This document shows, piece after piece, positions 1-64,000 of a DNA stretch of 64,000 bases. The stretch covers positions 888,501-952,500 of the forward strand of contig NC_022997.1 of the NCBI RefSeq assembly GCF_000503895.1, written 5' to 3'. This stretch comes from Hyphomicrobium nitrativorans NL23. GTDB taxonomy: Bacteria; Pseudomonadota; Alphaproteobacteria; Rhizobiales; Hyphomicrobiaceae. A program made the position numbers and the translations under genes. The stretch's first letter is position 1, and each line of letters opens with the position of its first letter. Under the pieces are notes generated by a model, which saw only the letters and a list, made by a program, of their open reading frames with translations, was not told where the DNA came from and ran no database searches.

Positions 1-951
1 CACGGCCTGGCGTACGCCGTCCGAGATGGCGATGGTGTTGGCCTTGGCCTGACGTACGATCTCGACGCCGATGGCGGTGCTTCCGTCGAGGCGCGTGATG
101 GCGGTCGCGTCCTGGAAGGCCCATCGTACGAAGGCCACATCGCCGACCTTCGTTCGGGCGTCGATTTCGAGGGCCGCGACATCGGCGGGGGTATCGATGG
201 GGGCTTCCGCGCGCACGATGAGCTGCTGGGTGGCGTTTTCCAGCGCGCCGGATGGCGTCGTGATGGAGGCCGCCCCGATCGTCGAGATCAGGTCGCTGAG
301 GCCGATGCCGCGTGCGGCGAGGGCCACCTGGGAGACGCGGACCTCAATGGTGCGTGCGCGCAGGCCGTAGGAGTTTGCGGCCGCGACGCCGTCGACGGCT
401 GCGAGCCGATCCTCGATGACGTTCTCGACCAGATCCGTCAGCTCGCTTTCCGAGAGGGTATCGGACGCGACGGCCATGCGGATGATGGGGGAGGCATCCG
501 CGTCGGCCTTCATGACGCGCGGCTCCTGATCCATGTCGTTCGGCAACTGGCGGGCGACGCTGGCGACCGCGTCGCGGACGTCCATCGCTGCAACCTGCAT
601 GTCGGTGGCGGTCGAGAACTCGATGGAGACCCGGCTCGATCCGTAAGACGAGTTGGAGGTGATCCCCGTGACGCCCTGGACGCGTGCCACCGCGCTTTCG
701 ACGATGGCCGTCACCTGCGCGTCCATGCTCTCGGGGGAGGCACCGGGGAAGCTTGAGCTCACCGTCACCACGGGCCGGTCGACGTCGGGAAGCTCGCGGA
801 TCTCGATGTTCTGAACCGCTGCGATGCCGGCGATGATCACGAGCAGGTTGACGACCATGGCCAGGATCGGCCGGCGAACGAACACGCCGACCCATCCGCC
901 ATCGCCTGCCGGGCGGCGCATTGGGTCAGTCTCATTCGGGGAGGTCGTCAT
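1..951 (-). CDS. RND-family efflux permease, N-terminal part (runs off window)
   Basis: This reading frame stays open from an ATG at 951 to base 1, giving 317 codons of an inner-membrane RND transporter that continues beyond the window. The N-terminus has a short cytoplasmic stretch, a first membrane helix (PILAMVVNLLVIIAGIAAVQ) and then the RND signature around RELPDVDRPVVTV and FPGASPESMD, followed by the porter subdomain. The family exports drugs or other small molecules by proton exchange in complex with a periplasmic adaptor and an outer-membrane channel. The adaptor gene lies 53 bp upstream on the same strand, so the two form an operon. A second ATG eleven codons in (MRRPAG) is an alternative start. 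Substrate cannot be read from the sequence. Confidence 0.9.
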   Translation of the reverse strand, partial: MTTSPNETDPMRRPAGDGGWVGVFVRRPILAMVVNLLVIIAGIAAVQNIEIRELPDVDRPVVTVSSSFPGASPESMDAQVTAIVESAVARVQGVTGITSNSSYGSSRVSIEFSTATDMQVAAMDVRDAVASVARQLPNDMDQEPRVMKADADASPIIRMAVASDTLSESELTDLVENVIEDRLAAVDGVAAANSYGLRARTIEVRVSQVALAARGIGLSDLISTIGAASITTPSGALENATQQLIVRAEAPIDTPADVAALEIDARTKVGDVAFVRWAFQDATAITRLDGSTAIGVEIVRQAKANTIAISDGVRQAV

Positions 952-1004
952 CAGGGGACTCCGGTAGGCTTAAAGACGTGGCGAGGAGGTGTGAGGGGCT
1001 CCCG

Positions 1005-2072
1005 TCACGAGCCCGCTTCTCGCACCTGCTGTCCCGGGCGGAGGAAGCCGCCGCCCTCGTGGACGATTTTGTCGCCTGCCTTGAGGGCTGCGTCGATGAA
1101 GACGCGGTCGCCGTCCCGCGCGAGGATGGCGGCGTTGATCCGCTCGACCGTGTTCTCGGCGGTGACACGCCAGACGTAGGCTCCTGCGCGGTCCCATTGG
1201 ATCGCGAGCCCCGGAACGACGGGAGATTCGTCGCCGGTGAGCTGGACACTGACGGAAAACGTGGAGCCGGGAATAAGGCTCATGTCGGGGTTCGGGACTT
1301 CGCCGCGTACGGTGAGTGTGCGTGTCACGGGATCGATGCGCGTGCCGACGGCCCGGACACTTCCGTTGTGGATCTCGCCAGGGCGTGCGGCGAGCGTTGC
1401 TCTCACCGGCATGCCGATCTTGATCGCCGGCGCTGCGGCCTCGGGAACCGTGAACTCGATGACAATCGTGGAGCGGTCGTCGAGCGTGGCGACCGGCGTG
1501 CCGATGGCGAGATAGTCGCCGGTGTCGAGATCGGTCAGGCCGACGATGCCCGAGAAGGGGGCCCGAATCGTCATGCGCTCGACATCGTCGCGGGCGCGCC
1601 GCAGGGCGGCATCGGCAACCTTCAACGCCGTGTCTGCATCCGCTCGCGTGACGCGCGACACGGCGCCTTCGGTGAGTTGTTTGTAGCGCTCAACGGCGTC
1701 GAAGGCCTGCTGGCGCTGGGCCTCGGCCGATTCGACCGCGATCGCTTCCTGCTCTGAACTCAAGCGGATGAGGGGTTGGCCGGCCTCAACCTTGTCGCCG
1801 CCTTGGAATAGCACGTCTTCGATGACGCCTGCGACACGCGTCGTCAGCGTCACCTGCTGGCGCGCCCGACCGGAACCGACCGCCGCCACACGCTCTATGG
1901 CGGGGGCGGTGCGCACCTCATAGGTGGAGACGACGGGATCGCCGTCGATCATGCGGCGTTCCCGCTGGGCGTCGGCGGGTGTCGGAAATGCGCTCGCTAT
2001 AAGGGCCGCGGCTGCGCCCGCGATGGCTGAGAAAAACGGCCATCGCCGTGCGTGTGCGGAACTCGATATCAT
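1005..2072 (-). CDS. RND efflux periplasmic adaptor (membrane fusion protein)
   Basis: A 355-residue HlyD/AcrA-type adaptor that would link the RND pump encoded just downstream to an outer-membrane channel. Residues 1-35 form a signal sequence with an Ala-rich core ending near DAQ. The lipoyl/barrel-sandwich half-motifs (TRVAGVIEDVLFQGGDKVEAG and TIRAPFSGIVG...DTGDYLAIGTP) flank a short helical hairpin rich in Glu, Ala and Arg (about 115-165). A beta-barrel and membrane-proximal domain follow (VTRTLTVRGEVPN...GSTFSVSVQL). Length is normal to slightly short for the family, consistent with a short hairpin. The gene is first in the operon visible here. No adjacent outer-membrane factor or regulator is seen. 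Confidence 0.92.
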   Translation of the reverse strand: MISSSAHARRWPFFSAIAGAAAALIASAFPTPADAQRERRMIDGDPVVSTYEVRTAPAIERVAAVGSGRARQQVTLTTRVAGVIEDVLFQGGDKVEAGQPLIRLSSEQEAIAVESAEAQRQQAFDAVERYKQLTEGAVSRVTRADADTALKVADAALRRARDDVERMTIRAPFSGIVGLTDLDTGDYLAIGTPVATLDDRSTIVIEFTVPEAAAPAIKIGMPVRATLAARPGEIHNGSVRAVGTRIDPVTRTLTVRGEVPNPDMSLIPGSTFSVSVQLTGDESPVVPGLAIQWDRAGAYVWRVTAENTVERINAAILARDGDRVFIDAALKAGDKIVHEGGGFLRPGQQVREAGS

Positions 2073-2260
2073 TGATCCCCCCTTCTTTCCGAGACGCGAT
2101 CTCTCCGGGAGAGCGCTTTATCTTGTGGCGCGTTTCGTGCGGCGACGGTCGCGTTGAGAACGGCGCGATCTGCGAATATCCGTCGAACGCTACCCTCAGT
2201 TCATGGTCAGGTCATGGAACCTGCCGCCGATAGTTTCGGTTTCAGCGGGCGCGGTCCCGC

Positions 2261-2298
2261 AAAAAGAAACCGGCGGGCTCGCGAGCGGCCCGCCGGTT
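2261..2298 (-). terminator. Intrinsic terminator of the ferric-iron binding protein gene
   Basis: Read on the minus strand, a perfect 11-bp stem (AACCGGCGGGC with GCCCGCCGGTT, 2288-2298 and 2268-2278) with a 9-nt loop is followed by TTTCTTTTTG. It lies 30 bp after the stop of the iron-binding protein gene, a classical Rho-independent layout. Confidence 0.8.
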
Positions 2299-2327
2299 CA
2301 CGTGTCGTTATGCCTAGCCGCTCGGGC

Positions 2328-3380
2328 TTATTGAGGGCCGGCGTCGAAGCGGACTTTGTCGACCAGTTCGGACGCCTTGCGGCGCAGCGCGGCGATCTCG
2401 GCGATGGGAAGCGTGTCCGCCTTCAGTTCGCCCCAGCTTTTCACCAGATCCGAGCTTTCGGCACCGACCACAATCGGGTACTCGCCGCTCTTGCCGACGT
2501 AGCTTTCCTGCGATGTCTTCGAGAGGAAGAACTCGATCAGCTTGACCGCATTGTCGCGGTTCGGGGCATGAGCCGCGAGCGCGCCGCCGGAAATGTTGAC
2601 GTGCGTGCCGCGGTCGGCCGCATTCGGGAAGAGGATTTTGATCGATTCGGCGACCGGCTTGTATTCCTCGTTCCGCATCATGCCGGCCATATAGTAGGTG
2701 TTGCCGATGGCCACATCGCAGAGGCCGGCGTGCACGTTGCGAGCGCCTTCGCGGTCGCCGCCTGCGGGCTTGGTGGCCAGATTATCGCGGACGCCGGAGA
2801 GCCACGCCTCGGCCTTTTCCTCGCCGTGGTGTGCAATCATGGAAGCGATAAGAGCGATGTTGTAGGTGTGCTGGCCGGAGCGGGAGCAGACCTTGCCTTT
2901 CCATTTGGGTTCGGCCAGCTCTTCGTACGTGATTGCGTCCTGAGCCACGCGTTCCTTGGAAGCGTAGACGATGCGCGCGCGCTGCGTGAAGCCGACCCAA
3001 TGGTGCTCGGGATCACGGAAGCGAGCATCGACGGTTTCGTCGACGACCTTCGATTCGAGCGGCTGCGTCACCCCGGCGTCTTTGGCCTGGATGAGCAACC
3101 CTGAGTCGTTGACGATCAGGAGGTCGGCGGGGCTGTTGCGGCCTTCGGCCGTCATGCGCTCGATGATGCCGTTCCGGCCGAACACGACATTGGTCTTGAT
3201 GCCCGTTTCGGCGGTGAAGGCGTCGAGAATTTCCTGAATAAGGCCCGGCTCGCGGTAGGAGTAGATGTTGACGACTTCGTCCGCCTGGGCCTGGGCGCCG
3301 AGTGCGCTTATCGCGGCGACGGCCAGAAGTGCGCGTGACCGTGTCGCCTTCGCGAGAAGGGCGGTCCGTAGCTTTTTCAT
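2328..3380 (-). CDS. Ferric-iron ABC transporter substrate-binding protein (FbpA/FutA type)
   Basis: A 350-residue periplasmic iron-binding protein. The signal peptide ends near ALGAQAQA (about residue 33), and the mature protein begins with the family-typical VNIYSYREP. The adjacent tyrosine pair Y229-Y230 in GNTYYMAGM matches the Fe(III)-coordinating tyrosines of FbpA/FutA proteins, and SGGALAAHAPN is typical of the C-lobe. Its role would be capture of ferric iron for an ABC importer. No permease or ATPase gene is adjacent, so it either serves a distant transporter or acts as an orphan. It diverges from the siderophore-receptor gene across a 416-bp region and ends at a strong terminator, so it is monocistronic. 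Confidence 0.93.
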   Translation of the reverse strand: MKKLRTALLAKATRSRALLAVAAISALGAQAQADEVVNIYSYREPGLIQEILDAFTAETGIKTNVVFGRNGIIERMTAEGRNSPADLLIVNDSGLLIQAKDAGVTQPLESKVVDETVDARFRDPEHHWVGFTQRARIVYASKERVAQDAITYEELAEPKWKGKVCSRSGQHTYNIALIASMIAHHGEEKAEAWLSGVRDNLATKPAGGDREGARNVHAGLCDVAIGNTYYMAGMMRNEEYKPVAESIKILFPNAADRGTHVNISGGALAAHAPNRDNAVKLIEFFLSKTSQESYVGKSGEYPIVVGAESSDLVKSWGELKADTLPIAEIAALRRKASELVDKVRFDAGPQ

Positions 3381-3796
3381 AGGTCAGTTCTCCAATAATC
3401 GGGGGTCAAGGTCCCGCTATCGGCTGGCCGTCGGAGGGCATCGGCGCGTGCCTATGCCCCCCTGTTCCGGCCGGCAGGATGCCATCACTCCATAGTGCAC
3501 CGCGGAAAACTACGTCAAGAAAGTCAACTTTTTTGCGACGACGCCTTGCTTCGGGGCGATCCGATGACCGATCGGCGGCGGCTATGTCATTCTGTCGCTG
3601 GGTTGCAAAAAAGCTTCACCTGCGGAACAGGCGTTCCTTCCGTAGGCGTCAATAGTTGACATGAGTAGTATAGATTCAGCAGGATCATTTTGCCGTTCGA
3701 CCGCTCGGCGGGAGGGGAACGGGCCACCGCGTTCTATCTGCGTGGGGCCTGCGTCGTCTGGCGAAGAAGAATTCGCCTGGATTTGGGGGAAGTGAA
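3381..3796. other. 416-bp divergent intergenic region of the iron genes
   Basis: This region separates the minus-strand iron-binding protein gene from the plus-strand receptor gene and must hold both promoters. I find one reasonable minus-strand sigma-70-like promoter (listed separately) but no convincing Fur, Irr or RirA site by eye. A Shine-Dalgarno-like GGGGGAAG lies just before the receptor ATG. No coding sequence is supported. Confidence 0.6.
3490..3518 (-). promoter_or_regulatory. Candidate promoter for the iron-binding protein gene
   Basis: On the minus strand TTGACG (3513-3518) and CTATGG (3490-3495) are separated by exactly 17 bp, pointing toward the iron-binding protein gene 110 bp downstream. 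An overlapping imperfect palindrome (AAAGT-CA-ACTTT, around 3520-3531) sits at the upstream edge of the -35 element and could bind a repressor. The -10 match is weak. Confidence 0.35.
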
Positions 3797-6151
3797 ATGG
3801 ACTGCATAAAGAACTCGCGCGATCACGATGGGGTCGCGCCCTGCCGCGGTGACGGCTCGTCGGCGGTTGCTGGTACGACGCTCGGGCTTCTTCCGATCCT
3901 GGCCGTCGCGATGTCGGGATCGGCTTTCGCGCAAAGCTCGGTTTCGGTGGATGAGATTACGGTCGGCGGCGGCGGAACGCCTGCTCCGGCCGCGGCCCCG
4001 GCCGAGGATTACGAGTTGGAGGCGGCTCCGGCTGCTCCTACCGATCTCAGCCTTCGCGACGGTGGCGCGGGTGTTCTGAACCCGGGTGTTTCCTCGTCCG
4101 CAAAGGCAACGGCTTCTCTGTTGAACACGCCGCAGACCGTGACGGTCATTCCCGGCACGCTGATCCAGCAGCGCCAGGCGACCACGATGGTGGAAGCGCT
4201 GCGCAACACGCCGGGCATCACGTTCGACGCGGGCGAGAACGGATTTTCGTCGGGTCCGAACCAGTTCAACATCCGCGGTTTCAATTCCGTGGGCAGCCTT
4301 TTCATTGACGATACACGCGATAACGGCAGTTTCACGCGCGATACCTTCAATATCGAAGGAATCGAGATCGTAAAGGGCGCGGCATCCGACAACGGACGCG
4401 GTACGGCTGGCGGTTACGTCAATACCGTCACCAAGACACCGCAGATCGGCAACTTCGTTGCCGGGACGGCGGGTATTGGGTTTGACGAATACGATTCCGA
4501 GATGCGCCGCCGCGCGACGCTTGACGTCAACCAGAGCTTCGGGACCGTCGGTGTTCGCCTCAATGGCATGATTCAGGACGGCGGCGTCGCAGGCCGCGAC
4601 ATTGCCGAGAACGATGCCTGGGGCGTGGCGCCGTCGCTCGCCTTCGGTCTCGGGACCGGTTTCCGCGCGACTTTCGCTTATGAGCACTATGAGCGGAACG
4701 ACGTTCCTGACATGGGTGTTCGTATCAACGGGCGGCAGACTGCTCCGAACTTCGGCTCCGTTCGGATTCCCGGCGCAGGTGCGCGTCCGAATGACGATGG
4801 AACCGTCTCGCGCGATTATGCCTACCCGCAAACGCGGCTAGGGTTCGACGATACAGTGCAGGACGCTTTCCTCGCACGCTTCGAGTACGACATCGTTCCG
4901 GGCGTGACGATCAGCAACCAGACGCGCTGGGCCAACGTGGACCGGGAAGCCAGAACATATTATGTCAACGGTGCTGCGATCCCCGCCCAGCCATTCAACT
5001 ACGATCGCAACAACGAGACGCTGAGCAACCAGACGAACATCCGGGCGAAGTTCAACACCGGTCCGTTCAAGCACACGCTGTCAACGGGTGTGGACCTCTC
5101 TCGTGAAGAGTCTTCGGCTCGCCGAGCGAGCAACCAGACCGCAAACATCGAGATCGACACCGTTGCATTCTACGCATTCGATACGATCGAGTTGACCCGG
5201 CACTGGCAGCTTACCGGCGGTGTTCGCGTCGAGCATTACGACCTCGATTTCGCTGGTCACCAGCTTGTCAACATCCCCGCAGGCGCCGGTCCTGTTCAGT
5301 GGAGCGATTCCGAGACCACGGTCGGCGGCAAGATCGGCCTTGCCTATAAGCCGGTGGACAATGGAACGTTCTATGCGTCCTACGGTCTGTCGCATCTGCC
5401 GCACGGCGCGTTGCTTTCGAACCCGGATATTGCCCGCAACGGGCAGAACGGCTTCCCTGGCTTCGTTCCGGGTGCCGATCCGGTCGAGTTGCACAACTAC
5501 GAAATCGGCGTGAAGTGGGATTGGTTCGGCGGCAAGCTGTCGACCACCGCCGCTCTGTTCCACACCGAGAAGAAGAACGTCGGCTATCCGACGACGACCG
5601 GCGTGCTTCCCGCGGGGGTCGTGTACGGCAAGCAGCAGGTTCAAGGTCTTGAGCTCGGCATTGCGGGCGAGATCACCGAGCGCTGGAAGGTGTACGGCGG
5701 TCTTCTCTGGATGGACAGCGAGCGTAAGCACGGTCCGGCTGTCGATGCGGCGCTCAATGGCGACTATGGCGCAGGCTTGATTCCGGCTGTCACGACCACG
5801 AACGGCGACGAGCTGGCTTACACGCCGAACTTCTCCGCCACGCTGTGGATGACCTACGATCTGACCGACAAGTTCACCTTCGGCGGCGGCATCCAGTATG
5901 TCGGCGACTCGTGGGTTGGACGTCCGGACGACGCGCTGCGCGTGATCCCGAACGGCAAGTTCGGCAAGGTGCCGGATTACTTCCTGGTTAACCTCTATGC
6001 GTCGTACGACATCACGGACAACATCGAGCTGTCGCTCAACGTCGACAACGTGTTCGACGAGGAATATGTCCAGACGCTCAACTGGAACGGCAACTGGGGC
6101 TATCTCGGTGCGCCGCGCACCTACTGGCTCTCGGCGAACTTCAAGTACTGA
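3797..6151 (+). CDS. TonB-dependent siderophore receptor
   Basis: A 784-residue outer-membrane receptor for ferric siderophores. The N-terminus has an extended signal peptide (hydrophobic core about 26-45, ending AFAQ), then a TonB-box-like DEITV (52-56) and an Ala/Pro linker. The plug begins near residue 90 (NTPQTVTVIPGTLIQQR, then ALRNTPGITFDAGENG, NIRGFNS and the plug motif GxGRGTAGGYVNTVTK). A 22-strand beta-barrel follows and ends in the aromatic C-terminus ANFKY typical of outer-membrane proteins. The plug motifs resemble the catecholate receptor group (Fiu/PiuA-like), which agrees with the PiuC-type gene downstream, but the ligand is not proven. Energy would come from the TonB-ExbBD genes at 8132-10639. 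Confidence 0.95.
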   Translation: MDCIKNSRDHDGVAPCRGDGSSAVAGTTLGLLPILAVAMSGSAFAQSSVSVDEITVGGGGTPAPAAAPAEDYELEAAPAAPTDLSLRDGGAGVLNPGVSSSAKATASLLNTPQTVTVIPGTLIQQRQATTMVEALRNTPGITFDAGENGFSSGPNQFNIRGFNSVGSLFIDDTRDNGSFTRDTFNIEGIEIVKGAASDNGRGTAGGYVNTVTKTPQIGNFVAGTAGIGFDEYDSEMRRRATLDVNQSFGTVGVRLNGMIQDGGVAGRDIAENDAWGVAPSLAFGLGTGFRATFAYEHYERNDVPDMGVRINGRQTAPNFGSVRIPGAGARPNDDGTVSRDYAYPQTRLGFDDTVQDAFLARFEYDIVPGVTISNQTRWANVDREARTYYVNGAAIPAQPFNYDRNNETLSNQTNIRAKFNTGPFKHTLSTGVDLSREESSARRASNQTANIEIDTVAFYAFDTIELTRHWQLTGGVRVEHYDLDFAGHQLVNIPAGAGPVQWSDSETTVGGKIGLAYKPVDNGTFYASYGLSHLPHGALLSNPDIARNGQNGFPGFVPGADPVELHNYEIGVKWDWFGGKLSTTAALFHTEKKNVGYPTTTGVLPAGVVYGKQQVQGLELGIAGEITERWKVYGGLLWMDSERKHGPAVDAALNGDYGAGLIPAVTTTNGDELAYTPNFSATLWMTYDLTDKFTFGGGIQYVGDSWVGRPDDALRVIPNGKFGKVPDYFLVNLYASYDITDNIELSLNVDNVFDEEYVQTLNWNGNWGYLGAPRTYWLSANFKY

Positions 6152-6173
6152 GCCGCCGGTTAACGAACACACG

Positions 6174-6205
6174 CAGAGGCTGAGCGGAATCAAGGTCAGC
6201 CTCTG
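6174..6205 (+). terminator. Hairpin after the receptor gene
   Basis: A perfect 10-bp stem (CAGAGGCTGA at 6174-6183 with TCAGCCTCTG at 6196-6205) and a 12-nt loop lie 23 bp after the receptor stop. There is no U-tract behind it, so it may protect the 3' end of the receptor mRNA rather than terminate transcription. Confidence 0.55.
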
Positions 6206-6223
6206 CAGAAACGGGTAAGAAGA

Positions 6224-6256
6224 GAATGCCGGGCTTGCCCGGCATTCTTGCGTTTT
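6224..6256 (+). terminator. Intrinsic terminator between receptor and PiuC-type gene
   Basis: GAATGCCGGGC (6224-6234) pairs perfectly with GCCCGGCATTC (6237-6247) and is followed by TTGCGTTTT. The AAGGAG ribosome-binding site of the next gene begins at the very next base (6257). This close packing suggests partial termination or attenuation rather than a full stop, since the downstream gene has little room for its own promoter. Confidence 0.7.
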
Positions 6257-6270
6257 AAGGAGACGATCCC

Positions 6271-6951
6271 ATGCTCGTAACCATCCCGGACGTGCTATCG
6301 GCAGAGGAACTCGCGCATATCCGCCGCGTGCTCGAAGGTACGCAGTGGGTGGATGGGCGCGTGACGGCCGGAGATCAGGCCGTGAAGGTCAAAAACAATC
6401 TGCAAGTGCCGATCGATTCTCCTGCGGCCCAAGAGCTGGGGCAGATCGTCCTTGGAGCGCTCGGGCGCAACGCGAAGTTCATGACGGCCGCGCTGCCGCT
6501 GCGCGTGCTGCCGCCGATGTTCAACCGCTACGACGAAGGCATGACGTTCGGTGCGCATGTCGATGGCTCGATCCGGACGTTGCCGGGCGGCCAGCGGCTT
6601 CGTACGGACGTTTCGTCCACGCTGTTCCTGACGCCGCCCGAGGATTACGACGGCGGCGAGCTGGTCGTGCACGATACCTACGGCAAGCACACCGTGAAGC
6701 TGCCAGCGGGACATCTCGTCGTCTATCCCGCAACGAGCATGCACAGCGTGACGCCCGTCACGCGCGGCAGCCGCTGGGGGTCGTTCTTCTGGTCGCAGTC
6801 GATGGTGAAGGACGATTGGCGCCGCCACATGCTCTACGATCTCGACATGTCGATCATGAGCGTGCGCGAGAGGCTGGCGGACGACGATCCGGCCGTTGTG
6901 GGGCTTACGGCGCATTATCATAACCTGATCCGCGCCTGGTCCGAGACCTGA
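6271..6951 (+). CDS. piuC: PKHD-type Fe(II)/2-oxoglutarate-dependent hydroxylase, PiuC/YbiX family
   Basis: A 226-residue non-haem iron dioxygenase. The jelly-roll iron ligands are visible as H96-x-D98 in GAHVDG and H158 in SMHSV, with an Arg shortly after (R165 or R168) for 2-oxoglutarate. The C-terminal [11 protein letters not shown] and the overall length match the PiuC/YbiX family. These genes are habitually neighbours of TonB-dependent siderophore receptors; the biochemical substrate is not established in general. An ideal AAGGAG sits 8 nt before the ATG and directly follows the terminator-like hairpin. The gene is part of the iron island and is probably iron-repressed, although no operator was recognised. 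Confidence 0.92.
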
Positions 6952-6991
6952 GACGGACGACGGTGGACATGACGAGCGAGAGGAATGCGTC

Positions 6992-8104
6992 GTGACGGAC
7001 GGACCTCAACACGCGGTGCCGCCGGATTGCGTGTCCGCCGCCGATTACGAGCGGTATGCGCAGGCGCGTCTTCCCGCCGATGTCTGGGCCTATATCGCGG
7101 GTGCCGGCGCCGACGGTTTCACGCAACGCTGGAACCGCGAGGCGTTCGACAACATGCGCCTTGCGGGGCGTGTGCTGACCGACATGAAGGTCGCTTCGAC
7201 GGAGAGGGTGCTTTTTGGAAAAGCGCTGACCGTCCCGATCCTCGTTGCGCCCGTCGCACATCAAAAGCTCGTGCATCCCGACGGCGAGCTTGCGGCTGTG
7301 CTCGGGGCTTCGGCCGTGTCCGTGTGGATGACGGTGAGCACGCTTGCCAGCGTTCGTCTTGAGGAGGTCGCGGAGGCGGCGCAGACGACGCTTTGGTTCC
7401 AGCTCTATATGCAGGCGACGCGCGAGGCGACGCTTTCCCTCGTGCGGCGCGCGGAGGCGGCGGGGTACGCGGCCATCGTGGTGACGGTGGATGCACCCGT
7501 GAACGGCGTGCGCAACATCGAGCAGCGTGCGGGGTTCCGGCTGCCGCCGCACGTGCGGCCGGTCAATATCGATGGCGTCCCGGGGCCAGTTTCAAGGGCT
7601 GGGCCCGGCGAAAGCCCCGTCTTCAAGGGGCTGCTCGACCATGCGCCGACGTGGGCGGATGTGGAGTGGCTGCGCAGCGAGACGAAGCTGCCGATCCTGC
7701 TCAAAGGTATCGTCCATCCCGACGACGCGGAGCGTGCGATTGCGAGCGGCGTTGACGGCATCGTGGTGTCGAACCATGGCGGCCGCACGCTGGATACGCT
7801 GCCGGCCAGCCTCGACGCGCTGGAGGCTGTGGCGTGGCGCGTTGCCGGGCGCGTCCCGCTCATTCTCGATGGCGGCATTCGTCGCGGAACGGATGTACTC
7901 AAGGCGCTGGCGCTCGGTGCCCAGGCGGTGATGATCGGGCAGCCGATCCTGCACGCTCTTGCCGTGGCAGGACCCGTGGGGGTGATCCACCTCCTCACCA
8001 TCCTGCGCGCGGAGTTCGAGGCGGCGATGGCGCTCACGGGATGTGCGCGCGTGGGCGACATCACGCGGAGCGTGCTCTGGGAGCCGCCCGGGTCAATCGG
8101 CTGA
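6992..8104 (+). CDS. FMN-dependent alpha-hydroxy-acid oxidase/dehydrogenase
   Basis: A 370-residue TIM-barrel flavoprotein of the glycolate oxidase / L-lactate dehydrogenase family, which oxidises L-2-hydroxy acids to 2-oxo acids. Key signatures are FQLYMQ (FMN/substrate tyrosine), the active-site lysine in LPILLKG, the catalytic histidine and arginine in SNHGGRTLD, and the phosphate-binding DGGIRRGTDVLKALALGA. The start is a GTG at 6992 preceded by GAGAGGA; an upstream ATG is out of frame. It follows the PiuC-type gene by 40 bp and is probably cotranscribed. Its link to iron uptake is unclear; making a 2-oxo acid for the dioxygenase is one inference. It ends 27 bp from the convergent tonB gene. 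Confidence 0.92.
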   Translation: MTDGPQHAVPPDCVSAADYERYAQARLPADVWAYIAGAGADGFTQRWNREAFDNMRLAGRVLTDMKVASTERVLFGKALTVPILVAPVAHQKLVHPDGELAAVLGASAVSVWMTVSTLASVRLEEVAEAAQTTLWFQLYMQATREATLSLVRRAEAAGYAAIVVTVDAPVNGVRNIEQRAGFRLPPHVRPVNIDGVPGPVSRAGPGESPVFKGLLDHAPTWADVEWLRSETKLPILLKGIVHPDDAERAIASGVDGIVVSNHGGRTLDTLPASLDALEAVAWRVAGRVPLILDGGIRRGTDVLKALALGAQAVMIGQPILHALAVAGPVGVIHLLTILRAEFEAAMALTGCARVGDITRSVLWEPPGSIG

Positions 8105-8131
8105 ACAGAGAAAGTTCCGGCCGTCTCGGTC

Positions 8132-8986
8132 TCAGCGCGTAAAGCGGATCGGCACGTTGACGGTCACGCTGCCGCCTCCGACGTTGGACGGCGGGGCCGG
8201 TACCGGGCTTGCCCGGCGGGCGAGAGCCACGGCGGCTTGATCGAGCGCGGCATTACCAGAGGATCGCGTCAGCCGCACGCCGGTTACGCTTCCCGAACGG
8301 TTGATGGTGAAGGAGATCGAGGCGGTGCCGCGGGCGCCGCCGCCGGGATGGCGTTTATGGCGGTTGAGATGCGCGACGAGCCGTCCGCGCCAGGTGGCGG
8401 CCGACATCGACGACGACGTGCCGGCGCGCGGAGCTGCGTTGGTTCTGGATTTCTTGGCGTTTTTGACGGCACGCGGCGCCATGGCCTGAGACGCGACGGA
8501 CTGCTTGCGCGGCGGCTTCTTGGCTTTCTTCTGCTCGACGAGTTTCTCGACTTCCGGCTCCTCCTCCTTGGGAAGGGGCTTGTCCTCGATCGGTTGCGGG
8601 AGAACGGCTTCCGCATGCTGAAGCTCGGCAAGCTTGGGGATGTCCTCGATCGGCTTGGGCCGCGCGACAGGCATGTCCTCCATTTCAAGGAGCTCTTCGA
8701 CGACATCGTCGGAGATGTTGGCGATGCTCTCTTCGGACGCAGCCTGCTCCGGCCCGACTGCCAGTTCCTGCGGAGGGACGTCGGGTGCGGAAACGACAGG
8801 CGCGATGTCGATCATGATGGCGCCTGCGGGCTCGCCCGCGCTCTCGGCGGCGCGCGGCCAGTTGAGCACCGCGTAAGCGATCCCGGCCTGCATGGCGGCC
8901 ACCGTCACGGCGGCTCCGAGCCAGCGCGTGGCGGAAGTGACGAGCGACTCGCCGTCGCGTTCGTATTGCCAGGCAAGAGAAACCAC
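8132..8986 (-). CDS. tonB: Energy transducer TonB
   Basis: A 284-residue TonB-family protein. One N-terminal membrane helix (about 22-44) is followed by a long periplasmic linker rich in Pro, Glu and Lys (about 90-190, with PKP and KPPRK stretches). The C-terminal TonB domain is about 205-284 and contains HLNRHKRHPGGGARGTASISF and the end PIRFTR. It transmits proton-motive-force energy from ExbB-ExbD to outer-membrane receptors such as the one at 3797-6151. The start is a GTG with GGGAGG lying inside the 3' end of exbD, so translation is coupled to exbD, whose stop is 2 bp upstream. Confidence 0.94.
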   Translation of the reverse strand: MVSLAWQYERDGESLVTSATRWLGAAVTVAAMQAGIAYAVLNWPRAAESAGEPAGAIMIDIAPVVSAPDVPPQELAVGPEQAASEESIANISDDVVEELLEMEDMPVARPKPIEDIPKLAELQHAEAVLPQPIEDKPLPKEEEPEVEKLVEQKKAKKPPRKQSVASQAMAPRAVKNAKKSRTNAAPRAGTSSSMSAATWRGRLVAHLNRHKRHPGGGARGTASISFTINRSGSVTGVRLTRSSGNAALDQAAVALARRASPVPAPPSNVGGGSVTVNVPIRFTR

Positions 8987-8988
8987 TA

Positions 8989-9465
8989 TCAGGGGCCTCC
9001 CGGAGCCGGTGCCAGCTCTGCGGCGGGCGCGCCTGACGGCGTGGGAAGCGTTTCGAGGCCGACGAGGCCGATCTTCAGGTAGCCCGTGTCGCGCAGGAGG
9101 TTCAGCACCTCCATCAGGTCGCCGTAGTCGACTGCCTTATCGGCGCGCACGAAGATCCGCTCGTCGAGTTTGCCGCCGGTCTTCTCGTCGAGGCGGGCTT
9201 TCAACTCGTCACGGCCGACCATGTCGTTCCCGAAGGCGAGCGTCAGGTCCTCTTTGACGCTGAGGAAGATCGGTTCCTCCGGGCGAGGTTGCGACGGTGC
9301 GTTCGAAGCCGGAAGGTCGACGGCCACGTCGACGGTGGAGAGCGGCGCTGCCACCATGAAGATAATGAGAAGCACCAGCATCACGTCGATGAACGGCGTG
9401 ACGTTGATCTCGTGGCTCTCTTCCAGATCGTCGCTGTCGGTGCGTGAGTTCAGGCTGCCGGCCAT
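8989..9465 (-). CDS. exbD: Biopolymer transport protein ExbD
   Basis: A 158-residue inner-membrane protein. The single helix VTPFIDVMLVLLIIFMVAAP carries the conserved aspartate that takes part in proton flow (ITPFIDVML in the family). It is followed by the periplasmic peptidoglycan-side domain with IFLSVKEDLTLAFGND and FVRADKAVDYGDLMEVLNLL. The C-terminus has a short Ala/Pro tail. It assembles with ExbB around TonB. The gene lies between exbB (13 bp upstream) and tonB (2 bp downstream) in one operon. Confidence 0.95.
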   Translation of the reverse strand: MAGSLNSRTDSDDLEESHEINVTPFIDVMLVLLIIFMVAAPLSTVDVAVDLPASNAPSQPRPEEPIFLSVKEDLTLAFGNDMVGRDELKARLDEKTGGKLDERIFVRADKAVDYGDLMEVLNLLRDTGYLKIGLVGLETLPTPSGAPAAELAPAPGGP

Positions 9466-9478
9466 GTCGTGCCCCTCG

Positions 9479-10639
9479 TCATTCGGCTGCGGCGGCTGGC
9501 TTGCCGGCAGGCTTCGAGGCCTGCCAGAGCTTGCGCAGATCGAGTTCGTGGCTGACCAGTCGCTCTACGCCTGCGGCCGCGTCAGCCAGGAGCAGCTTGT
9601 AACCGGCGATGGACCGAGCAAAGGCGTTATAAATGATGACCGCGGGAATGGCAGCGATAAGGCCGATGCCGGTTGCGAGAAGCGCTTCCGCGATACCGGG
9701 CGCCACGACGGCGAGGTTTGTCGTTTGTGACTGGGCGATGCCGATGAAGCTGTTCATGATGCCCCAGACGGTGCCGAAAAGGCCGACGAACGGTGCCGTC
9801 GAACCGATGGTGGCAAGTACGCCGGTGCCGAGCGTCATACGCCGCTGCGCGCCGGCTTCGATGCGGGATAGACGCGACGTCACGCGCTCCTTCACGCCCT
9901 GATCGCCGGCATGATCGAGGAGGCGCGCCGAGCGCGTCACTTCTTCGGCGGCTTCGTGGACGAGGCGGCTGCCCGGTCCGCGCACGCCGGAAAAGGCCTG
10001 CACGGCGTGAGTGAGGCTTTCCGCACTCGATATGCGCTGGATGGCCGCGCGAAGTTTTGCCTTGGCGATGCCAAGCTCGATGGTCTTCGCGAGCCAGACT
10101 GTCCAGGTGATGAAGCAGGCGAATACGAGGCCGATCATCACCGCCTTCACGACGATGTCGGCGGCCTCGTACATGCCCCAGACCGAGAGATCGTGGGGCA
10201 TGACGCTCGATTGGGGTGCTTCGTCTGCCGACGCTTCGGCGAGATCTGTCTCGTCACCGGCGTCGATGGCCAGGATTTCGTCGGCGGGTGGCGGCGTCAT
10301 TGCGCCGGTGCCGTCGGCACCCGTCTCAGAGGATGTGGGTGCGGTGAATGTCGAGGGCGGCGCTTCGCTTGCGGAGCCTGTGTCCGTGGAGGGCGCGGCC
10401 GCAGGTTCTGCGTCCGTGGCAGAGGGTGAGGCCGGTGTCGTTGCGGGCGGCGTTTCCGCGTCGATGGGGGGAGCGGGCTCGTTGACGGGGGCGGTGCGGC
10501 TCAAGTCCGGCGCGGCGTCTTGAGCGAATGCGGGCTGGCCGATGGCGCCCAGGCTCCACACCACTGCTCCGAGCAGCATGGCGATGCGAATGGAGGGGAC
10601 GCAGGCCCATGCGCCGCGTGCTGCCAACTCGTCCTGCAT
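9479..10639 (-). CDS. exbB: Biopolymer transport protein ExbB, with periplasmic N-terminal extension
   Basis: A MotA/TolQ/ExbB-family proton-channel protein. I place the start at the ATG at 10639 ([16 protein letters not shown] upstream), giving 386 residues; the longer frame to 10816 adds uncharged, low-quality sequence. A cleavable signal (about 14-40, ending QPAFA) is followed by a roughly 110-residue Pro/Ala/Thr/Glu-rich periplasmic segment. Three membrane helices follow, with the family motifs [21 protein letters not shown] and [21 protein letters not shown]. The extended periplasmic N-terminus is common in alphaproteobacterial ExbB. First gene of exbB-exbD-tonB. Confidence 0.93.
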
Positions 10640-11114
10640 GTTTTCAGCCCTCTCATGCATCGATGTCATAGCGACCGCGCTGTCGGCCGCTCGCATTGGA
10701 GAGCCGATGGCCGCCGAGGCGAACCGTATCCCAATTTGACGGGCGAACTCACCCCTTTGCGGTGAGCGGATTGTAGGCCGACACGCCTCGTCTTCCTGCC
10801 GATCGCCTTCTTGCATCCTGTTTATTCCCTACTTCTATCCTCAAGAAATGCTCTCGGCAAGGAGAGCTGTGGAGGCTGTGCCATGGAGCGACAAAGCTAC
10901 GCGGGCATTGGACTTGCGGTCTCGTCCCATGCCCGATCGGCGGGCTGCCGCCAAGCAATCGTGGCGTCCCCATTCCCCGCCGTGCGTAGCTGCAACGCGA
11001 CGGCTTTCCGAGCGGCCCGCATTTTCTATCTTGAACAACCCCGTCATGTATTGCTGAGTCGCCGGCAACGGTTAGCAGCAGATCCAGGGCGCGCGTAAGG
11101 CGCGCTGCGAAGGG
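10640..11114. other. 475-bp divergent intergenic region between exbB and the Sel1-repeat gene
   Basis: This region must contain the promoter of exbB (minus) and of the Sel1-repeat gene (plus). Short open frames here read as low-complexity translations and carry no recognisable domain. I find no convincing promoter pair, iron-regulator site or structured RNA by eye. Confidence 0.5.
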
Positions 11115-11927
11115 ATGAATATGCGGTCGGATCGCGCGGCGCGGACACGGATCATTATCCATCGGGATATTGCACGGACGGTGGCGGAGGAGCCGCAGTA
11201 CGACGTTCTCTACGTGAGGTTCTGGGATCCGGGCCAGGCCGGCGAGCGGGAGCTGACGGCAGAGGAGCTGCGGGTTCGCGCCGTGCAGGGGGATGTCGAG
11301 GCGCAGATCGGTTGGGGGCACAAGTTGCTCGACGGCGCCGATGTGCCGCGAGATCTCGCGGCGGCCTATCGCTGGTTCCGGCTGGCGGCGGGGGCCGGCC
11401 ATGCGGATGCGTTCAACATGATGGGACGCTGCTACGAGCTTGGCTGGAGCGTCGAGCCGGACGCTCGCGAGGCGGCCGAATGGTATCGCAAGGCTTCCGA
11501 CAAGGGCCACGCATGGGGTGCGTTCAACCTTGGATGTCTTCTGGCTCAGGGTCGCGGTGTGCCGGTGGACCCGGCCGCGGCGCTCACTCAACTCGTGCGG
11601 GCCGCGCGGCGGGGCAACGCCAGCGCCATGAATATGATCGGGCGTTACCGTGAGCAGACGCGCGAAGGAGCGAGGGCCGCACGCTCCGCCGGGCTTTGGT
11701 ATCGGTGGGCGGCGGAAGGTGGGTGCTTTCGGGGCCAATTTCATCACGGGCGCTCGCTCGCCGAGGCCGGACAGGCCGAGGAGGGGCGGACCTGGATCGA
11801 GCGCGCCCTCGCCGGGGCTCCGGACGATTACCGCCGGGATGCGGTGGCGGTGCTCAGGACGCATCCGCTTGCGGTGCTTCGCGAACTCGCGCCTGGCCGT
11901 GATCCGGATCAGCTCGCTGATCATTGA
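11115..11927 (+). CDS. Sel1-repeat (tetratricopeptide-like) protein
   Basis: A 270-residue helical-repeat protein. At least four Sel1-like repeats are visible between about residues 55 and 215: AQIGWGHKLLDGADVPRDLA, AFNMMGRCYELGWSVEPDAR, AFNLGCLLAQGRGVPVDPA and the partial GQFHHGRSLAEAGQAEEG, each followed by an AxxWYRxAA-type helix. Such repeats mediate protein contacts. A Sel1-repeat gene next to siderophore receptor and PiuC-type genes is a recurring arrangement in proteobacteria, so a supporting role in siderophore uptake is likely but undefined. No signal peptide is apparent. A short GC-rich palindrome (11931-11944) follows the stop. Confidence 0.85.
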   Translation: MNMRSDRAARTRIIIHRDIARTVAEEPQYDVLYVRFWDPGQAGERELTAEELRVRAVQGDVEAQIGWGHKLLDGADVPRDLAAAYRWFRLAAGAGHADAFNMMGRCYELGWSVEPDAREAAEWYRKASDKGHAWGAFNLGCLLAQGRGVPVDPAAALTQLVRAARRGNASAMNMIGRYREQTREGARAARSAGLWYRWAAEGGCFRGQFHHGRSLAEAGQAEEGRTWIERALAGAPDDYRRDAVAVLRTHPLAVLRELAPGRDPDQLADH

Positions 11928-12103
11928 GCGCAGGGCGCGCCCTGATCCTCCCAAATATTCTGTTTTCTTTTCAATGGGGGAACTGCCGCTCAGGCTTCGA
12001 GCGTGCCGCCGGCTTGTTCAGCCTTGCACAAGCTTCACGCAGGATTGGCGCCCTATAACGCAACTCTCAGCTATCGTTACGACGTCATCCCGATCGAGAT
12101 CAG

Positions 12104-15100
12104 ATGGGCCGGAAACAACGGCGGCATACGCAGGCGACGTCCCGGACGCCAAACGTGGTGAGTTCCGATCCGCTTGTGCGCGATTTTCGCGAGGCCGTGC
12201 AATTGTTGCGGGACGGCAAGTTCGAGCAATCTGCGGAAGCGCATAAACGCATTTTGGCGCGCTTTCCTGCACATGCGCCGAGCCTTCTCAATCTGGGGCT
12301 CATCGCATTCAAAACCAACGCAACGAGCGACGCCCTCGATTGCATCCGGCGCAGCCTCGAAATCGATCCCGACTCCCGCGAGGGGTGGCTGAATCTCGCC
12401 ATCGTGCTGGGTGAGCAACGGCAGCTCGACGAGGCGATTGCGGCCTGCCGTCAATCGCTGGCGTTGGGGCCAGACGACGCGAAAGCGCACGTGGTGCTGG
12501 GCAGCCTCCTCAACGCGGCGAAAAACACGACCGATGCCGTTGCGGCGTTCGAGGCCGCGCTTAGTCTCAAGCCCGATCAGCCGTCCGTCCTGGTGAAGAT
12601 GGGCAAGGTTTTGTTGCGGTCCGGCCGGACTGCGGAAGCCATGGCGCTTTACGCGCGTGCGCGCAGCCTCGCGCCTGAGTTGGCGGATGTGCGTGACTTC
12701 GAGCGTCAGATCCTGACGGAGACGGGCAATCTTGGCGATGCCGAGGCGATGGTCGCAGCGCAAACTCAAGATCCGGTGGAGCGCGCGCGTCTCTACGACG
12801 GTTTCGGCAACGGATTGCTCAAGCAAAGGCGGTTCGGTGAGGCCGTGGCGTTTCAGCAGCGTGCGATCGCGTGCGATCCGAACCGTGCGGAGCTTTATTT
12901 CAATCTCGCCGCGGCGCTTGAGGGCGCGGGGCAACAGCGCGATGCGATTGCCGCTTATCAGAGCGCGCTGGCTATCGAGCCGGAACGTGCCGACGGTTAT
13001 GTGAAAGTGGGCATCCTGTTGCGCAGGATGCATTTGAACGATGGGGCGATCACGGCGTTTCGGGAGGCGGTGCGGCTCGATCCGAAACTGGTGGATGCGC
13101 ATTACAACCTCGCGGTGACGCTCAAGATCGCCAACCGGGCCGAGGAGGCGACGGCGGCGTTCGATCACGCCGTCGAATGTGCGCCGCAGTCGCTGGTGAT
13201 CCGGTTCGAACGCATCCATCTCAAGCGCGTTGCGTGCGACTGGGCTGGGATAGAGGACGAGGAAGAGCATTGCATCGCGATGCGGCGGAAGCGGCAGGCT
13301 CCCGTGGCGCCCTTCCTGTTGCTGCCGCTGGATACCTCAAGGGCGGATCAGCTCTCGGCCGGCAAGGCCTTTACAGATATTCTCGGTATTCCCGAGACGC
13401 GCAGGTTTACGACCTATCCGAATTGTTCGAAGCCGGGGGCGCGCATTCGCATCGGTTATCTTTCGGCGGATTTCTGTAGTCACGCCACGACGATCCTGCT
13501 CGCGGAAGTTCTGGAAAAGGCGGATCGCAACCGCTTCGAGCTTGTCGGCTACTGCTTCAGTCGGGACGACAAGAGCGCGATGCGCGACCGCGTCAAGGCA
13601 GCGTTCGACCGCTTCGTCGAAATTCGCACCATGAGCGACGAGGATGCCGCAAAGCTGATCCACGAGGACGGGATCGACATCCTTGTCGATCTCAAGGGCT
13701 ACACGCAGGATGGGCGCTCGGCCATTCTCGCGTATAAGCCTGCGCCCATTCAGGTGAATTATCTCGGCTATCCCGGATCGATGGGATGCGATTTCATCGA
13801 CTATATTCTCGGCGATCCTGTCGTTACGCCGATGGCGCATCAGGCGGATTATTCGGAGCGGATCGTGCAGCTTCCGCACTGCTATCAGCCTAACGACCGG
13901 CAGCGGCAGATCGCAGAAACGTCGTGCACGCGCGCGGATCATGGACTTCCGCAGGATGCGTTCGTGTTCTGCTCGTTCAACAACAACTACAAAATCACCC
14001 CCGAAATCTTCGGTGTGTGGATGCGGCTTCTCGATCGCGTTCCCGGGTCCGTGCTTTGGACGCTGATCAAAAATCCGGTGTGCCGGGAAAACCTTCGGCG
14101 CGAGGCCGTTGTGCGCGGTATCGATCCTGCCCGCATCGTGTTTGCCGATCCGCTCCCAAACGCGGAGCATCTGGCGCGCCACCGGTTTGCCGATCTCTTT
14201 CTCGATACGGCGCCGTGCAACGCGCATACGACGGCGAGCGACGCGCTTTGGGCGGGATTGCCTGTGCTGACGTCGCTCGGAGAGACGTTTGCGGGCCGCG
14301 TCGCCGCGAGCCTGCTGTCGGCCATGGAACTCGATGAGCTGATCGCGCGGGACGTTCACGACTACGAGCGGATTGCGCTTCAGCTCGCGGGCGACAGGGG
14401 CCGCCTCGATACGATCCGGCGCAAGATCGCTGCGGTTCGCGACACGAGCCCGCTGTTCGATTCGACGCGCTATACGAAAAACCTGGAACGGTCTTACGAG
14501 ACGATGGTGGACATCATGCGAAACGGAGAAGCGCCGCGGCCGTTCACGGTGGCCGAGGATGTGCCGACGATTTCCTCATTCACGCGCGTAGCGCCACCGA
14601 CGCTCGAAGCGCATGTCGCCTACGATGCCTGTCCTGTCTGCGACGGAGTGGACATTCCGTATCAGATCGAGGCAAAGATCTCCGATCATCCGTTGTACAA
14701 AGCCGAGCTTCCGCCGACGGTGAAGTGGCGCGCGTGCGAAGCGTGCGGGCATTTCTTCACGGAAGGCTATTTCACGCCCGAAGCACGCGAGATCGTCGTT
14801 TCGTCGATCCTCCCCGAGCAGGAGGTCGGAAACGACGCTGGGCGGCGACGCAAGATTTCGGGGCGGATCGTAGAGCGCGTGGCGCGGCACGTTTCGGACG
14901 GCGAATGGCTGGATGTCGGGACGGGGAACGGCTCGTTGCTCTTTACGGCGGCCGAATGGGGTTACGATCTTCTCGGTGTCGATCGCCGGATCGACACCGT
15001 GGAGCGGCTTCTCAAACTCGGCTTCAAGGCATTCTGGAACGACATCGAGTCGATCGAGGATGTGGATGCCGTCGATCGCTTCAGCGTCGTCAGCATCGCG

Positions 15101-15388
15101 GGCGGGTTGACGCGCGCACCGTTTCCAAAACGAGCTCTCGCGGCAGTTCATGGGATGATGCGGAAGGGCGGCGTGCTTTTCATTTCTGCGCCGAATATGG
15201 ATACCATCGAATGGCGTATCCTCGATGCGCTCGGGACGAACCCGTATTGGGGAGCGCTCGAAAATCACCACAACTTTACCCGGACCCGTATCGTCTCGAT
15301 GCTCGAAGCGCAAGGCTTCAAGGTCGCCGAGTATGCTGTCGGCGAGGATGCGCCGAGCGTGATGGAAATCATCGCGATCAAGGTTTGA
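12104..15388 (+). CDS. TPR-repeat SPINDLY/OGT-like glycosyltransferase fused to zinc-ribbon class I methyltransferase
   Basis: A 1094-residue three-part protein. Residues about 20-390 are tandem TPRs (for example AEAHKRILARFPAHAPSLLNLG, AIAAYQSALAIEPERADGYV). Residues about 447-805 are an O-GlcNAc-transferase C-terminal region (GT41) with the catalytic-histidine segment GYLSADFCSHA, the FNNNYKITPEIF lysine motif and the nucleotide-sugar end DTAPCNAHTTASDALWAGLP. From about 840 there is a four-cysteine ribbon (CPVCDG ... CEACGH) and then a SAM-methyltransferase domain with EWLDVGTGNGSLL near 934. The likely role is cytosolic protein glycosylation, with methylation of the sugar or acceptor. It converges on CDP-deoxysugar genes that may supply its donor; that link is inference. 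Confidence 0.88.
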   Translation: MGRKQRRHTQATSRTPNVVSSDPLVRDFREAVQLLRDGKFEQSAEAHKRILARFPAHAPSLLNLGLIAFKTNATSDALDCIRRSLEIDPDSREGWLNLAIVLGEQRQLDEAIAACRQSLALGPDDAKAHVVLGSLLNAAKNTTDAVAAFEAALSLKPDQPSVLVKMGKVLLRSGRTAEAMALYARARSLAPELADVRDFERQILTETGNLGDAEAMVAAQTQDPVERARLYDGFGNGLLKQRRFGEAVAFQQRAIACDPNRAELYFNLAAALEGAGQQRDAIAAYQSALAIEPERADGYVKVGILLRRMHLNDGAITAFREAVRLDPKLVDAHYNLAVTLKIANRAEEATAAFDHAVECAPQSLVIRFERIHLKRVACDWAGIEDEEEHCIAMRRKRQAPVAPFLLLPLDTSRADQLSAGKAFTDILGIPETRRFTTYPNCSKPGARIRIGYLSADFCSHATTILLAEVLEKADRNRFELVGYCFSRDDKSAMRDRVKAAFDRFVEIRTMSDEDAAKLIHEDGIDILVDLKGYTQDGRSAILAYKPAPIQVNYLGYPGSMGCDFIDYILGDPVVTPMAHQADYSERIVQLPHCYQPNDRQRQIAETSCTRADHGLPQDAFVFCSFNNNYKITPEIFGVWMRLLDRVPGSVLWTLIKNPVCRENLRREAVVRGIDPARIVFADPLPNAEHLARHRFADLFLDTAPCNAHTTASDALWAGLPVLTSLGETFAGRVAASLLSAMELDELIARDVHDYERIALQLAGDRGRLDTIRRKIAAVRDTSPLFDSTRYTKNLERSYETMVDIMRNGEAPRPFTVAEDVPTISSFTRVAPPTLEAHVAYDACPVCDGVDIPYQIEAKISDHPLYKAELPPTVKWRACEACGHFFTEGYFTPEAREIVVSSILPEQEVGNDAGRRRKISGRIVERVARHVSDGEWLDVGTGNGSLLFTAAEWGYDLLGVDRRIDTVERLLKLGFKAFWNDIESIEDVDAVDRFSVVSIAGGLTRAPFPKRALAAVHGMMRKGGVLFISAPNMDTIEWRILDALGTNPYWGALENHHNFTRTRIVSMLEAQGFKVAEYAVGEDAPSVMEIIAIKV

Positions 15389-15395
15389 TCGGCCG

Positions 15396-15947
15396 CTATG
15401 GCTGAGTGCCGCGTGGCGCGGGGATATAGCGCGCATGCGTTGCGTCGCGCTCGCTGATGAAGGCCGGCGCGAACGGCCATTCGATCGAGAATGCAGGGTC
15501 GTCGTAGGCGACGCCGCAATCGAGGGCGGGATCGTACACTTCCGAAATTTGATAAAACAGTTCGCACTCGTCGGTGAGAGACAGACATCCGTGAGCGCAT
15601 CCGGCCGGGATGTAAAACGCGTTCCGCTTTTCTGCGGATAGCTCGACCGCGGCCCAGCGAAGGTAGGTCGGCGAGTGCGGGCGAAGATCGACGGCGACGT
15701 CGAACGCGGTTCCGCGCGTCGCACGAACGAGCTTCGCGTCCCGCTTCGGCGCGTCCTGATAATGCAGGCCGCGCAACGTGCCGCGCTTGGCTGTGTGAGA
15801 GATGTTGCAGTGAGGATAGACGCTGGCGAGGCCGCGTGCTGCGAACGTTTCGGCGCAGAACGTGCGAGCGAACAGGCCACGTGCATCGGTGCGCGGGTCG
15901 ATCTCGATCTCGAATGCGTCCGCGATGGCGGTTGGAATGAATTTCAT
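15396..15947 (-). CDS. RmlC-family 3,5-epimerase acting on a nucleotide 4-keto-6-deoxyhexose
   Basis: A 183-residue cupin-type epimerase of the dTDP-4-dehydrorhamnose 3,5-epimerase superfamily. Visible motifs are DARGLFARTFCAETFAARG, the catalytic-histidine region RGTLRGLHYQ, and FYIPAGCAHGCLSLTDECEL with the second conserved histidine and downstream tyrosine YQISEVYDP. The ATG at 15947 overlaps the stop of the rfbG-like gene by 4 bp (ATGA), so the two are translationally coupled. With rfbF and rfbG upstream, the substrate is more likely CDP-4-dehydro-6-deoxyglucose than the dTDP sugar. No reductase or aminotransferase follows, so the final sugar is not defined. The 3' end is 7 bp from the convergent glycosyltransferase-methyltransferase gene. 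Confidence 0.88.
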   Translation of the reverse strand: MKFIPTAIADAFEIEIDPRTDARGLFARTFCAETFAARGLASVYPHCNISHTAKRGTLRGLHYQDAPKRDAKLVRATRGTAFDVAVDLRPHSPTYLRWAAVELSAEKRNAFYIPAGCAHGCLSLTDECELFYQISEVYDPALDCGVAYDDPAFSIEWPFAPAFISERDATHARYIPAPRGTQP

Positions 15948-17038
15948 GCGCTCACCGGAGGGGCGGTGTGCTCTGCAATCCTGCGTTCTTCGTACGCCTC
16001 TATCTGGCCGAGCGAAAAAGCCCGCATATCGGCGCCGGTGCGATGGGCGCGATACCAGTCTGTCGTCCAGGCAAGTGCGTCTTTCAGGCTGAGACGAGGG
16101 CGCCAACCGAGGGTGCGCGTGGCCAGCGCCGAGTCGAGTTTCAGGACCGCGGCTTCCCCCGCGTGCGCGCCGGGCGCTTGCCGCCAGTGTTCACCGTCGC
16201 CGTCCGCTTTGCCGAGCGCATTGGCGATGTCGGACACGGTTGCGCTGCTCTGATCTCCGGGCCCGAAATTGAGCGCGGGCGGCAGGCTGTCATCCGAGGT
16301 CTTCGCAAGCGCTTCTGCAAACATCAGGTAGCCGCCGAGCGGTTCGAGAACGTGTTGCCAGGGGCGCACGGCGTTCGGATAACGGAGCGCGATGGGCTCT
16401 CCCGCTTCGCAGGCGCGCATGAAATCCGGCACCAGGCGGTCTTTCGACCAGTCGCCGCCACCGATCACATTGCCGGCGCGCGCGGTGGCAAGGCGAACGT
16501 GACTGCCTCTGAAGAAACTTGCCCTGTAGCTGTGGCAAACCAGCTCCGCGCACGCTTTCGATGCGCTGTAGGGATCGTTGCCGCCAAGAGGATCGGCCTC
16601 GCCAAACGGGCGGCCCCGTCCGTCGTTCGCGTAGATCTTGTCCGATGTGACGACCAGGATCACACGGACCGCCGGACATGGCTTCGCCGCTTCGAGGACG
16701 TTGACGGTGCCCATGACGTTCGTTGCGAAGGTCTCGACCGGATCGTCGTAGGACGGTCGCACGAGCGCTTGGGCCGCCATGTGAATGACGATTTCGGGGT
16801 CGGTGGCCGCGAACGTCTCGCGCAGTTGTGCGAGGCTGCGGATGTCCTGGATGCGGTGTTGCCGGTTCTTCCAGGGCGCCAGCAGGTGATAGAGAGAGGG
16901 GCTCGTATCCGGGGCAAGGGCGACGGCCGAGACTTCGGCGCCGAGTTTTTCCAGCCAGAGGCAGAGCCATGCGCCCTTGAAGCCCGTGTGTCCGGTCACG
17001 AGAACACGCCGGCCGCGCCAGAACGCCGTTAGGTCCAT
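15944..17038 (-). CDS. rfbG: CDP-glucose 4,6-dehydratase
   Basis: A short-chain dehydrogenase/reductase-type dehydratase of about 364 residues converting CDP-glucose to CDP-4-dehydro-6-deoxyglucose. The N-terminal NAD-binding motif is VLVTGHTGFKGAWL, in which GFKG is characteristic of this enzyme. The catalytic set is visible as VTSDKIYAND and YSASKACAELV (Tyr-x3-Lys). The C-terminal half contains NVIGGGDWSKDRLVPDFMRA, also typical of RfbG. The ATG at 17038 follows GGAAGG; an in-frame GTG at 17047 is possible. It overlaps the end of rfbF by 10 bp and the start of the epimerase by 4 bp. Confidence 0.93.
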   Translation of the reverse strand: MDLTAFWRGRRVLVTGHTGFKGAWLCLWLEKLGAEVSAVALAPDTSPSLYHLLAPWKNRQHRIQDIRSLAQLRETFAATDPEIVIHMAAQALVRPSYDDPVETFATNVMGTVNVLEAAKPCPAVRVILVVTSDKIYANDGRGRPFGEADPLGGNDPYSASKACAELVCHSYRASFFRGSHVRLATARAGNVIGGGDWSKDRLVPDFMRACEAGEPIALRYPNAVRPWQHVLEPLGGYLMFAEALAKTSDDSLPPALNFGPGDQSSATVSDIANALGKADGDGEHWRQAPGAHAGEAAVLKLDSALATRTLGWRPRLSLKDALAWTTDWYRAHRTGADMRAFSLGQIEAYEERRIAEHTAPPVSA

Positions 17039-17802
17039 ACCTTCCACGGCGCTTTTCCAGAGTTCCAGAGCTCTTCGAGCTGCACGCGCTCGCGCAGCGT
17101 ATCCATGGGTTGCCAGAAGCCGTCATGCTTGAACGCGGCGAGTTGGCCTTTCGCCGCCAGCTTCTGGAGCGGTTCGCCTTCCCAGGCGGTGTCGTCGGAT
17201 CCGATCAGATCCACGACGGAGCGATCGAGGACGAAGAAGCCGCCGTTGATGCGCTGGCCGGCGGCTCTCGGTTTCTCGACGAAGGCGCTGACGCGGCCGT
17301 CCTCAATGTCCACCGTGCCGAAGCGGCCGGGAGGTGCGACGGCGCACATTGTGGCCTTGAGGCCGTGGCTCTTGTGAAACGCGATCTCTGCCGAGATGTC
17401 GATGTCGCCGACGCCATCGCCGTAGGTAAGGCAGAACGGTCCTTCCGGATCGAGATATTCGCGCACGCGGCGAATGCGGCCGCCCGTCATGGAGTGAGCG
17501 CCCGTGTCGACGACCGTGACGCGCCAGTTGATGCGCTGGGCGCCGTGATAGGTGATAGCCTTGTTGGCGAGGTCGACCGTGATGTCATTATGATGCAAGC
17601 ACAGGTTTACGAAGTACTCCTTGATCATATACCCCTTGTAGCCGGCGCATATGATGAAGTCCGTCAACCCATGATGAGCATAGATGTTCATGATGTGCCA
17701 CAGGATCGGTTTTTCGCCGATCTCGACCAACGGCTTCGGGCGAACGCTGGTTTCTTCGGCGAGACGCGATCCGAGACCGCCTGCGAGAATCACGACCTTC
17801 AT
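17029..17802 (-). CDS. rfbF: Glucose-1-phosphate cytidylyltransferase
   Basis: A 257-residue nucleotidyltransferase making CDP-glucose from CTP and glucose 1-phosphate. The signature MKVVILAGGLGSRLAEETSV with RPKPLVEIGEKPILWHIM is characteristic of RfbF, as are the AGYKGYMIKEYFVNLCLHHND region and the GFWQPMDTLRER end. Length is exactly the family norm. GGAG lies 9 nt before the ATG. First gene of rfbF-rfbG-epimerase, an operon that provides an activated 6-deoxyhexose for cell-surface glycan or for the neighbouring GT41-like enzyme. Confidence 0.96.
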   Translation of the reverse strand: MKVVILAGGLGSRLAEETSVRPKPLVEIGEKPILWHIMNIYAHHGLTDFIICAGYKGYMIKEYFVNLCLHHNDITVDLANKAITYHGAQRINWRVTVVDTGAHSMTGGRIRRVREYLDPEGPFCLTYGDGVGDIDISAEIAFHKSHGLKATMCAVAPPGRFGTVDIEDGRVSAFVEKPRAAGQRINGGFFVLDRSVVDLIGSDDTAWEGEPLQKLAAKGQLAAFKHDGFWQPMDTLRERVQLEELWNSGKAPWKVWT

Positions 17803-18152
17803 TCAGGTGGCTCCGCGGCAACGAGGACGGATTGCCGGTAGTTTATGAGAGCGTGCGTGCCATGCGGCGTAGCTGCGCAATTCCGGCCATGAGTATTTAT
17901 CGAAGGCGAAACTTGAGCGAGGCTGGATGTCATCTGTATGCGTTGCGTGTCGATGGTTGGGCATGGCGTAGGACGCCTATCGGTTGCGGTCTGGGGCGGC
18001 CAAACGTTAACGAGGAGCTCCGAAGGGGAAGGTTTACGACGATCCCGCCGATTTCGGCAAATGCCGCGATGCGGCTTGCGCGAGCGGCAGGGCGATAGCA
18101 CATTCGGCATCGGGCCGCTTCGGCCGAGAACGGACTGAGAAAGCACTGCGAT
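17803..18152. other. 350-bp divergent intergenic region
   Basis: Separates rfbF (minus) from the pterin-related gene (plus). The sequence AAACGTTAACG near 18004 is the only short palindromic feature I notice. No convincing promoter pair or coding sequence is visible. Confidence 0.5.
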
Positions 18153-19577
18153 ATGGCGGAACGTGTCGTGCTCGTTACAGGGTCGCTGGCCGAGTCGCGC
18201 GTCCAGCGCGTCGCCGATCAGGTGGCGGGCGATAAGCTGGAACCGATCGTCGCCAACGTCGGCGTCAAGGTGGCGGCGCTGATGACGACGGAGATCGTCG
18301 AACGGCGGCTCAAGCTGCCGGAGGCGGCCGACCGCGTTGTCATGCCGGGCCGCTTCCGCGGCGACCTGGAGCGCCTCTCGGACTTTTTCGGGACCCGCTT
18401 CGAGCGCGGTCCCGACGAGGTTGCGGATCTTCCCGAATATCTCGGCCATGCGAGGGGCAAGGTCGATCTCTCGCGGCACAACTGCACGATCTTTGCCGAG
18501 ATCGTTGACGCCACGCTCATGACGCCCGACGAGATCGTGGCGCGCTCGCGCAAGCTTCGCGCGGACGGCGCGGACGTGATCGATCTCGGGTGTCTTCCCG
18601 ACAGTCCGTTTCCGCATTTGGAAGACGCCATTGCCGCGTTGCATGCGGATGGCGCGAAGGTGAGTGTCGATTCCTTCAACTCCGAGGAACTCTTGCGGGC
18701 GACGAAGGCGGGCGCCGACTATCTGCTCAGTCTTTCCGAGAAGAACATCGGCATCGCGGACGAGGGGCCCGCGGTTCCGGTTCTCATTTCCGCGGGCGCT
18801 GCAGACGCCGCGAGCCTCGACCGCGCGATCGACATCATGATCGCCAAGGGCAAGCCGTTCTACGCCGATCCCATTCTCGACCCGATCCATTACGGCTTCG
18901 CGGCGTCGGTGGCGCGTTACGTGGATCTCAGGGCGCGGCGGCCGGATATTCCGATCCTCATGGGCATCGGCAATCTCACCGAACTTACGGACGCGGATAC
19001 GACGGGTATCAACGCGGTGCTGATGGGGCTGTGTTCGGAACTCAACATCACGGCCGTTCTTGCCGTGCAGGTGAGCCCCCATTGCCGGACGGCGATCCGC
19101 GAGTTCGACCGCGCGCGGCGCGAGTACTTCGCCGCCAAGGAGGCCGACGCGCTGCCGCAGGGGTTCGGGGGCGGCCTGATGGCACTCCGTGACAGGCGGT
19201 CGTTCGCTACGACGTCCGATGAGATCACGAAGCTTGCGGGCGAGATCAAAGACCAGAACTACCGCATCGAAGTGGCCGAGGACGGCGTCCATATCTACAA
19301 CCGTAACGGCCATCACGTTTCCGGAGATCCGTTTCAGCTCTATCCGCATCTCGACACGCGGCAGGATGCGGGGCATGCCTTCTATCTCGGCGTCGAAACG
19401 GCGCGCGCGGAGATCGCCTGGCGGCTCGGCAAGCGCTATGCGCAGGACGAGCCGCTGTCGTTCGGCATCGTGGCGGAGACCCGCGGATCGGCCGAGGATG
19501 CGCATCTCATGAAGTTCAAGGATGCGGGTTCCACCTTCGCGAAGGACAAAAAGAAGGACGAGGCCAGCGAGGCCTAA
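18153..19577 (+). CDS. Dihydropteroate-synthase-related protein (DUF6513, tetrahydromethanopterin-type)
   Basis: A 474-residue protein whose middle third is a dihydropteroate-synthase-like TIM barrel. Examples are ADGADVIDLGCLPDSPFPHL (cf. DHPS GADIIDVGGES), KVSVDSFNSEELLRATKAGADYLLSLS, and YADPILDPIHYGF with ILMGIGNLTELTDADTTGIN. N-terminal residues 1-110 and the C-terminal 120 are specific to the DHPS-related family that occurs in organisms with tetrahydromethanopterin (methylotrophs, planctomycetes, archaea). A role in pterin-cofactor synthesis is the accepted idea but the reaction is unproven. The C-terminus is Lys/Glu-rich. Here it stands alone, away from other visible C1 genes, and is a main clue to methylotrophy. 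Confidence 0.88.
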   Translation: MAERVVLVTGSLAESRVQRVADQVAGDKLEPIVANVGVKVAALMTTEIVERRLKLPEAADRVVMPGRFRGDLERLSDFFGTRFERGPDEVADLPEYLGHARGKVDLSRHNCTIFAEIVDATLMTPDEIVARSRKLRADGADVIDLGCLPDSPFPHLEDAIAALHADGAKVSVDSFNSEELLRATKAGADYLLSLSEKNIGIADEGPAVPVLISAGAADAASLDRAIDIMIAKGKPFYADPILDPIHYGFAASVARYVDLRARRPDIPILMGIGNLTELTDADTTGINAVLMGLCSELNITAVLAVQVSPHCRTAIREFDRARREYFAAKEADALPQGFGGGLMALRDRRSFATTSDEITKLAGEIKDQNYRIEVAEDGVHIYNRNGHHVSGDPFQLYPHLDTRQDAGHAFYLGVETARAEIAWRLGKRYAQDEPLSFGIVAETRGSAEDAHLMKFKDAGSTFAKDKKKDEASEA

Positions 19578-19699
19578 TGCGCGCTGGGTAGTTGGCGCGG
19601 AATTGCTTAGTTGCGCAGCCCTCAGGAAGAACGGCGCGCTTGCCAGCCTTCCGGTTTTCCCTGACATTCCCCGGAACTCCACAAAGGGAAACGGGGACC

Positions 19700-21505
19700 A
19701 TGGCTGCTGAAGGTTTGGCGCAAACGATCGGGCCTGTGGTCGTGCTGATGAGCGCAGCGGTGGCGGCGGTTCCGCTGTTCCGCCGATTGGGGCTCGGCTC
19801 GGTGCTGGGCTACTTCATCGCCGGCATGTTGGTGGGACCCTCGTTTCTCGGGCTCTTCACCAATCCCGGCTCCATCCTGCATTTCGCCGAGCTCGGCGTC
19901 GTGATGTTTCTGTTCGTGATCGGCCTCGAATTGCGTCCGCAGAAACTGTGGGCCATGCGCGGCCAGATTTTCGGTCTCGGTCTCGTGCAGGTCGGCGGCT
20001 GTATCGGCCTGCTGACCGCCGCGGCGGTTTATCTTTTCAATCTTTCTCCGGCTGTCGCCTTCGTTGCTGGGGCCGGTTTCGTGATGTCGTCCACCGCCGT
20101 CATCATGTCGATCCTAGCCGAGCGGGGCGAGATCGCCAGCGCGAACGGCCAGAAGTCGGTCGCGATCCTCCTGTTCGAAGACCTGATGATCGTGCCGTTG
20201 CTTGCGGTGGTGGCGTTTCTGTCTCCCGCCGCGCAGGGCGAAGCCGGGCCGGAGGGCATTGCCATCGCGCTCGGAGCGCTGGCGTTGCTCGTCGTTGCCG
20301 GACGCTATCTGCTCGATCCCTTCTTTGCGCTTCTCGCCCGCTCCGGTGCGCGGGAAGTGCTGACCGCGGGTACGCTGCTCGTCGTGCTCGGATCGGCGCT
20401 GTTGATGGAGGTCTCGGGACTCTCGATGGCCATGGGCGCCTTCATAGCGGGCGTCATGCTCTCGGGGTCGAGCTATCGGCATCAGATCGAAAGCGACATC
20501 GAGCCGTTCCGCGGCCTTTTGATGGGTCTTTTCTTTCTCGCGGTCGGCATGTCGCTCGATCTTGGCGTGGTGGCGGCGGACTGGCCGCTTGTGCTGGCGC
20601 TGCTGGCCACGTTCATGGCGGTGAAGGCGGTTGGCGTCTACGCCGTCGCGCGGATGTTCGGATCGTCCAATGTCACGGCGCTGCACCGAACGTCCGTCTT
20701 CGTGCAGGGTGGCGAGTTCGCATTCGTTCTTTATCTTGCCGCGACGAGCGGAGGCCTTTTCACCGATCATCAGAACGCGATCTTCTCGACTGTCGTGATC
20801 CTGTCGATGGCGTTGACGCCGCTGATCCTGATCGCGACCGATCGTTTCTTGCGTGAAAAGCCATCGCTCGCGGGCATGGAAGCGCCGCGCGATCTCAAAG
20901 GGCAGGTGCTGATCATCGGGTTTGGACGTTTCGGACAGCTCACGTCGCAAATCCTGCTCGCGAAGGGCGTGGACGTTTCGATCATCGAGAACGATCCGGA
21001 CATGATCCGCGCGGCGGAGCGCTTTGGCTTCAAGATTTTTTTCGGTGACGGAACGCGGCTCGACATCCTGCGTCATTCGGGCGCGGAAGATGCCGAAGTT
21101 ATCATGGTCTGCGTGGACGATCCGAAGGCGGCCAACCAGATCGTGGAACTGGTGAAGCACGAATTCCCGATGGCGCGGCTTCTGGTGCGGGCGTTCGACC
21201 GCGAGCACGCGATCGACTTGATCCGCTCAGGCGTGGATTATCAGATCCGCGAGACGCTCGAATCGGCATTCCTGATGGGAGCGGAAAGCCTGCGCGCACT
21301 CGGTTGCGACGAGGACAGTGTCGCGGAAGCCGTCGCCGATATTCGCGAGCGCGACGCGGAGCGGCTCACGATGCAGGTTCAGGGCGACTTCATGTCGGGG
21401 CGCGACAGGCTGCATACCAAGCCGGTGCCCGAGCCGCTGACCCAGACCCGCCGACTATCTGACAAGACGGGCCCGATAGCTCCGGTAGACGAAACGAATT
21501 CGTAA
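19700..21505 (+). CDS. CPA2-family monovalent cation/H+ antiporter, KefB/KefC-like
   Basis: About 601 residues from the ATG at 19700, preceded by AAAGGGAAACGGGG; the frame extends 36 codons upstream but that part is not membrane-like. Twelve or so membrane segments fill residues 5-380, with LGYFIAGMLVGP, FLFVIGLELRP and the HQIESDIEPFRGLLMGLFFLAVGMSLD region of K+/H+ antiporters. A cytoplasmic RCK/TrkA-N domain follows (QVLIIGFGRFGQ, NAD-binding; IENDPDMIRAAERFG; FFGDGTRLDILRHSGAEDAE). Proteins of this group mediate K+ efflux in electrophile and pH stress. No KefF/KefG ancillary subunit is adjacent. Confidence 0.93.
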   Translation: MAAEGLAQTIGPVVVLMSAAVAAVPLFRRLGLGSVLGYFIAGMLVGPSFLGLFTNPGSILHFAELGVVMFLFVIGLELRPQKLWAMRGQIFGLGLVQVGGCIGLLTAAAVYLFNLSPAVAFVAGAGFVMSSTAVIMSILAERGEIASANGQKSVAILLFEDLMIVPLLAVVAFLSPAAQGEAGPEGIAIALGALALLVVAGRYLLDPFFALLARSGAREVLTAGTLLVVLGSALLMEVSGLSMAMGAFIAGVMLSGSSYRHQIESDIEPFRGLLMGLFFLAVGMSLDLGVVAADWPLVLALLATFMAVKAVGVYAVARMFGSSNVTALHRTSVFVQGGEFAFVLYLAATSGGLFTDHQNAIFSTVVILSMALTPLILIATDRFLREKPSLAGMEAPRDLKGQVLIIGFGRFGQLTSQILLAKGVDVSIIENDPDMIRAAERFGFKIFFGDGTRLDILRHSGAEDAEVIMVCVDDPKAANQIVELVKHEFPMARLLVRAFDREHAIDLIRSGVDYQIRETLESAFLMGAESLRALGCDEDSVAEAVADIRERDAERLTMQVQGDFMSGRDRLHTKPVPEPLTQTRRLSDKTGPIAPVDETNS

Positions 21506-21582
21506 GTACCCGCGCTCGACGCCGGCGCCATTCCCGAGGGGCGTGGCGCCAGGCATCAGAGCTTTCGCACGTTGGGCGGCCG

Positions 21583-22506
21583 TCAGTACTTGCCCGGGAC
21601 GTAAAGTTCGTCCGGCACGGGCTTGCGCTGATAATCCGGTTTATAGATCCGCTCCGGCAGGTGAACCTGCGATCGCCCGATCTCGTCGTAGGGAATTTGC
21701 GTCAGAAAGTGCGCGATGCAATTGAGGCGCGCGCGCTTCTTGTCGACGGCGTCCACGATCCACCAGGGTGCTTCCGGGATGTGGGTTCGCTCCAACATTT
21801 CCTCTTTCGCTTTGGTGTAGTCCTCCCACCGCTGGCGGGATTCGAGATCCATGGGCGAAAGCTTCCATTGCTTCAATGGGTCTATGTTGCGCATGTGAAA
21901 GCGCAGATGCTGTTCGCGGTCCGTGATCGAGAACCAATACTTGATCAGGATCGTGCCGGAACGGACAAGCATCCGTTCGAATTCGGGTACGGAGCGGAAA
22001 AACTCTTCGACTTCGTCCTCGCCGCAGAACCCCATGACACGCTCAACGCCCGCGCGGTTGTACCAGGAGCGGTCGAACAGCACGATCTCGCCGCCTGCCG
22101 GCAGATGAGAGATGTAGCGCTGGAAGTACCATTGTGTCCGCTCGCGGTCGTTGGGGGCGGGCAGAGCGGCGATGCGGCAGACACGAGGATTGAGGCGCTG
22201 CGTGATGCGCTTGATCACGCCGCCCTTGCCGGCTGCGTCGCGTCCCTCGAACAGGACGACGACTTTGAGCTTGTTATGAGCGACCCAGTCCTGAAGTTTG
22301 ACGAGTTCCCCCTGAAGGCGAAACAGCTCACGAAAATACGTTTTCCGGTCGAGTTGGCCCTCGGTTTCCGGCTGATCGTCGCCGGACAACAACTGATCCA
22401 GGCGCCCGTCGTCGAGCTCCATTTCGAGCTCTTCATCGAACGAGTCGATGGCTTCGTCCTCAAGCCTTTGAGATAGAATGGATTTTTTAGTGTCGACGTC
22501 CGACAT
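21583..22506 (-). CDS. ppk2: Polyphosphate kinase 2 (class I)
   Basis: A 307-residue P-loop kinase using polyphosphate to phosphorylate nucleoside diphosphates. Walker A is GRDAAGKGG at 88-96, the lid/base region is PNDRERTQWYFQRYISHLPAGGEI, and Walker B with the conserved arginines is FDRSWYNRAGVERVMGF. The remaining motifs (FERMLVRSGTILIKYWFSI, RNIDPLKQWKLSPMDLESR) match class I PPK2. The acidic N-terminal extension (about 15-50) is common. It converges with the antiporter gene 78 bp away. It is probably monocistronic. Confidence 0.95.
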   Translation of the reverse strand: MSDVDTKKSILSQRLEDEAIDSFDEELEMELDDGRLDQLLSGDDQPETEGQLDRKTYFRELFRLQGELVKLQDWVAHNKLKVVVLFEGRDAAGKGGVIKRITQRLNPRVCRIAALPAPNDRERTQWYFQRYISHLPAGGEIVLFDRSWYNRAGVERVMGFCGEDEVEEFFRSVPEFERMLVRSGTILIKYWFSITDREQHLRFHMRNIDPLKQWKLSPMDLESRQRWEDYTKAKEEMLERTHIPEAPWWIVDAVDKKRARLNCIAHFLTQIPYDEIGRSQVHLPERIYKPDYQRKPVPDELYVPGKY

Positions 22507-22601
22507 TCGGCCTCCGATGCAGTGAAGCGCTCTCTGAAGGGCAGAATGTTCTCGCCTTTGCTACGGTTTCATGACGGCTGTCTTATCGTGCGGCCTGACG
22601 G

Positions 22602-22946
22602 TCAGGCGACATCCTCCGAGGCGGGGAGCGGAGAGAGCTCGTTTGCCTTTCCCTGGCGGCCGTTTTCCGCATCGGCATTCGGCAGCGGCGGCTTTTTGCC
22701 CGTGAGGTTGGGCCACAGGTCCGCGTATTTGCGATTGACCTCAAGCCAGTGAGCGGTTGCCTGAGGCTCCGCGTCGGAGAAAATCGCATCGGCCGGACAT
22801 TCCGGGACGCACACACCGCAGTCGATGCACTCGTCCGGGTGAATGACGAGCATGTTCTCGCCTTCGTAGAAGCAGTCCACGGGGCAGACTTCCACGCAGT
22901 CGGTGAATTTGCACTTGATGCAGTTTTCTGTGACGACGAAAGTCAT
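22602..22946 (-). CDS. fdxA: 7Fe-8S ferredoxin
   Basis: A 114-residue ferredoxin of the FdxA type. The first cluster region [17 protein letters not shown] has the longer spacing of a [3Fe-4S] site, and the second, [12 protein letters not shown], is a [4Fe-4S] motif. The C-terminal extension ([25 protein letters not shown]) is diagnostic of this family. It carries electrons in the cytosol. The ATG is preceded by a pyrimidine-rich stretch with no strong Shine-Dalgarno. It lies between ppk2 (95 bp) and the cytochrome P460 gene (60 bp), all on the minus strand. Confidence 0.95.
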
Positions 22947-23006
22947 TGTGCCTCTATCTTATCATCCCATGCTGGCGTGGCGACGGTTCTTTTCCGGCGT
23001 GGGACG

Positions 23007-23510
23007 TCATCGTGCCAGATGCTCCAGCGAGAACAGGTGCTGAGTGCCGGCGAGCGGTGCGTGGCATTGCCTGCAAGCGTTAAGATCCTTTTCCAAGCGC
23101 TTGCCTTCGGGGCTGAAAATCGCGAAGTCCCAATCTCCGTTGCGCAGATCCTCAGGCATGGCGGCGCCCCAGTTCTCGCCTTTTTGCATCACGGCAACGG
23201 CGGCCAGCTTGTCGCGTATGCGCAGGCCTAAGCTGCTTTTTTGCACCTTGCCGTTTTCGTCTTTCCTGGCCGCATAGATCTCGCCGACGAGCACCGAACC
23301 GTTCGGCAGCTCCCTTCCGGCTTGAGCCGCTTCGATTGCGGTGTCGTTCGCGAACAGATGGATGATCTGATCCTCATTCTGGATGCGGTCAAGATTGAGA
23401 TAGTTCGTGAAGGTGCTTTTGTAGTCCGATGGGAATGCAATGCGTTCGTCGCCGGCAACGGCTGCGCTCGCGATCAGGGTCAGCGCCAGGAACCATGCTG
23501 CTTTCGACAT
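23007..23510 (-). CDS. Periplasmic cytochrome P460 / c'-beta family protein
   Basis: A 167-residue exported haem protein. The signal peptide is residues 1-19 (ALTLIASAAVA then GDE). The mature domain has the P460 fold pattern (FPSDYKSTFTNYLNLDR, LPNGSVLVGEIYAA, AVMQKGENWGA, DWDFAIFSPEG) and a C-terminal c-type haem site CRQCH at 146-150. Relatives oxidise hydroxylamine or bind nitric oxide. The small gene upstream and an NsrR-like palindrome at 23763-23785 suggest nitrosative-stress control. The cross-linking lysine that separates true P460 from c'-beta forms cannot be assigned by eye. Confidence 0.85.
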   Translation of the reverse strand: MSKAAWFLALTLIASAAVAGDERIAFPSDYKSTFTNYLNLDRIQNEDQIIHLFANDTAIEAAQAGRELPNGSVLVGEIYAARKDENGKVQKSSLGLRIRDKLAAVAVMQKGENWGAAMPEDLRNGDWDFAIFSPEGKRLEKDLNACRQCHAPLAGTQHLFSLEHLAR

Positions 23511-23576
23511 AGAGGGCGTCCTTTTCGGTTTTTTGGGGAATGCGAAAGTGTTGCGTCTAGGTGCATTGGTTTCGGC

Positions 23577-23726
23577 TCACGGCGTGCCCCAGCGAATGGC
23601 GAGCAATCCGTCTTCATGGTCGATCTCTTCCGCATCGGTGGTGTCCCTTGCGCTCTCTTCCGGATTTGGGACCGCATGAGGAGACACGTCGGCGGGAACC
23701 GGCTTCTTAAGCGCAAGGGACATAAA
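23577..23726 (-). CDS. Small protein of unknown function, 49 residues
   Basis: The ATG at 23726 is preceded at 5-13 nt by a strong AGGAAGAGG. The short product begins MSLALKKPVPADVSPHAVPN and continues into an acidic stretch (DTTDAEEIDHEDG) ending IRWGTP. No membrane helix, signal or known domain is seen. It lies 66 bp upstream of the cytochrome P460 gene and about 37 bp downstream of the NsrR-like palindrome, so it is probably the first cistron of that operon. The frame stays open further upstream to 23963, but the ribosome-binding site supports the short form. Confidence 0.5.
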   Translation of the reverse strand, partial: FMSLALKKPVPADVSPHAVPNPEESARDTTDAEEIDHEDGLLAIRWGTP

Positions 23727-23762
23727 CCTCTTCCTTGAATCGCTCGCTTTGGATTTTGCAAT

Positions 23763-23785
23763 AAGATATAAATATAATATATCTT
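23763..23785. promoter_or_regulatory. NsrR-like palindromic operator
   Basis: A 23-bp, strongly AT-rich imperfect palindrome with 11-1-11 geometry: half-sites AAGATATAAAT and TAATATATCTT, outer eight positions perfectly complementary. This resembles the nitric-oxide-sensing repressor NsrR site (AAGATGYA-type half-sites). It lies between the minus-strand small protein/cytochrome P460 genes and the plus-strand DUF488 gene, so it could control both directions. The regulator gene itself is not in the window. Assignment rests on resemblance only. Confidence 0.5.
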
Positions 23786-23913
23786 TAAGCGTTGCACGTC
23801 CAGATAAGAGGTGCGGGTCTGCATCAAATAGTCGTGAGAGGGATCTCGGGGGCACTGCCGTACGTTTAGACCGCGACGCGGACGACGTCGAAACTTCAGT
23901 GGATGAAAATGGA

Positions 23914-24315
23914 ATGACGCCGCGGAAAAGAACGTCTTCGCCCGGTAGCGAGATCTCTCTCAAGCACGTTTATGCTGAGCCGTCTCGCGGTGACGGGACG
24001 CGTGTTCTCGTCGATCGGATCTGGCCCCGCGGAATGCGCAAAGAAGCCGCTCAGATCGATACGTGGCTGAAGGATATCGCGCCTACTACGGAGTTGAGGC
24101 GTTGGTTTCACCATGACATCGCGCGGTGGCCGGAATTCGAACGGCGTTACCGTCGAGAGCTTACCGCAAATGAACGAAGCCTCGCCGTTCTGGAAGATCT
24201 GGCGCGGCACGGCCGGATCACCCTGTTGTTTGCCGCGGCGGACATCGAGCATAACAACGCGACGGTGTTGCTCGATTTTCTCAGGCGACGGCTCGCCGAG
24301 CCTACCAGATCCTGA
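23914..24315 (+). CDS. DUF488 family protein (YeaO-like)
   Basis: About 133 residues from the ATG at 23914. Signatures are ISLKHVYAEPSRGDGTRVLVDRIWPRGM, then IDTWLKDIAPTTELRRWFHHD and ITLLFAAADIEHNNATVLLDFL, which together define the YeaO-like DUF488 group. Function is unknown; these small proteins are often near nitrite/nitric-oxide or oxidative stress genes. The open frame extends upstream to 23749, but that part crosses the AT-rich palindrome and is not protein-like. Its 3' end overlaps the end of a convergent small membrane-protein gene by 14 bp. Confidence 0.85.
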   Translation: MTPRKRTSSPGSEISLKHVYAEPSRGDGTRVLVDRIWPRGMRKEAAQIDTWLKDIAPTTELRRWFHHDIARWPEFERRYRRELTANERSLAVLEDLARHGRITLLFAAADIEHNNATVLLDFLRRRLAEPTRS

Positions 24316-24427
24316 ATGCGAAAAGGTGGATCAACAGGAACCCGGATATGAGTATGGCGAGAAAGATTGCGGTTTGCACAGGGTCGTCGCGTTCGTGCTC
24401 CTGGTCGTCTTTGGGCTCGGTGCTCAT
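24302..24427 (-). CDS. Small single-helix membrane protein, 41 residues
   Basis: The ATG at 24427 lies 7 nt after a strong GGAGG and overlaps the stop of the preceding gene (ATGA), a clear sign of translational coupling. The product has a charged N-terminus (STEPKDDQEHERDD) and one hydrophobic helix, TAIFLAILISGFLLIHLFAF. No family is recognised. Its tail overlaps the convergent DUF488 gene. Confidence 0.65.
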   Translation of the reverse strand: MSTEPKDDQEHERDDPVQTAIFLAILISGFLLIHLFAFRIW

Positions 24428-24708
24428 GAGGGCCTCCAGTGCGATTCGGGACGGCGATGTGAGCGCGTTCGGCTGGGTGCCAGGGTGCGGTCGCCCATCC
24501 AGCGCCCGAGGGCAAAGGCGATGTAGAAGAGCGCGAAGTTGAGGAAAAGGTGCGCCAGAACGCGCTCCGTGTCGTAGCTCCATGACAGCGCGGCCACCAA
24601 CGGGCCGCTGGCGGTGAACAGGGCGGCGGGTGCGATCCAATGAGATTGTGCAAAGCCGAACCAGAAGAGAAGGATCGCCAGGAGTAGGGCTACGGTCGCG
24701 ATAAGCAT
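24424..24708 (-). CDS. Small membrane protein, 94 residues
   Basis: Two or three hydrophobic helices are evident (MLIATVALLLAILLFWFGFA, an alanine-rich segment at about 26-42, and HLFLNFALFYIAFALGRWMG), followed by a short basic tail. GGGAGGTAACGTC precedes the ATG at 24708. It is the first gene of a two-gene operon with the 41-residue protein. No known family is recognised; DUF-type membrane proteins of this size often accompany stress or envelope genes. It diverges from the MarR-type regulator, which might control it. Confidence 0.65.
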   Translation of the reverse strand: MLIATVALLLAILLFWFGFAQSHWIAPAALFTASGPLVAALSWSYDTERVLAHLFLNFALFYIAFALGRWMGDRTLAPSRTRSHRRPESHWRPS

Positions 24709-24943
24709 GACGTTACCTCCCTTTCAAGGGCCGGAGCGCGCGGGTGGCTCCAGACAAGCTGTGGCGACATCGAAGTAAAATCGTTCCTTCCCGCACAAAG
24801 GCTCTAGTGCCGATGCGTTCCTCCGGCGTAAGGACAGAACGGGCTGCCGGATGGGGACGGCCCGCGCACGTCGGTGCGGTTCGTCCGTCATGCCGACTTC
24901 TCCAATATTGCATCGTGATACGATATATTCAAGGTATGACCTC

Positions 24944-25384
24944 ATGGCCAAGGCTGCGCGCGCGAAATTTCCGAAGCAGAGCTATGTCGCGCTTGCGGAA
25001 TTCAGGTTTGCGTTGAGGCAGTTTTTTGCGTTCAGCGAGCAAGCGGCGGACGAGGCTGGCCTAAGCCCTCAGCAGTATCAGGCTCTGCTGGCGATCAAAG
25101 GCGCACCCGACGGTTCCGAGCTTGGCATCCAGGAAATCGCCGCGCGGCTGATGATCCGTCATCACAGCGCGGTCGAACTCGTGAACCGGCTTGAGAACAA
25201 CGGCTTCGTCGTGCGGGTAAAAAGCAAAGTCGATGCGCGGCGGGTTCAGGTTCGGACCACGGCCAAGACGGAGCGGATCATGGATGGGCTTGCCGCGGCT
25301 CACCTTCGCGAGCTTAAGGGAATCCGGCCTGTGCTCGATCAGTTGCTTGCCGAGTTCGATCTGGCTGCGGACAAAGGCGATTGA
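24944..25384 (+). CDS. MarR-family transcriptional regulator
   Basis: About 146 residues from the ATG at 24944. The winged-helix DNA-binding core runs from GLSPQQYQALLAIKG through LGIQEIAARLMIRHHSAVELVNRLENNGFVVR to the wing SKVDARRVQVRTTAKTERI, a standard MarR pattern. No cysteine suited to redox sensing stands out. The upstream region contains TGATACGATATATTCAAGGT, in which ATAC and a later GTAT form a weak inverted repeat that might be an autoregulatory site. Likely target is the divergent two-gene membrane operon, by position only. Confidence 0.9.
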   Translation: MAKAARAKFPKQSYVALAEFRFALRQFFAFSEQAADEAGLSPQQYQALLAIKGAPDGSELGIQEIAARLMIRHHSAVELVNRLENNGFVVRVKSKVDARRVQVRTTAKTERIMDGLAAAHLRELKGIRPVLDQLLAEFDLAADKGD

Positions 25385-25417
25385 GCAGGGACGGGTTATT
25401 TCGGCGCCGGGTTTTAT

Positions 25418-26596
25418 TCAGGGATCGATATAGGCGGCCTCGGCGAAGGGGTTCGAGGCCTTGCGGCTTGCGAACAATAGAGTCCACTGCGCCGCAAGCT
25501 TGAGCCGGAGGTACATAGAGCCAAAATAGCCGCGCTCCCTGCGCCAGTTCGTTCGGTCCGTATAGCCGAGGTAGGTCCAAAGGAATTCGCGTCGGACGTA
25601 GGAACGACACTCGTCGAGCGGCATCGGCTGAGATCGTGGCATTTGAAGGAATGCGTTGGCCGTCGTTTGCAAAGCGCGTGCTTGCTCGGCCGTGACACCA
25701 GCCGGGTGCCACGCGTCCTCGACGGAGTGGGAGAAGATGGAAGCGAACGTCACGAGCGCCATATAATAGTTGCCGAGCGGCGTGAGATGGACGTCGTCGG
25801 AGACGAGGCTATCAACCGTGGATCGGATGCTCGGGCGCGTTATGCCTTCGATGCCCGGCTTCTGCGTGGCTTGCTCAAGCAGGTAGGCAAGCGCGCTTGC
25901 TGCAGGCAATGACACGATGCGGTCGTGGCCTCCATCGGCGACAAGTGTCCGGTTCATTTCGGCGATGACGCACTGCCAGACGGGTGCCGCGGCCCTTTCA
26001 TACGCGATCCAACGCCTCGGATCGCTTTTATCGTCGAGCGATAGCCACGGCTCATAGAAGTGGATAGTTCCCATAGGGTTGTGGGTCGCGAAACGGCGCT
26101 GATAATCTCTCAAGTAACGAATGGTGTCGTTCCATATGAGAGATCCAAGCAGATGGTGCTGCTCGGTCATGAGGAGTACGTCGTAAGGTGCGGCTCTCCG
26201 GCGATGGAATTCGTCCAGCACGTCGATCGGTGCGTTCGAGCGATCGATGCCTTGTGAGTATCCGGTCCACTGTCCTTCACCCGATACGCCGCCGTGAGAT
26301 CGCTCTTTGATGGACGATCCATCCAGATGCTGCCGGTTCCAAGAGAGCTGAAAACCGAAGCCGGCTGCGATTTTAGCCACATTGCTAGGGATCGGCTCAT
26401 TCGTGAGGCTGTGGCCCGATACGAATATGCTTTGCGGCGCTGGCATACGGCGATCTCCGGATTTTGCCGACGAAACGCTGGCGATTCCGAGCAACAACGC
26501 AGCGCCAATGCCCGTGATCGCTATCTGACAGATCGTTCGTTTCCGGGTGCGAACCTTCAGGCGTCCGTGATTGGCGTTTCCCTCACGGTGCGCCAT
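25418..26596 (-). CDS. SGNH-hydrolase-like exported protein of the exopolysaccharide locus
   Basis: About 392 residues from the ATG at 26596, whose first base is one nucleotide past the stop of the Wzc-like gene; a GTG at 26614 is an alternative. An N-terminal membrane anchor or signal (TICQIAITGIGAALLLGIAS) is followed by block I FVSGHSLTNEPIP, which carries a candidate serine nucleophile, and a C-terminal DDVHLTPLGNYY resembling the Asp-x-x-His block of SGNH/GDSL esterases. A role in removing or moving acyl groups on the polysaccharide is likely. It is last in a minus-strand operon with Wzx, two glycosyltransferases and the Wzc-like protein. Confidence 0.65.
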   Translation of the reverse strand: MAHREGNANHGRLKVRTRKRTICQIAITGIGAALLLGIASVSSAKSGDRRMPAPQSIFVSGHSLTNEPIPSNVAKIAAGFGFQLSWNRQHLDGSSIKERSHGGVSGEGQWTGYSQGIDRSNAPIDVLDEFHRRRAAPYDVLLMTEQHHLLGSLIWNDTIRYLRDYQRRFATHNPMGTIHFYEPWLSLDDKSDPRRWIAYERAAAPVWQCVIAEMNRTLVADGGHDRIVSLPAASALAYLLEQATQKPGIEGITRPSIRSTVDSLVSDDVHLTPLGNYYMALVTFASIFSHSVEDAWHPAGVTAEQARALQTTANAFLQMPRSQPMPLDECRSYVRREFLWTYLGYTDRTNWRRERGYFGSMYLRLKLAAQWTLLFASRKASNPFAEAAYIDP

Positions 26597-26597
26597 C

Positions 26598-28328
26598 TCA
26601 TTCCGTCTCCCCACGGGCGCCGATGAGTTGAATACCTCCTCTCACACGATCGCTAAAACGGGTTCGATAGGACAGGCGAGTGCCGTGGACGGAGTTGTTC
26701 TGGCGCGACCAGAAGGTGTTTTGCGGCGACAGGGTCCAACGCATCTGCTTCGTATTTACTTTGTTCAGCACCGATCCAACGAGCCGATCCTGGAAGGAGG
26801 ATGCGGCGTTGATGCCCACCTCGATATTGTTCTTCGATGCCTGCTTCCATCCCACGACCAGAAGGAATCCGTCGACAAAGTGGGCTGATGCCCGGATGTC
26901 GCCGCCCATGCCGAGTGTCGGCATATCGAATATAATGAGGTCGTACGTTAAGCTGGCCTCTTCGAGGAAACGCCGGAAGGCGTCCGTCCAGATGTTGGTG
27001 GCGGTGCTTTCCGACCTGCCGATGGGCATAAAATTCAACTTGGTGTGAGGTTCGACCAGGACGTAAGCGTCCAGGTAACTTTCCTCATCACGTAAATAGT
27101 CGATGAGGCCCGGGCTGCCTTCTCCCGCGAGGGTGCGTGACAGTTCGGGATCGTAGACGTCGCCATCAACGAGAAGAACGCGCTTGTTCGTGGCTGCGAT
27201 CGAAAGCGCAAGAGCGGTCGCGATCGTGGATCGTCCCTCTCCCGCAAACGTAGAGCTGACGCCTAGGCAACGAAGCCCCCGGCCGCTGAAGCAATCTTGG
27301 CATGCGGCTTCCACGTTTCGAAGCGTGTGCCATGTGGGTGACGGGGGATCGCGGAGCACGTTCTCCAGAAGCCAGGGGTGGACGCTGAAGGTTCTCTCCG
27401 CGTTGTCCGTAGCCGCAGCCGCATTCGCGTCGGGATGCGGACCTGCATCGGCATCCGTCTCATACGTCTCGCTGGGAGCGTCTTCGACGATCTCGGTGAC
27501 GGGCAGCATTAGATCGGGTAGCAGGGGAACGGTGCCGAGGCACGCTGTCCCGGTCGCCGCCGCCGCCTCTTCCGGCGTTACGACACGGCGGTCGATGAGC
27601 TTCCAGGCAATTGCGGCTGCGACGGCCAAGCCGCCGCCGATAATCGCGGCTGCTGCGATTATGAAGATGCCGCGGAGGTTACCCTTGTGCGGGGGAGGCA
27701 AAGCTTCCGCAATGACGCGTGCTTTGGGCCCAACCTCCCGGAGGCGATCCCGCAGCCAACTGCTGCCCGACTGGGCGGCATCGAGCCGGGCCGCATTCAG
27801 CTCGGCAATGTAGGATTTCGCAAATTCATTGGCGACACGAGCTGCCACATCCGGCTGCTGCGATGTGTAGGATATCTGGACAACGTTGCTTAGGCCTGCA
27901 CGGTCGACCACGAAGCCGCGACGCAGCTTCTCCAGGGCCGCTGCCTTGCGTTCAACCGAAGCGTCGGCGTCGAGCAGTTCAAGCGTATTCAATACGCTGA
28001 GCGCGACCCGATCGGACCGGATGATCTGAAGCTGCGTTTCGAGGAAGGCGGGATCGGGATGCGTTTCGGCGAAAAATGTATCCTCTCGACTGAACGTCAG
28101 CCGGAGATTGGTCAGTTGCAGCTGTGTGGAGGCGGTGTAGATCGGCGAACGGAAAACGACGAACAGAGCAGCAAGCGTTATCAGAATGAGCGGACAGACG
28201 ATGATGAGCCAACGGCGCTGCAGGACCGCAACAATTAACCATCGTAGGTCGAACGCGTCGCTTGTGGATACTGGATCATCAGCATCATATGCGACCGACT
28301 TCGGCCTATCGCTATTCTTGTACAACAT
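26598..28328 (-). CDS. Wzc/ExoP-like polysaccharide co-polymerase with degenerate ATPase domain
   Basis: A 576-residue inner-membrane protein. A Wzz domain lies between helices at about 41-59 and 219-241. The cytoplasmic BY-kinase-like domain begins near 335, with Walker A GEGRST (363-368), Walker A' LLVDGDVYDP and Walker B LIIFDMP. Two oddities stand out. The Walker A lysine is arginine (R366), and the long periplasmic coiled coil is nearly absent, because WLRDRLREV runs straight into the pre-helix PPPHKG. The C-terminus has one tyrosine (Y554) instead of a cluster. It probably controls polymer length, with weakened or absent kinase activity. It is also shorter than the usual 720-750 residues. 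Confidence 0.85.
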   Translation of the reverse strand: MLYKNSDRPKSVAYDADDPVSTSDAFDLRWLIVAVLQRRWLIIVCPLILITLAALFVVFRSPIYTASTQLQLTNLRLTFSREDTFFAETHPDPAFLETQLQIIRSDRVALSVLNTLELLDADASVERKAAALEKLRRGFVVDRAGLSNVVQISYTSQQPDVAARVANEFAKSYIAELNAARLDAAQSGSSWLRDRLREVGPKARVIAEALPPPHKGNLRGIFIIAAAAIIGGGLAVAAAIAWKLIDRRVVTPEEAAAATGTACLGTVPLLPDLMLPVTEIVEDAPSETYETDADAGPHPDANAAAATDNAERTFSVHPWLLENVLRDPPSPTWHTLRNVEAACQDCFSGRGLRCLGVSSTFAGEGRSTIATALALSIAATNKRVLLVDGDVYDPELSRTLAGEGSPGLIDYLRDEESYLDAYVLVEPHTKLNFMPIGRSESTATNIWTDAFRRFLEEASLTYDLIIFDMPTLGMGGDIRASAHFVDGFLLVVGWKQASKNNIEVGINAASSFQDRLVGSVLNKVNTKQMRWTLSPQNTFWSRQNNSVHGTRLSYRTRFSDRVRGGIQLIGARGETE

Positions 28329-28509
28329 TGGAAATCGCTTCTCGCATCGCGCGTATGATCGAACGCCGTGAAAAAATCTGCAAGGCGCGTGCCACGGTCC
28401 GTGGCGGGGTGCATGTTGCTCATTCGCAGACCCAGTTCAGCCTTGCGGGCCCGCGATGTCCGATCATCGAGATAAAGTACGTCGCGTGAGGTTCTTCCAC
28501 CGTGGGCCG

Positions 28510-29457
28510 CTATCGATGGTTAACGGAGATGCCTAAAGCGCCGAGCATCCGTCCGAGGCCCTGGAGAAAGACAGCCGCGGCCGAGTGGGCCTCCGGAGGC
28601 TGTCCACGGGCTAGCCGCATCGGAACCAGCGTTGACGCCGCCGCGATCATCCGCCCTCCGCGGAGCAGCGCGCGCAGCCGTGTGGCGCCACCGGATGCCA
28701 CCGTCGTTAGCGATTCCGTGTTGCCGTACCAGAACCGGCGCCGGAGTTGATACTTGAGTGTGAGGCGCTGGGCGGGCACCTGCTCATAGACCACGGCTCG
28801 CGACGCCCGACGGTTTCTGAAACCCAGCTTTCGAGCCTGGATCATGAACATCGCGTCCTCTCCGCCCGTCCGTCCAAAATCAGGGTCGAATTGAATGCCG
28901 GTGCTGCGAATGGCGTCGGCGACGAGCAGCATATTTTTCATGTAACCTTCGGTTACGAATTCTCCGTCCTCTCCTTCCAGCGGCGGATCGAAGTAGGGGC
29001 CTTGGTGCACCCACGACGGAGCTTCTTCCGGGAATCGGTCGATGCATACGCCGGTCACCATTTCCGCGTCTCCGATCTCATGCACCTTCAAGAGTTCGGA
29101 AAGCCAGCCTTCGCCCGGAAGGCAGTCGTCGTCGATGAGAGCGATCAGCCTTGCCATCTCGATGCCGCCGCTTATGGCCAGGTTCCGGGCGATGGCGATG
29201 TTGCGCGATCCTGCCGGAATGTATCGTACGCCCAGATCGAAACCAGAGGCATCCCGCTTCGCGGCGGCCTCGGCGGATTTCTCAGGATCGTCGTCCACTA
29301 AGACCACGCCGACGCGCGCATAGCCGGAGACGCGCTCAGCCTCTTCCCGGATCCGGTCCAGGAGTGCAGCGATCATTTGAGGCCGTCGGTATGTACAGAT
29401 ACACACGGCAACGCTCAAAGGGCTTTGTGACGGTGCGGCACAGCCGGTCTTTTCCAT
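28510..29457 (-). CDS. Family 2 glycosyltransferase
   Basis: A 315-residue GT-A glycosyltransferase. The nucleotide-binding start is VAVCICTYRRPQMIAALL, the metal-binding acid triad is LIALIDDDCLPGEGWL, and the acceptor/catalytic region contains GRTGGEDAMFMIQARKLG (the ED motif). The C-terminus has a possible amphipathic, membrane-associating tail. It lies within the minus-strand polysaccharide operon between another family 2 enzyme and the Wzc-like gene. GGAGCTAGG precedes the ATG. Sugar specificity is not readable. Confidence 0.9.
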   Translation of the reverse strand: MEKTGCAAPSQSPLSVAVCICTYRRPQMIAALLDRIREEAERVSGYARVGVVLVDDDPEKSAEAAAKRDASGFDLGVRYIPAGSRNIAIARNLAISGGIEMARLIALIDDDCLPGEGWLSELLKVHEIGDAEMVTGVCIDRFPEEAPSWVHQGPYFDPPLEGEDGEFVTEGYMKNMLLVADAIRSTGIQFDPDFGRTGGEDAMFMIQARKLGFRNRRASRAVVYEQVPAQRLTLKYQLRRRFWYGNTESLTTVASGGATRLRALLRGGRMIAAASTLVPMRLARGQPPEAHSAAAVFLQGLGRMLGALGISVNHR

Positions 29458-29623
29458 GACACCTAGCTCCGTAAGCCGACCGATGCTGACGCATCGGCCG
29501 CGTCGTCATGTGTCGTGGCCAGATAGGCCGCAAGCGCAGAGGTGACCTCCGCCATGTTCGCAAACCTATCGAATGTCATTGTCATCGGATGTATCTTGGC
29601 GCCGAGTGGGCAGGCTTCTCTCG

Positions 29624-30718
29624 TTACGGTGTCGATGTGAGCCCCGAGGGGCTGAGCGTCAGGTGCGGGCGCTTTCTCAACTTGCGGAGCGCGCGCGGTA
29701 TCAGCCACGATCTTACCGTCAGGTACTCCCTGTCGTTGTGTCCGAACCTGCTGCGGTGCTTCAGATAGCGTTGCATCATGATCGGTTTGCGACGGTTCCG
29801 TAAACAGGAACTGAACGACAATACGCGCGATAGATCGTGAGACGGCTGCATCACACGCGTCATCAGTGCGGTCAGTTGGCGGTGCTCGTCCGAAAAATCG
29901 GTGCGCCCTGGAATGTCGATGAGTTGCATTGCGTGGTTGCAGAACGGTGCGGGATCGAAAGGTTCCAGACCCTCCCGTTGAGACAGCGATGCGACCATGT
30001 AGCGAGAGATGTCGAGTGCAACCTGAGACTGGGCGACAAACTTCGTATAGCCGACATTATTGCCGTGCAGGCGGTAAAGAAGGAGACGCTCGGGGAGGTT
30101 TGCGCACCGTCCGAGAAATGCAAGCTGGGCGAAAAGGAAATAGTCCTCAGCGAGGGCCGGAATCGTGGTTCGCCGTTCGCTCGGAAGCCAGCGCATGAAA
30201 TCGATGCCGTAGCGTACTTCAAGCTGTCGCAGGGTGTCGTGCCGGTAGAGAACTGTCGGATGGAGCAGAGGCGTGAAGAACAATGCGTTTGCGGTGACGC
30301 CGTGCGCACTCGTCGGGTATTCGATGTGACCGAGAAATTTGCCGCTGGCATCGAGTGTGGTGGCGTTCGATCCCACGAGATCGAGGGCCGGATCGGTATT
30401 CATCGCGGAAACGAGAGATTCGAGACGGTGCGGAAGCGAAATGTCGTCGGCATCCTGGCGCGCGACAAAGCGAGAGTCGCACAAATCCAGTCCCTTGTTC
30501 AGCAAATCCGAAAGCCCATCGGCTTCAAGGGATCGGATCTGCACGCGCGGGTCTTGCTCGCCATGACTTAAAGCGATTTCGGCGCTTGCATCGTCGGAGC
30601 AATGGTCGAGAACCCACAAGCGCCAATCCCGATGAGTTTGGTTGCGGATGCTCGTGATGGCCTGCGAAAGGTACTCTGCACCGTTTCGCACGGGCAGTAG
30701 GATGTCAATTTCCGCCAT
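29624..30718 (-). CDS. Family 2 glycosyltransferase
   Basis: About 364 residues from the ATG at 30718 (MAEIDILLPVRNGAEYL), overlapping the end of the flippase gene by 14 bp. GT-A features are LWVLDHCSDDASAEIA, the DxD-like FVARQDADDISLPHRLE, and LAEDYFLFAQLAFLGRCANLPERLLLYRLH, the ED and acceptor region common to this family. No membrane helix is evident. It adds a sugar to the lipid-linked repeat unit of the exopolysaccharide. A 166-bp stretch between this gene and the next holds a short open frame that I did not accept. Confidence 0.9.
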   Translation of the reverse strand: MAEIDILLPVRNGAEYLSQAITSIRNQTHRDWRLWVLDHCSDDASAEIALSHGEQDPRVQIRSLEADGLSDLLNKGLDLCDSRFVARQDADDISLPHRLESLVSAMNTDPALDLVGSNATTLDASGKFLGHIEYPTSAHGVTANALFFTPLLHPTVLYRHDTLRQLEVRYGIDFMRWLPSERRTTIPALAEDYFLFAQLAFLGRCANLPERLLLYRLHGNNVGYTKFVAQSQVALDISRYMVASLSQREGLEPFDPAPFCNHAMQLIDIPGRTDFSDEHRQLTALMTRVMQPSHDLSRVLSFSSCLRNRRKPIMMQRYLKHRSRFGHNDREYLTVRSWLIPRALRKLRKRPHLTLSPSGLTSTP

Positions 30719-32078
30719 CGAGCCTCCCAAAGAGACCCGCGATCTCGTTCAGAGGTATGGTGTCGAACGCGCTGCCAAAGCCCGCCAGCGACCGAATTCC
30801 CGACATGACGAGAATGATCGATAGGAAAAGGAGGGTCGCGCCTGCGTCCTGAGTCAGAAAGGAGAATTGCTCGCGCTTCTGGGCGACTCCGAGGATGGCG
30901 TAGCGTCCTAGATCGCTCAGAGCGACGACCATGGTGGCTCCCAGTATGCCCAGATATAGATAGGCGAGGGGAAGAGCTATCAAATAGTAGACAAGTTTGA
31001 TTGCGTTGGCGATCACGGCATATGACGGTTTGCCGAAGCCCAATATTGCGTACTCATTGATGGAGCATAGGATGGCGAGCCACACGCCAAAAAGGAGTAT
31101 GGGTAGCATCCAGCCCGCCTCGTGATAGCGCGCGTCGTAGACGAGATGAACGGCGAGATCGGCGACAGAGATGCCAAAGGCAATGCCGACAGCCGCCACT
31201 ACAAGCAGCTTGAAGCGGATAGCCGAAAGGCGGGCACGGGTATCTGCGCGGGCATGGCCCTGCGCTTCGGAAACCACCGGGAACACCACGGAGTATCCGA
31301 TCCGTGAGGCTAGAAGGATTGGCATGTCGGCCAATGTCCGCGCGATGGCGTACACACCGACAACGGCCAGGGGGGCAACGTGACCGATGTAGAGGCGGTC
31401 GAAGCTCATGCAGAGGAACATCAAGATGGACGAGAGGAATATCCAACGCCCAAAGGTCAGGATCTCCCACGCGTGGGCCTTATTGAAGGCGAACCTGTTA
31501 CGGTCGTTTGTGAGGAAATAGCTCGTCCCCGTCCGAATGAGCGCAGCGATCAACACCGCGATCATCAGGGAGTTGATTGTGGGGCTCACAAGGGCGGCCA
31601 TAATGATGATCGCTGCACTCACGACATCCTGAGCGAGGTCGAACATGGTGAGTTTGGCGAGTTGCAGCCGGCGATGCAGGAGAAGCAGCGAGGTCGAGGC
31701 TAATCCTGCGACGAGGAGGATCGCTCCGCTCAAGACGAATGCGCTTTCGGGGACGGAGTACAATCGTCCGATCGGTGCGGCGCAGATGAGCAGCACAACG
31801 CAAAGAAATGCGCCGCGCACGATCTGCATGATCCAGGCTGTATTGAAAAATTCCGGTCGGTCGCCGGCCTTGTTCTGGATAACATTTTGGGCGAGTCCGA
31901 CGTCAGCGCTCAGGTCGATGCCCTGCCTGACCGTGTTCACGATCATGACCATGCCGAATGTCTCGGGCGTCAAGAGCCGGGACAAAATGATGTTGGATCC
32001 GAAACGGGTAACGATGGAAACCGTGTAGGTACCTACGGTCCATGCGACGCCACGGGCGACTTTGCGGGTTGCAGTCAA
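30705..32078 (-). CDS. Wzx-type oligosaccharide flippase
   Basis: A 457-residue polytopic membrane protein of the MOP superfamily. It opens with the amphipathic RKVARGVAWTVGTYTVSIVTRF and the family pattern NIILSRLLTPETFGMVMIV, and I count about 12-14 hydrophobic segments ending near residue 440. It moves undecaprenyl-linked repeat units across the inner membrane for the Wzy polymerase at 45735-47135. It is the first gene of a minus-strand operon of five. The region upstream carries three structured repeat elements (32130-32280) that would lie in or near its promoter or 5' leader. Confidence 0.93.
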   Translation of the reverse strand: MTATRKVARGVAWTVGTYTVSIVTRFGSNIILSRLLTPETFGMVMIVNTVRQGIDLSADVGLAQNVIQNKAGDRPEFFNTAWIMQIVRGAFLCVVLLICAAPIGRLYSVPESAFVLSGAILLVAGLASTSLLLLHRRLQLAKLTMFDLAQDVVSAAIIIMAALVSPTINSLMIAVLIAALIRTGTSYFLTNDRNRFAFNKAHAWEILTFGRWIFLSSILMFLCMSFDRLYIGHVAPLAVVGVYAIARTLADMPILLASRIGYSVVFPVVSEAQGHARADTRARLSAIRFKLLVVAAVGIAFGISVADLAVHLVYDARYHEAGWMLPILLFGVWLAILCSINEYAILGFGKPSYAVIANAIKLVYYLIALPLAYLYLGILGATMVVALSDLGRYAILGVAQKREQFSFLTQDAGATLLFLSIILVMSGIRSLAGFGSAFDTIPLNEIAGLFGRLDGGN

Positions 32079-32129
32079 GTGTTCACCCCTGCTCGTCCTG
32101 CATCGCGGCGATGTCTCCTAGTGCGTTTT

Positions 32130-32152
32130 CCGATCCGATGGAATCGGATCGG
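32130..32152. repeat. Perfect 10-bp inverted repeat with 3-nt loop
   Basis: CCGATCCGAT (32130-32139) pairs perfectly with ATCGGATCGG (32143-32152) around GGA. Flanking GCGT and ACGC extend the pairing after a TTT bulge. It lies 20 bp before the tandem 50-nt hairpin units. It might be a REP-like element or an mRNA structure. Confidence 0.7.
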
Positions 32153-32171
32153 ACGCTCTCTATCTTTGACG

Positions 32172-32221
32172 AGACCGATGATGGACGCTTCAGGCTGATA
32201 GGGCCTGAAGCGATCATGGTC
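32172..32221. repeat. Tandem structured repeat, unit A (50 nt)
   Basis: Begins AGACCGATGAT and ends GATCATGGTC. The core stem CGCTTCAGGC (32186-32195) pairs perfectly with GCCTGAAGCG (32203-32212) around the loop TGATAGG. Outer ATGAT/ATCAT and GACC/GGTC segments extend the hairpin with a one-base and a three-base bulge. The same architecture recurs in unit B 59 bp further on. Confidence 0.85.
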
Positions 32222-32230
32222 CCTTGAGTT

Positions 32231-32280
32231 AGACCGATGATTCACGCTTCGGACTGATAGGGTCCGAAGCGATCATGGTC
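32231..32280. repeat. Tandem structured repeat, unit B (50 nt)
   Basis: Same length, ends and loop as unit A. The core stem is CGCTTCGGAC (32245-32254) with GTCCGAAGCG (32262-32271) around an identical TGATAGG. Compared with unit A, two base pairs differ on both sides in a compensating way (A-T to G-C and G-C to A-T), so pairing is kept. This argues for selection on structure, or recent spread of a structured element. Confidence 0.85.
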
Positions 32281-32281
32281 T

Positions 32282-32700
32282 AGCAGCCCGATCCACTTTA
32301 ACGCTCCGATCCCGTCTTCGGCCGAACCGTTTCAAGCATGGGCATGCCGCGTACGGACGGCACTTCGGGTCACATATCCCGCCCGCAGCCATTGACCGGG
32401 CTCGTCGAGTGCCGGAGCAAGAGACGGACGATCCTGCACGGGCTATGTCCCGATTTGGGACGCAACGTTTCGGCGCGACGGCACCTCCGCATAGATCAGC
32501 AAAAGTTAGGCCATGCGTACGGGCCGGCGTGTGGCGCGGCGCGCCGAGTCATGGGCTGCGTCCACAACGCCCCGCTCGCGCGGTTCTTACGGCATGTCGT
32601 GAATTGGGACGCTTCGGCTGCACGACGCGTTTCTTTTCAATCGGGCCCGCGCACGAAAATTATCTTGTTGTGATCGCGGTTTAGCTTGCTCTTTAGGCGT
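32282..32700. other. Intergenic stretch without supported gene
   Basis: About 420 bp between the structured repeats and the exporter promoter region. An open frame of 111 codons exists (32338-32673) but its translation has no domain, is Arg/His/Cys-rich, and lacks a ribosome-binding site. I see nothing else in it. Confidence 0.5.
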
Positions 32701-32754
32701 GCGACTCTGTTTGGTCTGGCATTTGCATCCCCGGCATTTGCATCGGGGAGTCGC
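32701..32754 (+). promoter_or_regulatory. Direct repeat inside an inverted repeat upstream of the exporter gene
   Basis: GGCATTTGCATC occurs twice (32718-32729 and 32733-32744) with a 15-bp period. The pair is enclosed by GCGACTC (32701-32707) and its complement GAGTCGC (32748-32754). The element ends 29 bp before the ATG of the polysaccharide-export gene, so it would lie in the promoter or leader. A tandem activator site or a leader hairpin are both possible. Confidence 0.5.
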
Positions 32755-32783
32755 ATAGACGACCCCGCTCGGAGCGAGTGCAA

Positions 32784-34019
32784 ATGAAGCGTGGCGTCCA
32801 TCTCGCGGTTTTGACCCTCATCCTATGGACCGCTCCGGTCGTGGGGGCGCAGGATGGCGCAAGCTATCGTCTCGGCGTGCTGGACCGGGTGCGTATCCAT
32901 GTCCACGAGTGGCCGGTTTTAACGGGTGAGTTTCCCGTCGGCGCAAACGGCGCGCTCGTCCTTCCGATGCTCGGCAACATCCCGGCCGAAGGGCTCTTAC
33001 CTTCTGAGTTGGCCGCCGAGATCGGAAATCGACTGCAGGCCAAGGCCGAGCTTAGCGCCGCGCCGGATACGACCGTCGATATCTCTCAATATCGCCCATT
33101 TTACATCCTGGGCGGTGTCGAGCGGCCCGGGGAGTATGCCTACAGGCCGGGAATGATGATCGTGAATGCGGTTGCGATTGCCGGCGGTATCTATCGCCCG
33201 GTGCGAACTTCCGATTGGGGATTTGAAAGGGACGCCATTACGGGGCGGGGCGACTTGCGGCTTGCGGCCGTCAAGCGCGATGAACTGAGCGCAAAAGAGT
33301 TGCGGCTCAAGGCAGAGGCTGAGGGCCTGGAGATGTTTCCAGCGGTGCCCGAAAGTTTGTCGCGTGCAGCGATGAGGTTCGTCGATGAGGAGCGCCTTCT
33401 CTTCGACGCTCGTCTCCAACAATACCGCAAGCAATACGATGCGCTCGGTGAAACGGTCATCTTGATCGAGGGTGAGATCGATAGCCTTGAGGGGCAGTTG
33501 GTGGCTGCGGGCAAGCAACGCGAATCTATCGCCAAGGAACTCACCGACACGCGAGACCTCGTCGCGCGGAAACTTGCGCCGTTGCCGCGCATCTTGCCGA
33601 TCGAACGGACGCTCGCTCAAATCGAGCGAGAGCAGAAAGAAATCCATACGGCGATCATGCGTGCCCGCCAGCAGATCAATGCGACCAAGATACAACGAGA
33701 CACTTTGACGGAAGAGCGTCGCAGCACGGCTGTGTCGGAGCTGCAGGTTCTCAAAGTGGAACGGGAGGAGCTTGACGAGCGGGTCGAAACTGCGACGCGG
33801 CTGATTGCGGGGTCCGGCATTTCGCTGGCAACGCAGCAGGAGTCCGGCGAGATCGAGCCGACGCCGACTTTCGTCATCGTCCGCCGTCAGGGCGGAGCTG
33901 TCTCAGAGTTCAACGCCAAGGAAACGACGGCACTTCAGCCCGGCGACGTCGTGAAAGTCTTTCGTTCGCAGGATGTCGGCACCTCGCAGCATTCCCAGAC
34001 GCCTGGCGCCGTCAGATGA
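32784..34019 (+). CDS. Polysaccharide export protein (Wza/ExoF-like)
   Basis: About 411 residues from the ATG at 32784, with GGAG nine nucleotides upstream; a GTG two codons earlier is less well placed. A signal peptide (about 1-22, ending VVGA) is followed by the polysaccharide-export motif YRLGVLDRVRIHVHEWPVLTG and FPVGANGALVLPMLG, then the SLBB-like YILGGVERPGEYAYRPGMMIVNAVAIAGG. Residues about 190-350 form a long charged coiled coil, as in ExoF-type proteins, and the C-terminus returns to a small beta domain. There is no lipobox cysteine, unlike classical Wza. It transports the polymer through the periplasm and outer membrane with the Wzc-like protein. Confidence 0.9.
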   Translation: MKRGVHLAVLTLILWTAPVVGAQDGASYRLGVLDRVRIHVHEWPVLTGEFPVGANGALVLPMLGNIPAEGLLPSELAAEIGNRLQAKAELSAAPDTTVDISQYRPFYILGGVERPGEYAYRPGMMIVNAVAIAGGIYRPVRTSDWGFERDAITGRGDLRLAAVKRDELSAKELRLKAEAEGLEMFPAVPESLSRAAMRFVDEERLLFDARLQQYRKQYDALGETVILIEGEIDSLEGQLVAAGKQRESIAKELTDTRDLVARKLAPLPRILPIERTLAQIEREQKEIHTAIMRARQQINATKIQRDTLTEERRSTAVSELQVLKVEREELDERVETATRLIAGSGISLATQQESGEIEPTPTFVIVRRQGGAVSEFNAKETTALQPGDVVKVFRSQDVGTSQHSQTPGAVR

Positions 34020-34195
34020 GCGTAAAACCATCCGATCAGCCGAACGGGATGACCGCCAAGATCCGGTTTCAGGCGCGTTTTCCGCAGCTCATCGCGGGTG
34101 AGGTCAATGAGACCGGGGTCCGCAGATGCGTGGCGCCGCTCTCTGGGGAAGGCGCCCTCGGGCGCGCGTTCCGGGCGGGGCGGGAAGCCGAATAG
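34016..34195 (+). CDS. Possible 59-residue protein coupled to the export gene
   Basis: The ATG overlaps the export-gene stop (ATGA). The translation begins MSVKPSDQPNGMTAKIRFQA and ends RAGREAE, with no domain or membrane helix. Only the overlap supports it; it could be chance or a decayed gene. Confidence 0.3.
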   Translation: MSVKPSDQPNGMTAKIRFQARFPQLIAGEVNETGVRRCVAPLSGEGALGRAFRAGREAE

Positions 34196-34228
34196 TTATG
34201 GCTAATGCTCAAATTAGTAAATTAAACG

Positions 34229-34257
34229 TTGAAAACTGTCCCATAGTCCCCTAAACG
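34229..34257 (+). promoter_or_regulatory. Candidate promoter of the initiating sugar transferase
   Basis: TTGAAA (34229-34234) and TAAACG (34252-34257) are separated by 17 bp in a locally AT-rich region 30 bp before the ATG. AAAACTG (34232-34238) and CAGTTTT (34271-34277) form an inverted repeat across it, and AACGTT occurs at 34225 and 34264, suggesting a regulated leader. Confidence 0.4.
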
Positions 34258-34287
34258 ACTCTTAACGTTCCAGTTTTGTGCGTCCCC

Positions 34288-35760
34288 ATGCTTTCCGTAA
34301 CGCGTATAAGAACTTCCAAGGCTGGCTTGAACCCCGTTCTTGCGGGATCCTTCAACGCCAAGCCTGTCGCTGCGCGTCCACGCGTGACCACGTCCTTGGG
34401 ACGGGTCAGGGCTACGTTGGTCGTCTCAGACGCATGCTCTGTGCTGTTCTCCGCGCTCGTCACCAAGCTTCTCTATCTCGACCTGATCCTTGGGACGGGC
34501 CAGCCGTTGCTGCCGTACGTTGTGGTAGGGCTCGCGCTCGCTGCGATCCTTGTTCCGTTCTATGAGCAGATGGATCTCTACCGAGACGAAGTCATCGTTT
34601 CACCGCTGATCGGTTTCGGAAAAGTCTGGGGCGGACTCGCGCTCTCCTTCCTCGTGACGCTCGGTCTGCTCTACACGCTTAAAGTCGCAGAAGACTTTTC
34701 GCGCGTTTGGATTTTCGCGTGGTTCGCGGTTTCGGCCGCAACCGTCGTTTATGCGCGGTCTCGGTGTTTGGCGTGGCTCAGGAGCAAAGCGTGGAGCGGG
34801 CAAATCCGTTACCGCGTGGCATTGGTCGGCACGGCCGAGCACTTGCTGAAAATAGAGGCGCATCTCGCGTCCTCGTGCCCGCTGAGCGAGGTTGGCGGTA
34901 AGTACCTCGTCGGAACGGCCAACGATTATTCGGCGTTCGACGGAAATCTAGATGCTCTGCACCGTGAGATGATGGGCGGAGCCTACGATCGCGTCATCAT
35001 CTGTGTGCCATCCAGCGAGCATGCTCTTTTGTGCGCGACCACTCGGAGTTTGGCTTCTTTCTCCGCAGAATTGCTTCTTTGCACGGATATGAGCGAGTAC
35101 CCGGTTGCGGTGACTGGATCGCGGGCGATCGGCAGCGTTCGCATGGATGTGGTGAATGTCGTGCCGCCGTCGGAGCGCTCTCATCTCGTGAAAGTGTTGC
35201 TCGACCGCGTTCTAGCCACTGTGGGCATCGTCGTCCTCCTGCCTTTATTGGCGGTGGTTGCGATCGCGATCAAGCTCGACAGTCCAGGTCCGGTGCTTTT
35301 CGTTCAACGTCGCTACGGACAGAACAACAAGATCTTCGGGATATTCAAGTTCCGTACGATGCACGTCGCCGATGACGGGCCGGCAATACGCCAAGCTCAG
35401 CGTAACGACCCGAGGGTTACGCGGGTTGGCCGGTTTCTTCGCCGTACGAGCATCGACGAACTGCCGCAACTTTTAAACGTGCTGTTGGGAGACATGTCGA
35501 TCGTTGGCCCTCGCCCGCACGCGATTGCGCACGACGACGCTTTCGAGCGCGAACTCGATCTCTTCTCGCGGCGCCGCCGCGTTCGCCCGGGGATCACAGG
35601 TTGGTCGCAGGTGAACGGGTTCCGGGGCGAAACGCCAACGACGGAGTCCGTGCGTCAGCGGATGGAGTATGACCTCTACTACATCCAGAACTGGTCGATT
35701 TGGCTGGATCTGGAGATCATCGCGCGCACGGTGCTCGTCGTCGGCAGAGGCGCCTACTAA
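34288..35760 (+). CDS. Undecaprenyl-phosphate sugar phosphotransferase (WcaJ/polyprenyl glycosylphosphotransferase)
   Basis: About 490 residues from the ATG at 34288 (a TTG at 34276 is also in frame). Four N-terminal membrane helices (about 45-155) and a Rossmann-like middle domain precede the fifth helix [21 protein letters not shown]. The catalytic bacterial sugar transferase domain follows: [53 protein letters not shown] and [17 protein letters not shown]. It starts repeat-unit synthesis by loading a hexose 1-phosphate onto undecaprenyl phosphate. It shares the plus strand with the export gene. Confidence 0.95.
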
Positions 35761-35857
35761 GCCGGGGTTCGGATAGCGATCAATCGCCGTCAGACGAACC
35801 GTCGGTACGATCGAGTGCCTTTCTTTTTGGCCTCAGGTCACGACCGCGGCATCGTTC

Positions 35858-37063
35858 TCAAGCGCGAGCAACGTCAGCAAACAGCTTGCGCAAGCCGGCC
35901 GCATTGCGATGCACGTCATGCGTTTCGAGGACGCGCCGGCGCCCTTCCTGTCCCATTTCGACCAGTTTGGCGGAGGGCGTCTCAAGCGCGGCGATCATGG
36001 CGCGTTCGATGTCTTCGATTGAGCCCGCGGGAACGAGCCAACCACAAGTGTGGTCCACCAGCTCGGGTATGCCGGCGATGTACGTCGAGATGACGGGACG
36101 GGCCATGGCAAATGCTTCCATGATCGCCACGGGCAGCCCCTCGGCGAAGCTCGGCAATAGAAATGCACGGGCTTGGCCGAGCGTCTGGCGGACTTCGCCG
36201 TTGCTGCGCCAGCCCATAAGGACGACGTGATTGTCCATGCCGAGGCGATGGATCGCCTCTTCGATCGCTTCACGGTTTTCACCATCGCCAATCAGAAGAA
36301 CGCGAACCTGCGGATACCTCCTGGCGACCCGGGCCGTCGCCTCGACAATCAGGACCTGAGCCTTATGTCGAGAAAAGCGGCCGACGCACACGAAAGTGGA
36401 ATTGTCATCGAACGGTGTCTCGCTCGGTGTGAACGTGTCCGCGTCGACGCCGCAACGCACGATCTTTAGCTTGCTCCAGACATCGATGCCGGCAGCGCTC
36501 GCCAGCTGCGCCCGGCAATAGTTGGAGATGGCAGCGACAAAGCGTGCCCGAACGATTTTTTCGCGAAGCGATAAGCTTACGGTGTTCTCAAAGTCGTCCG
36601 GGCCGTGGACGGTGAAGCTGAAGCTGGGGCCGCCGAACCTTTCGGATAACAATGCGACGGCTGCGGAGTTGGCGGCAAAATGCGTGTGGAGGTGCTGGAT
36701 GTTGTCCTGCGTGGTCTGTCTCTTTAGAGATGCCGCCTCCAACAGATACGCACAGTGGCGGACGAAGCCGCCCCCGGCGTTGCGGACCAGACGCTGCCAA
36801 GTCCCAAGCGCGCGCATCAAGCCTATCGGGTTAAATAGCGCTTCGGCGATGAAGTCGAAGATGAGCGCCGACGTTCGTCCCGTAAGAATGTAGCGTGTGC
36901 GACCCTGCTCGCTCTTGTCATTTTCGTCGACAAGAGGTTGATGCCATTGGCGAATTGCGTAACGCTCGATCTCGACGCCCTGTGCCTCTAACGCCTGGAT
37001 TTCATCGCGAATGAAGGTCGTGCTGGTCATGGGGTAGGAGTTCATCAAGTAACCGATCTTCAT
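35858..37063 (-). CDS. Family 4 glycosyltransferase, WcaL/AmsK-like
   Basis: A 401-residue GT-B glycosyltransferase. The N-terminus IGYLMNSYPMTSTTFIRDEIQALEAQG is typical of the colanic-acid WcaL group. The middle has HLHTHFAANSAAVALL and FTVHGPDDF. The C-terminal donor domain has VCVGRFSRHKAQVLIVEA, then LLPSFAEGLPVAIMEAFAMARPVISTYIAGIPELV, the E-x7-E nucleotide-sugar motif. The ATG sits just after TGACGAATG with no strong Shine-Dalgarno. It converges on the initiating transferase gene about 100 bp away. Confidence 0.93.
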   Translation of the reverse strand: MKIGYLMNSYPMTSTTFIRDEIQALEAQGVEIERYAIRQWHQPLVDENDKSEQGRTRYILTGRTSALIFDFIAEALFNPIGLMRALGTWQRLVRNAGGGFVRHCAYLLEAASLKRQTTQDNIQHLHTHFAANSAAVALLSERFGGPSFSFTVHGPDDFENTVSLSLREKIVRARFVAAISNYCRAQLASAAGIDVWSKLKIVRCGVDADTFTPSETPFDDNSTFVCVGRFSRHKAQVLIVEATARVARRYPQVRVLLIGDGENREAIEEAIHRLGMDNHVVLMGWRSNGEVRQTLGQARAFLLPSFAEGLPVAIMEAFAMARPVISTYIAGIPELVDHTCGWLVPAGSIEDIERAMIAALETPSAKLVEMGQEGRRRVLETHDVHRNAAGLRKLFADVARA

Positions 37064-37157
37064 TCGTCATTTCTCCAGCGAAACACGATCTGAGTTGTTG
37101 CCGCTCGATCGGCCAGGCGCAAAATATCGAGTTACTTCGGCAGGCTCATCCGGAGCG

Positions 37158-39032
37158 TCAGAGCTGAAGGTCACGGCGGTTCGCTGCAATCAAGATCTGG
37201 TCCATCGTGTTCATTCGCCCACGCGCATCCTCAGCAAGGCAGCCGGCGATTTCTCCGGCTGGCATGGCCTCGGCTTCGAGCAGGCGGCCCATGCGCACCG
37301 GAAGACGCCTCACATCGATACCGGCATGCCAGCACGTTCGAGCCAGGCTGGCATGTCCGTGGTAATCGGGCGTGCAATCGAACATGCCAAGTGCGGCAAG
37401 CTCAGGCACAAGCCGATAGGTTTCCGCATAGGTGCGCATCACCTCAGGCGTGCCGATAGCGAGCTGATCGCCGATTATGGGATGGGTGTACTGATGTCCA
37501 AATCCGATGTCGGCATAGATCACGGGGGCGGTTGCCGCCCTGATGAGGTCCGTCCATGCGAATGCGGCGAGACCAAGCTCCTTGTCCGGACGAATGCGGA
37601 GCACCAGATCAAATTCGGCTTGCCGTTTGCCGACTAACTCATGGGCCGCCGCAATCTTGTAGTGCAGTTTTCTGCTGTTGGGCCAATTGGCGAAGCAGTC
37701 GGCGGTATCGTCCTCGATCACGACGTCGTCCGTACCGTAGAAGGCACAAAGGTCGGATTTGGAGACTTCGCCACTTTGCCCAAGTCGAAAGAATAGATTT
37801 GGGTAGCGCGACATAGCCTCGCTCAGCCCTATGCGCTGAACCTGCTCGCGATACGCGGCGCAGAACTCTTGCCCGGAAAACGGCAGAAAGGCGCGATGGG
37901 GCTCCGCGCCGGAGCGGCCGACGATTTTCCATGTGTGTACGAAGAAGTGGCAATCGGCTCCCTGCAGGATCGTTCGACTCCACGAAGGAAAGGCACGCCT
38001 GTAGCCACGCAACTGTCCGGATACGCACACTGCTATGCGAGGCCGGCGATGGCCAAGTTTCAGAAAGGGCATTTTTTGCCCGCTAAGTGCGCGGACAACA
38101 TTGATCGCTTGCCAATGTTTCGAAGCCAGACGGCGCGCGGCGCGTTCTGCTTCCGCGCCGTTGCTCTCATGTGTGTGTAAGGCCGCCCATTGTCTTCCTC
38201 GCGCTTTGGCATTGTCCTGTAACATCGGTGTGCGGGTCTCAAACCCAAGCGCGATGGCGCGCAGCGAGAGCGAGCGAATAGCAGCGATATCATCGTCGGA
38301 TCTGCCTTCACCGCTGCCGCGCGCGTCCAGAGCGTCGATGACTGCGGGGAGAAGGGGATCGAGCGAGCTGCCTTTCGTGATCCAATGGAACAGGATGATC
38401 TGCCAGGGCGCGTATCGGCGCGCGATTTCCTGAGCTGAGCTTGACTTCAAGAGTTGGTCGATATCGTCGATGTTGTCTTGAAAGTTTTCGCCATCGAATG
38501 CCCAATTGTAGGGTAGCGAAAAATGTGGACGTGTGAGATGGGGTAGGAGTTGCGCGTGCCATAGAGAGATCTGGTCTCGATAAGGCCACCCTTTCAGATG
38601 CTGGCGCAAGAGAAGAACCATAAGAAGAAAGCTGGGCGAGCGATCTCCTTCTTCCCAAAGGGAAGAGAGGGTCGATTGCAATGCCGCAGCCGACTTTGCA
38701 AGTGCACCTTCGGTTTTGGCGGAGTGGCTGCTGGCGATACGCGCATGCAGTGCCGGCGCGGCATCGGGTGTGGCATGCTGAAGAACGAGGTTCCTATAGA
38801 GCGCGATGCGTCGCGGTTCCGGCCATTCGGCCAAAAGGGACGGGTTCAAGCACGCCGCGAAAGCGGCCCGGGACGCTGCCTGAAAGGCATCGTCCTGTTG
38901 TCGCGGACCGAGGAGACTGGGCTCTAGAACAGCCAAAGCTTCCGCTGTTTCCCCTCTTTCCTCGAAATCCAGGGCAACGCGGACGGGATCATGGGGCGAG
39001 CCCGATTGGGATTCGTTGTACGTCGCGCTCAT
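37158..39032 (-). CDS. Large protein with C-terminal glycosyltransferase-like domain, function unknown
   Basis: About 624 residues from the ATG at 39032 (a TTG at 39044 is in frame). Residues 1-320 are helical and Ala/Leu/Arg-rich, with repeat-like character at the N-terminus (EERGETAEALAVLEPSLLG), and no clear family. From about 335 a separate domain begins: RIAVCVSGQLRGYRRAF, FFVHTWKIVG, and FDLVLRIRPDKEL, resembling uncharacterised glycosyltransferase-like proteins in capsule loci. There is no signal peptide or membrane helix. It lies 94 bp upstream of the WcaL-like gene on the same strand, so a role in building or decorating the repeat unit is inferred. Confidence 0.7.
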   Translation of the reverse strand: MSATYNESQSGSPHDPVRVALDFEERGETAEALAVLEPSLLGPRQQDDAFQAASRAAFAACLNPSLLAEWPEPRRIALYRNLVLQHATPDAAPALHARIASSHSAKTEGALAKSAAALQSTLSSLWEEGDRSPSFLLMVLLLRQHLKGWPYRDQISLWHAQLLPHLTRPHFSLPYNWAFDGENFQDNIDDIDQLLKSSSAQEIARRYAPWQIILFHWITKGSSLDPLLPAVIDALDARGSGEGRSDDDIAAIRSLSLRAIALGFETRTPMLQDNAKARGRQWAALHTHESNGAEAERAARRLASKHWQAINVVRALSGQKMPFLKLGHRRPRIAVCVSGQLRGYRRAFPSWSRTILQGADCHFFVHTWKIVGRSGAEPHRAFLPFSGQEFCAAYREQVQRIGLSEAMSRYPNLFFRLGQSGEVSKSDLCAFYGTDDVVIEDDTADCFANWPNSRKLHYKIAAAHELVGKRQAEFDLVLRIRPDKELGLAAFAWTDLIRAATAPVIYADIGFGHQYTHPIIGDQLAIGTPEVMRTYAETYRLVPELAALGMFDCTPDYHGHASLARTCWHAGIDVRRLPVRMGRLLEAEAMPAGEIAGCLAEDARGRMNTMDQILIAANRRDLQL

Positions 39033-39207
39033 CACGTTGACCAAATTTACGATCGAGAGGGCTTATTCCGGTATCGTTACGGTAAAGTGCTGCGCACGAT
39101 CAAAAACCGAGGCGCGCTTCGGCTTATCGTAGCGTTTTTTTACCGGCGCTCGGTGGTTAAAATAAATCGGTCAGCTAGCTTCGTTCCGCGATATCGATAA
39201 AAAGCGT

Positions 39208-39891
39208 ATGCATAGAAACCTGTCAAACCGTGAAGATTGCCCTTGGCCTTTGGGTATCGATCTCAAGCCGTTCGACGCGCTTCTTTTCGATCTCGACGGG
39301 ACATTAGTGAACACGATGCCTCTTCACGGGCGCGCGTACAGCATGGCTTTTGAGACGCTCGGCTACCACTTGCGGGAGGAGGATTTTCTCGCTCACGTCG
39401 GTCCGCCTGCCAGGATCGCCATTGCGGCCTTTGCGTCGGCGGCGGGGATGGGGCAAGTCGACGAGGCTATGATCCGTACGATCCATAGGGAGAAGAAGAG
39501 GTTCTTCAGTCGGATCCTTGCCGAGCAGAAACCGGAAGCTCTGACGGCGTCGAAATTGCTTGGCGATCAGGGGCGCGGAAAGCGCATGGCAGTTGTGTCC
39601 TCGGGAAATCGCGAAGGTGTCGATGCGATCCTTCGCAGAATGGAATGGACCGAGCTTTTTGATGTTGTCGTGAGCGGCGATGACACGGAACAGGGAAAGC
39701 CGGCGCCCGATCCCTATCTGCAAGCGGCCACGGCTTTACATGTGCCTGCCGCGCGCTGCCTCGTGTTCGAGGATACCGAGGCAGGAGTTCACTCAGCCAC
39801 CGCGGCAGGGATGAACGTCATCGACGTGACGCGTCCTGGCGCGGTGGTGTTGGCGTCGGTCGATCGTGAGCGGCGGGCCAATGCTCAGTGA
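39208..39891 (+). CDS. HAD-superfamily phosphatase / beta-phosphoglucomutase-like
   Basis: A 227-residue HAD protein. Motif I is FDLDGTLVNTM (nucleophile D28, acid D30), the cap domain spans about 40-105, motif II is VVSSGNR, motif III is GKPAPDPYL and motif IV is VFEDTEAGVHSA. This is the beta-phosphoglucomutase/phosphatase subgroup. It overlaps the next gene by 11 bp and leads a three-gene operon with a kinase-like protein and a nucleotidyltransferase, pointing to synthesis of an activated sugar or polyol phosphate. The true substrate is unknown. Confidence 0.9.
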   Translation: MHRNLSNREDCPWPLGIDLKPFDALLFDLDGTLVNTMPLHGRAYSMAFETLGYHLREEDFLAHVGPPARIAIAAFASAAGMGQVDEAMIRTIHREKKRFFSRILAEQKPEALTASKLLGDQGRGKRMAVVSSGNREGVDAILRRMEWTELFDVVVSGDDTEQGKPAPDPYLQAATALHVPAARCLVFEDTEAGVHSATAAGMNVIDVTRPGAVVLASVDRERRANAQ

Positions 39892-40807
39892 GCCCGAGAA
39901 CGCCGGTGCTCGCCACCCTGCGCTACGGAAATACCGAGATACGTTTCTCCTCTCCGGTTTCTCCGGCGCTACAGTCGCGCTGGTTCTGGATCCGGCAAGA
40001 CCATTCGTTCGCAAGGCCTCCAATCGCCGGGAGGGCAACGCCTCGCTCAAGGAACAGGCGTTGCGGCAGCAGGAGCTGGCTAAGCTTGTGGCCGGTTGCG
40101 CGTCGATGCCCGACGTGCTCGACATTGGCGAGTGCGACGGGCTCCTGTACTTCGATATGCCCTTTATTCCGTCCCGTGACGCCGTGAATTTTCTTTCCCA
40201 TGGGACGTTCGATGGCATCATCGAATTCGCCGAACGTCTTGAGAGGCTGTTGGAGCGGCTTGCGAGCTCGCCTCCAGTCGGAGATCATCCGCTTCCGCCT
40301 TCGAAAGGCCTCGTCGTCGATAAACTGGCGCAGATTCGCGAAAGGACATCCGCGCAATTCGCGGCTGCGCTCGCTCCTTTGCAGTCGGCCGTTGAGTTGA
40401 TGGACGATCTGGTGCCGGGCGGACACCCCACTGCCGCGCACGGCGATCTGACGTTCGAAAACATCCTGGTCGATCGAACCGGCGGCCTGTGGCTGATCGA
40501 TACGATCCCCTCGCCGTTCGATCACTACTGGATCGACTGGTCCAAGATTTTCCAGGAATGCGAGGGGCTGTGGCACGCTCATCGTGGCCGTCCTCTCGCG
40601 CGCGGAGTGACGTGGTGGCTCCGTCAACGCATGCTCGGCGTCGCTACGCGTCTCGCGCCCGAGTATGTGTCCCGCCATTACATACTTCTCGGGTTGACGT
40701 TCGCTCGAATACTCCCTTATGCGAAGACCGATGCGGATCGTGCCTTTGTCGCAAAACGCGTAGCGGAATGCGGTCAGGCAGCGCTGGAACCGATGCAAGC
40801 GAGGTGA
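39881..40807 (+). CDS. Aminoglycoside-phosphotransferase-fold small-molecule kinase
   Basis: About 308 residues from the ATG at 39881; a GTG at 39866 is also in frame. The kinase motifs are the Brenner-type HGDLTFENILVD (catalytic Asp and Asn) and LWLIDTIPSPFDHYWIDWSK (metal-binding Asp). The N-lobe carries RKASNRREGNASLKEQALRQQ, where a lysine may bind ATP. It belongs to the APH/choline-kinase fold. With neighbouring phosphatase and nucleotidyltransferase genes it would phosphorylate a sugar, polyol or amino alcohol before activation. It overlaps the HAD gene and ends 4 bp before the next start, so the three form one operon. Confidence 0.8.
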   Translation: MLSEPENAGARHPALRKYRDTFLLSGFSGATVALVLDPARPFVRKASNRREGNASLKEQALRQQELAKLVAGCASMPDVLDIGECDGLLYFDMPFIPSRDAVNFLSHGTFDGIIEFAERLERLLERLASSPPVGDHPLPPSKGLVVDKLAQIRERTSAQFAAALAPLQSAVELMDDLVPGGHPTAAHGDLTFENILVDRTGGLWLIDTIPSPFDHYWIDWSKIFQECEGLWHAHRGRPLARGVTWWLRQRMLGVATRLAPEYVSRHYILLGLTFARILPYAKTDADRAFVAKRVAECGQAALEPMQAR

Positions 40808-40811
40808 AGTC

Positions 40812-41864
40812 ATGCGTATCATCGTTCCGTGTGCGGGCCGATCGTCGCGTTTTCCTGATATGCCGCCGAAATGGATGCTGCCCGACCGCGATGGTCTGCC
40901 GATGGTCTATCGGGCCGTCGCGGGGCTCGGCGTTCCGGCGGATGATCTCATCTTCACCATCCTGCGAGAGCACGAAGAGCGGTTCGGTGCGAGGGAGGGT
41001 CTTCGCGCCGCCTTCGGGCGCGAGATGAACTGCATCGTGCTTGACGAGCCGACCCGAAGCCAGTCGGAGACGGTCGTAGAAACGATCCGCCGCGCGGGCG
41101 TGGAAGGTCCGTTCATGATTAAAGACAGCGACAATTATTTTGAGACGGGGCGTCTTCCAACCAACGCAAATTATGTTTGCGTTGCGTCTTTAAGCGCATT
41201 CAGCCAGATCAATCCGCAGAACAAAAGCTATGTCCTGGTCGATCAGGAGGATGCTATCGTAAACTTCCGAGAGAAGCAGGTCATCTCGGATCTGTTCAGT
41301 GTCGGGGGTTATTGTTTCGCCAACACCTCGGATTTTCTCTCGGCGTACGATGCGCTCACAGCGCAGGTGCCGCTTTCGGCAGGTGAACTCTACATTTCGG
41401 AGATCATCAGCTACCTCGCGATGAACGGGCACGTTTTCCGGATCAAGAGGATCGAGAAGTATCAGGATTGGGGGACAGTGCATGAGTGGCGGGATTATCT
41501 GAAGAAGCACCGCGTGTTCTTCGTCAGTATCGACGGCTTTTTGCTGGAGCAGGGTTCGCCGTATTTCAAGCCTCGGTTCGAGGACGTCAAACCTCATCCG
41601 GTCGCGCTTGAGGCCGTCCGGACTCTGATCGGCGAAAATCAAACGATTATCTACCTTTCGATCCGCTCGCCCGACCTGGAAGCCTTGACGCGCAAACAGC
41701 TCGCCGATCTCGGGCTACCCGATGGGCCGATACAATTCGGATGCGATCTCGCTCAATGGGTCTTGTTGACGTCCCCTCATCCCAGCCAGCCTTTCGAAAC
41801 GGGCCGGTCCATCGAGTGCGCCCCTGACGATCCGAACATGATCGAGAAGCTTCGTCTGGGATGA
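40812..41864 (+). CDS. Nucleotidyltransferase fused to a degenerate HAD-like domain
   Basis: A 350-residue two-domain protein. Residues 1-230 are a nucleotidyltransferase opening MRIIVPCAGRSSRF with the lysine of PPKWMLPDRDG, and MIKDSDNYF supplying the metal-binding acid. Residues about 236-350 look like a HAD domain (FFVSIDGFLLEQG, PHPVALEAVRTL, IIYLSIRSPDLEALTRKQL), but the expected nucleophile in DxDG is serine (VSIDG), so phosphatase activity is doubtful. GAGGTGAAG precedes the ATG. It would activate the product of the kinase next door, perhaps with CTP. The substituent may end up on the exopolysaccharide. Confidence 0.8.
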   Translation: MRIIVPCAGRSSRFPDMPPKWMLPDRDGLPMVYRAVAGLGVPADDLIFTILREHEERFGAREGLRAAFGREMNCIVLDEPTRSQSETVVETIRRAGVEGPFMIKDSDNYFETGRLPTNANYVCVASLSAFSQINPQNKSYVLVDQEDAIVNFREKQVISDLFSVGGYCFANTSDFLSAYDALTAQVPLSAGELYISEIISYLAMNGHVFRIKRIEKYQDWGTVHEWRDYLKKHRVFFVSIDGFLLEQGSPYFKPRFEDVKPHPVALEAVRTLIGENQTIIYLSIRSPDLEALTRKQLADLGLPDGPIQFGCDLAQWVLLTSPHPSQPFETGRSIECAPDDPNMIEKLRLG

Positions 41865-42187
41865 CGCGAGACACCGAGGATCGGCTGGCGGGCGGCTCGT
41901 CCAACGGTCTTCGGCTGGTGCTCGCGCGGGCCGAGTTCGTCGTGGGGCGAGTGTGTCAACGCAACCGTCATGAGACGCGGGCGTTAGGGATGCGGACGGC
42001 CTTCACGCGGCCTTCGCAACGGCCGGACGTCAATCCAATTACCACGTTGACCTCGCACTCTTGCCTGCCTGGTGGCTTCTCGGTAATTTCCCTGCGGAAA
42101 TCGTTTTCCTGAAGGATTGCAAGCGGATCGCTGGGACCGTCCCGTGAAATTCCGTTCTTTCCAAATTATCGGATGTAGTCGGACGTA
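41865..42187. other. 323-bp intergenic stretch
   Basis: Lies between the nucleotidyltransferase and methyltransferase genes, both on the plus strand. An 83-codon frame starts by an ATGA overlap at 41861, but its translation is not protein-like. The last 100 bp are more AT-rich and probably hold the promoter of the methyltransferase gene. Confidence 0.5.
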
Positions 42188-42847
42188 ATGGCGAAAAAAC
42201 ATGTAAGGCTGCGGACATTCGCATACTTTCTCCGACCCTATCAGGCACGTGCAAGACGACGGCGTTCCGCGGCGTTTACGGCGGCGATGAACCTTCGTCC
42301 CGGCATGAGGGTGATCGACCTCGGCGGCGCTCCGATGATTTGGCAATTTATCGATGTTCCCCTTGAGATCACACTGCTGAACATTGAGTTTTCCGAGACG
42401 GCTGCTGCGGAGGCTCGCCGCTACAGTCAGCATAAGTTTCATTTTCTCGAAGGCGATGCGTGCGACAACGATTTGCCGACGCAGAGCTTCGATCTCGCGT
42501 TTTCCAACAGTGTCATCGAGCATGTTGGAGATGAGGCCCGGAGAGCTGCTTTTGCGCATCATGTGCGGCGGCTCGCTCCAAAGTACTGGGTCCAGACGCC
42601 TGCGAAGTATTTTCCGATCGAGGCTCATAACGGAATGCCATTCTGGTGGTATTACCCCGAGTCGTTGAGGCAGAGATTGATCCGGAGTTGGCGGGCTGAG
42701 CTGCCCGCTTGGACGGAAATGATCGAGGGAACGACGCTCGTCGAGCGGAAGGAGCTTCAGACCATTTTTCCGGATTCCAGGATTTTCACGGAACGCGTAT
42801 TCGGCATTCCGAAATCCTATGCAGCTTTTCGAACTGACCGAGGGTAA
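42188..42847 (+). CDS. Class I SAM-dependent methyltransferase
   Basis: A 219-residue methyltransferase. Motif I is MRVIDLGGAPMIW, a variant of the usual E/DxGxGxG with Pro in place of the last Gly. The acidic strand-2 end is LLNIEF, motif II gives FLEGDACDNDLP, and the post-II motif is FDLAFSNSVIEHVGD. The region QTPAKYFPIEAHNGMPFW is shared with methyltransferases in polysaccharide and lipid-sugar loci. It lies 24 bp before the GH9 gene and is probably cotranscribed. It may methylate a sugar of the repeat unit. Confidence 0.9.
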   Translation: MAKKHVRLRTFAYFLRPYQARARRRRSAAFTAAMNLRPGMRVIDLGGAPMIWQFIDVPLEITLLNIEFSETAAAEARRYSQHKFHFLEGDACDNDLPTQSFDLAFSNSVIEHVGDEARRAAFAHHVRRLAPKYWVQTPAKYFPIEAHNGMPFWWYYPESLRQRLIRSWRAELPAWTEMIEGTTLVERKELQTIFPDSRIFTERVFGIPKSYAAFRTDRG

Positions 42848-42871
42848 CCCCTGCGAGGGTTAGGCGAGCCA

Positions 42872-45691
42872 ATGGTCAAGCAGAGCATGCAACGAAGAGG
42901 TTCCGCATCGCGGTTCGTGGCCGTTGCGTTCGGTTCGCTCGTTTGCTCGATCGCTTTTCTGGGTGCGAAGGCCGATGCCGTCGCCCAAGTCGTTCATGAA
43001 ATAACGATTGCTACGCCCAGTATCATCGCGATCGAGGTGAGGGATCCTCCGTTCGAATCCGGGAGCATCGAGCAACTCGCGCACCCTAGCAGCAGTGAGC
43101 AGGGCACCTGGATCAAGGTCGGACGCCGGTGGGGTATGGTGATCGGTCCCGACCGCGCGCACGTGCGGATTTCAGACACCCCTCCGGCGGTGTATTTGGA
43201 TCGCGCAGGCGTTGACGATGCTTCTCGCTATGGGGAAATCGCGGGCGGCAACGTCACGTCCGTCTTTCGCAAGTCGGTCCCTTATGATTCAGGTATCTAC
43301 CGAGGTCCCAACGGGGATACGCGGACGGGTGCAAGCCTGAAGCATTACATCTATCTAAAGCTGTCTCAGCCGCTGTCCGAAGGATCGCATACGATTCGTT
43401 GGCCGTCCGGCACCCTGCCCGACAGCGAGTTCGAGTACGCCGGCACAGAGACGCGTGCTATCGCCATTCGTGCCAATCAGAACGGCTATAGGGCGACGGA
43501 CGCTGGAAAGGTTGCATACCTTTCGCTGTGGTTGCCTGGAGGGCCGGCTGAGGGAGCCGTCGACTTCAGAGAATTTGGCCTCAAAGCGTTTCACATCATC
43601 GATGAGACAGGTGCAGCGCATTTCTCGTCTTCGATAAGACTTCGCTCGGCTCCGTCCGATCCGGAGCCGGGCAACGGACTTCCTGCTCCGCTGCTGGAGT
43701 ATCCGAGCGCGTCCCAGTCCGCGATCCGCATCGACGGAATGGATGCTGCGGCGCCGTTCACGGTGCGCGCGCAAAATCACGGATTCTCCCCGGGACAGCG
43801 GATCTGGCTGGATGGCTTCGCTGGGTCTACGGCGCAGTTCAACGGGTTTGTGACCGTTGGTGACGTCACAACGGACACCTTTACGCTCGGTGAGCTGCCC
43901 AGCAGCAGTCCAGCGCCCAACTCCTTTGGTCCTCCGGTTGCGCTTCCCGTTCACAGTGCCAATCGTGCCGGCACATTCGTTTTCGAACTCGATTTCGGGA
44001 GCTGGACGCCAAAAGCGGAGGGCGCATACCGCATCCTAATTCCGGGTCTCGGCGTATCCGACGCGTTCGAGGTTCGTGACGACGTTTGGTTCCGCGCAGG
44101 AAAAGCGTCGATCGGCGGGCTCTACAATCATAGAAGCGGCATCGCGCTCGACGGGCGTTTCGGTTTCACCCGCCCGGTGTCCTTCCGCCCCGGTTCGCAA
44201 GTTGCCGTTCGGTTGTCGAAACTCCCGCTGACATGGAGTTCCAATTTTCATGGCGGCTTCATTTCCGCCGATCTGGGCGGCGGGAAGCCGTGGATCACCG
44301 ACGAAGCGGCGCCCGACAGCTACTGGGGCGGTTACATGGATGCTGGCGACTGGGATCGCCGCATCGATCATCTGGACGCGAGCTATCTGTTGCTCGACGT
44401 CTACGAGAGTTCTGCCGATGCGTTGCGCGCGTTGCCTCTCGGGATTCCGAAGTTACGCGATGTGTTGGACGGCGACCTTTACGGGGAGGCCGACGATCTG
44501 CCGGATGTGCTTCACGAGGCAATCTGGACAATCGACTTTTTTCGCCGGTTGCAATTGCCCGACGGCAGCGTTCGTGGCGGGATAGAGAGTTCCGGGCATC
44601 CCCTGCTGGGAACGCCCAGTTATCTGGAGCACCTGACGGTCTTCGCTTATGCGCCCGATGAGATCTCGTCGTATCGGTATGCGGGAGTTGCAGCTAAGCT
44701 TGCGGGGATTCTGGACCGGGCAACCAAGCCTCGGTTGGCCGAGGTCTATCGAAGCAGCGCGCTGTCTGCCTGGCGAGCGGCCGAAAATATCAGCAGCAAT
44801 CGAGACGCTGTCTATGCGGAGCCACGATCCTTGGCGGAGGCGAGTGGTCAGTTCGCGTCAACATCATGGGATGTGCATGCGGAGAGCTTGACGCAAATCG
44901 CCGCCGAGCATCGGGTTGCAGCCGCTGGGTCTCTGTTTCGTCTGACCGGCGAGGACGAGTACCGAGAAATTTTCGAAGCCGGCTGGGCCGGTGAGGTGGA
45001 GCCTTACATTCACAAGGCGGATGGAGCGTGGGAGTACTATCGCGCCCCGCATTCGACGGTGAATGCCGGCCTCCGCGACCGTATTTCCGCGCTGTTCACC
45101 GCTTCGGCGAAACTCATCGTGGATGGACAGAATTCCTTCGCTTATCCCAGCATGAAGCATCCGTTTTCCCCGATCGGCTGGGGGCAAGGTCTCGCTCCGG
45201 ATTACAATCAAAGCCAGCTCTTGATCCGCGCGCACCAGATCGCCAACGATGGAGACATCCTGCGCACGATGCAGGTGGCATCAGCGCATATTCTCGGCGC
45301 CAATCAAGTCGGCCTCAGCTTTACGACGGGGCTAGGCCATCGGAACATCAAGCATCCTCTCCACGTCGATCATCTCGCGATGGGCGTCCAGGTGCCTGAC
45401 GGGATCACGATCTATGGGTGGGCGCCTCAGGCCGATACCTCCCACGAGTGGCTTTTCGGGCCACCGTGGACACCGTTGCCAATCAGCGGAACGGAAGAGG
45501 GTGCACAGGGCCGGAGGGTTTCCCCAAATCGCTTTGCCATGCCCTTCTACGAATATTTAATCGAGCATCCATTACTGATTATGCAGCAGGAATATACGGT
45601 GCATCAAACGATCGGCACGACCGCGGGGGTGTGGCTTTATCTGCACGCGCATGGCGGGGAAGCCTCTTCGCCAGAGAGACGGTCGCCCTAA
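42872..45691 (+). CDS. Secreted glycoside hydrolase family 9 (endoglucanase-like) with an inserted module
   Basis: A 939-residue exported glycanase. A signal peptide (about 14-38) precedes a novel beta-rich segment (40-190) and a CelD_N Ig-like domain (about 195-405). Between its strands, residues about 283-340 form an inserted unit resembling FCCH-type modules (FTVRAQNHGFSPGQRIWLDG, then TTDTFTLG). The GH9 (alpha/alpha)6 domain is about 415-925, with catalytic base motif GGYMDAGDWDRRIDH (D490/D493), NQVGLSFTTGLGHRNIKHP and a likely proton donor E907 in MQQEYTVHQ. Such hydrolases in export loci trim or release the polymer, implying a beta-1,4-glucan-like backbone. It sits directly before the polymerase gene. 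Confidence 0.87.
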   Translation: MVKQSMQRRGSASRFVAVAFGSLVCSIAFLGAKADAVAQVVHEITIATPSIIAIEVRDPPFESGSIEQLAHPSSSEQGTWIKVGRRWGMVIGPDRAHVRISDTPPAVYLDRAGVDDASRYGEIAGGNVTSVFRKSVPYDSGIYRGPNGDTRTGASLKHYIYLKLSQPLSEGSHTIRWPSGTLPDSEFEYAGTETRAIAIRANQNGYRATDAGKVAYLSLWLPGGPAEGAVDFREFGLKAFHIIDETGAAHFSSSIRLRSAPSDPEPGNGLPAPLLEYPSASQSAIRIDGMDAAAPFTVRAQNHGFSPGQRIWLDGFAGSTAQFNGFVTVGDVTTDTFTLGELPSSSPAPNSFGPPVALPVHSANRAGTFVFELDFGSWTPKAEGAYRILIPGLGVSDAFEVRDDVWFRAGKASIGGLYNHRSGIALDGRFGFTRPVSFRPGSQVAVRLSKLPLTWSSNFHGGFISADLGGGKPWITDEAAPDSYWGGYMDAGDWDRRIDHLDASYLLLDVYESSADALRALPLGIPKLRDVLDGDLYGEADDLPDVLHEAIWTIDFFRRLQLPDGSVRGGIESSGHPLLGTPSYLEHLTVFAYAPDEISSYRYAGVAAKLAGILDRATKPRLAEVYRSSALSAWRAAENISSNRDAVYAEPRSLAEASGQFASTSWDVHAESLTQIAAEHRVAAAGSLFRLTGEDEYREIFEAGWAGEVEPYIHKADGAWEYYRAPHSTVNAGLRDRISALFTASAKLIVDGQNSFAYPSMKHPFSPIGWGQGLAPDYNQSQLLIRAHQIANDGDILRTMQVASAHILGANQVGLSFTTGLGHRNIKHPLHVDHLAMGVQVPDGITIYGWAPQADTSHEWLFGPPWTPLPISGTEEGAQGRRVSPNRFAMPFYEYLIEHPLLIMQQEYTVHQTIGTTAGVWLYLHAHGGEASSPERRSP

Positions 45692-45734
45692 TGTGGTGTC
45701 GTGGGCGGCTGGATGGCGACTTCGCGCTGCCTGA

Positions 45735-47135
45735 ATGCGCCTGCCTGCCGATTTCCTTGCTCGGGACATGCAGCGTCCGATGAAGTACGTCGCGCTTTTC
45801 ATAGGTCTTGTCGGTATCGTACCCCTCACTCTTTTTCTGAGAGGAAACCCGGCCGCGCGTAATCACTTCTGGCTTCTGCTCGGTGTCATTCCCTTCATCA
45901 TCAAAGTCGTGCCGCTGTTCGATCTTGCGCTGATCACGTGGCATGATTTCTGGTTCGGCTTCGTTCCGGGTCTTCAAGTCTCGGCGATCGATCTCATCGC
46001 CATCGCCCTTTATTTTACGGTGAGGCACCAGACCAACAGCATCCGCTATCATTTTCCGTTTTTGCTTTATTTGACAGCCATATCGCTGTCGGTGTTTCAG
46101 GCGGACGAGCCTCTCGCAGCCGTATTCTACTTGTGGCAATGCCTGAGAATTTACTTCTTCACGATCGTCATCGCGAAGGCTTGCACGGACGAGGCCGTCC
46201 CGATGCAATTGCTGAAAGGCTTGGCCATCGGTATCGCGATCCAGTTCTTCGTGGTGATCTACCAGAAGTTCGGCTTGAAGCTGATCCAGCCCACGGGCAC
46301 GTTCATTCACCAGAATACGCTGGGTTTGATCATGCACTTGGTGGTGATGCCGCACTTTGCGCTTCTGTTGCGCGGCCAACGTCAGATCCTGAGCGCTCTC
46401 ACTCCAATGTGGGGACTGACTGTTGCCGCGCTCATCGCGTCGCGCGCCGCGCTCGGCTTCGCGGTCATGGGCGTTTTAGCGACCTACTTCCTTTCATCGC
46501 TCCGCCGTTGGTCCACCCGGAAGGCGTTGGTGGGTCTTGGCGGCGTGCTGATTGCGGCGGTGTTGGTGCCGGTCGCTATTTCCTCACTTGAGAAAAGGTT
46601 CGATGCAGCCCCGCTCATGGAGGACGAGTATGACGAGCGTGCAGCGTTTAATCGCACGGCTCTTTCCATGCTCGCGGCCAAGCCATTCGGAGTTGGAGCC
46701 AATCATTATGCGTATGCCGGTAAGAAGTACGGCTACTCCATTCGGGCGGGCGTCGTTCCGTTTGAAGGAAACCTCAACAACATCGTTCACAACGCCTACT
46801 ATCTCAACGCTGCGGAGGCCGGCTATCTGGGCCTCGTGGCGTTCACGATCCTGATGCTCTACCCGATCTGGATCGCGCTTCGATATAGCTGGATGGCGCG
46901 CGGGGATCCGCGCGGCGATCTCTTGCTCGGGCTGGGCATGGGGCTGGCGACTGTAGCCGCGCACTCTCTTCTGGAATACGTCGTCGTCGTGCAGGAGGTG
47001 CAGTATGTTTTAGCCATGGTCGTCGGGATGATATTTGGCGTTGCGCATCAAATCAGGATCTCTCGTAGCGAGGGGGCGAGGGCCCCGAGATCGGGTGTCC
47101 TTCGTGGCCCGGTCGGCGGTCAAGCCATCCGATAG
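45735..47135 (+). CDS. O-antigen/exopolysaccharide polymerase (Wzy, O-antigen ligase family)
   Basis: A polytopic membrane protein of up to 466 residues with about 11-12 helices. Internal starts at 45768 (MQRPMKY) or 45780 (MKYVALF) are possible, because the first residues are not membrane-like and no clear ribosome-binding site marks 45735. The O-antigen polymerase/ligase signature is the large periplasmic loop with PFGVGANHYAYAGKKYGY and NIVHNAYYLNAAEAGYLGLVAF, preceded by FIHQNTLGLIMHLVV. It joins flipped repeat units at the periplasmic face. The gene converges, with a single spare base, on the minus-strand family 4 glycosyltransferase. Confidence 0.88.
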   Translation: MRLPADFLARDMQRPMKYVALFIGLVGIVPLTLFLRGNPAARNHFWLLLGVIPFIIKVVPLFDLALITWHDFWFGFVPGLQVSAIDLIAIALYFTVRHQTNSIRYHFPFLLYLTAISLSVFQADEPLAAVFYLWQCLRIYFFTIVIAKACTDEAVPMQLLKGLAIGIAIQFFVVIYQKFGLKLIQPTGTFIHQNTLGLIMHLVVMPHFALLLRGQRQILSALTPMWGLTVAALIASRAALGFAVMGVLATYFLSSLRRWSTRKALVGLGGVLIAAVLVPVAISSLEKRFDAAPLMEDEYDERAAFNRTALSMLAAKPFGVGANHYAYAGKKYGYSIRAGVVPFEGNLNNIVHNAYYLNAAEAGYLGLVAFTILMLYPIWIALRYSWMARGDPRGDLLLGLGMGLATVAAHSLLEYVVVVQEVQYVLAMVVGMIFGVAHQIRISRSEGARAPRSGVLRGPVGGQAIR

Positions 47136-47136
47136 G

Positions 47137-48381
47137 TCAACGATTGCGATGCGGCGGCTGCCGAGCGGCCGACAGCAGATCGTCCAGCGCGTCCTTGACC
47201 TGCGCTTGGAACCTTGCCTGCCGGTCTTCCCACCACCGCCGTCCTTCTGCACCATCGCCACGCGGGGCCTGGAGCAAGTCTTGGATTGCCGCCGACATTC
47301 CCGCGGCGTCACTTTCGATACGAACGGAAGAAGGCACGTCGTGGAGGCCACGCATCGCGACGGGCGTTGCCACAGTCGCTACACCAAGGCTCAACGTCTC
47401 GATGGTTTTGATTTGCACGCCGGACCCGATCGTCGTCGGGATGACCGCTACTCGGCACTTTCGCAGAAACGCTCCCGCATCCGGTACAAAGCCGGTGAAG
47501 TGAACGCGGCCGATTTGGGTCCCAGGTGCATATCGGCTTTTTCCGCCCACAACCACGGTGAGGTCGGCCGGGAGCTTCGGAACGACCTCGGCAAGAAACC
47601 AATCGAGCCCGACCCGATTGATGTCCCAAGTCCAACTCCCGAGGAGCCCGATATCGGTGCTTGGTGGCGGAAACCGATCCACATGCGCAAAACATTGGCC
47701 CGGGACGCTGAACGACCAAACCGGCGTTCCGCCCCCAAGCGATCGAAGCGCTGCCGCATCGTCGTCCGTCAGAGTCCAAACGGCCCGCGCTCGTTCTGCG
47801 GTTCGCCTTTCCAGATGGCGCAACAACCGCGCTTCTCGCCGGTACGCTAGGCTCTTTGCCCTTCCGCGCAAGCCTTTGGCGACCCTCTTGTCATAGTCGC
47901 CATACAGCCGATGTTCGATGTTGTGCGCGACGTATGCAACCGGCAGGTCATCGGGTATGGCGGCCACCATCCAAGCGGCCTGCACATGGTCGATAATGAC
48001 CAGGTCCCATCGGTTCGAGCGCAGTTTGCGGCGAACGAGATCGGCCATCTCCTTGGTCACGTACTTCTGCACCGAGAACGGCCGTGCATTCACTATCGCA
48101 CGCGCCATCCAGAGCGCGGACCGTGTTGGAGATTGCGCGCTTTCGATCACCAGCCGCCTTGGGGAAGAAAACCCGGCCGGCAGGGGAACGGGCGCCGATC
48201 GATCCTCCCTCTCGTAGCCGACGACATCGACCTGGCATCCGGCGTTTTGCAGGGCTTCGATGAAGTTCATTGAGCAGATCTCGCCGCCGCTCTGTCGGCC
48301 GTGCGGTAGAACCGTCGTTAAATAGAGCACCCGACGCCCCGATACCCCGTCGAACGATTGTTCAGAAATCGGCGTCATCAA
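47137..48381 (-). CDS. Family 4-type glycosyltransferase
   Basis: A 414-residue GT-B enzyme. The N-terminal acceptor half has RVLYLTTVLPHGRQSGGEICSMNFIEAL, WDLVIIDHVQAAWMVAA and VAYVAHNIEHRLYGDY. The C-terminal donor half contains IGLLGSWTWDINRVGLDWFLAEVVPKLP and VIPTTIGSGVQIKTIETLSLGVATVATPVAMRGL, typical of GT4 proteins from exopolysaccharide clusters. It is the last polysaccharide gene before the NRPS-PKS cluster and is transcribed away from it. Confidence 0.92.
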   Translation of the reverse strand: MMTPISEQSFDGVSGRRVLYLTTVLPHGRQSGGEICSMNFIEALQNAGCQVDVVGYEREDRSAPVPLPAGFSSPRRLVIESAQSPTRSALWMARAIVNARPFSVQKYVTKEMADLVRRKLRSNRWDLVIIDHVQAAWMVAAIPDDLPVAYVAHNIEHRLYGDYDKRVAKGLRGRAKSLAYRREARLLRHLERRTAERARAVWTLTDDDAAALRSLGGGTPVWSFSVPGQCFAHVDRFPPPSTDIGLLGSWTWDINRVGLDWFLAEVVPKLPADLTVVVGGKSRYAPGTQIGRVHFTGFVPDAGAFLRKCRVAVIPTTIGSGVQIKTIETLSLGVATVATPVAMRGLHDVPSSVRIESDAAGMSAAIQDLLQAPRGDGAEGRRWWEDRQARFQAQVKDALDDLLSAARQPPHRNR

Positions 48382-48734
48382 GAATTACACCCCACACTCA
48401 CACCATGCCAACGATGGACGCCGTAGAGGCGGCGGCGCAACGTGGATCCGCCCGCCCCGCGCCGGCTTGCCGGTCGTTAGCCAGGCGATCATTCCGCTCA
48501 CGCGCGCCTGGACGAGACACAGTACCGTGAGGCAGTCCGGTCAGTCGCGGAAGATGGCCGCCGCAGTTTTCGTGACGGAAGGTCTTTAGTTCAACCATTT
48601 CGATGCGGTAAATTTTTCATTTATTGACGTTAACTGTTTTGAGCGATGCGCGTCTTGATCCTACCGCAAGACTCGGATGGCAGATCGATTGCGAGTAGAA
48701 TGCGTTTTATTCTCTACAGAGCTTCGGGGTTTTC
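48382..48734. other. 353-bp divergent region before the NRPS gene
   Basis: Separates the glycosyltransferase (minus) from the NRPS (plus). The last 150 bp are clearly more AT-rich than the surroundings and contain an inverted repeat (listed separately). No coding sequence is supported. Confidence 0.55.
48695..48717 (+). promoter_or_regulatory. Inverted repeat just before the NRPS start
   Basis: AGAAT (48697-48701) and ATTCT (48709-48713) form a perfect 5-7-5 inverted repeat, with outer GT and CTAC adding partial symmetry. TAGAAT within it could be a -10 element. It lies 18 bp before the GTG start, so a bound regulator would block initiation. Confidence 0.4.
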
Positions 48735-51700
48735 GTGACAATGATCGCGTGCGTATTGATGGGCGACGGCTCGCTCCTGGTGCAGTGCGGGGAGACCCTC
48801 CTGGCGCGAGGGCATAAGGTTGTGGCGGTTGCAACGACGACCGAGAGTGTCGTCGAGTGGGCTGCGCGGCACGGGATCTCCGTGGTGACGTCAGAGACAC
48901 GCGATCTTGCCCGTGATCTTGCTCCGTTCGAGTACGACTGGTTCTTTTCCATCGCGAACTTGAGGCTCGTGCCAGAGTCCGTCTGGTTGCGCGCAGGCCA
49001 AGGCGCTGCGAACTTTCACGATGGTCCGCTTCCTCGCTACGCTGGCCTGAACACTCCTGCGTGGGCCATCTTGAAAGGCGAGACCCAGTATGGTGTGACG
49101 TGGCACGCTCTCACGGACAGTATCGATAAGGGGGATATTTACGCCGACGTTGCGTTCGAGATCAGCGACGCCGACACGGCGTTGACGTTGAATGCGAAAT
49201 GTTTCGAAGCGGGCATGACCTCTTTCACGACGCTGCTCGATCGCGTGGAGAACTGTCAGGCAAAAAGCTGGCCGCAACCTGCTGTCGCGAGCCGGTATTT
49301 CGGTTTGATCGATCGTCCGGAAGGGGCGGCAACAATCGATTTCGAGCGCACGACAGGTGAAATCTGGCGGCTCGTGCGCGGCCTTTCGTTCGGCGATGGC
49401 TATGTCAACCCGCTGAGCTTGCCCAAGCTCCGGACTCCGAGCGGCGCGTATGCGGTTACCTCGCTTGAGGTGGCGGATGCAGAGGCGCCGAATGCTCCTG
49501 GCACCGTCGTATCCGTCAGAGAGAATGGTGCGATCGTCGCCGCGGCAGATGGGGCGGTTTCGATCGAGGCGCTGGCCGACAGTTCTGGTCAGGCCGTGCC
49601 GCTCACCGCTGTTCTGACAGCAGGTGATATCCTTCCTGCGCTCGACGAGGCCGAGGCTGCGCGGCTAACGATCCTCATGGCCGATCTTGCGCGACATGAG
49701 GAGTTTTTCCGCAGGCGCCTCGTGGGCGCGGAGAACCCGGAAATCGATGGTGTTGTGCCCGCTTCTCCCGAAGCGGTGCCTGAGTGGGAGGCGGTGGAAG
49801 TCGCGCTACCCGACAACCTGAGAGGCGACAAAGCCGTTGCGGCGCTGGTGTCGTACGTTGCCCGCACGGGGCGCAAGGCCCGCGTTCGGATTGCTTACGC
49901 TGACGACGATCTCGCGGCCCTGGCCAATGAGCATCGGGGATACGTCGCGCCGAGCGTTCCCCTCACGCTCGATGTGACGAACGAGACGACGGTCGATGCG
50001 CTTGAACGCGTTATCGAGACCGAACTCGCCGAAGTCCGCCGCCGGCGCGGCCATGCGGGAGATCTGGTGAGCCGGACGCCGCGCCTCGCTCCCGGCCCGG
50101 CCACGCTCGCCATTCGGCAGACGGCGCACGCGCGCAGTGTTGGAGACGAGGGTTTGCCCGGTAGCGTTCTGACGTTCGTCGCCGCATCGGACGCGGCAAC
50201 GCTCCGTATCCTGTTTGACGGCGCGCGGCTGCCGAAGCCGGCGGCGAACGCGATTGCCGCACAGATCGAGGCCCTGCTTGCGGCGCTCGCTTCCGGCGAG
50301 GCGCCTGAGCGCGTCTCTGACCTGCCGCTTATATCGAAAGCGGATATCGACGAACTGGTCGTTGCGCGTAACCGGACGGCGCGGGACTATGATCGCGCGG
50401 CCCTCGTGCATACGCTCATTTCCGCGCAGGCCGCGCGCACGCCCGACGCTACGGCGCTGATTTCGGGCGACGCGCGTCTTACCTATCGCGAGTTGGAGGC
50501 GCGGGCCGACCGTGTCGCGACAACGCTTTCTGCCCTCGGCGTCGGTGCGGATACGCCGGTTGGCCTCTACGTCGAGCGGTCGCTGGATCTCGTGGTTGGC
50601 GCGCTTGCTATTCTCAAGGCCGGCGGGGCTTACGTGCCGCTCGATCCGACTTATCCGAAGGATCGCGTCGCCCTGATGATCGAGGATAGCGGGCTGTCCA
50701 TTCTACTCACGCAGGAGGGCCTCAAACCGCCGGCTGGAGATGGACGCGTCCGGAGTGTCACCGTGGAGGATGCGCTGTCGGGCGCGGAAGATGCGACGCC
50801 CGCGAATGTCGAGCCGCACAATCTCGCCTACGTTATCTACACCTCGGGCTCGACCGGCCGTCCGAAGGGCGTGATGGTCGAGCATCGCAACGTGGTCAAT
50901 TTCTTCGCCGGCATGGACGACCGTATCTCCATGCCGGGCGATGGGAGCCAGCCAGTGTGGCTCGCGGTGACAAGCCTGTCATTCGACATATCCGTGCTGG
51001 AACTCTTTTGGACGCTGACGCGCGGTTTTGCCGTTGTCATCCATACGGGTCGACAGCAAGCGGCTACGCCGCATCGTGCTGCGGGTGGCCACGGGCTCGA
51101 TTTCAGCCTCTACTTCTGGGGTAACGACGACGGCGCAGGATCACGCAAGTATCAGCTCCTGCTCGAAGGGGCCCGTTTCGCCGACGCGCACGGCTTCTCG
51201 GCCGTCTGGACGCCGGAGCGCCATTTCCATGCATTCGGCGGGCCCTATCCCAATCCATCGGTCACGGGCGCTGCCGTTGCCGCGGTGACCAAGACCCTTG
51301 AGATCCGCGCTGGAAGCTGCGTGCTTCCGCTTCACCATCCGGCCCGCGTTGCCGAAGAGTGGGCGGTCATCGACAACATTTCGAACGGGCGCGTGGGCAT
51401 TGCATTCGCGTCGGGATGGATGCCGGAAGATTTCCTGCTGCGTCCGGAGAACGCGCCGCCGCACAACAAGACCGCCCTGCTGCGCGATATCGATGTCGTG
51501 CGCCGCCTTTGGCGGGGCGAAGCGGTTCCGTTCGACGCGCCGGGCGGCAAGCAGGTCAATGTCGTAACGCAGCCGCGCCCGGTCAGTCCCGAACTCAAAA
51601 TATGGGTTACGACCGCCGGCAATCCGGACACGTATCGCGAGGCCGCGCGGCTTGGCGCGAACGTGCTGACGCATTTGCTCGGCCAATCCATCGAAGAGGT

Positions 51701-53384
51701 GGCCGAGAAGGTCAAAATCTATCGCGACACGCTGGCAGAGACCGGCCGCAATCCGGACGATTACACCGTGACGCTGATGCTGCACACGTTGATCGGCAAC
51801 GATCGGGAAGAGGTGCGCACGGCCGCTCGCGAGCCGATGAAGGCGTATCTGCGCAGCGCCGCGGCGCTGATCAAGCAATATGCGTGGGCGTTCCCTGCCT
51901 TCAAGAAGCCCAAGGGTGCTACGCAGCCCATGGACATCGACCTCCAGTCTCTGGATCCGGATGAGATGGATGCCATCCTCGAATTCGCATTCCTGCGCTA
52001 CTTCGACGATAGCGGTCTCTTCGGCACGGTGGACGATGCGCTGGCGCGGGCCGAGCAGGTGATGGCCATCGGTGTGAACGAGATCGCCTGTCTCGTGGAC
52101 TTCGGCGTGCCGATGGAGCGGGCCTTGTCCGCGCTTGAGCCTCTGGCGGAGGTGGTATCCGGTTTGAAACAACGCGCGAGCGTTATCACGGATGTCGCGG
52201 CGGACGGTCTCGCCGATCTCGTTCGCCGCCATGGCGTTACGCATTTTCAATGCACGCCGTCGATGGCCACCATGGTGCTGATGAGCGACGAGGATCGCGA
52301 GGCGCTCTCTGCTGTCCGGCACCTCTTCATCGGCGGTGAAGCGCTGCAGCCCAGCCTGGTCGAGGCGCTCGGTCAGGCGACCTCCGCGACCGTCGAGAAC
52401 ATGTATGGCCCGACAGAGACGACGATCTGGTCGTCCACCGGCCCCGCGCGGTCCGGGGGGAGCGGCTCGGCGCCGCTCGGTACGCCTATCGCCAACACGC
52501 AGCTCTATGTCCTCGATGACGCACTGCATCCCGTGCCGTCAGGAGCGGCGGGTGAGCTGTACATTGGCGGCGATGGTGTCACGCGCGGCTACCTCGGACG
52601 CGAAGACCTCACGGCCGAGCGCTTCCTCGACAACCCGTTTGTGCCGGGTGGCCGTATTTACAGGACGGGCGACCTGGTCCGGATCGGCGAGGACGGCGAG
52701 ATCCATTTCCTCGGCCGCGCGGATCATCAGGTCAAGGTGCGCGGCTATCGCATCGAGCTCGGTGAAATCGAGGCCCGCCTCGGTTGCCATCCCGATGTCG
52801 CGGAGGCGGTGGTCGTGGTGCGAGAGGACGAGCCGAACGACACGCGCATCGTCACCTATGTTCGCTTCAAAGGCGAGCCTGTCTCCGACGCTGCCCTGAA
52901 GGCTCACGTCTCGGCAGAGCTTCCTGATTTTATGGTGCCGGCGCATTTCGTGACAATGACTGCCTTCCCGCTGACGCCGAACGCAAAGGTGGACCGGAAA
53001 GCGTTGCCGCGACCGGACGAGGTGCGCCAAGCGGCACCCGTGGTCCAGTATGTGGCGCCCTCGGACGATCTTGAGGTGCGTCTTGCGGACGCCTTCAAGC
53101 GGTTGCTCGGTGTGGAGCGAGTCGGCGCGTCCGACAACTTCTTCACGATCGGCGGGCATTCGCTGCTTGCCGTTCAGCTTCACCGCGATCTCAAGGCCAA
53201 CGTTGCGGCGGATATTACGATCACCGACATTTACCGTTTCCCGACCGTGAAGGGGCTCGCGAGCCATGTTCGCGACCGAGGCCAGGCGGATAAGCACCTT
53301 GAGAATGTGGCCAACCGTGCAGCGATGCGCCGCCAAGCGATGCTCGGACGCCGCGATCCCGGGCGTGCGCGCGACGTGTCGTGA
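48735..53384 (+). CDS. NRPS: formyltransferase, remnant C, A domain split by luciferase-like monooxygenase, PCP
   Basis: A 1549-residue synthetase starting at GTG (ATG at 48741 also in frame). Residues 1-240 are a formyltransferase domain with the active-site set N93, H95 and D131 (NFHDGPLPRYAG, IDKGDI). Residues about 350-550 resemble only the C-terminal part of a condensation domain; HHxxxDG is absent. The A domain runs 555-770 (YTSGSTGRPKGVM, FDISVLELFW), is interrupted at 785-1140 by an FMN luciferase-like monooxygenase of the MupA/Atu3671 type (LDFSLYFWGND, WTPERHFHAFGG), and resumes 1148-1425 (NMYGPTETT, YRTGDLVRI, K1422). The carrier serine is S1476 (GGHSL). There is no thioesterase. 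The probable product is an N-formylated, alpha-oxidised aminoacyl thioester passed to the PKS. Confidence 0.92.
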   Translation: MTMIACVLMGDGSLLVQCGETLLARGHKVVAVATTTESVVEWAARHGISVVTSETRDLARDLAPFEYDWFFSIANLRLVPESVWLRAGQGAANFHDGPLPRYAGLNTPAWAILKGETQYGVTWHALTDSIDKGDIYADVAFEISDADTALTLNAKCFEAGMTSFTTLLDRVENCQAKSWPQPAVASRYFGLIDRPEGAATIDFERTTGEIWRLVRGLSFGDGYVNPLSLPKLRTPSGAYAVTSLEVADAEAPNAPGTVVSVRENGAIVAAADGAVSIEALADSSGQAVPLTAVLTAGDILPALDEAEAARLTILMADLARHEEFFRRRLVGAENPEIDGVVPASPEAVPEWEAVEVALPDNLRGDKAVAALVSYVARTGRKARVRIAYADDDLAALANEHRGYVAPSVPLTLDVTNETTVDALERVIETELAEVRRRRGHAGDLVSRTPRLAPGPATLAIRQTAHARSVGDEGLPGSVLTFVAASDAATLRILFDGARLPKPAANAIAAQIEALLAALASGEAPERVSDLPLISKADIDELVVARNRTARDYDRAALVHTLISAQAARTPDATALISGDARLTYRELEARADRVATTLSALGVGADTPVGLYVERSLDLVVGALAILKAGGAYVPLDPTYPKDRVALMIEDSGLSILLTQEGLKPPAGDGRVRSVTVEDALSGAEDATPANVEPHNLAYVIYTSGSTGRPKGVMVEHRNVVNFFAGMDDRISMPGDGSQPVWLAVTSLSFDISVLELFWTLTRGFAVVIHTGRQQAATPHRAAGGHGLDFSLYFWGNDDGAGSRKYQLLLEGARFADAHGFSAVWTPERHFHAFGGPYPNPSVTGAAVAAVTKTLEIRAGSCVLPLHHPARVAEEWAVIDNISNGRVGIAFASGWMPEDFLLRPENAPPHNKTALLRDIDVVRRLWRGEAVPFDAPGGKQVNVVTQPRPVSPELKIWVTTAGNPDTYREAARLGANVLTHLLGQSIEEVAEKVKIYRDTLAETGRNPDDYTVTLMLHTLIGNDREEVRTAAREPMKAYLRSAAALIKQYAWAFPAFKKPKGATQPMDIDLQSLDPDEMDAILEFAFLRYFDDSGLFGTVDDALARAEQVMAIGVNEIACLVDFGVPMERALSALEPLAEVVSGLKQRASVITDVAADGLADLVRRHGVTHFQCTPSMATMVLMSDEDREALSAVRHLFIGGEALQPSLVEALGQATSATVENMYGPTETTIWSSTGPARSGGSGSAPLGTPIANTQLYVLDDALHPVPSGAAGELYIGGDGVTRGYLGREDLTAERFLDNPFVPGGRIYRTGDLVRIGEDGEIHFLGRADHQVKVRGYRIELGEIEARLGCHPDVAEAVVVVREDEPNDTRIVTYVRFKGEPVSDAALKAHVSAELPDFMVPAHFVTMTAFPLTPNAKVDRKALPRPDEVRQAAPVVQYVAPSDDLEVRLADAFKRLLGVERVGASDNFFTIGGHSLLAVQLHRDLKANVAADITITDIYRFPTVKGLASHVRDRGQADKHLENVANRAAMRRQAMLGRRDPGRARDVS

Positions 53385-54049
53385 GCGCTTTCTCCGGCCT
53401 CTTCGACAAACGAATTGCGTTTGCCGAAATCCCGATCGGCGACCCCTCCGTCACGATCTGCGAGGAAGAGGCAGCGGCCGTTTCCAACGCGGTTCTCCGC
53501 CGCAAGCAAGAATACGCGGCGGGGCGCACGTGCGCGCGTCGTGTCCTTGCGGCTCTGGGCGCGTCGCCGTCTCCCTTGCTGGCTGGCTCGGATCGCCTGC
53601 CGAGCTGGCCGACCGATTACGTCGGCAGCATTACGCATGACGACCGTTATGCGGCTGCTGCCGCGGGGCGCATCGCCGACGGCATACGGTCGATCGGCAT
53701 CGATCTGGAGCCGGCCGAGCCTCTACCCGCCGATCTCCACGAACTGATTTGCCGTCCCGAAGAACTGGCGTGGCTCGGCAGACGCCCGGCAGCCGAGCGC
53801 GGCGTGCTCGCCCGCGTGCTTTTCGGCGCAAAGGAGTGTGCGTTCAAATGCCAGTATCCGCTTACGCGCCGGATGCTGGAGTTTCATGAGGTTTCCGTCA
53901 GCCTCGACGTGGGATGCGAAGCTTTTTGCGCGTCGTATTTGTGCGATGAGGTGATTGCGATCTGCGGCCCCGCTGTGCGGGGCCGCTTTAGAATCGCCGG
54001 TGCATCCATCGCGTGCGCGATCGTGTTGGATGTCGCCGCGCTACCATAA
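53381..54049 (+). CDS. 4'-phosphopantetheinyl transferase (EntD/Sfp type)
   Basis: A 222-residue enzyme that loads the phosphopantetheine arm onto carrier proteins. The EntD-type motifs are AAGRTCARRVLAALG, VGSITHDDRY, IGIDLEPAEPLP (metal-binding Asp and Glu) and FGAKECAFKCQYPL (the WxxKE-like motif, here FGAKE). Its GTG start overlaps the NRPS stop by 4 bp (GTGA), so it is made with the NRPS and surely serves both carrier domains in the cluster. The last 25 codons contain a strong hairpin (53964-53986). The stop is 2 bp from the convergent PKS stop. Confidence 0.94.
   Translation: MSAFSGLFDKRIAFAEIPIGDPSVTICEEEAAAVSNAVLRRKQEYAAGRTCARRVLAALGASPSPLLAGSDRLPSWPTDYVGSITHDDRYAAAAAGRIADGIRSIGIDLEPAEPLPADLHELICRPEELAWLGRRPAAERGVLARVLFGAKECAFKCQYPLTRRMLEFHEVSVSLDVGCEAFCASYLCDEVIAICGPAVRGRFRIAGASIACAIVLDVAALP
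53964..53986 (+). terminator. Hairpin inside the 3' end of the PPTase gene
   Basis: GCGGCCCCGC (53964-53973) pairs perfectly with GCGGGGCCGC (53977-53986) around TGT and is followed by TTTA. It lies within coding sequence about 60 bp before the stop. It may act as a terminator for the NRPS-PPTase mRNA or limit read-through between convergent genes; the U-tract is short. Confidence 0.45.
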
Positions 54050-54051
54050 CT

Positions 54052-57000
54052 TCATTCTGCGGCAATCGGCCGAGATGATGGGCCACGGTCGGCGCTCGCC
54101 AGTGCCTCGCGCAGGCGGCTGGCCATAACGCGCACGTGCGGCTCCAGCACCATACTGTCGTGATCGCCCGGGACTTCCTGCACCGAGAGACTTGCTGCGT
54201 AAGGCGCCCAGCCGTTGTCGGGCAGCAGCAGAGCGCGCTCCTCATTGAGGGCACGGTTGCCCGTGACGCGATAGCGTACGTCTTGCTTGGGTCGCATGAG
54301 TAGCACCGGCTCTCCGTAGGGTTGGCCCCGGTAGCGTGACAGCGCCCGGCGAAACGCCGCCTCAAGCTCCTCGTTGTGGAATTGCTCGGCAGACTTCGGC
54401 GATTCGGGCCTGCGGCGCGCTTCCATGCGCCTGCGTTCCCACGCTATACGCCGGCGGGCCCAGTTTCCGAAAAACGCCACGCCTTCCCGCTCCATGTCCT
54501 GGAGCTTCATCAGGATCCGATCCTGGATCGAGAGCGGTACGTCCGCGGGGTAGGGCGTATCGAGTAAAACGACGAGTGCCGTCTTTTCTCCGGCCTTGCG
54601 AAGCTGCTGCGCCATCTCGTAAGCCACAAGGCCGCCGCCTGAGAAGCCACCGATCAGGTAGGGGCCTTCCGGCTGCACCGTTCGGATTTCCGCGAGGTAA
54701 TCGCGCGCCGTCTCCTCGAAGGTTTCGTGCGGCGCCTCGCCGCCGTAGATGCCGCGGGCTTGGAGGCCGTAGACGGGACGATCGGTGCCGATATGGACCG
54801 CGAGATGGCGCAGGTTGAGAATGTTGCCGAACATACCGGCGGCAAGGAAGAACGGGGTGCGGCGGGTCTCCTTTCCCGCGTCCATCCGCACGACATGCCG
54901 GAGCTTGGGCCGATCGAGCGCCGTGACTGTCGCACTTTTGCCCGTGGGTTCGCCGGCCTTCGGCGAGGTTTCTTCGATCAACGCGGCACATTGAGCGATC
55001 GTCGGCGCCTCGAACAGCACAGAGATCGGGAAGTCGACGGCGTAGGCGGCCTTGATCATGCGGAACAGGCGCACTGCGATCAGAGAATGCCCGCCGAGAT
55101 CGAAGAAGTTGTCCTGCGTGCCGATTGCTTTCACGCCAAGGAGCTCGGACCAGAAACCGGCCAGCGTCTTTTCGACATCGGTCGTAGGCTCGATGAAGTC
55201 GACGCCGAGGTTGGGCCGCTCGAAGGTGGTCGAGGCCGCCTCGATCCCATCGACGCGCGCAGCAGCACGCCGAAGGGCCGCGAGATCGATGGAGCTTACG
55301 ATGACCTGCGATTTTCCGGTCCCCACGGCGCGGAGCAACGCTTCGAAGCCGTCTTCCGGCAGGATGCCTTGGTCGACTTGGGCTGCGAGGCGCTGAAGCG
55401 CAGGGCTGAGTTCCGTTCCGCCGGCTGGCGCGCGCGTCGCTGCGGCCCCCTCCGCCTCGGTGGAAAGCGAAGCTGCAAGGTCGATGTTTGCGGGAAGGCG
55501 CCGCACGGTGAAGCCGTTCACGGCGACCAGGACCTGGCCGGCATCGTCCGTGACGGTGACGTCGAAGGTGGCATAATCCGCGCCGAGTTCCCGCGCCGTG
55601 TTGAGGCGCGCGTGGCTCCACAGCGAAGCCGGCAGCGTCCCAAACACCCGGATGCGGCCGTAGGTCATCGGCACCCAAAGGCCGGCGCCGGGATCGTAGT
55701 TTGGGATCAAATCCATGGCGTAGCCGGTCGCGATGTCGAGCAGCGCAGGGTGGACGAGGAAGCCGTCGTCGAGATCGGTCTTGAACGCGTCGTCGAGCGC
55801 GAGCCGTGCGATCGCTTCGCCCTGGCCGAGCGCGACGGAGCGCAAGACCTGCCAGCGAGGGCCGAACTTGAGATTGCCGTCCTGTGCGGATTTGAGTGCG
55901 AGACCCGTCTCTGCTGCGTGAGTTGTCTGGCTGCAAGAGGCGAGCACTTGCGCAATGTCGATGCGGGCAGGGCGCGGGCCGACAAACGCGCTGACCCTGG
56001 CTTCCGCGTGCCGTAGCGGCGTTGTCGCGCCCTCGATACCACGCTCGCTTTCGACGGCGAACATGTAGCCGTCGCCGTCTTTGGCAAGTGTGACGCGCGC
56101 GACCAGGGGCGTTTCGTCCGGAACGTGTAGCGGACGCAGGAATGTGAGGTCTTCGATCTCAAACGGTCCGCCGATGTCGTGCTCTGCGAGCGCTTCGGCT
56201 GCGAACTCGATGTAGCCCGTGCCTGGCCAGATGGCATGGCCCGACTTCAGGCGGTGCTCGTCGAGCACCCACTGGCGCGTGCTGGCGAGGCGGGATTCGA
56301 GCCAGTCGCTGCGGGCGCTGCTGAGGCGCCTGTCGAACAGCGGCGTGCGGGCCGGTTCCACCTTCGGCGCCGCATCCTGGTGCTCGGCCGCGGCGATGGC
56401 GCGGGCCGCGAGCCCGACATTTTTCCAGATGCCCCAATGCAGCGCGAGCGTGCGCCCTGGCGCGCCCGAACGGGTCTCTGCGAAAGCGTTCAGGAATGCG
56501 TTTGCGGCCACGTAATCCACTTGGCCGGCGGGTGCCGTATCGGTGCTCGTCGAGGAGAAGAGCACCATGACGTCGAGTGGCTCATCGGCGAGCACGTCGG
56601 CCAACACGAGCGTGCCGTGGATCTTGGGCGCGAACACGTCCTCGATGTCCGTGGGGTTCTTGAGTGCGATCAGGTCGTCCTTCACCACTCCGGCCGCGTG
56701 CAGCACTCCATGAATGGCGCCGAAGCGCGCTTTGGCATCGGTTACGACGGTGCGCATAGCTTCGGAATTGGTGATGTCGGCCTTCGCGATCATGACCTCG
56801 CCGCCGGCAGCCTCGATGCGTTCGATGGCGGCGATGGCCCGGCCGATCTTGTCGCGCGTGCCGAACGCGGCAAGATAGTCACGCCATTCTTCGCGGTCAG
56901 GCAATTCGGTTCTGCCAATCAGAACCAGGCGCGCCTTGAAGCGCTGCGCCAAGTCTTCGGCGCACGCGGTTGCCAGTTCTCCAAGGCCTCCGGTGATCAA

Positions 57001-60000
57001 ATAGACGCCGCGCTCGCGGAAGGCTGTCTCGCCTTGCGACGCGTCGTCGAGCGTGAGCGGCGCGAAACCTAAAACCCAGCGGCGGCCCCGGCGATAGGCG
57101 GCGATCTCGCTGCCGTTGGCTGCAAGCAGATCGTCCCAAAGCTGGGAAAAAACGACATCCTCGGGATCGTTATCCGCGCTTGCGTTGGCGAGATACCGTA
57201 GAAGACGCGCTCTTTCGCGCGCCAAGAGGCCGAGGCGCGCGTCTGGCGAAAGCGGAAGGTCCACGACGCGCACCGAAACGTTGGGCATTTCGCGCGGTAG
57301 CACCTGGGCGGGTCCGAGCAGTGTCGCTTTCTCCGGATAGCGTACCGCCTCGTTCCCGACACGCTGCATGCCGTTGGTTACGGCCGTGATTTGGAGCGGC
57401 TCGGTTGCGCCGATCTCGCTCAACGCTTGTCCAAGCCAAAGGAGGCTGAGGAATCCGCGCTCGATATTGCGATGGAAGAAACTCGATCCGGGCCGGAAGC
57501 TCTCGTCGTGAGTCAGAAGCCAAAGATGGACGATCCGCTGCGGCAGGCCGCGCTCGGCGGCGAGGTGGTTCAGAAGCGCGTCGTATCCCTCGCGTCCGTG
57601 CTCGGGGCACAGGACGTAATTGCCGGGCGCGACGACGCCGAATGTGTCGCCGAGCGAGACGGTCGCGACCTCATGCCCGAGTTCGCGCAAGCGGTGGGCG
57701 AGGGTATCTCCGAGGGGCGATCCGTCGAGGAAGATCAGCCATGATGCGGGCGTGTCAGCGGCGTCGATCCTGACGTCGGGCGATGCCTGCTTCCAGACCG
57801 GTTCCCATCCCCAGTTCGCCATATCCGGCAGTTTGACGGGCGAGGCCTCGCTCTCTGCCGCACTCGACGGCGCGATGCGTTCGAGAAAGTAGGTCTCATG
57901 CTGGAACGCGTAGGGGGGCAGGTTCACCCGGCGCGGCGCGGTGTCGATGGTCAGCCGGTCGAGCGGAACGTCGAGGCCCACGGCCCATGCGCGACCCACC
58001 GCCGTCAGGAAAAAGAGGCGATCGTCGAGCGTCTCGTCGGCGTGCGGCAGGCTGTTGATGACCTGATTGGCGGGAATGCCCTGCGCCTTGGCAAGCGAGC
58101 CAAGCACACGCCCGGGGCCAACCTCGATGAACACTCGTGACTGCGTTTGCGCGAGCAGGCCGAGCCCGTCGCCGAACCGCACGGTAGATCTGAGATGGCG
58201 CGTCCAGTAGGTGGCGTCCTGTGCTTCGTCCGCGGTGAGCCAGGTGCCGGTCAGGTTGGAGACGATGGGAATGCGAGGGGTCGAAAGCGGCGTCGCCTTG
58301 AGGAAGGCTTCGAAACGTTCGAGGATCGGCGCCAGCATCCGCGAGTGGGCTGCGATGTCGATGGGGATGCGGCTTGCGTCGATGTCGTCGGCGGCAAGTG
58401 CTTCACGGAAGGCTTCGAGCGCTGAATTCGCCCCCGAGACGACGCAGAGTTCCGGCGCGTTCACCGAGGCGAGGTCGAGATCGTCAGGGAGGCGCAGTTT
58501 CAGGGCCGCGGCTCCGAGCGCGACGCTCAACATCCCGCCGGGGGAGATCTCTTCGAACAGCTCGCCGCGAAGACGGACGAGATTGACAGCGCGCTCATAG
58601 CTCAGCACGCCCGCGATGCAAGCCGCAGCGTTCTCGCCCATGGAATGGCCGATCAGCGCAGTGGGCTTCACGCCCCAGCTCATCCAAAGACGTGCTATCG
58701 CCACCTCGACGATGAGGATTGCGGGAAGCTGCAGCGACGGTCGCAGAAAGCGCTCCGCGGCACCGGGTGTAGGTCCGTCGGTTGCGAGCCATATCTCGCG
58801 GATCTCCTGGCTGGCTGCCGCAGGGAGATAAGAAAGTCCTTCATCTACGATCCGGCGGAAAGCCGCTTCGTCCCTGTAGAGGCTGCGGGCCATGTGCGGA
58901 TACTGCGCCCCGCCGCCCGGGAACATGAAGACGGCATCCGCCGTGCCCTCGACCGGCGTATGCGTGAACACGCGGTGCTTATCAGGCTCGGCGAGAATGC
59001 CGATCGCGTCGGCACGGTTGGACACGGCGACGACGCGCCGGTGCTCAAAATGACGCCGCCCGTCGAGCAGCGTATGGGCTACGTCCTGGAGCAGCGCGTC
59101 CGGGTTCGCATCGAGGTGCCGGGCAAGCCGCCGTCCGCCGTCGTCGAGGGCGTTACGGTTTTTGGCGGTGAGGACCAACACGTGCGGGCCGGCTTCGGTC
59201 CGCGCTTCCGTGGCCTTGAGCCTTGGCGGCTCCTCCACGATGATATGGGCGTTGGTGCCGCCGACGCCGAGCGAGTTGACGCCGGCGCGTCGCGGTGCCG
59301 GGCCGGACGGCCAATCCGTCAGGCGGTCGGCAACCACGAACGGGCTCGTCGCGAAGGGGATTGCCGGATTGGGTTTTTCGAAGCCGAGCGTAGGCGGAAT
59401 CTCGCCATTCTTTACGGCGAGCACGGCCTTGATCAGGCTCGCGACACCTGCGGCGGTATCGAGATGGCCGATGTTGGATTTCACCGACCCGACGCGGCAG
59501 AAGCCCGTTTTGTTGGTGGTTTGGCGAAACGCCTGCGTCAGCGCCTCGATTTCGATCGGATCTCCGAGATACGTGCCGGTGCCGTGGCATTCCACGTAGC
59601 CAATCGATTCCGCATCGACGCCAGCTATCGCTTGCGCCTCGACGATGGCTTCCGCCTGGCCGGTGACGCTCGGCGCGAGGTAGCCTGCCTTGCTGGCACC
59701 GTCGTTGTTGACGGCGCTTCCCTTGATGACCGCATGGATGGGATCGCCGTCCGCAATCGCATCGGCGAGGCGGCGCAGCACGACGACGCCGGCACCGCTT
59801 CCGAACACCGTCCCGGATGCGCGATGGTCGAACGAACGGCAGTGGCCGTCGGTCGAGAGGATCTCGCCTTCCTGGTAGACGTAGCCGCGCCGGTGGGGCA
59901 GCTCGATGGTGACGCCGCCCGCGAGCGCCATCTCGCACTCGCCGTTGAGAAGGCTCTGGCAGGCCTGGTGAACCGCGACGAGCGAGGTGGAGCAGGCCGT

Positions 60001-60543
60001 CTGAACGTTGATGCTCGGCCCATGCAGGTCGAACAGATAGGACGCGCGCGTCGCGAGGAAGTCTTTGTCATTGCCCGTATGGCGGAGAAGAAACAGCCCG
60101 ACGTTCTCAACGAGCGAGCGGTGGCTCAAAACGTTGAAATAGAAGTAGCTTCCCATTCCGCAACCGGCGAATACCCCGACGGGCCCGTTGATGCGTGCGG
60201 GCGGACGCGTCGAATCTTCCAACGCTTCCCAGGCGCATTCGAGAAACTGGCGGTGCTGCGGGTCCATGATAGCGGCTTCCTTCGGGCTGAACCCGAAGAA
60301 TTCGGCATCGAATTCCGCGAAGCCTGAAAGAGCTGCCGTGCGCGGCACGTAGTTTTTATGGCGGATTTTCTCGGGATTTTCCCCGGCTTCGATGAGTTGC
60401 TCGGGTGTGCGAGTCTCGATCGATTCCACGCCACCGCGAAGGTTCTGCCAGTATTCCTCGACAGAATTTGCGCCGGGAACGCGCAAGGCCATCCCGATAA
60501 TGGCGATGTCGCTCTGCGACACGCTGCTGCCGCTGTCAGACAT
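54052..60543 (-). CDS. Type I polyketide synthase, KS-AT-KR-DH-ACP-TE
   Basis: A 2163-residue single-module PKS. KS about 11-437, with triad C184 (TACSTS), H320 (ECHGTGT) and H360 (GHLDTAAG). AT about 537-850, with S634 in GHSMGE; the specificity segment reads DIAAHS (731-734), neither the HAFH nor YASH form, so the extender is uncertain. KR about 905-1375, with cofactor loop TGGLGELA (last Gly replaced by Ala) and catalytic Y1344. DH about 1405-1685, with H1430 in LDEHRLKSG and D1603 in HPALLD. ACP S1820 (GGHSL), and TE S1968 (GGFSGGG) with H2128 (GDHDS). KR lying before DH is unusual. The TE should release the product started on the facing NRPS. Confidence 0.92.
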   Translation of the reverse strand: MSDSGSSVSQSDIAIIGMALRVPGANSVEEYWQNLRGGVESIETRTPEQLIEAGENPEKIRHKNYVPRTAALSGFAEFDAEFFGFSPKEAAIMDPQHRQFLECAWEALEDSTRPPARINGPVGVFAGCGMGSYFYFNVLSHRSLVENVGLFLLRHTGNDKDFLATRASYLFDLHGPSINVQTACSTSLVAVHQACQSLLNGECEMALAGGVTIELPHRRGYVYQEGEILSTDGHCRSFDHRASGTVFGSGAGVVVLRRLADAIADGDPIHAVIKGSAVNNDGASKAGYLAPSVTGQAEAIVEAQAIAGVDAESIGYVECHGTGTYLGDPIEIEALTQAFRQTTNKTGFCRVGSVKSNIGHLDTAAGVASLIKAVLAVKNGEIPPTLGFEKPNPAIPFATSPFVVADRLTDWPSGPAPRRAGVNSLGVGGTNAHIIVEEPPRLKATEARTEAGPHVLVLTAKNRNALDDGGRRLARHLDANPDALLQDVAHTLLDGRRHFEHRRVVAVSNRADAIGILAEPDKHRVFTHTPVEGTADAVFMFPGGGAQYPHMARSLYRDEAAFRRIVDEGLSYLPAAASQEIREIWLATDGPTPGAAERFLRPSLQLPAILIVEVAIARLWMSWGVKPTALIGHSMGENAAACIAGVLSYERAVNLVRLRGELFEEISPGGMLSVALGAAALKLRLPDDLDLASVNAPELCVVSGANSALEAFREALAADDIDASRIPIDIAAHSRMLAPILERFEAFLKATPLSTPRIPIVSNLTGTWLTADEAQDATYWTRHLRSTVRFGDGLGLLAQTQSRVFIEVGPGRVLGSLAKAQGIPANQVINSLPHADETLDDRLFFLTAVGRAWAVGLDVPLDRLTIDTAPRRVNLPPYAFQHETYFLERIAPSSAAESEASPVKLPDMANWGWEPVWKQASPDVRIDAADTPASWLIFLDGSPLGDTLAHRLRELGHEVATVSLGDTFGVVAPGNYVLCPEHGREGYDALLNHLAAERGLPQRIVHLWLLTHDESFRPGSSFFHRNIERGFLSLLWLGQALSEIGATEPLQITAVTNGMQRVGNEAVRYPEKATLLGPAQVLPREMPNVSVRVVDLPLSPDARLGLLARERARLLRYLANASADNDPEDVVFSQLWDDLLAANGSEIAAYRRGRRWVLGFAPLTLDDASQGETAFRERGVYLITGGLGELATACAEDLAQRFKARLVLIGRTELPDREEWRDYLAAFGTRDKIGRAIAAIERIEAAGGEVMIAKADITNSEAMRTVVTDAKARFGAIHGVLHAAGVVKDDLIALKNPTDIEDVFAPKIHGTLVLADVLADEPLDVMVLFSSTSTDTAPAGQVDYVAANAFLNAFAETRSGAPGRTLALHWGIWKNVGLAARAIAAAEHQDAAPKVEPARTPLFDRRLSSARSDWLESRLASTRQWVLDEHRLKSGHAIWPGTGYIEFAAEALAEHDIGGPFEIEDLTFLRPLHVPDETPLVARVTLAKDGDGYMFAVESERGIEGATTPLRHAEARVSAFVGPRPARIDIAQVLASCSQTTHAAETGLALKSAQDGNLKFGPRWQVLRSVALGQGEAIARLALDDAFKTDLDDGFLVHPALLDIATGYAMDLIPNYDPGAGLWVPMTYGRIRVFGTLPASLWSHARLNTARELGADYATFDVTVTDDAGQVLVAVNGFTVRRLPANIDLAASLSTEAEGAAATRAPAGGTELSPALQRLAAQVDQGILPEDGFEALLRAVGTGKSQVIVSSIDLAALRRAAARVDGIEAASTTFERPNLGVDFIEPTTDVEKTLAGFWSELLGVKAIGTQDNFFDLGGHSLIAVRLFRMIKAAYAVDFPISVLFEAPTIAQCAALIEETSPKAGEPTGKSATVTALDRPKLRHVVRMDAGKETRRTPFFLAAGMFGNILNLRHLAVHIGTDRPVYGLQARGIYGGEAPHETFEETARDYLAEIRTVQPEGPYLIGGFSGGGLVAYEMAQQLRKAGEKTALVVLLDTPYPADVPLSIQDRILMKLQDMEREGVAFFGNWARRRIAWERRRMEARRRPESPKSAEQFHNEELEAAFRRALSRYRGQPYGEPVLLMRPKQDVRYRVTGNRALNEERALLLPDNGWAPYAASLSVQEVPGDHDSMVLEPHVRVMASRLREALASADRGPSSRPIAAE

Positions 60544-60585
60544 CTCGGTCGTGTCTCCAGTCCCTCTGTGGTCAAGAGCGCGGAT

Positions 60586-60599
60586 CTGTAAATTTACAG
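60586..60599 (-). promoter_or_regulatory. Perfect 14-bp palindrome before the PKS gene
   Basis: CTGTAAATTTACAG lies 42 bp upstream of the PKS ATG, in the position of an operator or core promoter. CTG and CAG ends recall LuxR-type or TetR-type sites but the spacing does not match a consensus I know, so the regulator is unassigned. Confidence 0.5.
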
Positions 60600-60951
60600 C
60601 GTGCTAGCGCAATCGCAGTCTCGACGATAGGCGGGCGTTTGGCCGCTGCGCGGATACCCGCGCCTGCGGCAGTTCGGACAAGCCCACCAAGGCCTCCGCT
60701 CTCCTCCGCCGCGTTCAGTTAATCATCAGCCTATGCGATTGCGGACGATCGGAAAACGTAAAAATTATGGGAGCGCTGGATAGGCACAGCATAGGGTAAA
60801 TGCGGCATCTCAAAACGTGGACGAAAGTCTTGCATCGCCTTCAAGACGGGAAACCGGGCCCCGGTGTCGGCGACAATTTTGCCGTGTTCGTTTTCCCGCA
60901 ATGATGCCGGTAAAGAATGAAGCACGTTGTTCTTGGAACCATGACAGGCAC

Positions 60952-60965
60952 ATGCTAGCTAGCAT
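60952..60965 (+). promoter_or_regulatory. Perfect 14-bp palindrome before the WecG-like gene
   Basis: ATGCTAGCTAGCAT lies 27 bp before the GTG start. Its position suits an operator near the transcription start. The regulator is unknown. Confidence 0.4.
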
Positions 60966-60992
60966 AAAGCGAGTTTTGAGGGATGTTTCAGC

Positions 60993-61760
60993 GTGCGTGC
61001 CGAGCCCTTTTTTGTCGAAGGCGTAAGCGTACAGACACTGTCGTTGAAAGAGGCATCGTGTCGCATTTGTGACGATGTCGCTTCCGGCAAGTCGTTCTCG
61101 GTCTTCACGCTCAATCTCGACCACGTCGTGAAACTTCGTACGAACCCGGCCTTCCGGGCCGCGTACGAGCGTGCTCGTATCGTGCTTGCCGATGGCTTTC
61201 CGATTGTTCTTGCCGGGCGCCTGCAGGGGCGGCGCCTTTCGCGGACAACGGGTGCAGATCTCATCGTGCCGCTCTGCGAAGAGGCTGGCCGGCGGGGGTT
61301 GCCCGTGTTCCTGCTCGGTTCGACGCCGCGTTCTCTGGCCGGCGCGCAACGCCATCTCACGACCTTGATCTCCGAGCTCGACGTGGCAGGCACATATGCA
61401 CCCGAACAGGGGTTCTCGCCGTTCTCCGAGCCGGCCGATGAAGCCATGGAAGCCATTCGCAATTCCGGTGCACGTCTATGTTTTGTTGCGCTGGGCGCCC
61501 CCAAGCAGGAAATTTTTGCTGACCGATGCGCACGGGAAATCGAAGGCGTTTCCTTTCTGTGCATCGGGGCGGGCCTCGATTTTCTCGCGGGGCACCAGAA
61601 GCGGGCGCCCAAGGCTTTCCAGGCCATGGGGCTTGAGTGGCTATGGCGGATGCTTCTGAACCCCGGCCGTCTCGCCCGGCGCTACGCCGAGTGCCTCGCC
61701 GTATTTCCCGGTGTCCTGCTCGATAGTCTATCGCGGCGGTCGGAGCGGGCTGGCCCTTGA
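60993..61760 (+). CDS. WecG/TagA/CpsF-family glycosyltransferase (GT26)
   Basis: A 255-residue glycosyltransferase. Family signatures are VFTLNLDHVVKLRTNPAFRAAY, the catalytic-Asp segment IVLADGFPIV, TGADLIVPLCEEAGRRGLPVFLLGS, and LCFVALGAPKQEIFADRC followed by CIGAGLDFLAG. The C-terminal APKAFQAMGLEWLWRMLLNPGRLARRY gives the membrane-peripheral tail. It transfers a sugar such as N-acetylmannosaminuronic acid or mannose to a lipid-linked acceptor in related systems. The GTG is preceded by GAGGGA. It belongs to the polysaccharide locus that resumes after the NRPS-PKS cluster. Confidence 0.93.
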   Translation: MRAEPFFVEGVSVQTLSLKEASCRICDDVASGKSFSVFTLNLDHVVKLRTNPAFRAAYERARIVLADGFPIVLAGRLQGRRLSRTTGADLIVPLCEEAGRRGLPVFLLGSTPRSLAGAQRHLTTLISELDVAGTYAPEQGFSPFSEPADEAMEAIRNSGARLCFVALGAPKQEIFADRCAREIEGVSFLCIGAGLDFLAGHQKRAPKAFQAMGLEWLWRMLLNPGRLARRYAECLAVFPGVLLDSLSRRSERAGP

Positions 61761-61850
61761 GGGACCGGCTTGGACCTCAAAACGCTTGCCGGACATCGCC
61801 ATTGGAACGTTCGCCTCTTTTGCTGCGTGGTCTTGAGGCGCGCGAGAAGC

Positions 61851-63314
61851 TTATCGGGTCTCATCGGGGCTGCGATTGTAGATGTCTTCGCTTCGGATGA
61901 TGTCGTCCTCGCCGAGATAAGTCCCGATTTGCACTTCGATCAGCTCAAGCGGCACCTTGCCGGGGTTTTCGAGCCGGTGCCATTGCGTGGCGACGATGTA
62001 AACGCTCTCGTTTTCACGCACGAGTTTCTCGTGACCATCGACGGTGACGCGCGCGGTGCCTTTGACCACGACCCAGTGCTCGGACCGATGGTGATGCATC
62101 TGGAGCGAGAGGATGCCTCCTGGAACCACGTGCAGTAGCTTGACCTGAAAGCGTGGACCGATGTTCAGCGTCTCGAAAAATCCCCATGGGCGATGGTTTC
62201 GAACATGATGCTCATGTTCCTTGCGCCCTGATGCTTTAAGCTTGGCCACGATGGTCGCGACCTCCTGCGAGCGCGATTTGTCGGCGATGAGCAACGCATC
62301 CTGAGTTTCAACGATGACGAGATCCTTTACGCCGATCGTGGAGACCAGCGCTTTCTCGCTGCGGATGTAACAATCGGTCGTGTCTTCGACGAAGGCGTCG
62401 CCGTGTACGAAATTGCCGTTTTCGTCGCGGGGGGCCGCGTCCCAGAGGGACGCCCACGAGCCAAGATCGCTCCAGGATGTTGCCAACGGCAAGACGACGG
62501 CTTTATCCGTTCTCTCCATCACCGCGTAGTCGACGGAGATGTTGGGCGCTTTTGCGAAGGCCTCGGCGTCCAGGCGTAGAAAGCCGAGATCCCTCGACGC
62601 CTTGCCCAACGCTTGTCGTGCGGCATCGAGGACAGCGGGTTCATGCCGGGCGAGTTCGGCCAGAAAGCTTTCGGCCTTGAAGACGAAGATCCCACTGTTC
62701 CAGAGATAGCCGCCGTCGTCCATGTAACGCTCAGCTGTGGCAGGGTCGGGTTTCTCGACGAAGGCCTCGACTTCGAACGCGTCGCTGCGATCCTTATCGG
62801 CGGCCTTGCCTTTTTTGATGTAGCCGTAGCCTGTGTGCGGGCCGGTCGGTTCGATCCCGAAAAGTACAAGACTTCCTGTCTTCGCGATGTTCGCCGCCCG
62901 GCGGACTGCGTGACGGAACGCATTGGTGTCCTCGATCAGGTGGTCGGACGGGAGCACGACAAGCACAGCGGCCGGATTGCGCGCCGCTGTCATAAGTGCC
63001 GCGACCGCGATAGCGGGTGCGGTATTGCGCGCCGAAGGTTCCAGCACGACCTCGTCAAGGGTGGCACCCGCCTCAGCGGCCTGCTCGCGCACAAGGAAAC
63101 GGTGTGCGTTATTGCATACGACCAACGGCGCCGAAAAATCTTCCGCAGCGACACGCGCGAGGGTCGCGCTCAAAAGTGCGGCTGGCTGGCCGTTGAGGCC
63201 GTGTACGAATTGCTTTGGGTACTGCGCCCGAGACAACGGCCAAAGTCTCGTTCCTGAGCCTCCGGACAGAATGACTGGAACGATTTCGACACGCGAGGAA
63301 ATATTAGCGTTCAT
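61851..63314 (-). CDS. manC: Mannose-1-phosphate guanylyltransferase / mannose-6-phosphate isomerase
   Basis: A 487-residue bifunctional enzyme giving GDP-mannose. The pyrophosphorylase domain begins VPVILSGGSGTRLWPLSRAQYPKQF and includes PSDHLI, FVEKPD and YLWNSGIFVF. The C-terminal cupin isomerase domain contains RPWGFFETLNIGPRFQVKLLHV and LQMHHHRSEHWVVV with metal-ligand histidines. Length is the family norm. Mannose or a GDP-mannose-derived sugar is therefore a component of the polysaccharide. The start overlaps by 11 bp the end of a short upstream frame on the same strand. Confidence 0.96.
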   Translation of the reverse strand: MNANISSRVEIVPVILSGGSGTRLWPLSRAQYPKQFVHGLNGQPAALLSATLARVAAEDFSAPLVVCNNAHRFLVREQAAEAGATLDEVVLEPSARNTAPAIAVAALMTAARNPAAVLVVLPSDHLIEDTNAFRHAVRRAANIAKTGSLVLFGIEPTGPHTGYGYIKKGKAADKDRSDAFEVEAFVEKPDPATAERYMDDGGYLWNSGIFVFKAESFLAELARHEPAVLDAARQALGKASRDLGFLRLDAEAFAKAPNISVDYAVMERTDKAVVLPLATSWSDLGSWASLWDAAPRDENGNFVHGDAFVEDTTDCYIRSEKALVSTIGVKDLVIVETQDALLIADKSRSQEVATIVAKLKASGRKEHEHHVRNHRPWGFFETLNIGPRFQVKLLHVVPGGILSLQMHHHRSEHWVVVKGTARVTVDGHEKLVRENESVYIVATQWHRLENPGKVPLELIEVQIGTYLGEDDIIRSEDIYNRSPDETR

Positions 63315-63717
63315 GGTGAGCCGCAGTACGAGATTCTAGTTGGGGTTGAGTAACATTCTTATAGCGGAAAAACTTTCGGAAGGCAGCGCTTTTGAGCGTA
63401 CGAGCTTGATCCCGTTCGTTGATTGCGCCGATCCAGTATTTTTCGCCTCGTACGCTCACAGCCCCGATGTTGCCCGCCGAGCGGTTCGGCGGCCCGAATG
63501 GCGTACCCACGTCTTTCCATGGCTGTCGTCCGCACGTTCCGCAAATGACCATCCGGAGTTTCCCGCAGTATACAACTGGGCCTATTTGCACTTGTTTATT
63601 TTTTCGATCCGCTCTGACGAAATCCGCGAATGACAATTCCATTGCTGCCGGAATATCGGACGAGGTCAGTAATTCTTGAGTTAAGGAGCGGCGAAGGTAA
63701 GCAACTCTAATCCTCAT
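63304..63717 (-). CDS. Hypothetical protein, 137 residues
   Basis: An open frame just upstream of manC and overlapping it by 11 bp. It has the look of a small soluble protein with two close Cys-x2-Cys-like cysteines (YCGKLRMVICGTCGRQPW) and a basic C-terminus, but no family I recognise. Third-position GC is lower than in neighbouring genes. The start is uncertain; an internal ATG at 63639 is possible. The overlap suggests coupling to manC if real. Confidence 0.35.
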   Translation of the reverse strand: MRIRVAYLRRSLTQELLTSSDIPAAMELSFADFVRADRKNKQVQIGPVVYCGKLRMVICGTCGRQPWKDVGTPFGPPNRSAGNIGAVSVRGEKYWIGAINERDQARTLKSAAFRKFFRYKNVTQPQLESRTAAHHER

Positions 63718-63719
63718 TG

Positions 63720-64000
63720 ATGGCGATGGGTGCTATATCGGAAGTTAACGCGTCGGTGAAGTTAGGCTCGCGACTACGCTCGGACGGTGCCTTGAGCGCG
63801 GGCGAGATTTCGTGGTGCCGAGCGAATGACGTTGCACTCGCGTATTGTCCGATCCATCACGGCCTCGTGCCTCTCGATTGCATCGACGATATGCCGGTGC
63901 CGCAATTCTCTGGTACTCGATCGGCGCAGTTTCCGCGGCCCGCGCTTGGCCGGCTCGTCTTCCGCCGGTGGCTTGCGTCCGACGCAGAGACGTTCGCCGC
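63720..64000 (+). CDS. Hypothetical protein, N-terminal part (runs off window)
   Basis: An ATG at 63720 (second in-frame ATG at 63726) opens a frame that continues to the window end, giving at least 93 codons. The translation begins MAMGAISEVNASVKLGSRLR and includes WCRANDVALAYCPIHHGLVPL, which is moderately protein-like. No domain is identified. Its start codon is almost back-to-back with the longest start of the minus-strand hypothetical, so at least one of the two starts is probably wrong. Confidence 0.35.
   Translation, partial: MAMGAISEVNASVKLGSRLRSDGALSAGEISWCRANDVALAYCPIHHGLVPLDCIDDMPVPQFSGTRSAQFPRPALGRLVFRRWLASDAETFA

Follow-up and report, generated by a model that had tools for sequence, protein, structure and literature searches.

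A formyltransferase-headed NRPS starter with a monooxygenase inside its adenylation domain, its partner PKS and a possible role in exopolysaccharide acylation in Hyphomicrobium nitrativorans

Assembly-line enzymes are usually tied to antibiotics and siderophores. In Hyphomicrobium nitrativorans NL23, a stretch of 64,000 nucleotides (contig NC_022997.1, positions 888,501 to 952,500; hereafter the window, in whose coordinates all features are given) encodes a nonribosomal peptide synthetase (NRPS) starter protein that lies beside a polyketide synthase (PKS) and among polysaccharide genes, which raises the question of what such a protein makes and where its product goes. An initial annotation of this DNA had read in the protein the order formyltransferase (F), remnant condensation domain (C), adenylation domain (A), monooxygenase, A again and peptidyl carrier domain (PCP), and Pfam, NCBIfam and profile searches return that same order, with a luciferase-like monooxygenase (LLM) between the two halves of A:

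48735..53384, plus strand: NRPS starter protein, F - C-lobe remnant - A (first half) - LLM - A (second half) - PCP; 1549 aa, GTG start, single open reading frame
48735..49634, plus strand: formyltransferase domain (residues ~1-300) with the triad N93, H95, D131; Pfam, alignment
49692..50369, plus strand: condensation-domain C-lobe remnant (residues ~320-545) without HHxxxDG; profile match
50394..51089, plus strand: adenylation domain, first half, up to core A4; Pfam, model
51102..52154, plus strand: FMN luciferase-like monooxygenase insert, residues 790-1140; TIGR04020, structure match
52200..53009, plus strand: adenylation domain, second half, including core A5; Pfam, NCBIfam, model
53079..53270, plus strand: peptidyl carrier domain, Ser1476; Pfam, alignment
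53307..53369, plus strand: conserved Arg-rich C-terminal tail (R1532, R1539); alignment of 89 proteins

Pfam placed Formyl_trans_N at residues 36-161, Formyl_trans_C at 199-292, Bac_luciferase at 796-1069, AMP-binding_C at 1344-1418 and PP-binding at 1449-1512. The AMP-binding match was split into two stretches, the better at 564-780, as was that of the NCBIfam A-domain model TIGR01733, with the better at 1156-1360. F and PCP share a reading frame in 83 of the 87 relatives that have the A-LLM-A order, a set collected via F or the whole NRPS protein, so that F was partly selected for and the monooxygenase less so. This retention of the order rules out a chance open reading frame and a frame or assembly artefact; the combination of formyltransferase and inserted monooxygenase to which the initial annotation drew attention is thus present, yet it is not rare. 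Large minus-strand open reading frames within the gene (e.g. 51141-52529) look like shadow frames of high-G+C DNA. The NCBI name of the monooxygenase family has already been applied by annotators to the whole NRPS protein.

The insert lies between the core motifs A4 (FDISVLELFW) and A5 (MYGPTE), which bears out the insertion site proposed earlier, after the FDISVLELFW segment. Over residues 790-1140, TIGR04020 scored 475.6 bits, above its curated cutoff of 244.45, which assigns the insert to the MupA/Atu3671 family of monooxygenases, and since the match covers model positions 1-340 of 341, the inserted monooxygenase is, judging by its sequence, complete. Its nearest solved relative by sequence is the PuwE domain 6ket (344.5 bits), and both matches identify a flavin monooxygenase in residues 785-1140, where one had been proposed. 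The site between A4 and A5 is also that of the interrupted A domains of the MtaG/MelG type, named after modules of the myxothiazol and melithiazol synthetases. An AlphaFold2 model of NRPS residues 554-1425, built from a 44-sequence alignment, had a mean pLDDT of 85.9 and a pTM of 0.59; because this pTM is modest, the placement of the insert relative to the A domain is not certain. Foldseek aligned the A-insert-A model with the phenylalanine-activating domain 1amu over 876 columns including gaps (target TM-score 0.70) and the insert with PuwE 6ket (target TM-score 0.91, rmsd 3.3). In the model, both halves fit one adenylation domain and form a single A fold around the insert.

The pocket code read from the alignment columns, DILQFGMIWK, resembles DILQLGLIWK, which we take to be a glycine code. 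D751, I752 and L755 are invariant in alignments of 13 and of 44 sequences. Across 89 aligned NRPS proteins, Q1172, G1200, M1223 and W1232 occur in 86 of 86 non-gap rows and K1418 in 84 of 84, and position 1231 is I in 82 of 86 rows and V in 4. The residue at 1198 differs between proteins (F 32, M 28, L 19, Y 5, H 2, gap 3). The pocket code thus looks glycine-like, and the substrate of the A domain would most likely be glycine.

The Asn-His-Asp triad of F was placed by alignment with ArnA; across the 89 aligned NRPS proteins, the window's included, N93 is kept in 88, and H95 and D131 in all 89. All 84 non-gap rows have the carrier Ser. Between F and A, Pfam gave no Condensation match at E 0.001, and an HHxxxDG-like motif was absent from all 88 NRPS proteins scanned. 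A 19-sequence profile of the same interval matched solved C domains in their C-terminal parts (8hlk, 2e-14; 6p1j, 2.9e-13; EntF, 2.1e-6), so the remnant C of the initial annotation is real and corresponds to the C-lobe. With the triad in F ahead of A-PCP, and with a C-lobe remnant in place of a functional condensation domain upstream of A, the protein belongs among NRPS formylating initiation modules. The LgrA initiation module of linear gramicidin shares the F-A-PCP order, and the A halves align with LgrA structures. LgrA has no monooxygenase, however, and the F domain reaches only ~25 bits to that of LgrA; its closest solved relatives are ArnA-type sugar formyltransferases, at 61 bits. With the triad in F and a complete flavin monooxygenase splitting A, the starter is naturally predicted to be an N-formyl, alpha-oxidised amino acid, as had been suggested; what can be added is that the amino acid would probably be glycine.

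A genome scan with the first 559 NRPS residues yielded at least 587 pattern matches, at least 576 of them encoding a relative of that stretch. The best 80 of these (L032-L111) were retained, a choice that favours the window's own subtype. These 80 come mainly from Hyphomicrobiales and Rhodobacterales, with others from Novosphingobium and Burkholderiales, and include metagenome-assembled genomes labelled Myxococcales, Polyangia, Verrucomicrobiales and Planctomicrobium. An even draw of the class contained the NRPS in 10 of 385 genomes, the window's own included. Plasmids carry it as well (17 records in which a single place spans at least 80% of the query); on a Deinococcus plasmid, the formyltransferase is a separate gene. 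Another locus, L031, encodes a different F-containing NRPS, in which no monooxygenase match was found.

The initial annotation was silent on the neighbouring PKS, phosphopantetheinyl transferase (PPTase) and exopolysaccharide genes, and its reading was to that extent incomplete. The two genes that follow the NRPS are:

53381..54049, plus strand: 4'-phosphopantetheinyl transferase, overlapping the NRPS stop by 4 bases; Pfam
54052..60543, minus strand: type I PKS, KS-AT-KR-DH-ACP-TE, 2163 aa, convergent with the NRPS; Pfam, alignment

In an alignment of 78 PKS rows, the KS Cys is kept in 77 of 77 non-gap rows, both KS His and the AT Ser in 78 of 78, the ACP Ser in 70 of 71 and the TE Ser in 67 of 70. 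The AT motif IAAH was found by regular expression in 45 of 69 PKSs; to our knowledge, this motif and the order of KR before DH are unusual. NRPS and PKS distance matrices correlate with r 0.844 over 78 loci (the maximum of 500 permutations was 0.223), and a PKS relative lies within ~11 kb of the NRPS in six of six genomes checked; the two proteins are co-inherited. The Arg-rich tail of the NRPS (R1532 in 80 and R1539 in 81 of the 89 aligned proteins) is a possible docking helix to the PKS.

Gene order was counted in the 79 loci with an NRPS above threshold, out of the best 80 of at least 576 relatives. The PPTase adjoins the NRPS in 60 of them. On the NRPS strand, the PKS precedes the NRPS in 33 loci and follows it in 6; on the other strand, it is divergent in 26 and convergent in 4. 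It was not found within the stretch in 8, and its placement is unclassified in 2. L061 shows no PKS in its stretch, and in its genome (G003) one lies ~10.5 kb from the NRPS. In 32 of the 79 loci a GT2 glycosyltransferase gene separates the PKS from the NRPS, and 14 carry the five-gene run PKS-GT2-NRPS-PPTase-SGNH, the last gene encoding an SGNH-fold protein. Ruegeria conchae has these five genes in series with 2-base gaps and 4-base overlaps.

Around the cassette, the window encodes the following:

25418..26614, minus strand: conserved SGNH-fold protein by structure model, with a signal-peptide-like N-terminus by eye and without Pfam or NCBIfam match
26598..28328, minus strand: Wzz-type chain length protein
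28510..32078, minus strand: two GT2 glycosyltransferases and a Wzx-type flippase
32778..35760, plus strand: Wza-type export protein and polyprenyl sugar transferase
35858..37063, minus strand: GT4 glycosyltransferase
42872..47135, plus strand: GH9-family protein and Wzy/O-antigen-ligase-type protein
47137..48381, minus strand: GT4-type glycosyltransferase
60993..61760, plus strand: WecG/TagA/CpsF glycosyltransferase
61851..63314, minus strand: mannose-1-phosphate guanylyltransferase / mannose-6-phosphate isomerase type enzyme

At least one polysaccharide gene outside the cassette is present in 74 of the best 80 of at least 576 loci, and a core gene in 65, at a density of 3.29 per 10 kb; these counts are biased upwards, since the window and the cassette loci supplied the reference proteins, and one reference, the Wzx of L027, whose gene is cut by the stretch end, was read out of frame with 12 stops as X. 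Forty random 20-kb stretches had polysaccharide genes in 3 (2 with a core gene; 0.05 per 10 kb); they were drawn from five genomes of the window's genus, one contig from each, with none from a sixth contig, and some overlap. Among 20 loci of other NRPSs, one had a polysaccharide gene and none a core gene (0.03 per 10 kb), with the NRPS genes kept in the bases of this control and the cassette genes subtracted from those of the 80 loci. Fisher tests, which ignore kinship and the overlap of controls, gave 3.9e-21 against the random stretches and 2.5e-14 against the other NRPSs. By single-linkage neighbour clusters, which have shadow frames among their members, the WecG/TagA/CpsF glycosyltransferase and the SGNH protein each recur in 37 of 89 loci.

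The six of these best 80 loci without polysaccharide genes comprise three contigs of 5.6-7.3 kb, L105 (17 kb) and two Hyphomicrobium loci in which such genes turn up further out. Annotation made independently gives the same picture: of eight annotated plasmid stretches with the NRPS, seven have polysaccharide genes nearby (L009, L010, L025, L027, L030, L178 and L179, but not L029). In two plasmid stretches without a gene table, a phmmer screen found Wzx, WecG, GT2 and Wzy (L026) and one GT4 at 54 bits (L028). Clear polysaccharide genes were not found beside the NRPS and PKS in the stretches L028, L029, L180 and L182, nor any in the 17-kb stretch of L105, whose NRPS locus resembles these four. 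The surroundings of six of the ten NRPS genomes of the even draw were read: in G000, G081, G213 and G390 the NRPS is linked to polysaccharide genes, and in G342 and G401 it is not. Given these unlinked cases, the NRPS-PKS pair may predate the polysaccharide setting or be unconnected with it.

The SGNH protein (25418-26614) matched nothing in Pfam or NCBIfam. Its structure model (pLDDT 91.9) had a single match below 1e-3, to the DUF4886 protein 4i8i (E 9.0e-8, target TM 0.66), which we take to be SGNH-like; matches to GDSL-like lipases and to the O-acetyltransferase domains 6se1 and PatB were at 2.9e-3 and weaker. G42, H43, S44 and L45, together with D248 and H251, are invariant in alignments of 35 and of 33 sequences. 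These residues supply what we take to be the block I Ser and the block V Asp-x-x-His of SGNH proteins and, with the fold match, place the protein in the SGNH hydrolase fold. By eye its N-terminus looks like a signal peptide, and the protein is apparently secreted.

A profile of this protein, built largely from the set of the 35 loci that it detects, found it in 35 of the best 80 of at least 576 loci (L041 at only 26 bits), in none of the 40 random stretches and in none of the 20 other-NRPS loci; it was not found in the remaining 45 of the 80. In the even draw, 4 of 385 genomes contain it; all four belong to the 10 with the NRPS, and in each the two genes share a contig and lie within ~22 kb of each other (Fisher 2.3e-7, or 9.0e-6 without the window's own genome). 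Three of the four genomes are from one family, and the match in G311 carries a stop. In three genomes 3.6-3.8 kb separate it from the F-domain match, and in the window 22 kb. The SGNH gene thus tracks the NRPS-PKS cassette.

These data suggest a pathway in which the A domain would activate glycine and load it onto the PCP. F would formylate the amine, with formyl-tetrahydrofolate as donor, and, in the order of steps that we infer, the inserted FMN monooxygenase would then hydroxylate the glycine thioester at its alpha carbon. This starter would be handed, perhaps via the Arg-rich tail, to the KS of the adjacent one-module PKS, which would carry out one malonyl-type extension, KR reduction, DH dehydration and TE release. 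In the simplest, non-iterative case, with the hydroxyl retained, the product would be a four-carbon unsaturated acid bearing a formamido group and a hydroxyl at C4. In near relatives, including the window, this acid would go to the extracellular polysaccharide of the surrounding Wzx/Wzy-type genes, and the SGNH protein would most likely help to place or remove the acyl decoration. For this chain as a whole, from glycine loading to use of the acid on the polysaccharide, we regard the chances in outline as even; the sequence gives good support to the starter chemistry, clearly more than to the destination, for which attachment to the polysaccharide would be a further step. That an N-formyl-alpha-hydroxyglycine-primed NRPS-PKS makes a non-sugar acyl substituent of an exopolysaccharide, and that an apparently secreted SGNH family without a name puts this substituent in place or trims it, we put forward tentatively, as a proposal that falls somewhat short of even.

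The product might instead be a free small molecule, the polysaccharide position reflecting only shared islands or joint regulation. The TE could release a free acid, the stretches read around four relatives contain no clear polysaccharide genes and, in Aliiroseovarius, a larger NRPS-PKS gene follows the NRPS. Against this stand the 74 of 80 near relatives (the best of at least 576), drawn from several taxonomic orders, that keep the cassette beside polysaccharide genes, the GT2 gene lodged between PKS and NRPS in 32 of 79 loci and the tracking of the cassette by the SGNH gene, and we consider a free product unlikely, while still a serious competitor to a polysaccharide substituent.

Doubt also attaches to the fate of the hydroxylated glycine. 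Monooxygenases are described within glycine A domains of solanimycin, myxothiazol, melithiazol and some corallorazine-like modules. Those of myxothiazol and melithiazol lie between A4 and A5, and there the hydroxylated glycine is converted to an amide and a glyoxylyl thioester, whereas in solanimycin B the hydroxyl is retained and the insert lies between A8 and A9 (PMC10204066, PMC11342130). The A4-A5 site of the flavin monooxygenase is what the window's NRPS shares with these glycine modules, known by the gene names MtaG and MelG. Those modules terminate chains, whereas the window's NRPS is a starter with an F domain and no complete C, beside a PKS. The monooxygenase could by analogy, at the same A4-A5 site, break the C-N bond, so that N-formyl-alpha-hydroxyglycyl thioester would give formamide and a glyoxylyl thioester as PKS primer. 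This outcome seems improbable, given the hydroxyglycine kept in solanimycin B (PMC10204066, excerpt) and the wasted formylation if the nitrogen were lost. The PuwE monooxygenase, of the same family as the insert, lies elsewhere, between PKS and NRPS modules, and an excerpt of its description proposes a role in a 3-amino-2-hydroxy acyl chain (PMC4219810).

A role in a lipid carrier or anchor has been discussed for the capsule PKSs WcbR and RkpA, and the PKS product here could similarly be a lipid carrier or anchor of the polysaccharide, primed by formylglycine and built iteratively, as a one-module PKS with a TE would allow. Type I PKS genes of the wcb and rkp clusters lie among capsule genes, a likeness of gene setting, and an excerpt on these clusters mentions no NRPS starter (PMC3908369). 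Some 20 kb away from its cassette, Hyphomicrobium zavarzinii encodes a synthetase composed of a FAAL-like ligase, PCP, C, A, PCP and TE, which would suit a lipid product. A polar formyl-hydroxyglycine starter would nevertheless be odd for a lipid, and this reading too strikes us as quite improbable.

An oxazole starter, made from N-formylglycine by one extension and cyclodehydration, is suggested by the F-A(Gly)-PCP loading modules OzmO and CongA that feed the PKSs of oxazolomycin and conglobatin, yet excerpts on these mention no inserted monooxygenase (PMC4504003, PMC4979870). A scan of the window and the flanks of the 80 loci for SGGxDS, the motif of CongE/OzmP-type cyclodehydratases, gave one match (L057), in a chance-like frame; with no credible cyclodehydratase motif in the scanned stretches, a monooxygenase inside A and a polysaccharide setting, the window's NRPS differs from OzmO and CongA, and an oxazole is very improbable. 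Formylation of an amino sugar of the polysaccharide in place of the PCP-bound amino acid, to which the ArnA-type relatives of F and the separate Deinococcus gene might point, is just as hard to credit, with F fused to an A-LLM-A-PCP module in 83 of 87 proteins and with NRPS F domains in general descended from sugar formyltransferases.

The preferred reading, a formylated and hydroxylated glycine starter that is extended once and used on a polysaccharide, calls for no new type of enzyme: because both glycine A domains with inserted monooxygenases and F-A(Gly)-PCP starters are known, the starter protein is a combination of known parts, a combination on which no publication was found in the open-access literature searched. 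What is novel is the setting among PKS, PPTase and exopolysaccharide genes, which is new to us. The starter and its single PKS module stay paired across Hyphomicrobium, rhizobia, Rhodobacterales and Burkholderiales, as well as on a Deinococcus plasmid with the formyltransferase as its own gene. This conservation of the cassette, with its linkage to polysaccharide genes in 74 of the best 80 of at least 576 relatives, suggests that bacterial surface polymers carry a chemical modification not studied so far. The cassette is a compact three- to five-gene system with a directly testable product and a candidate transfer or trimming enzyme that has no family name and, if the proposal is true, it would define a widespread class of assembly-line-decorated polysaccharides.

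The PKS encoded in the window has an unusual layout, with the KR preceding the DH, and its AT carries the motif IAAH where a malonyl or methylmalonyl signature is usual. A 350-aa protein of the window found no match in Pfam or NCBIfam; by eye, its N-terminal sequence looks like that of a sugar nucleotidyltransferase.

Window 54052-60543 (-), PKS
Window 40812-41864 (+), 350-aa protein
L030:14785-15699, separate formyltransferase gene on a Deinococcus actinosclerus plasmid
L086:16096-18702 and 16 further loci, neighbour cluster of proteins with a median length of 865 aa
L172:4223-11449, second NRPS in the cassette region of genome G005, matched to Hyphomicrobium zavarzinii
L087:16604-21637, second NRPS in the cassette region, the gene running off the locus end

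On the D. actinosclerus plasmid, the separate formyltransferase gene lies just upstream of an A-LLM-A-PCP NRPS (LLM, luciferase-like monooxygenase) and a PKS, and all three are surrounded by annotated polysaccharide genes. A Mesorhizobium mediterraneum plasmid (L031) carries a very large NRPS/PKS frame opening with a related formyltransferase domain; no monooxygenase match was obtained in its 5193 aa up to the end of the stretch.

In 9 of the 17 loci encoding the 865-aa-median family, the N-terminal part scored 124-173 bits against the SGNH profile, built from relatives of the window's SGNH-fold protein (25418-26614 (-)); a Pfam and NCBIfam search of one member gave no match.

The second NRPS is ordered ligase, PCP, C, A, PCP-TE in L172 and ligase, PCP, C, A in L087, as far as the locus reaches. 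In both, AMP-binding is matched in two stretches of the ligase part, alongside a DIP2-like AMP domain, and we read this part as FAAL-like. An SGNH-like protein (66 bits) directly follows the second NRPS in L172. This NRPS might take up the acid proposed to be released by the cassette's PKS.
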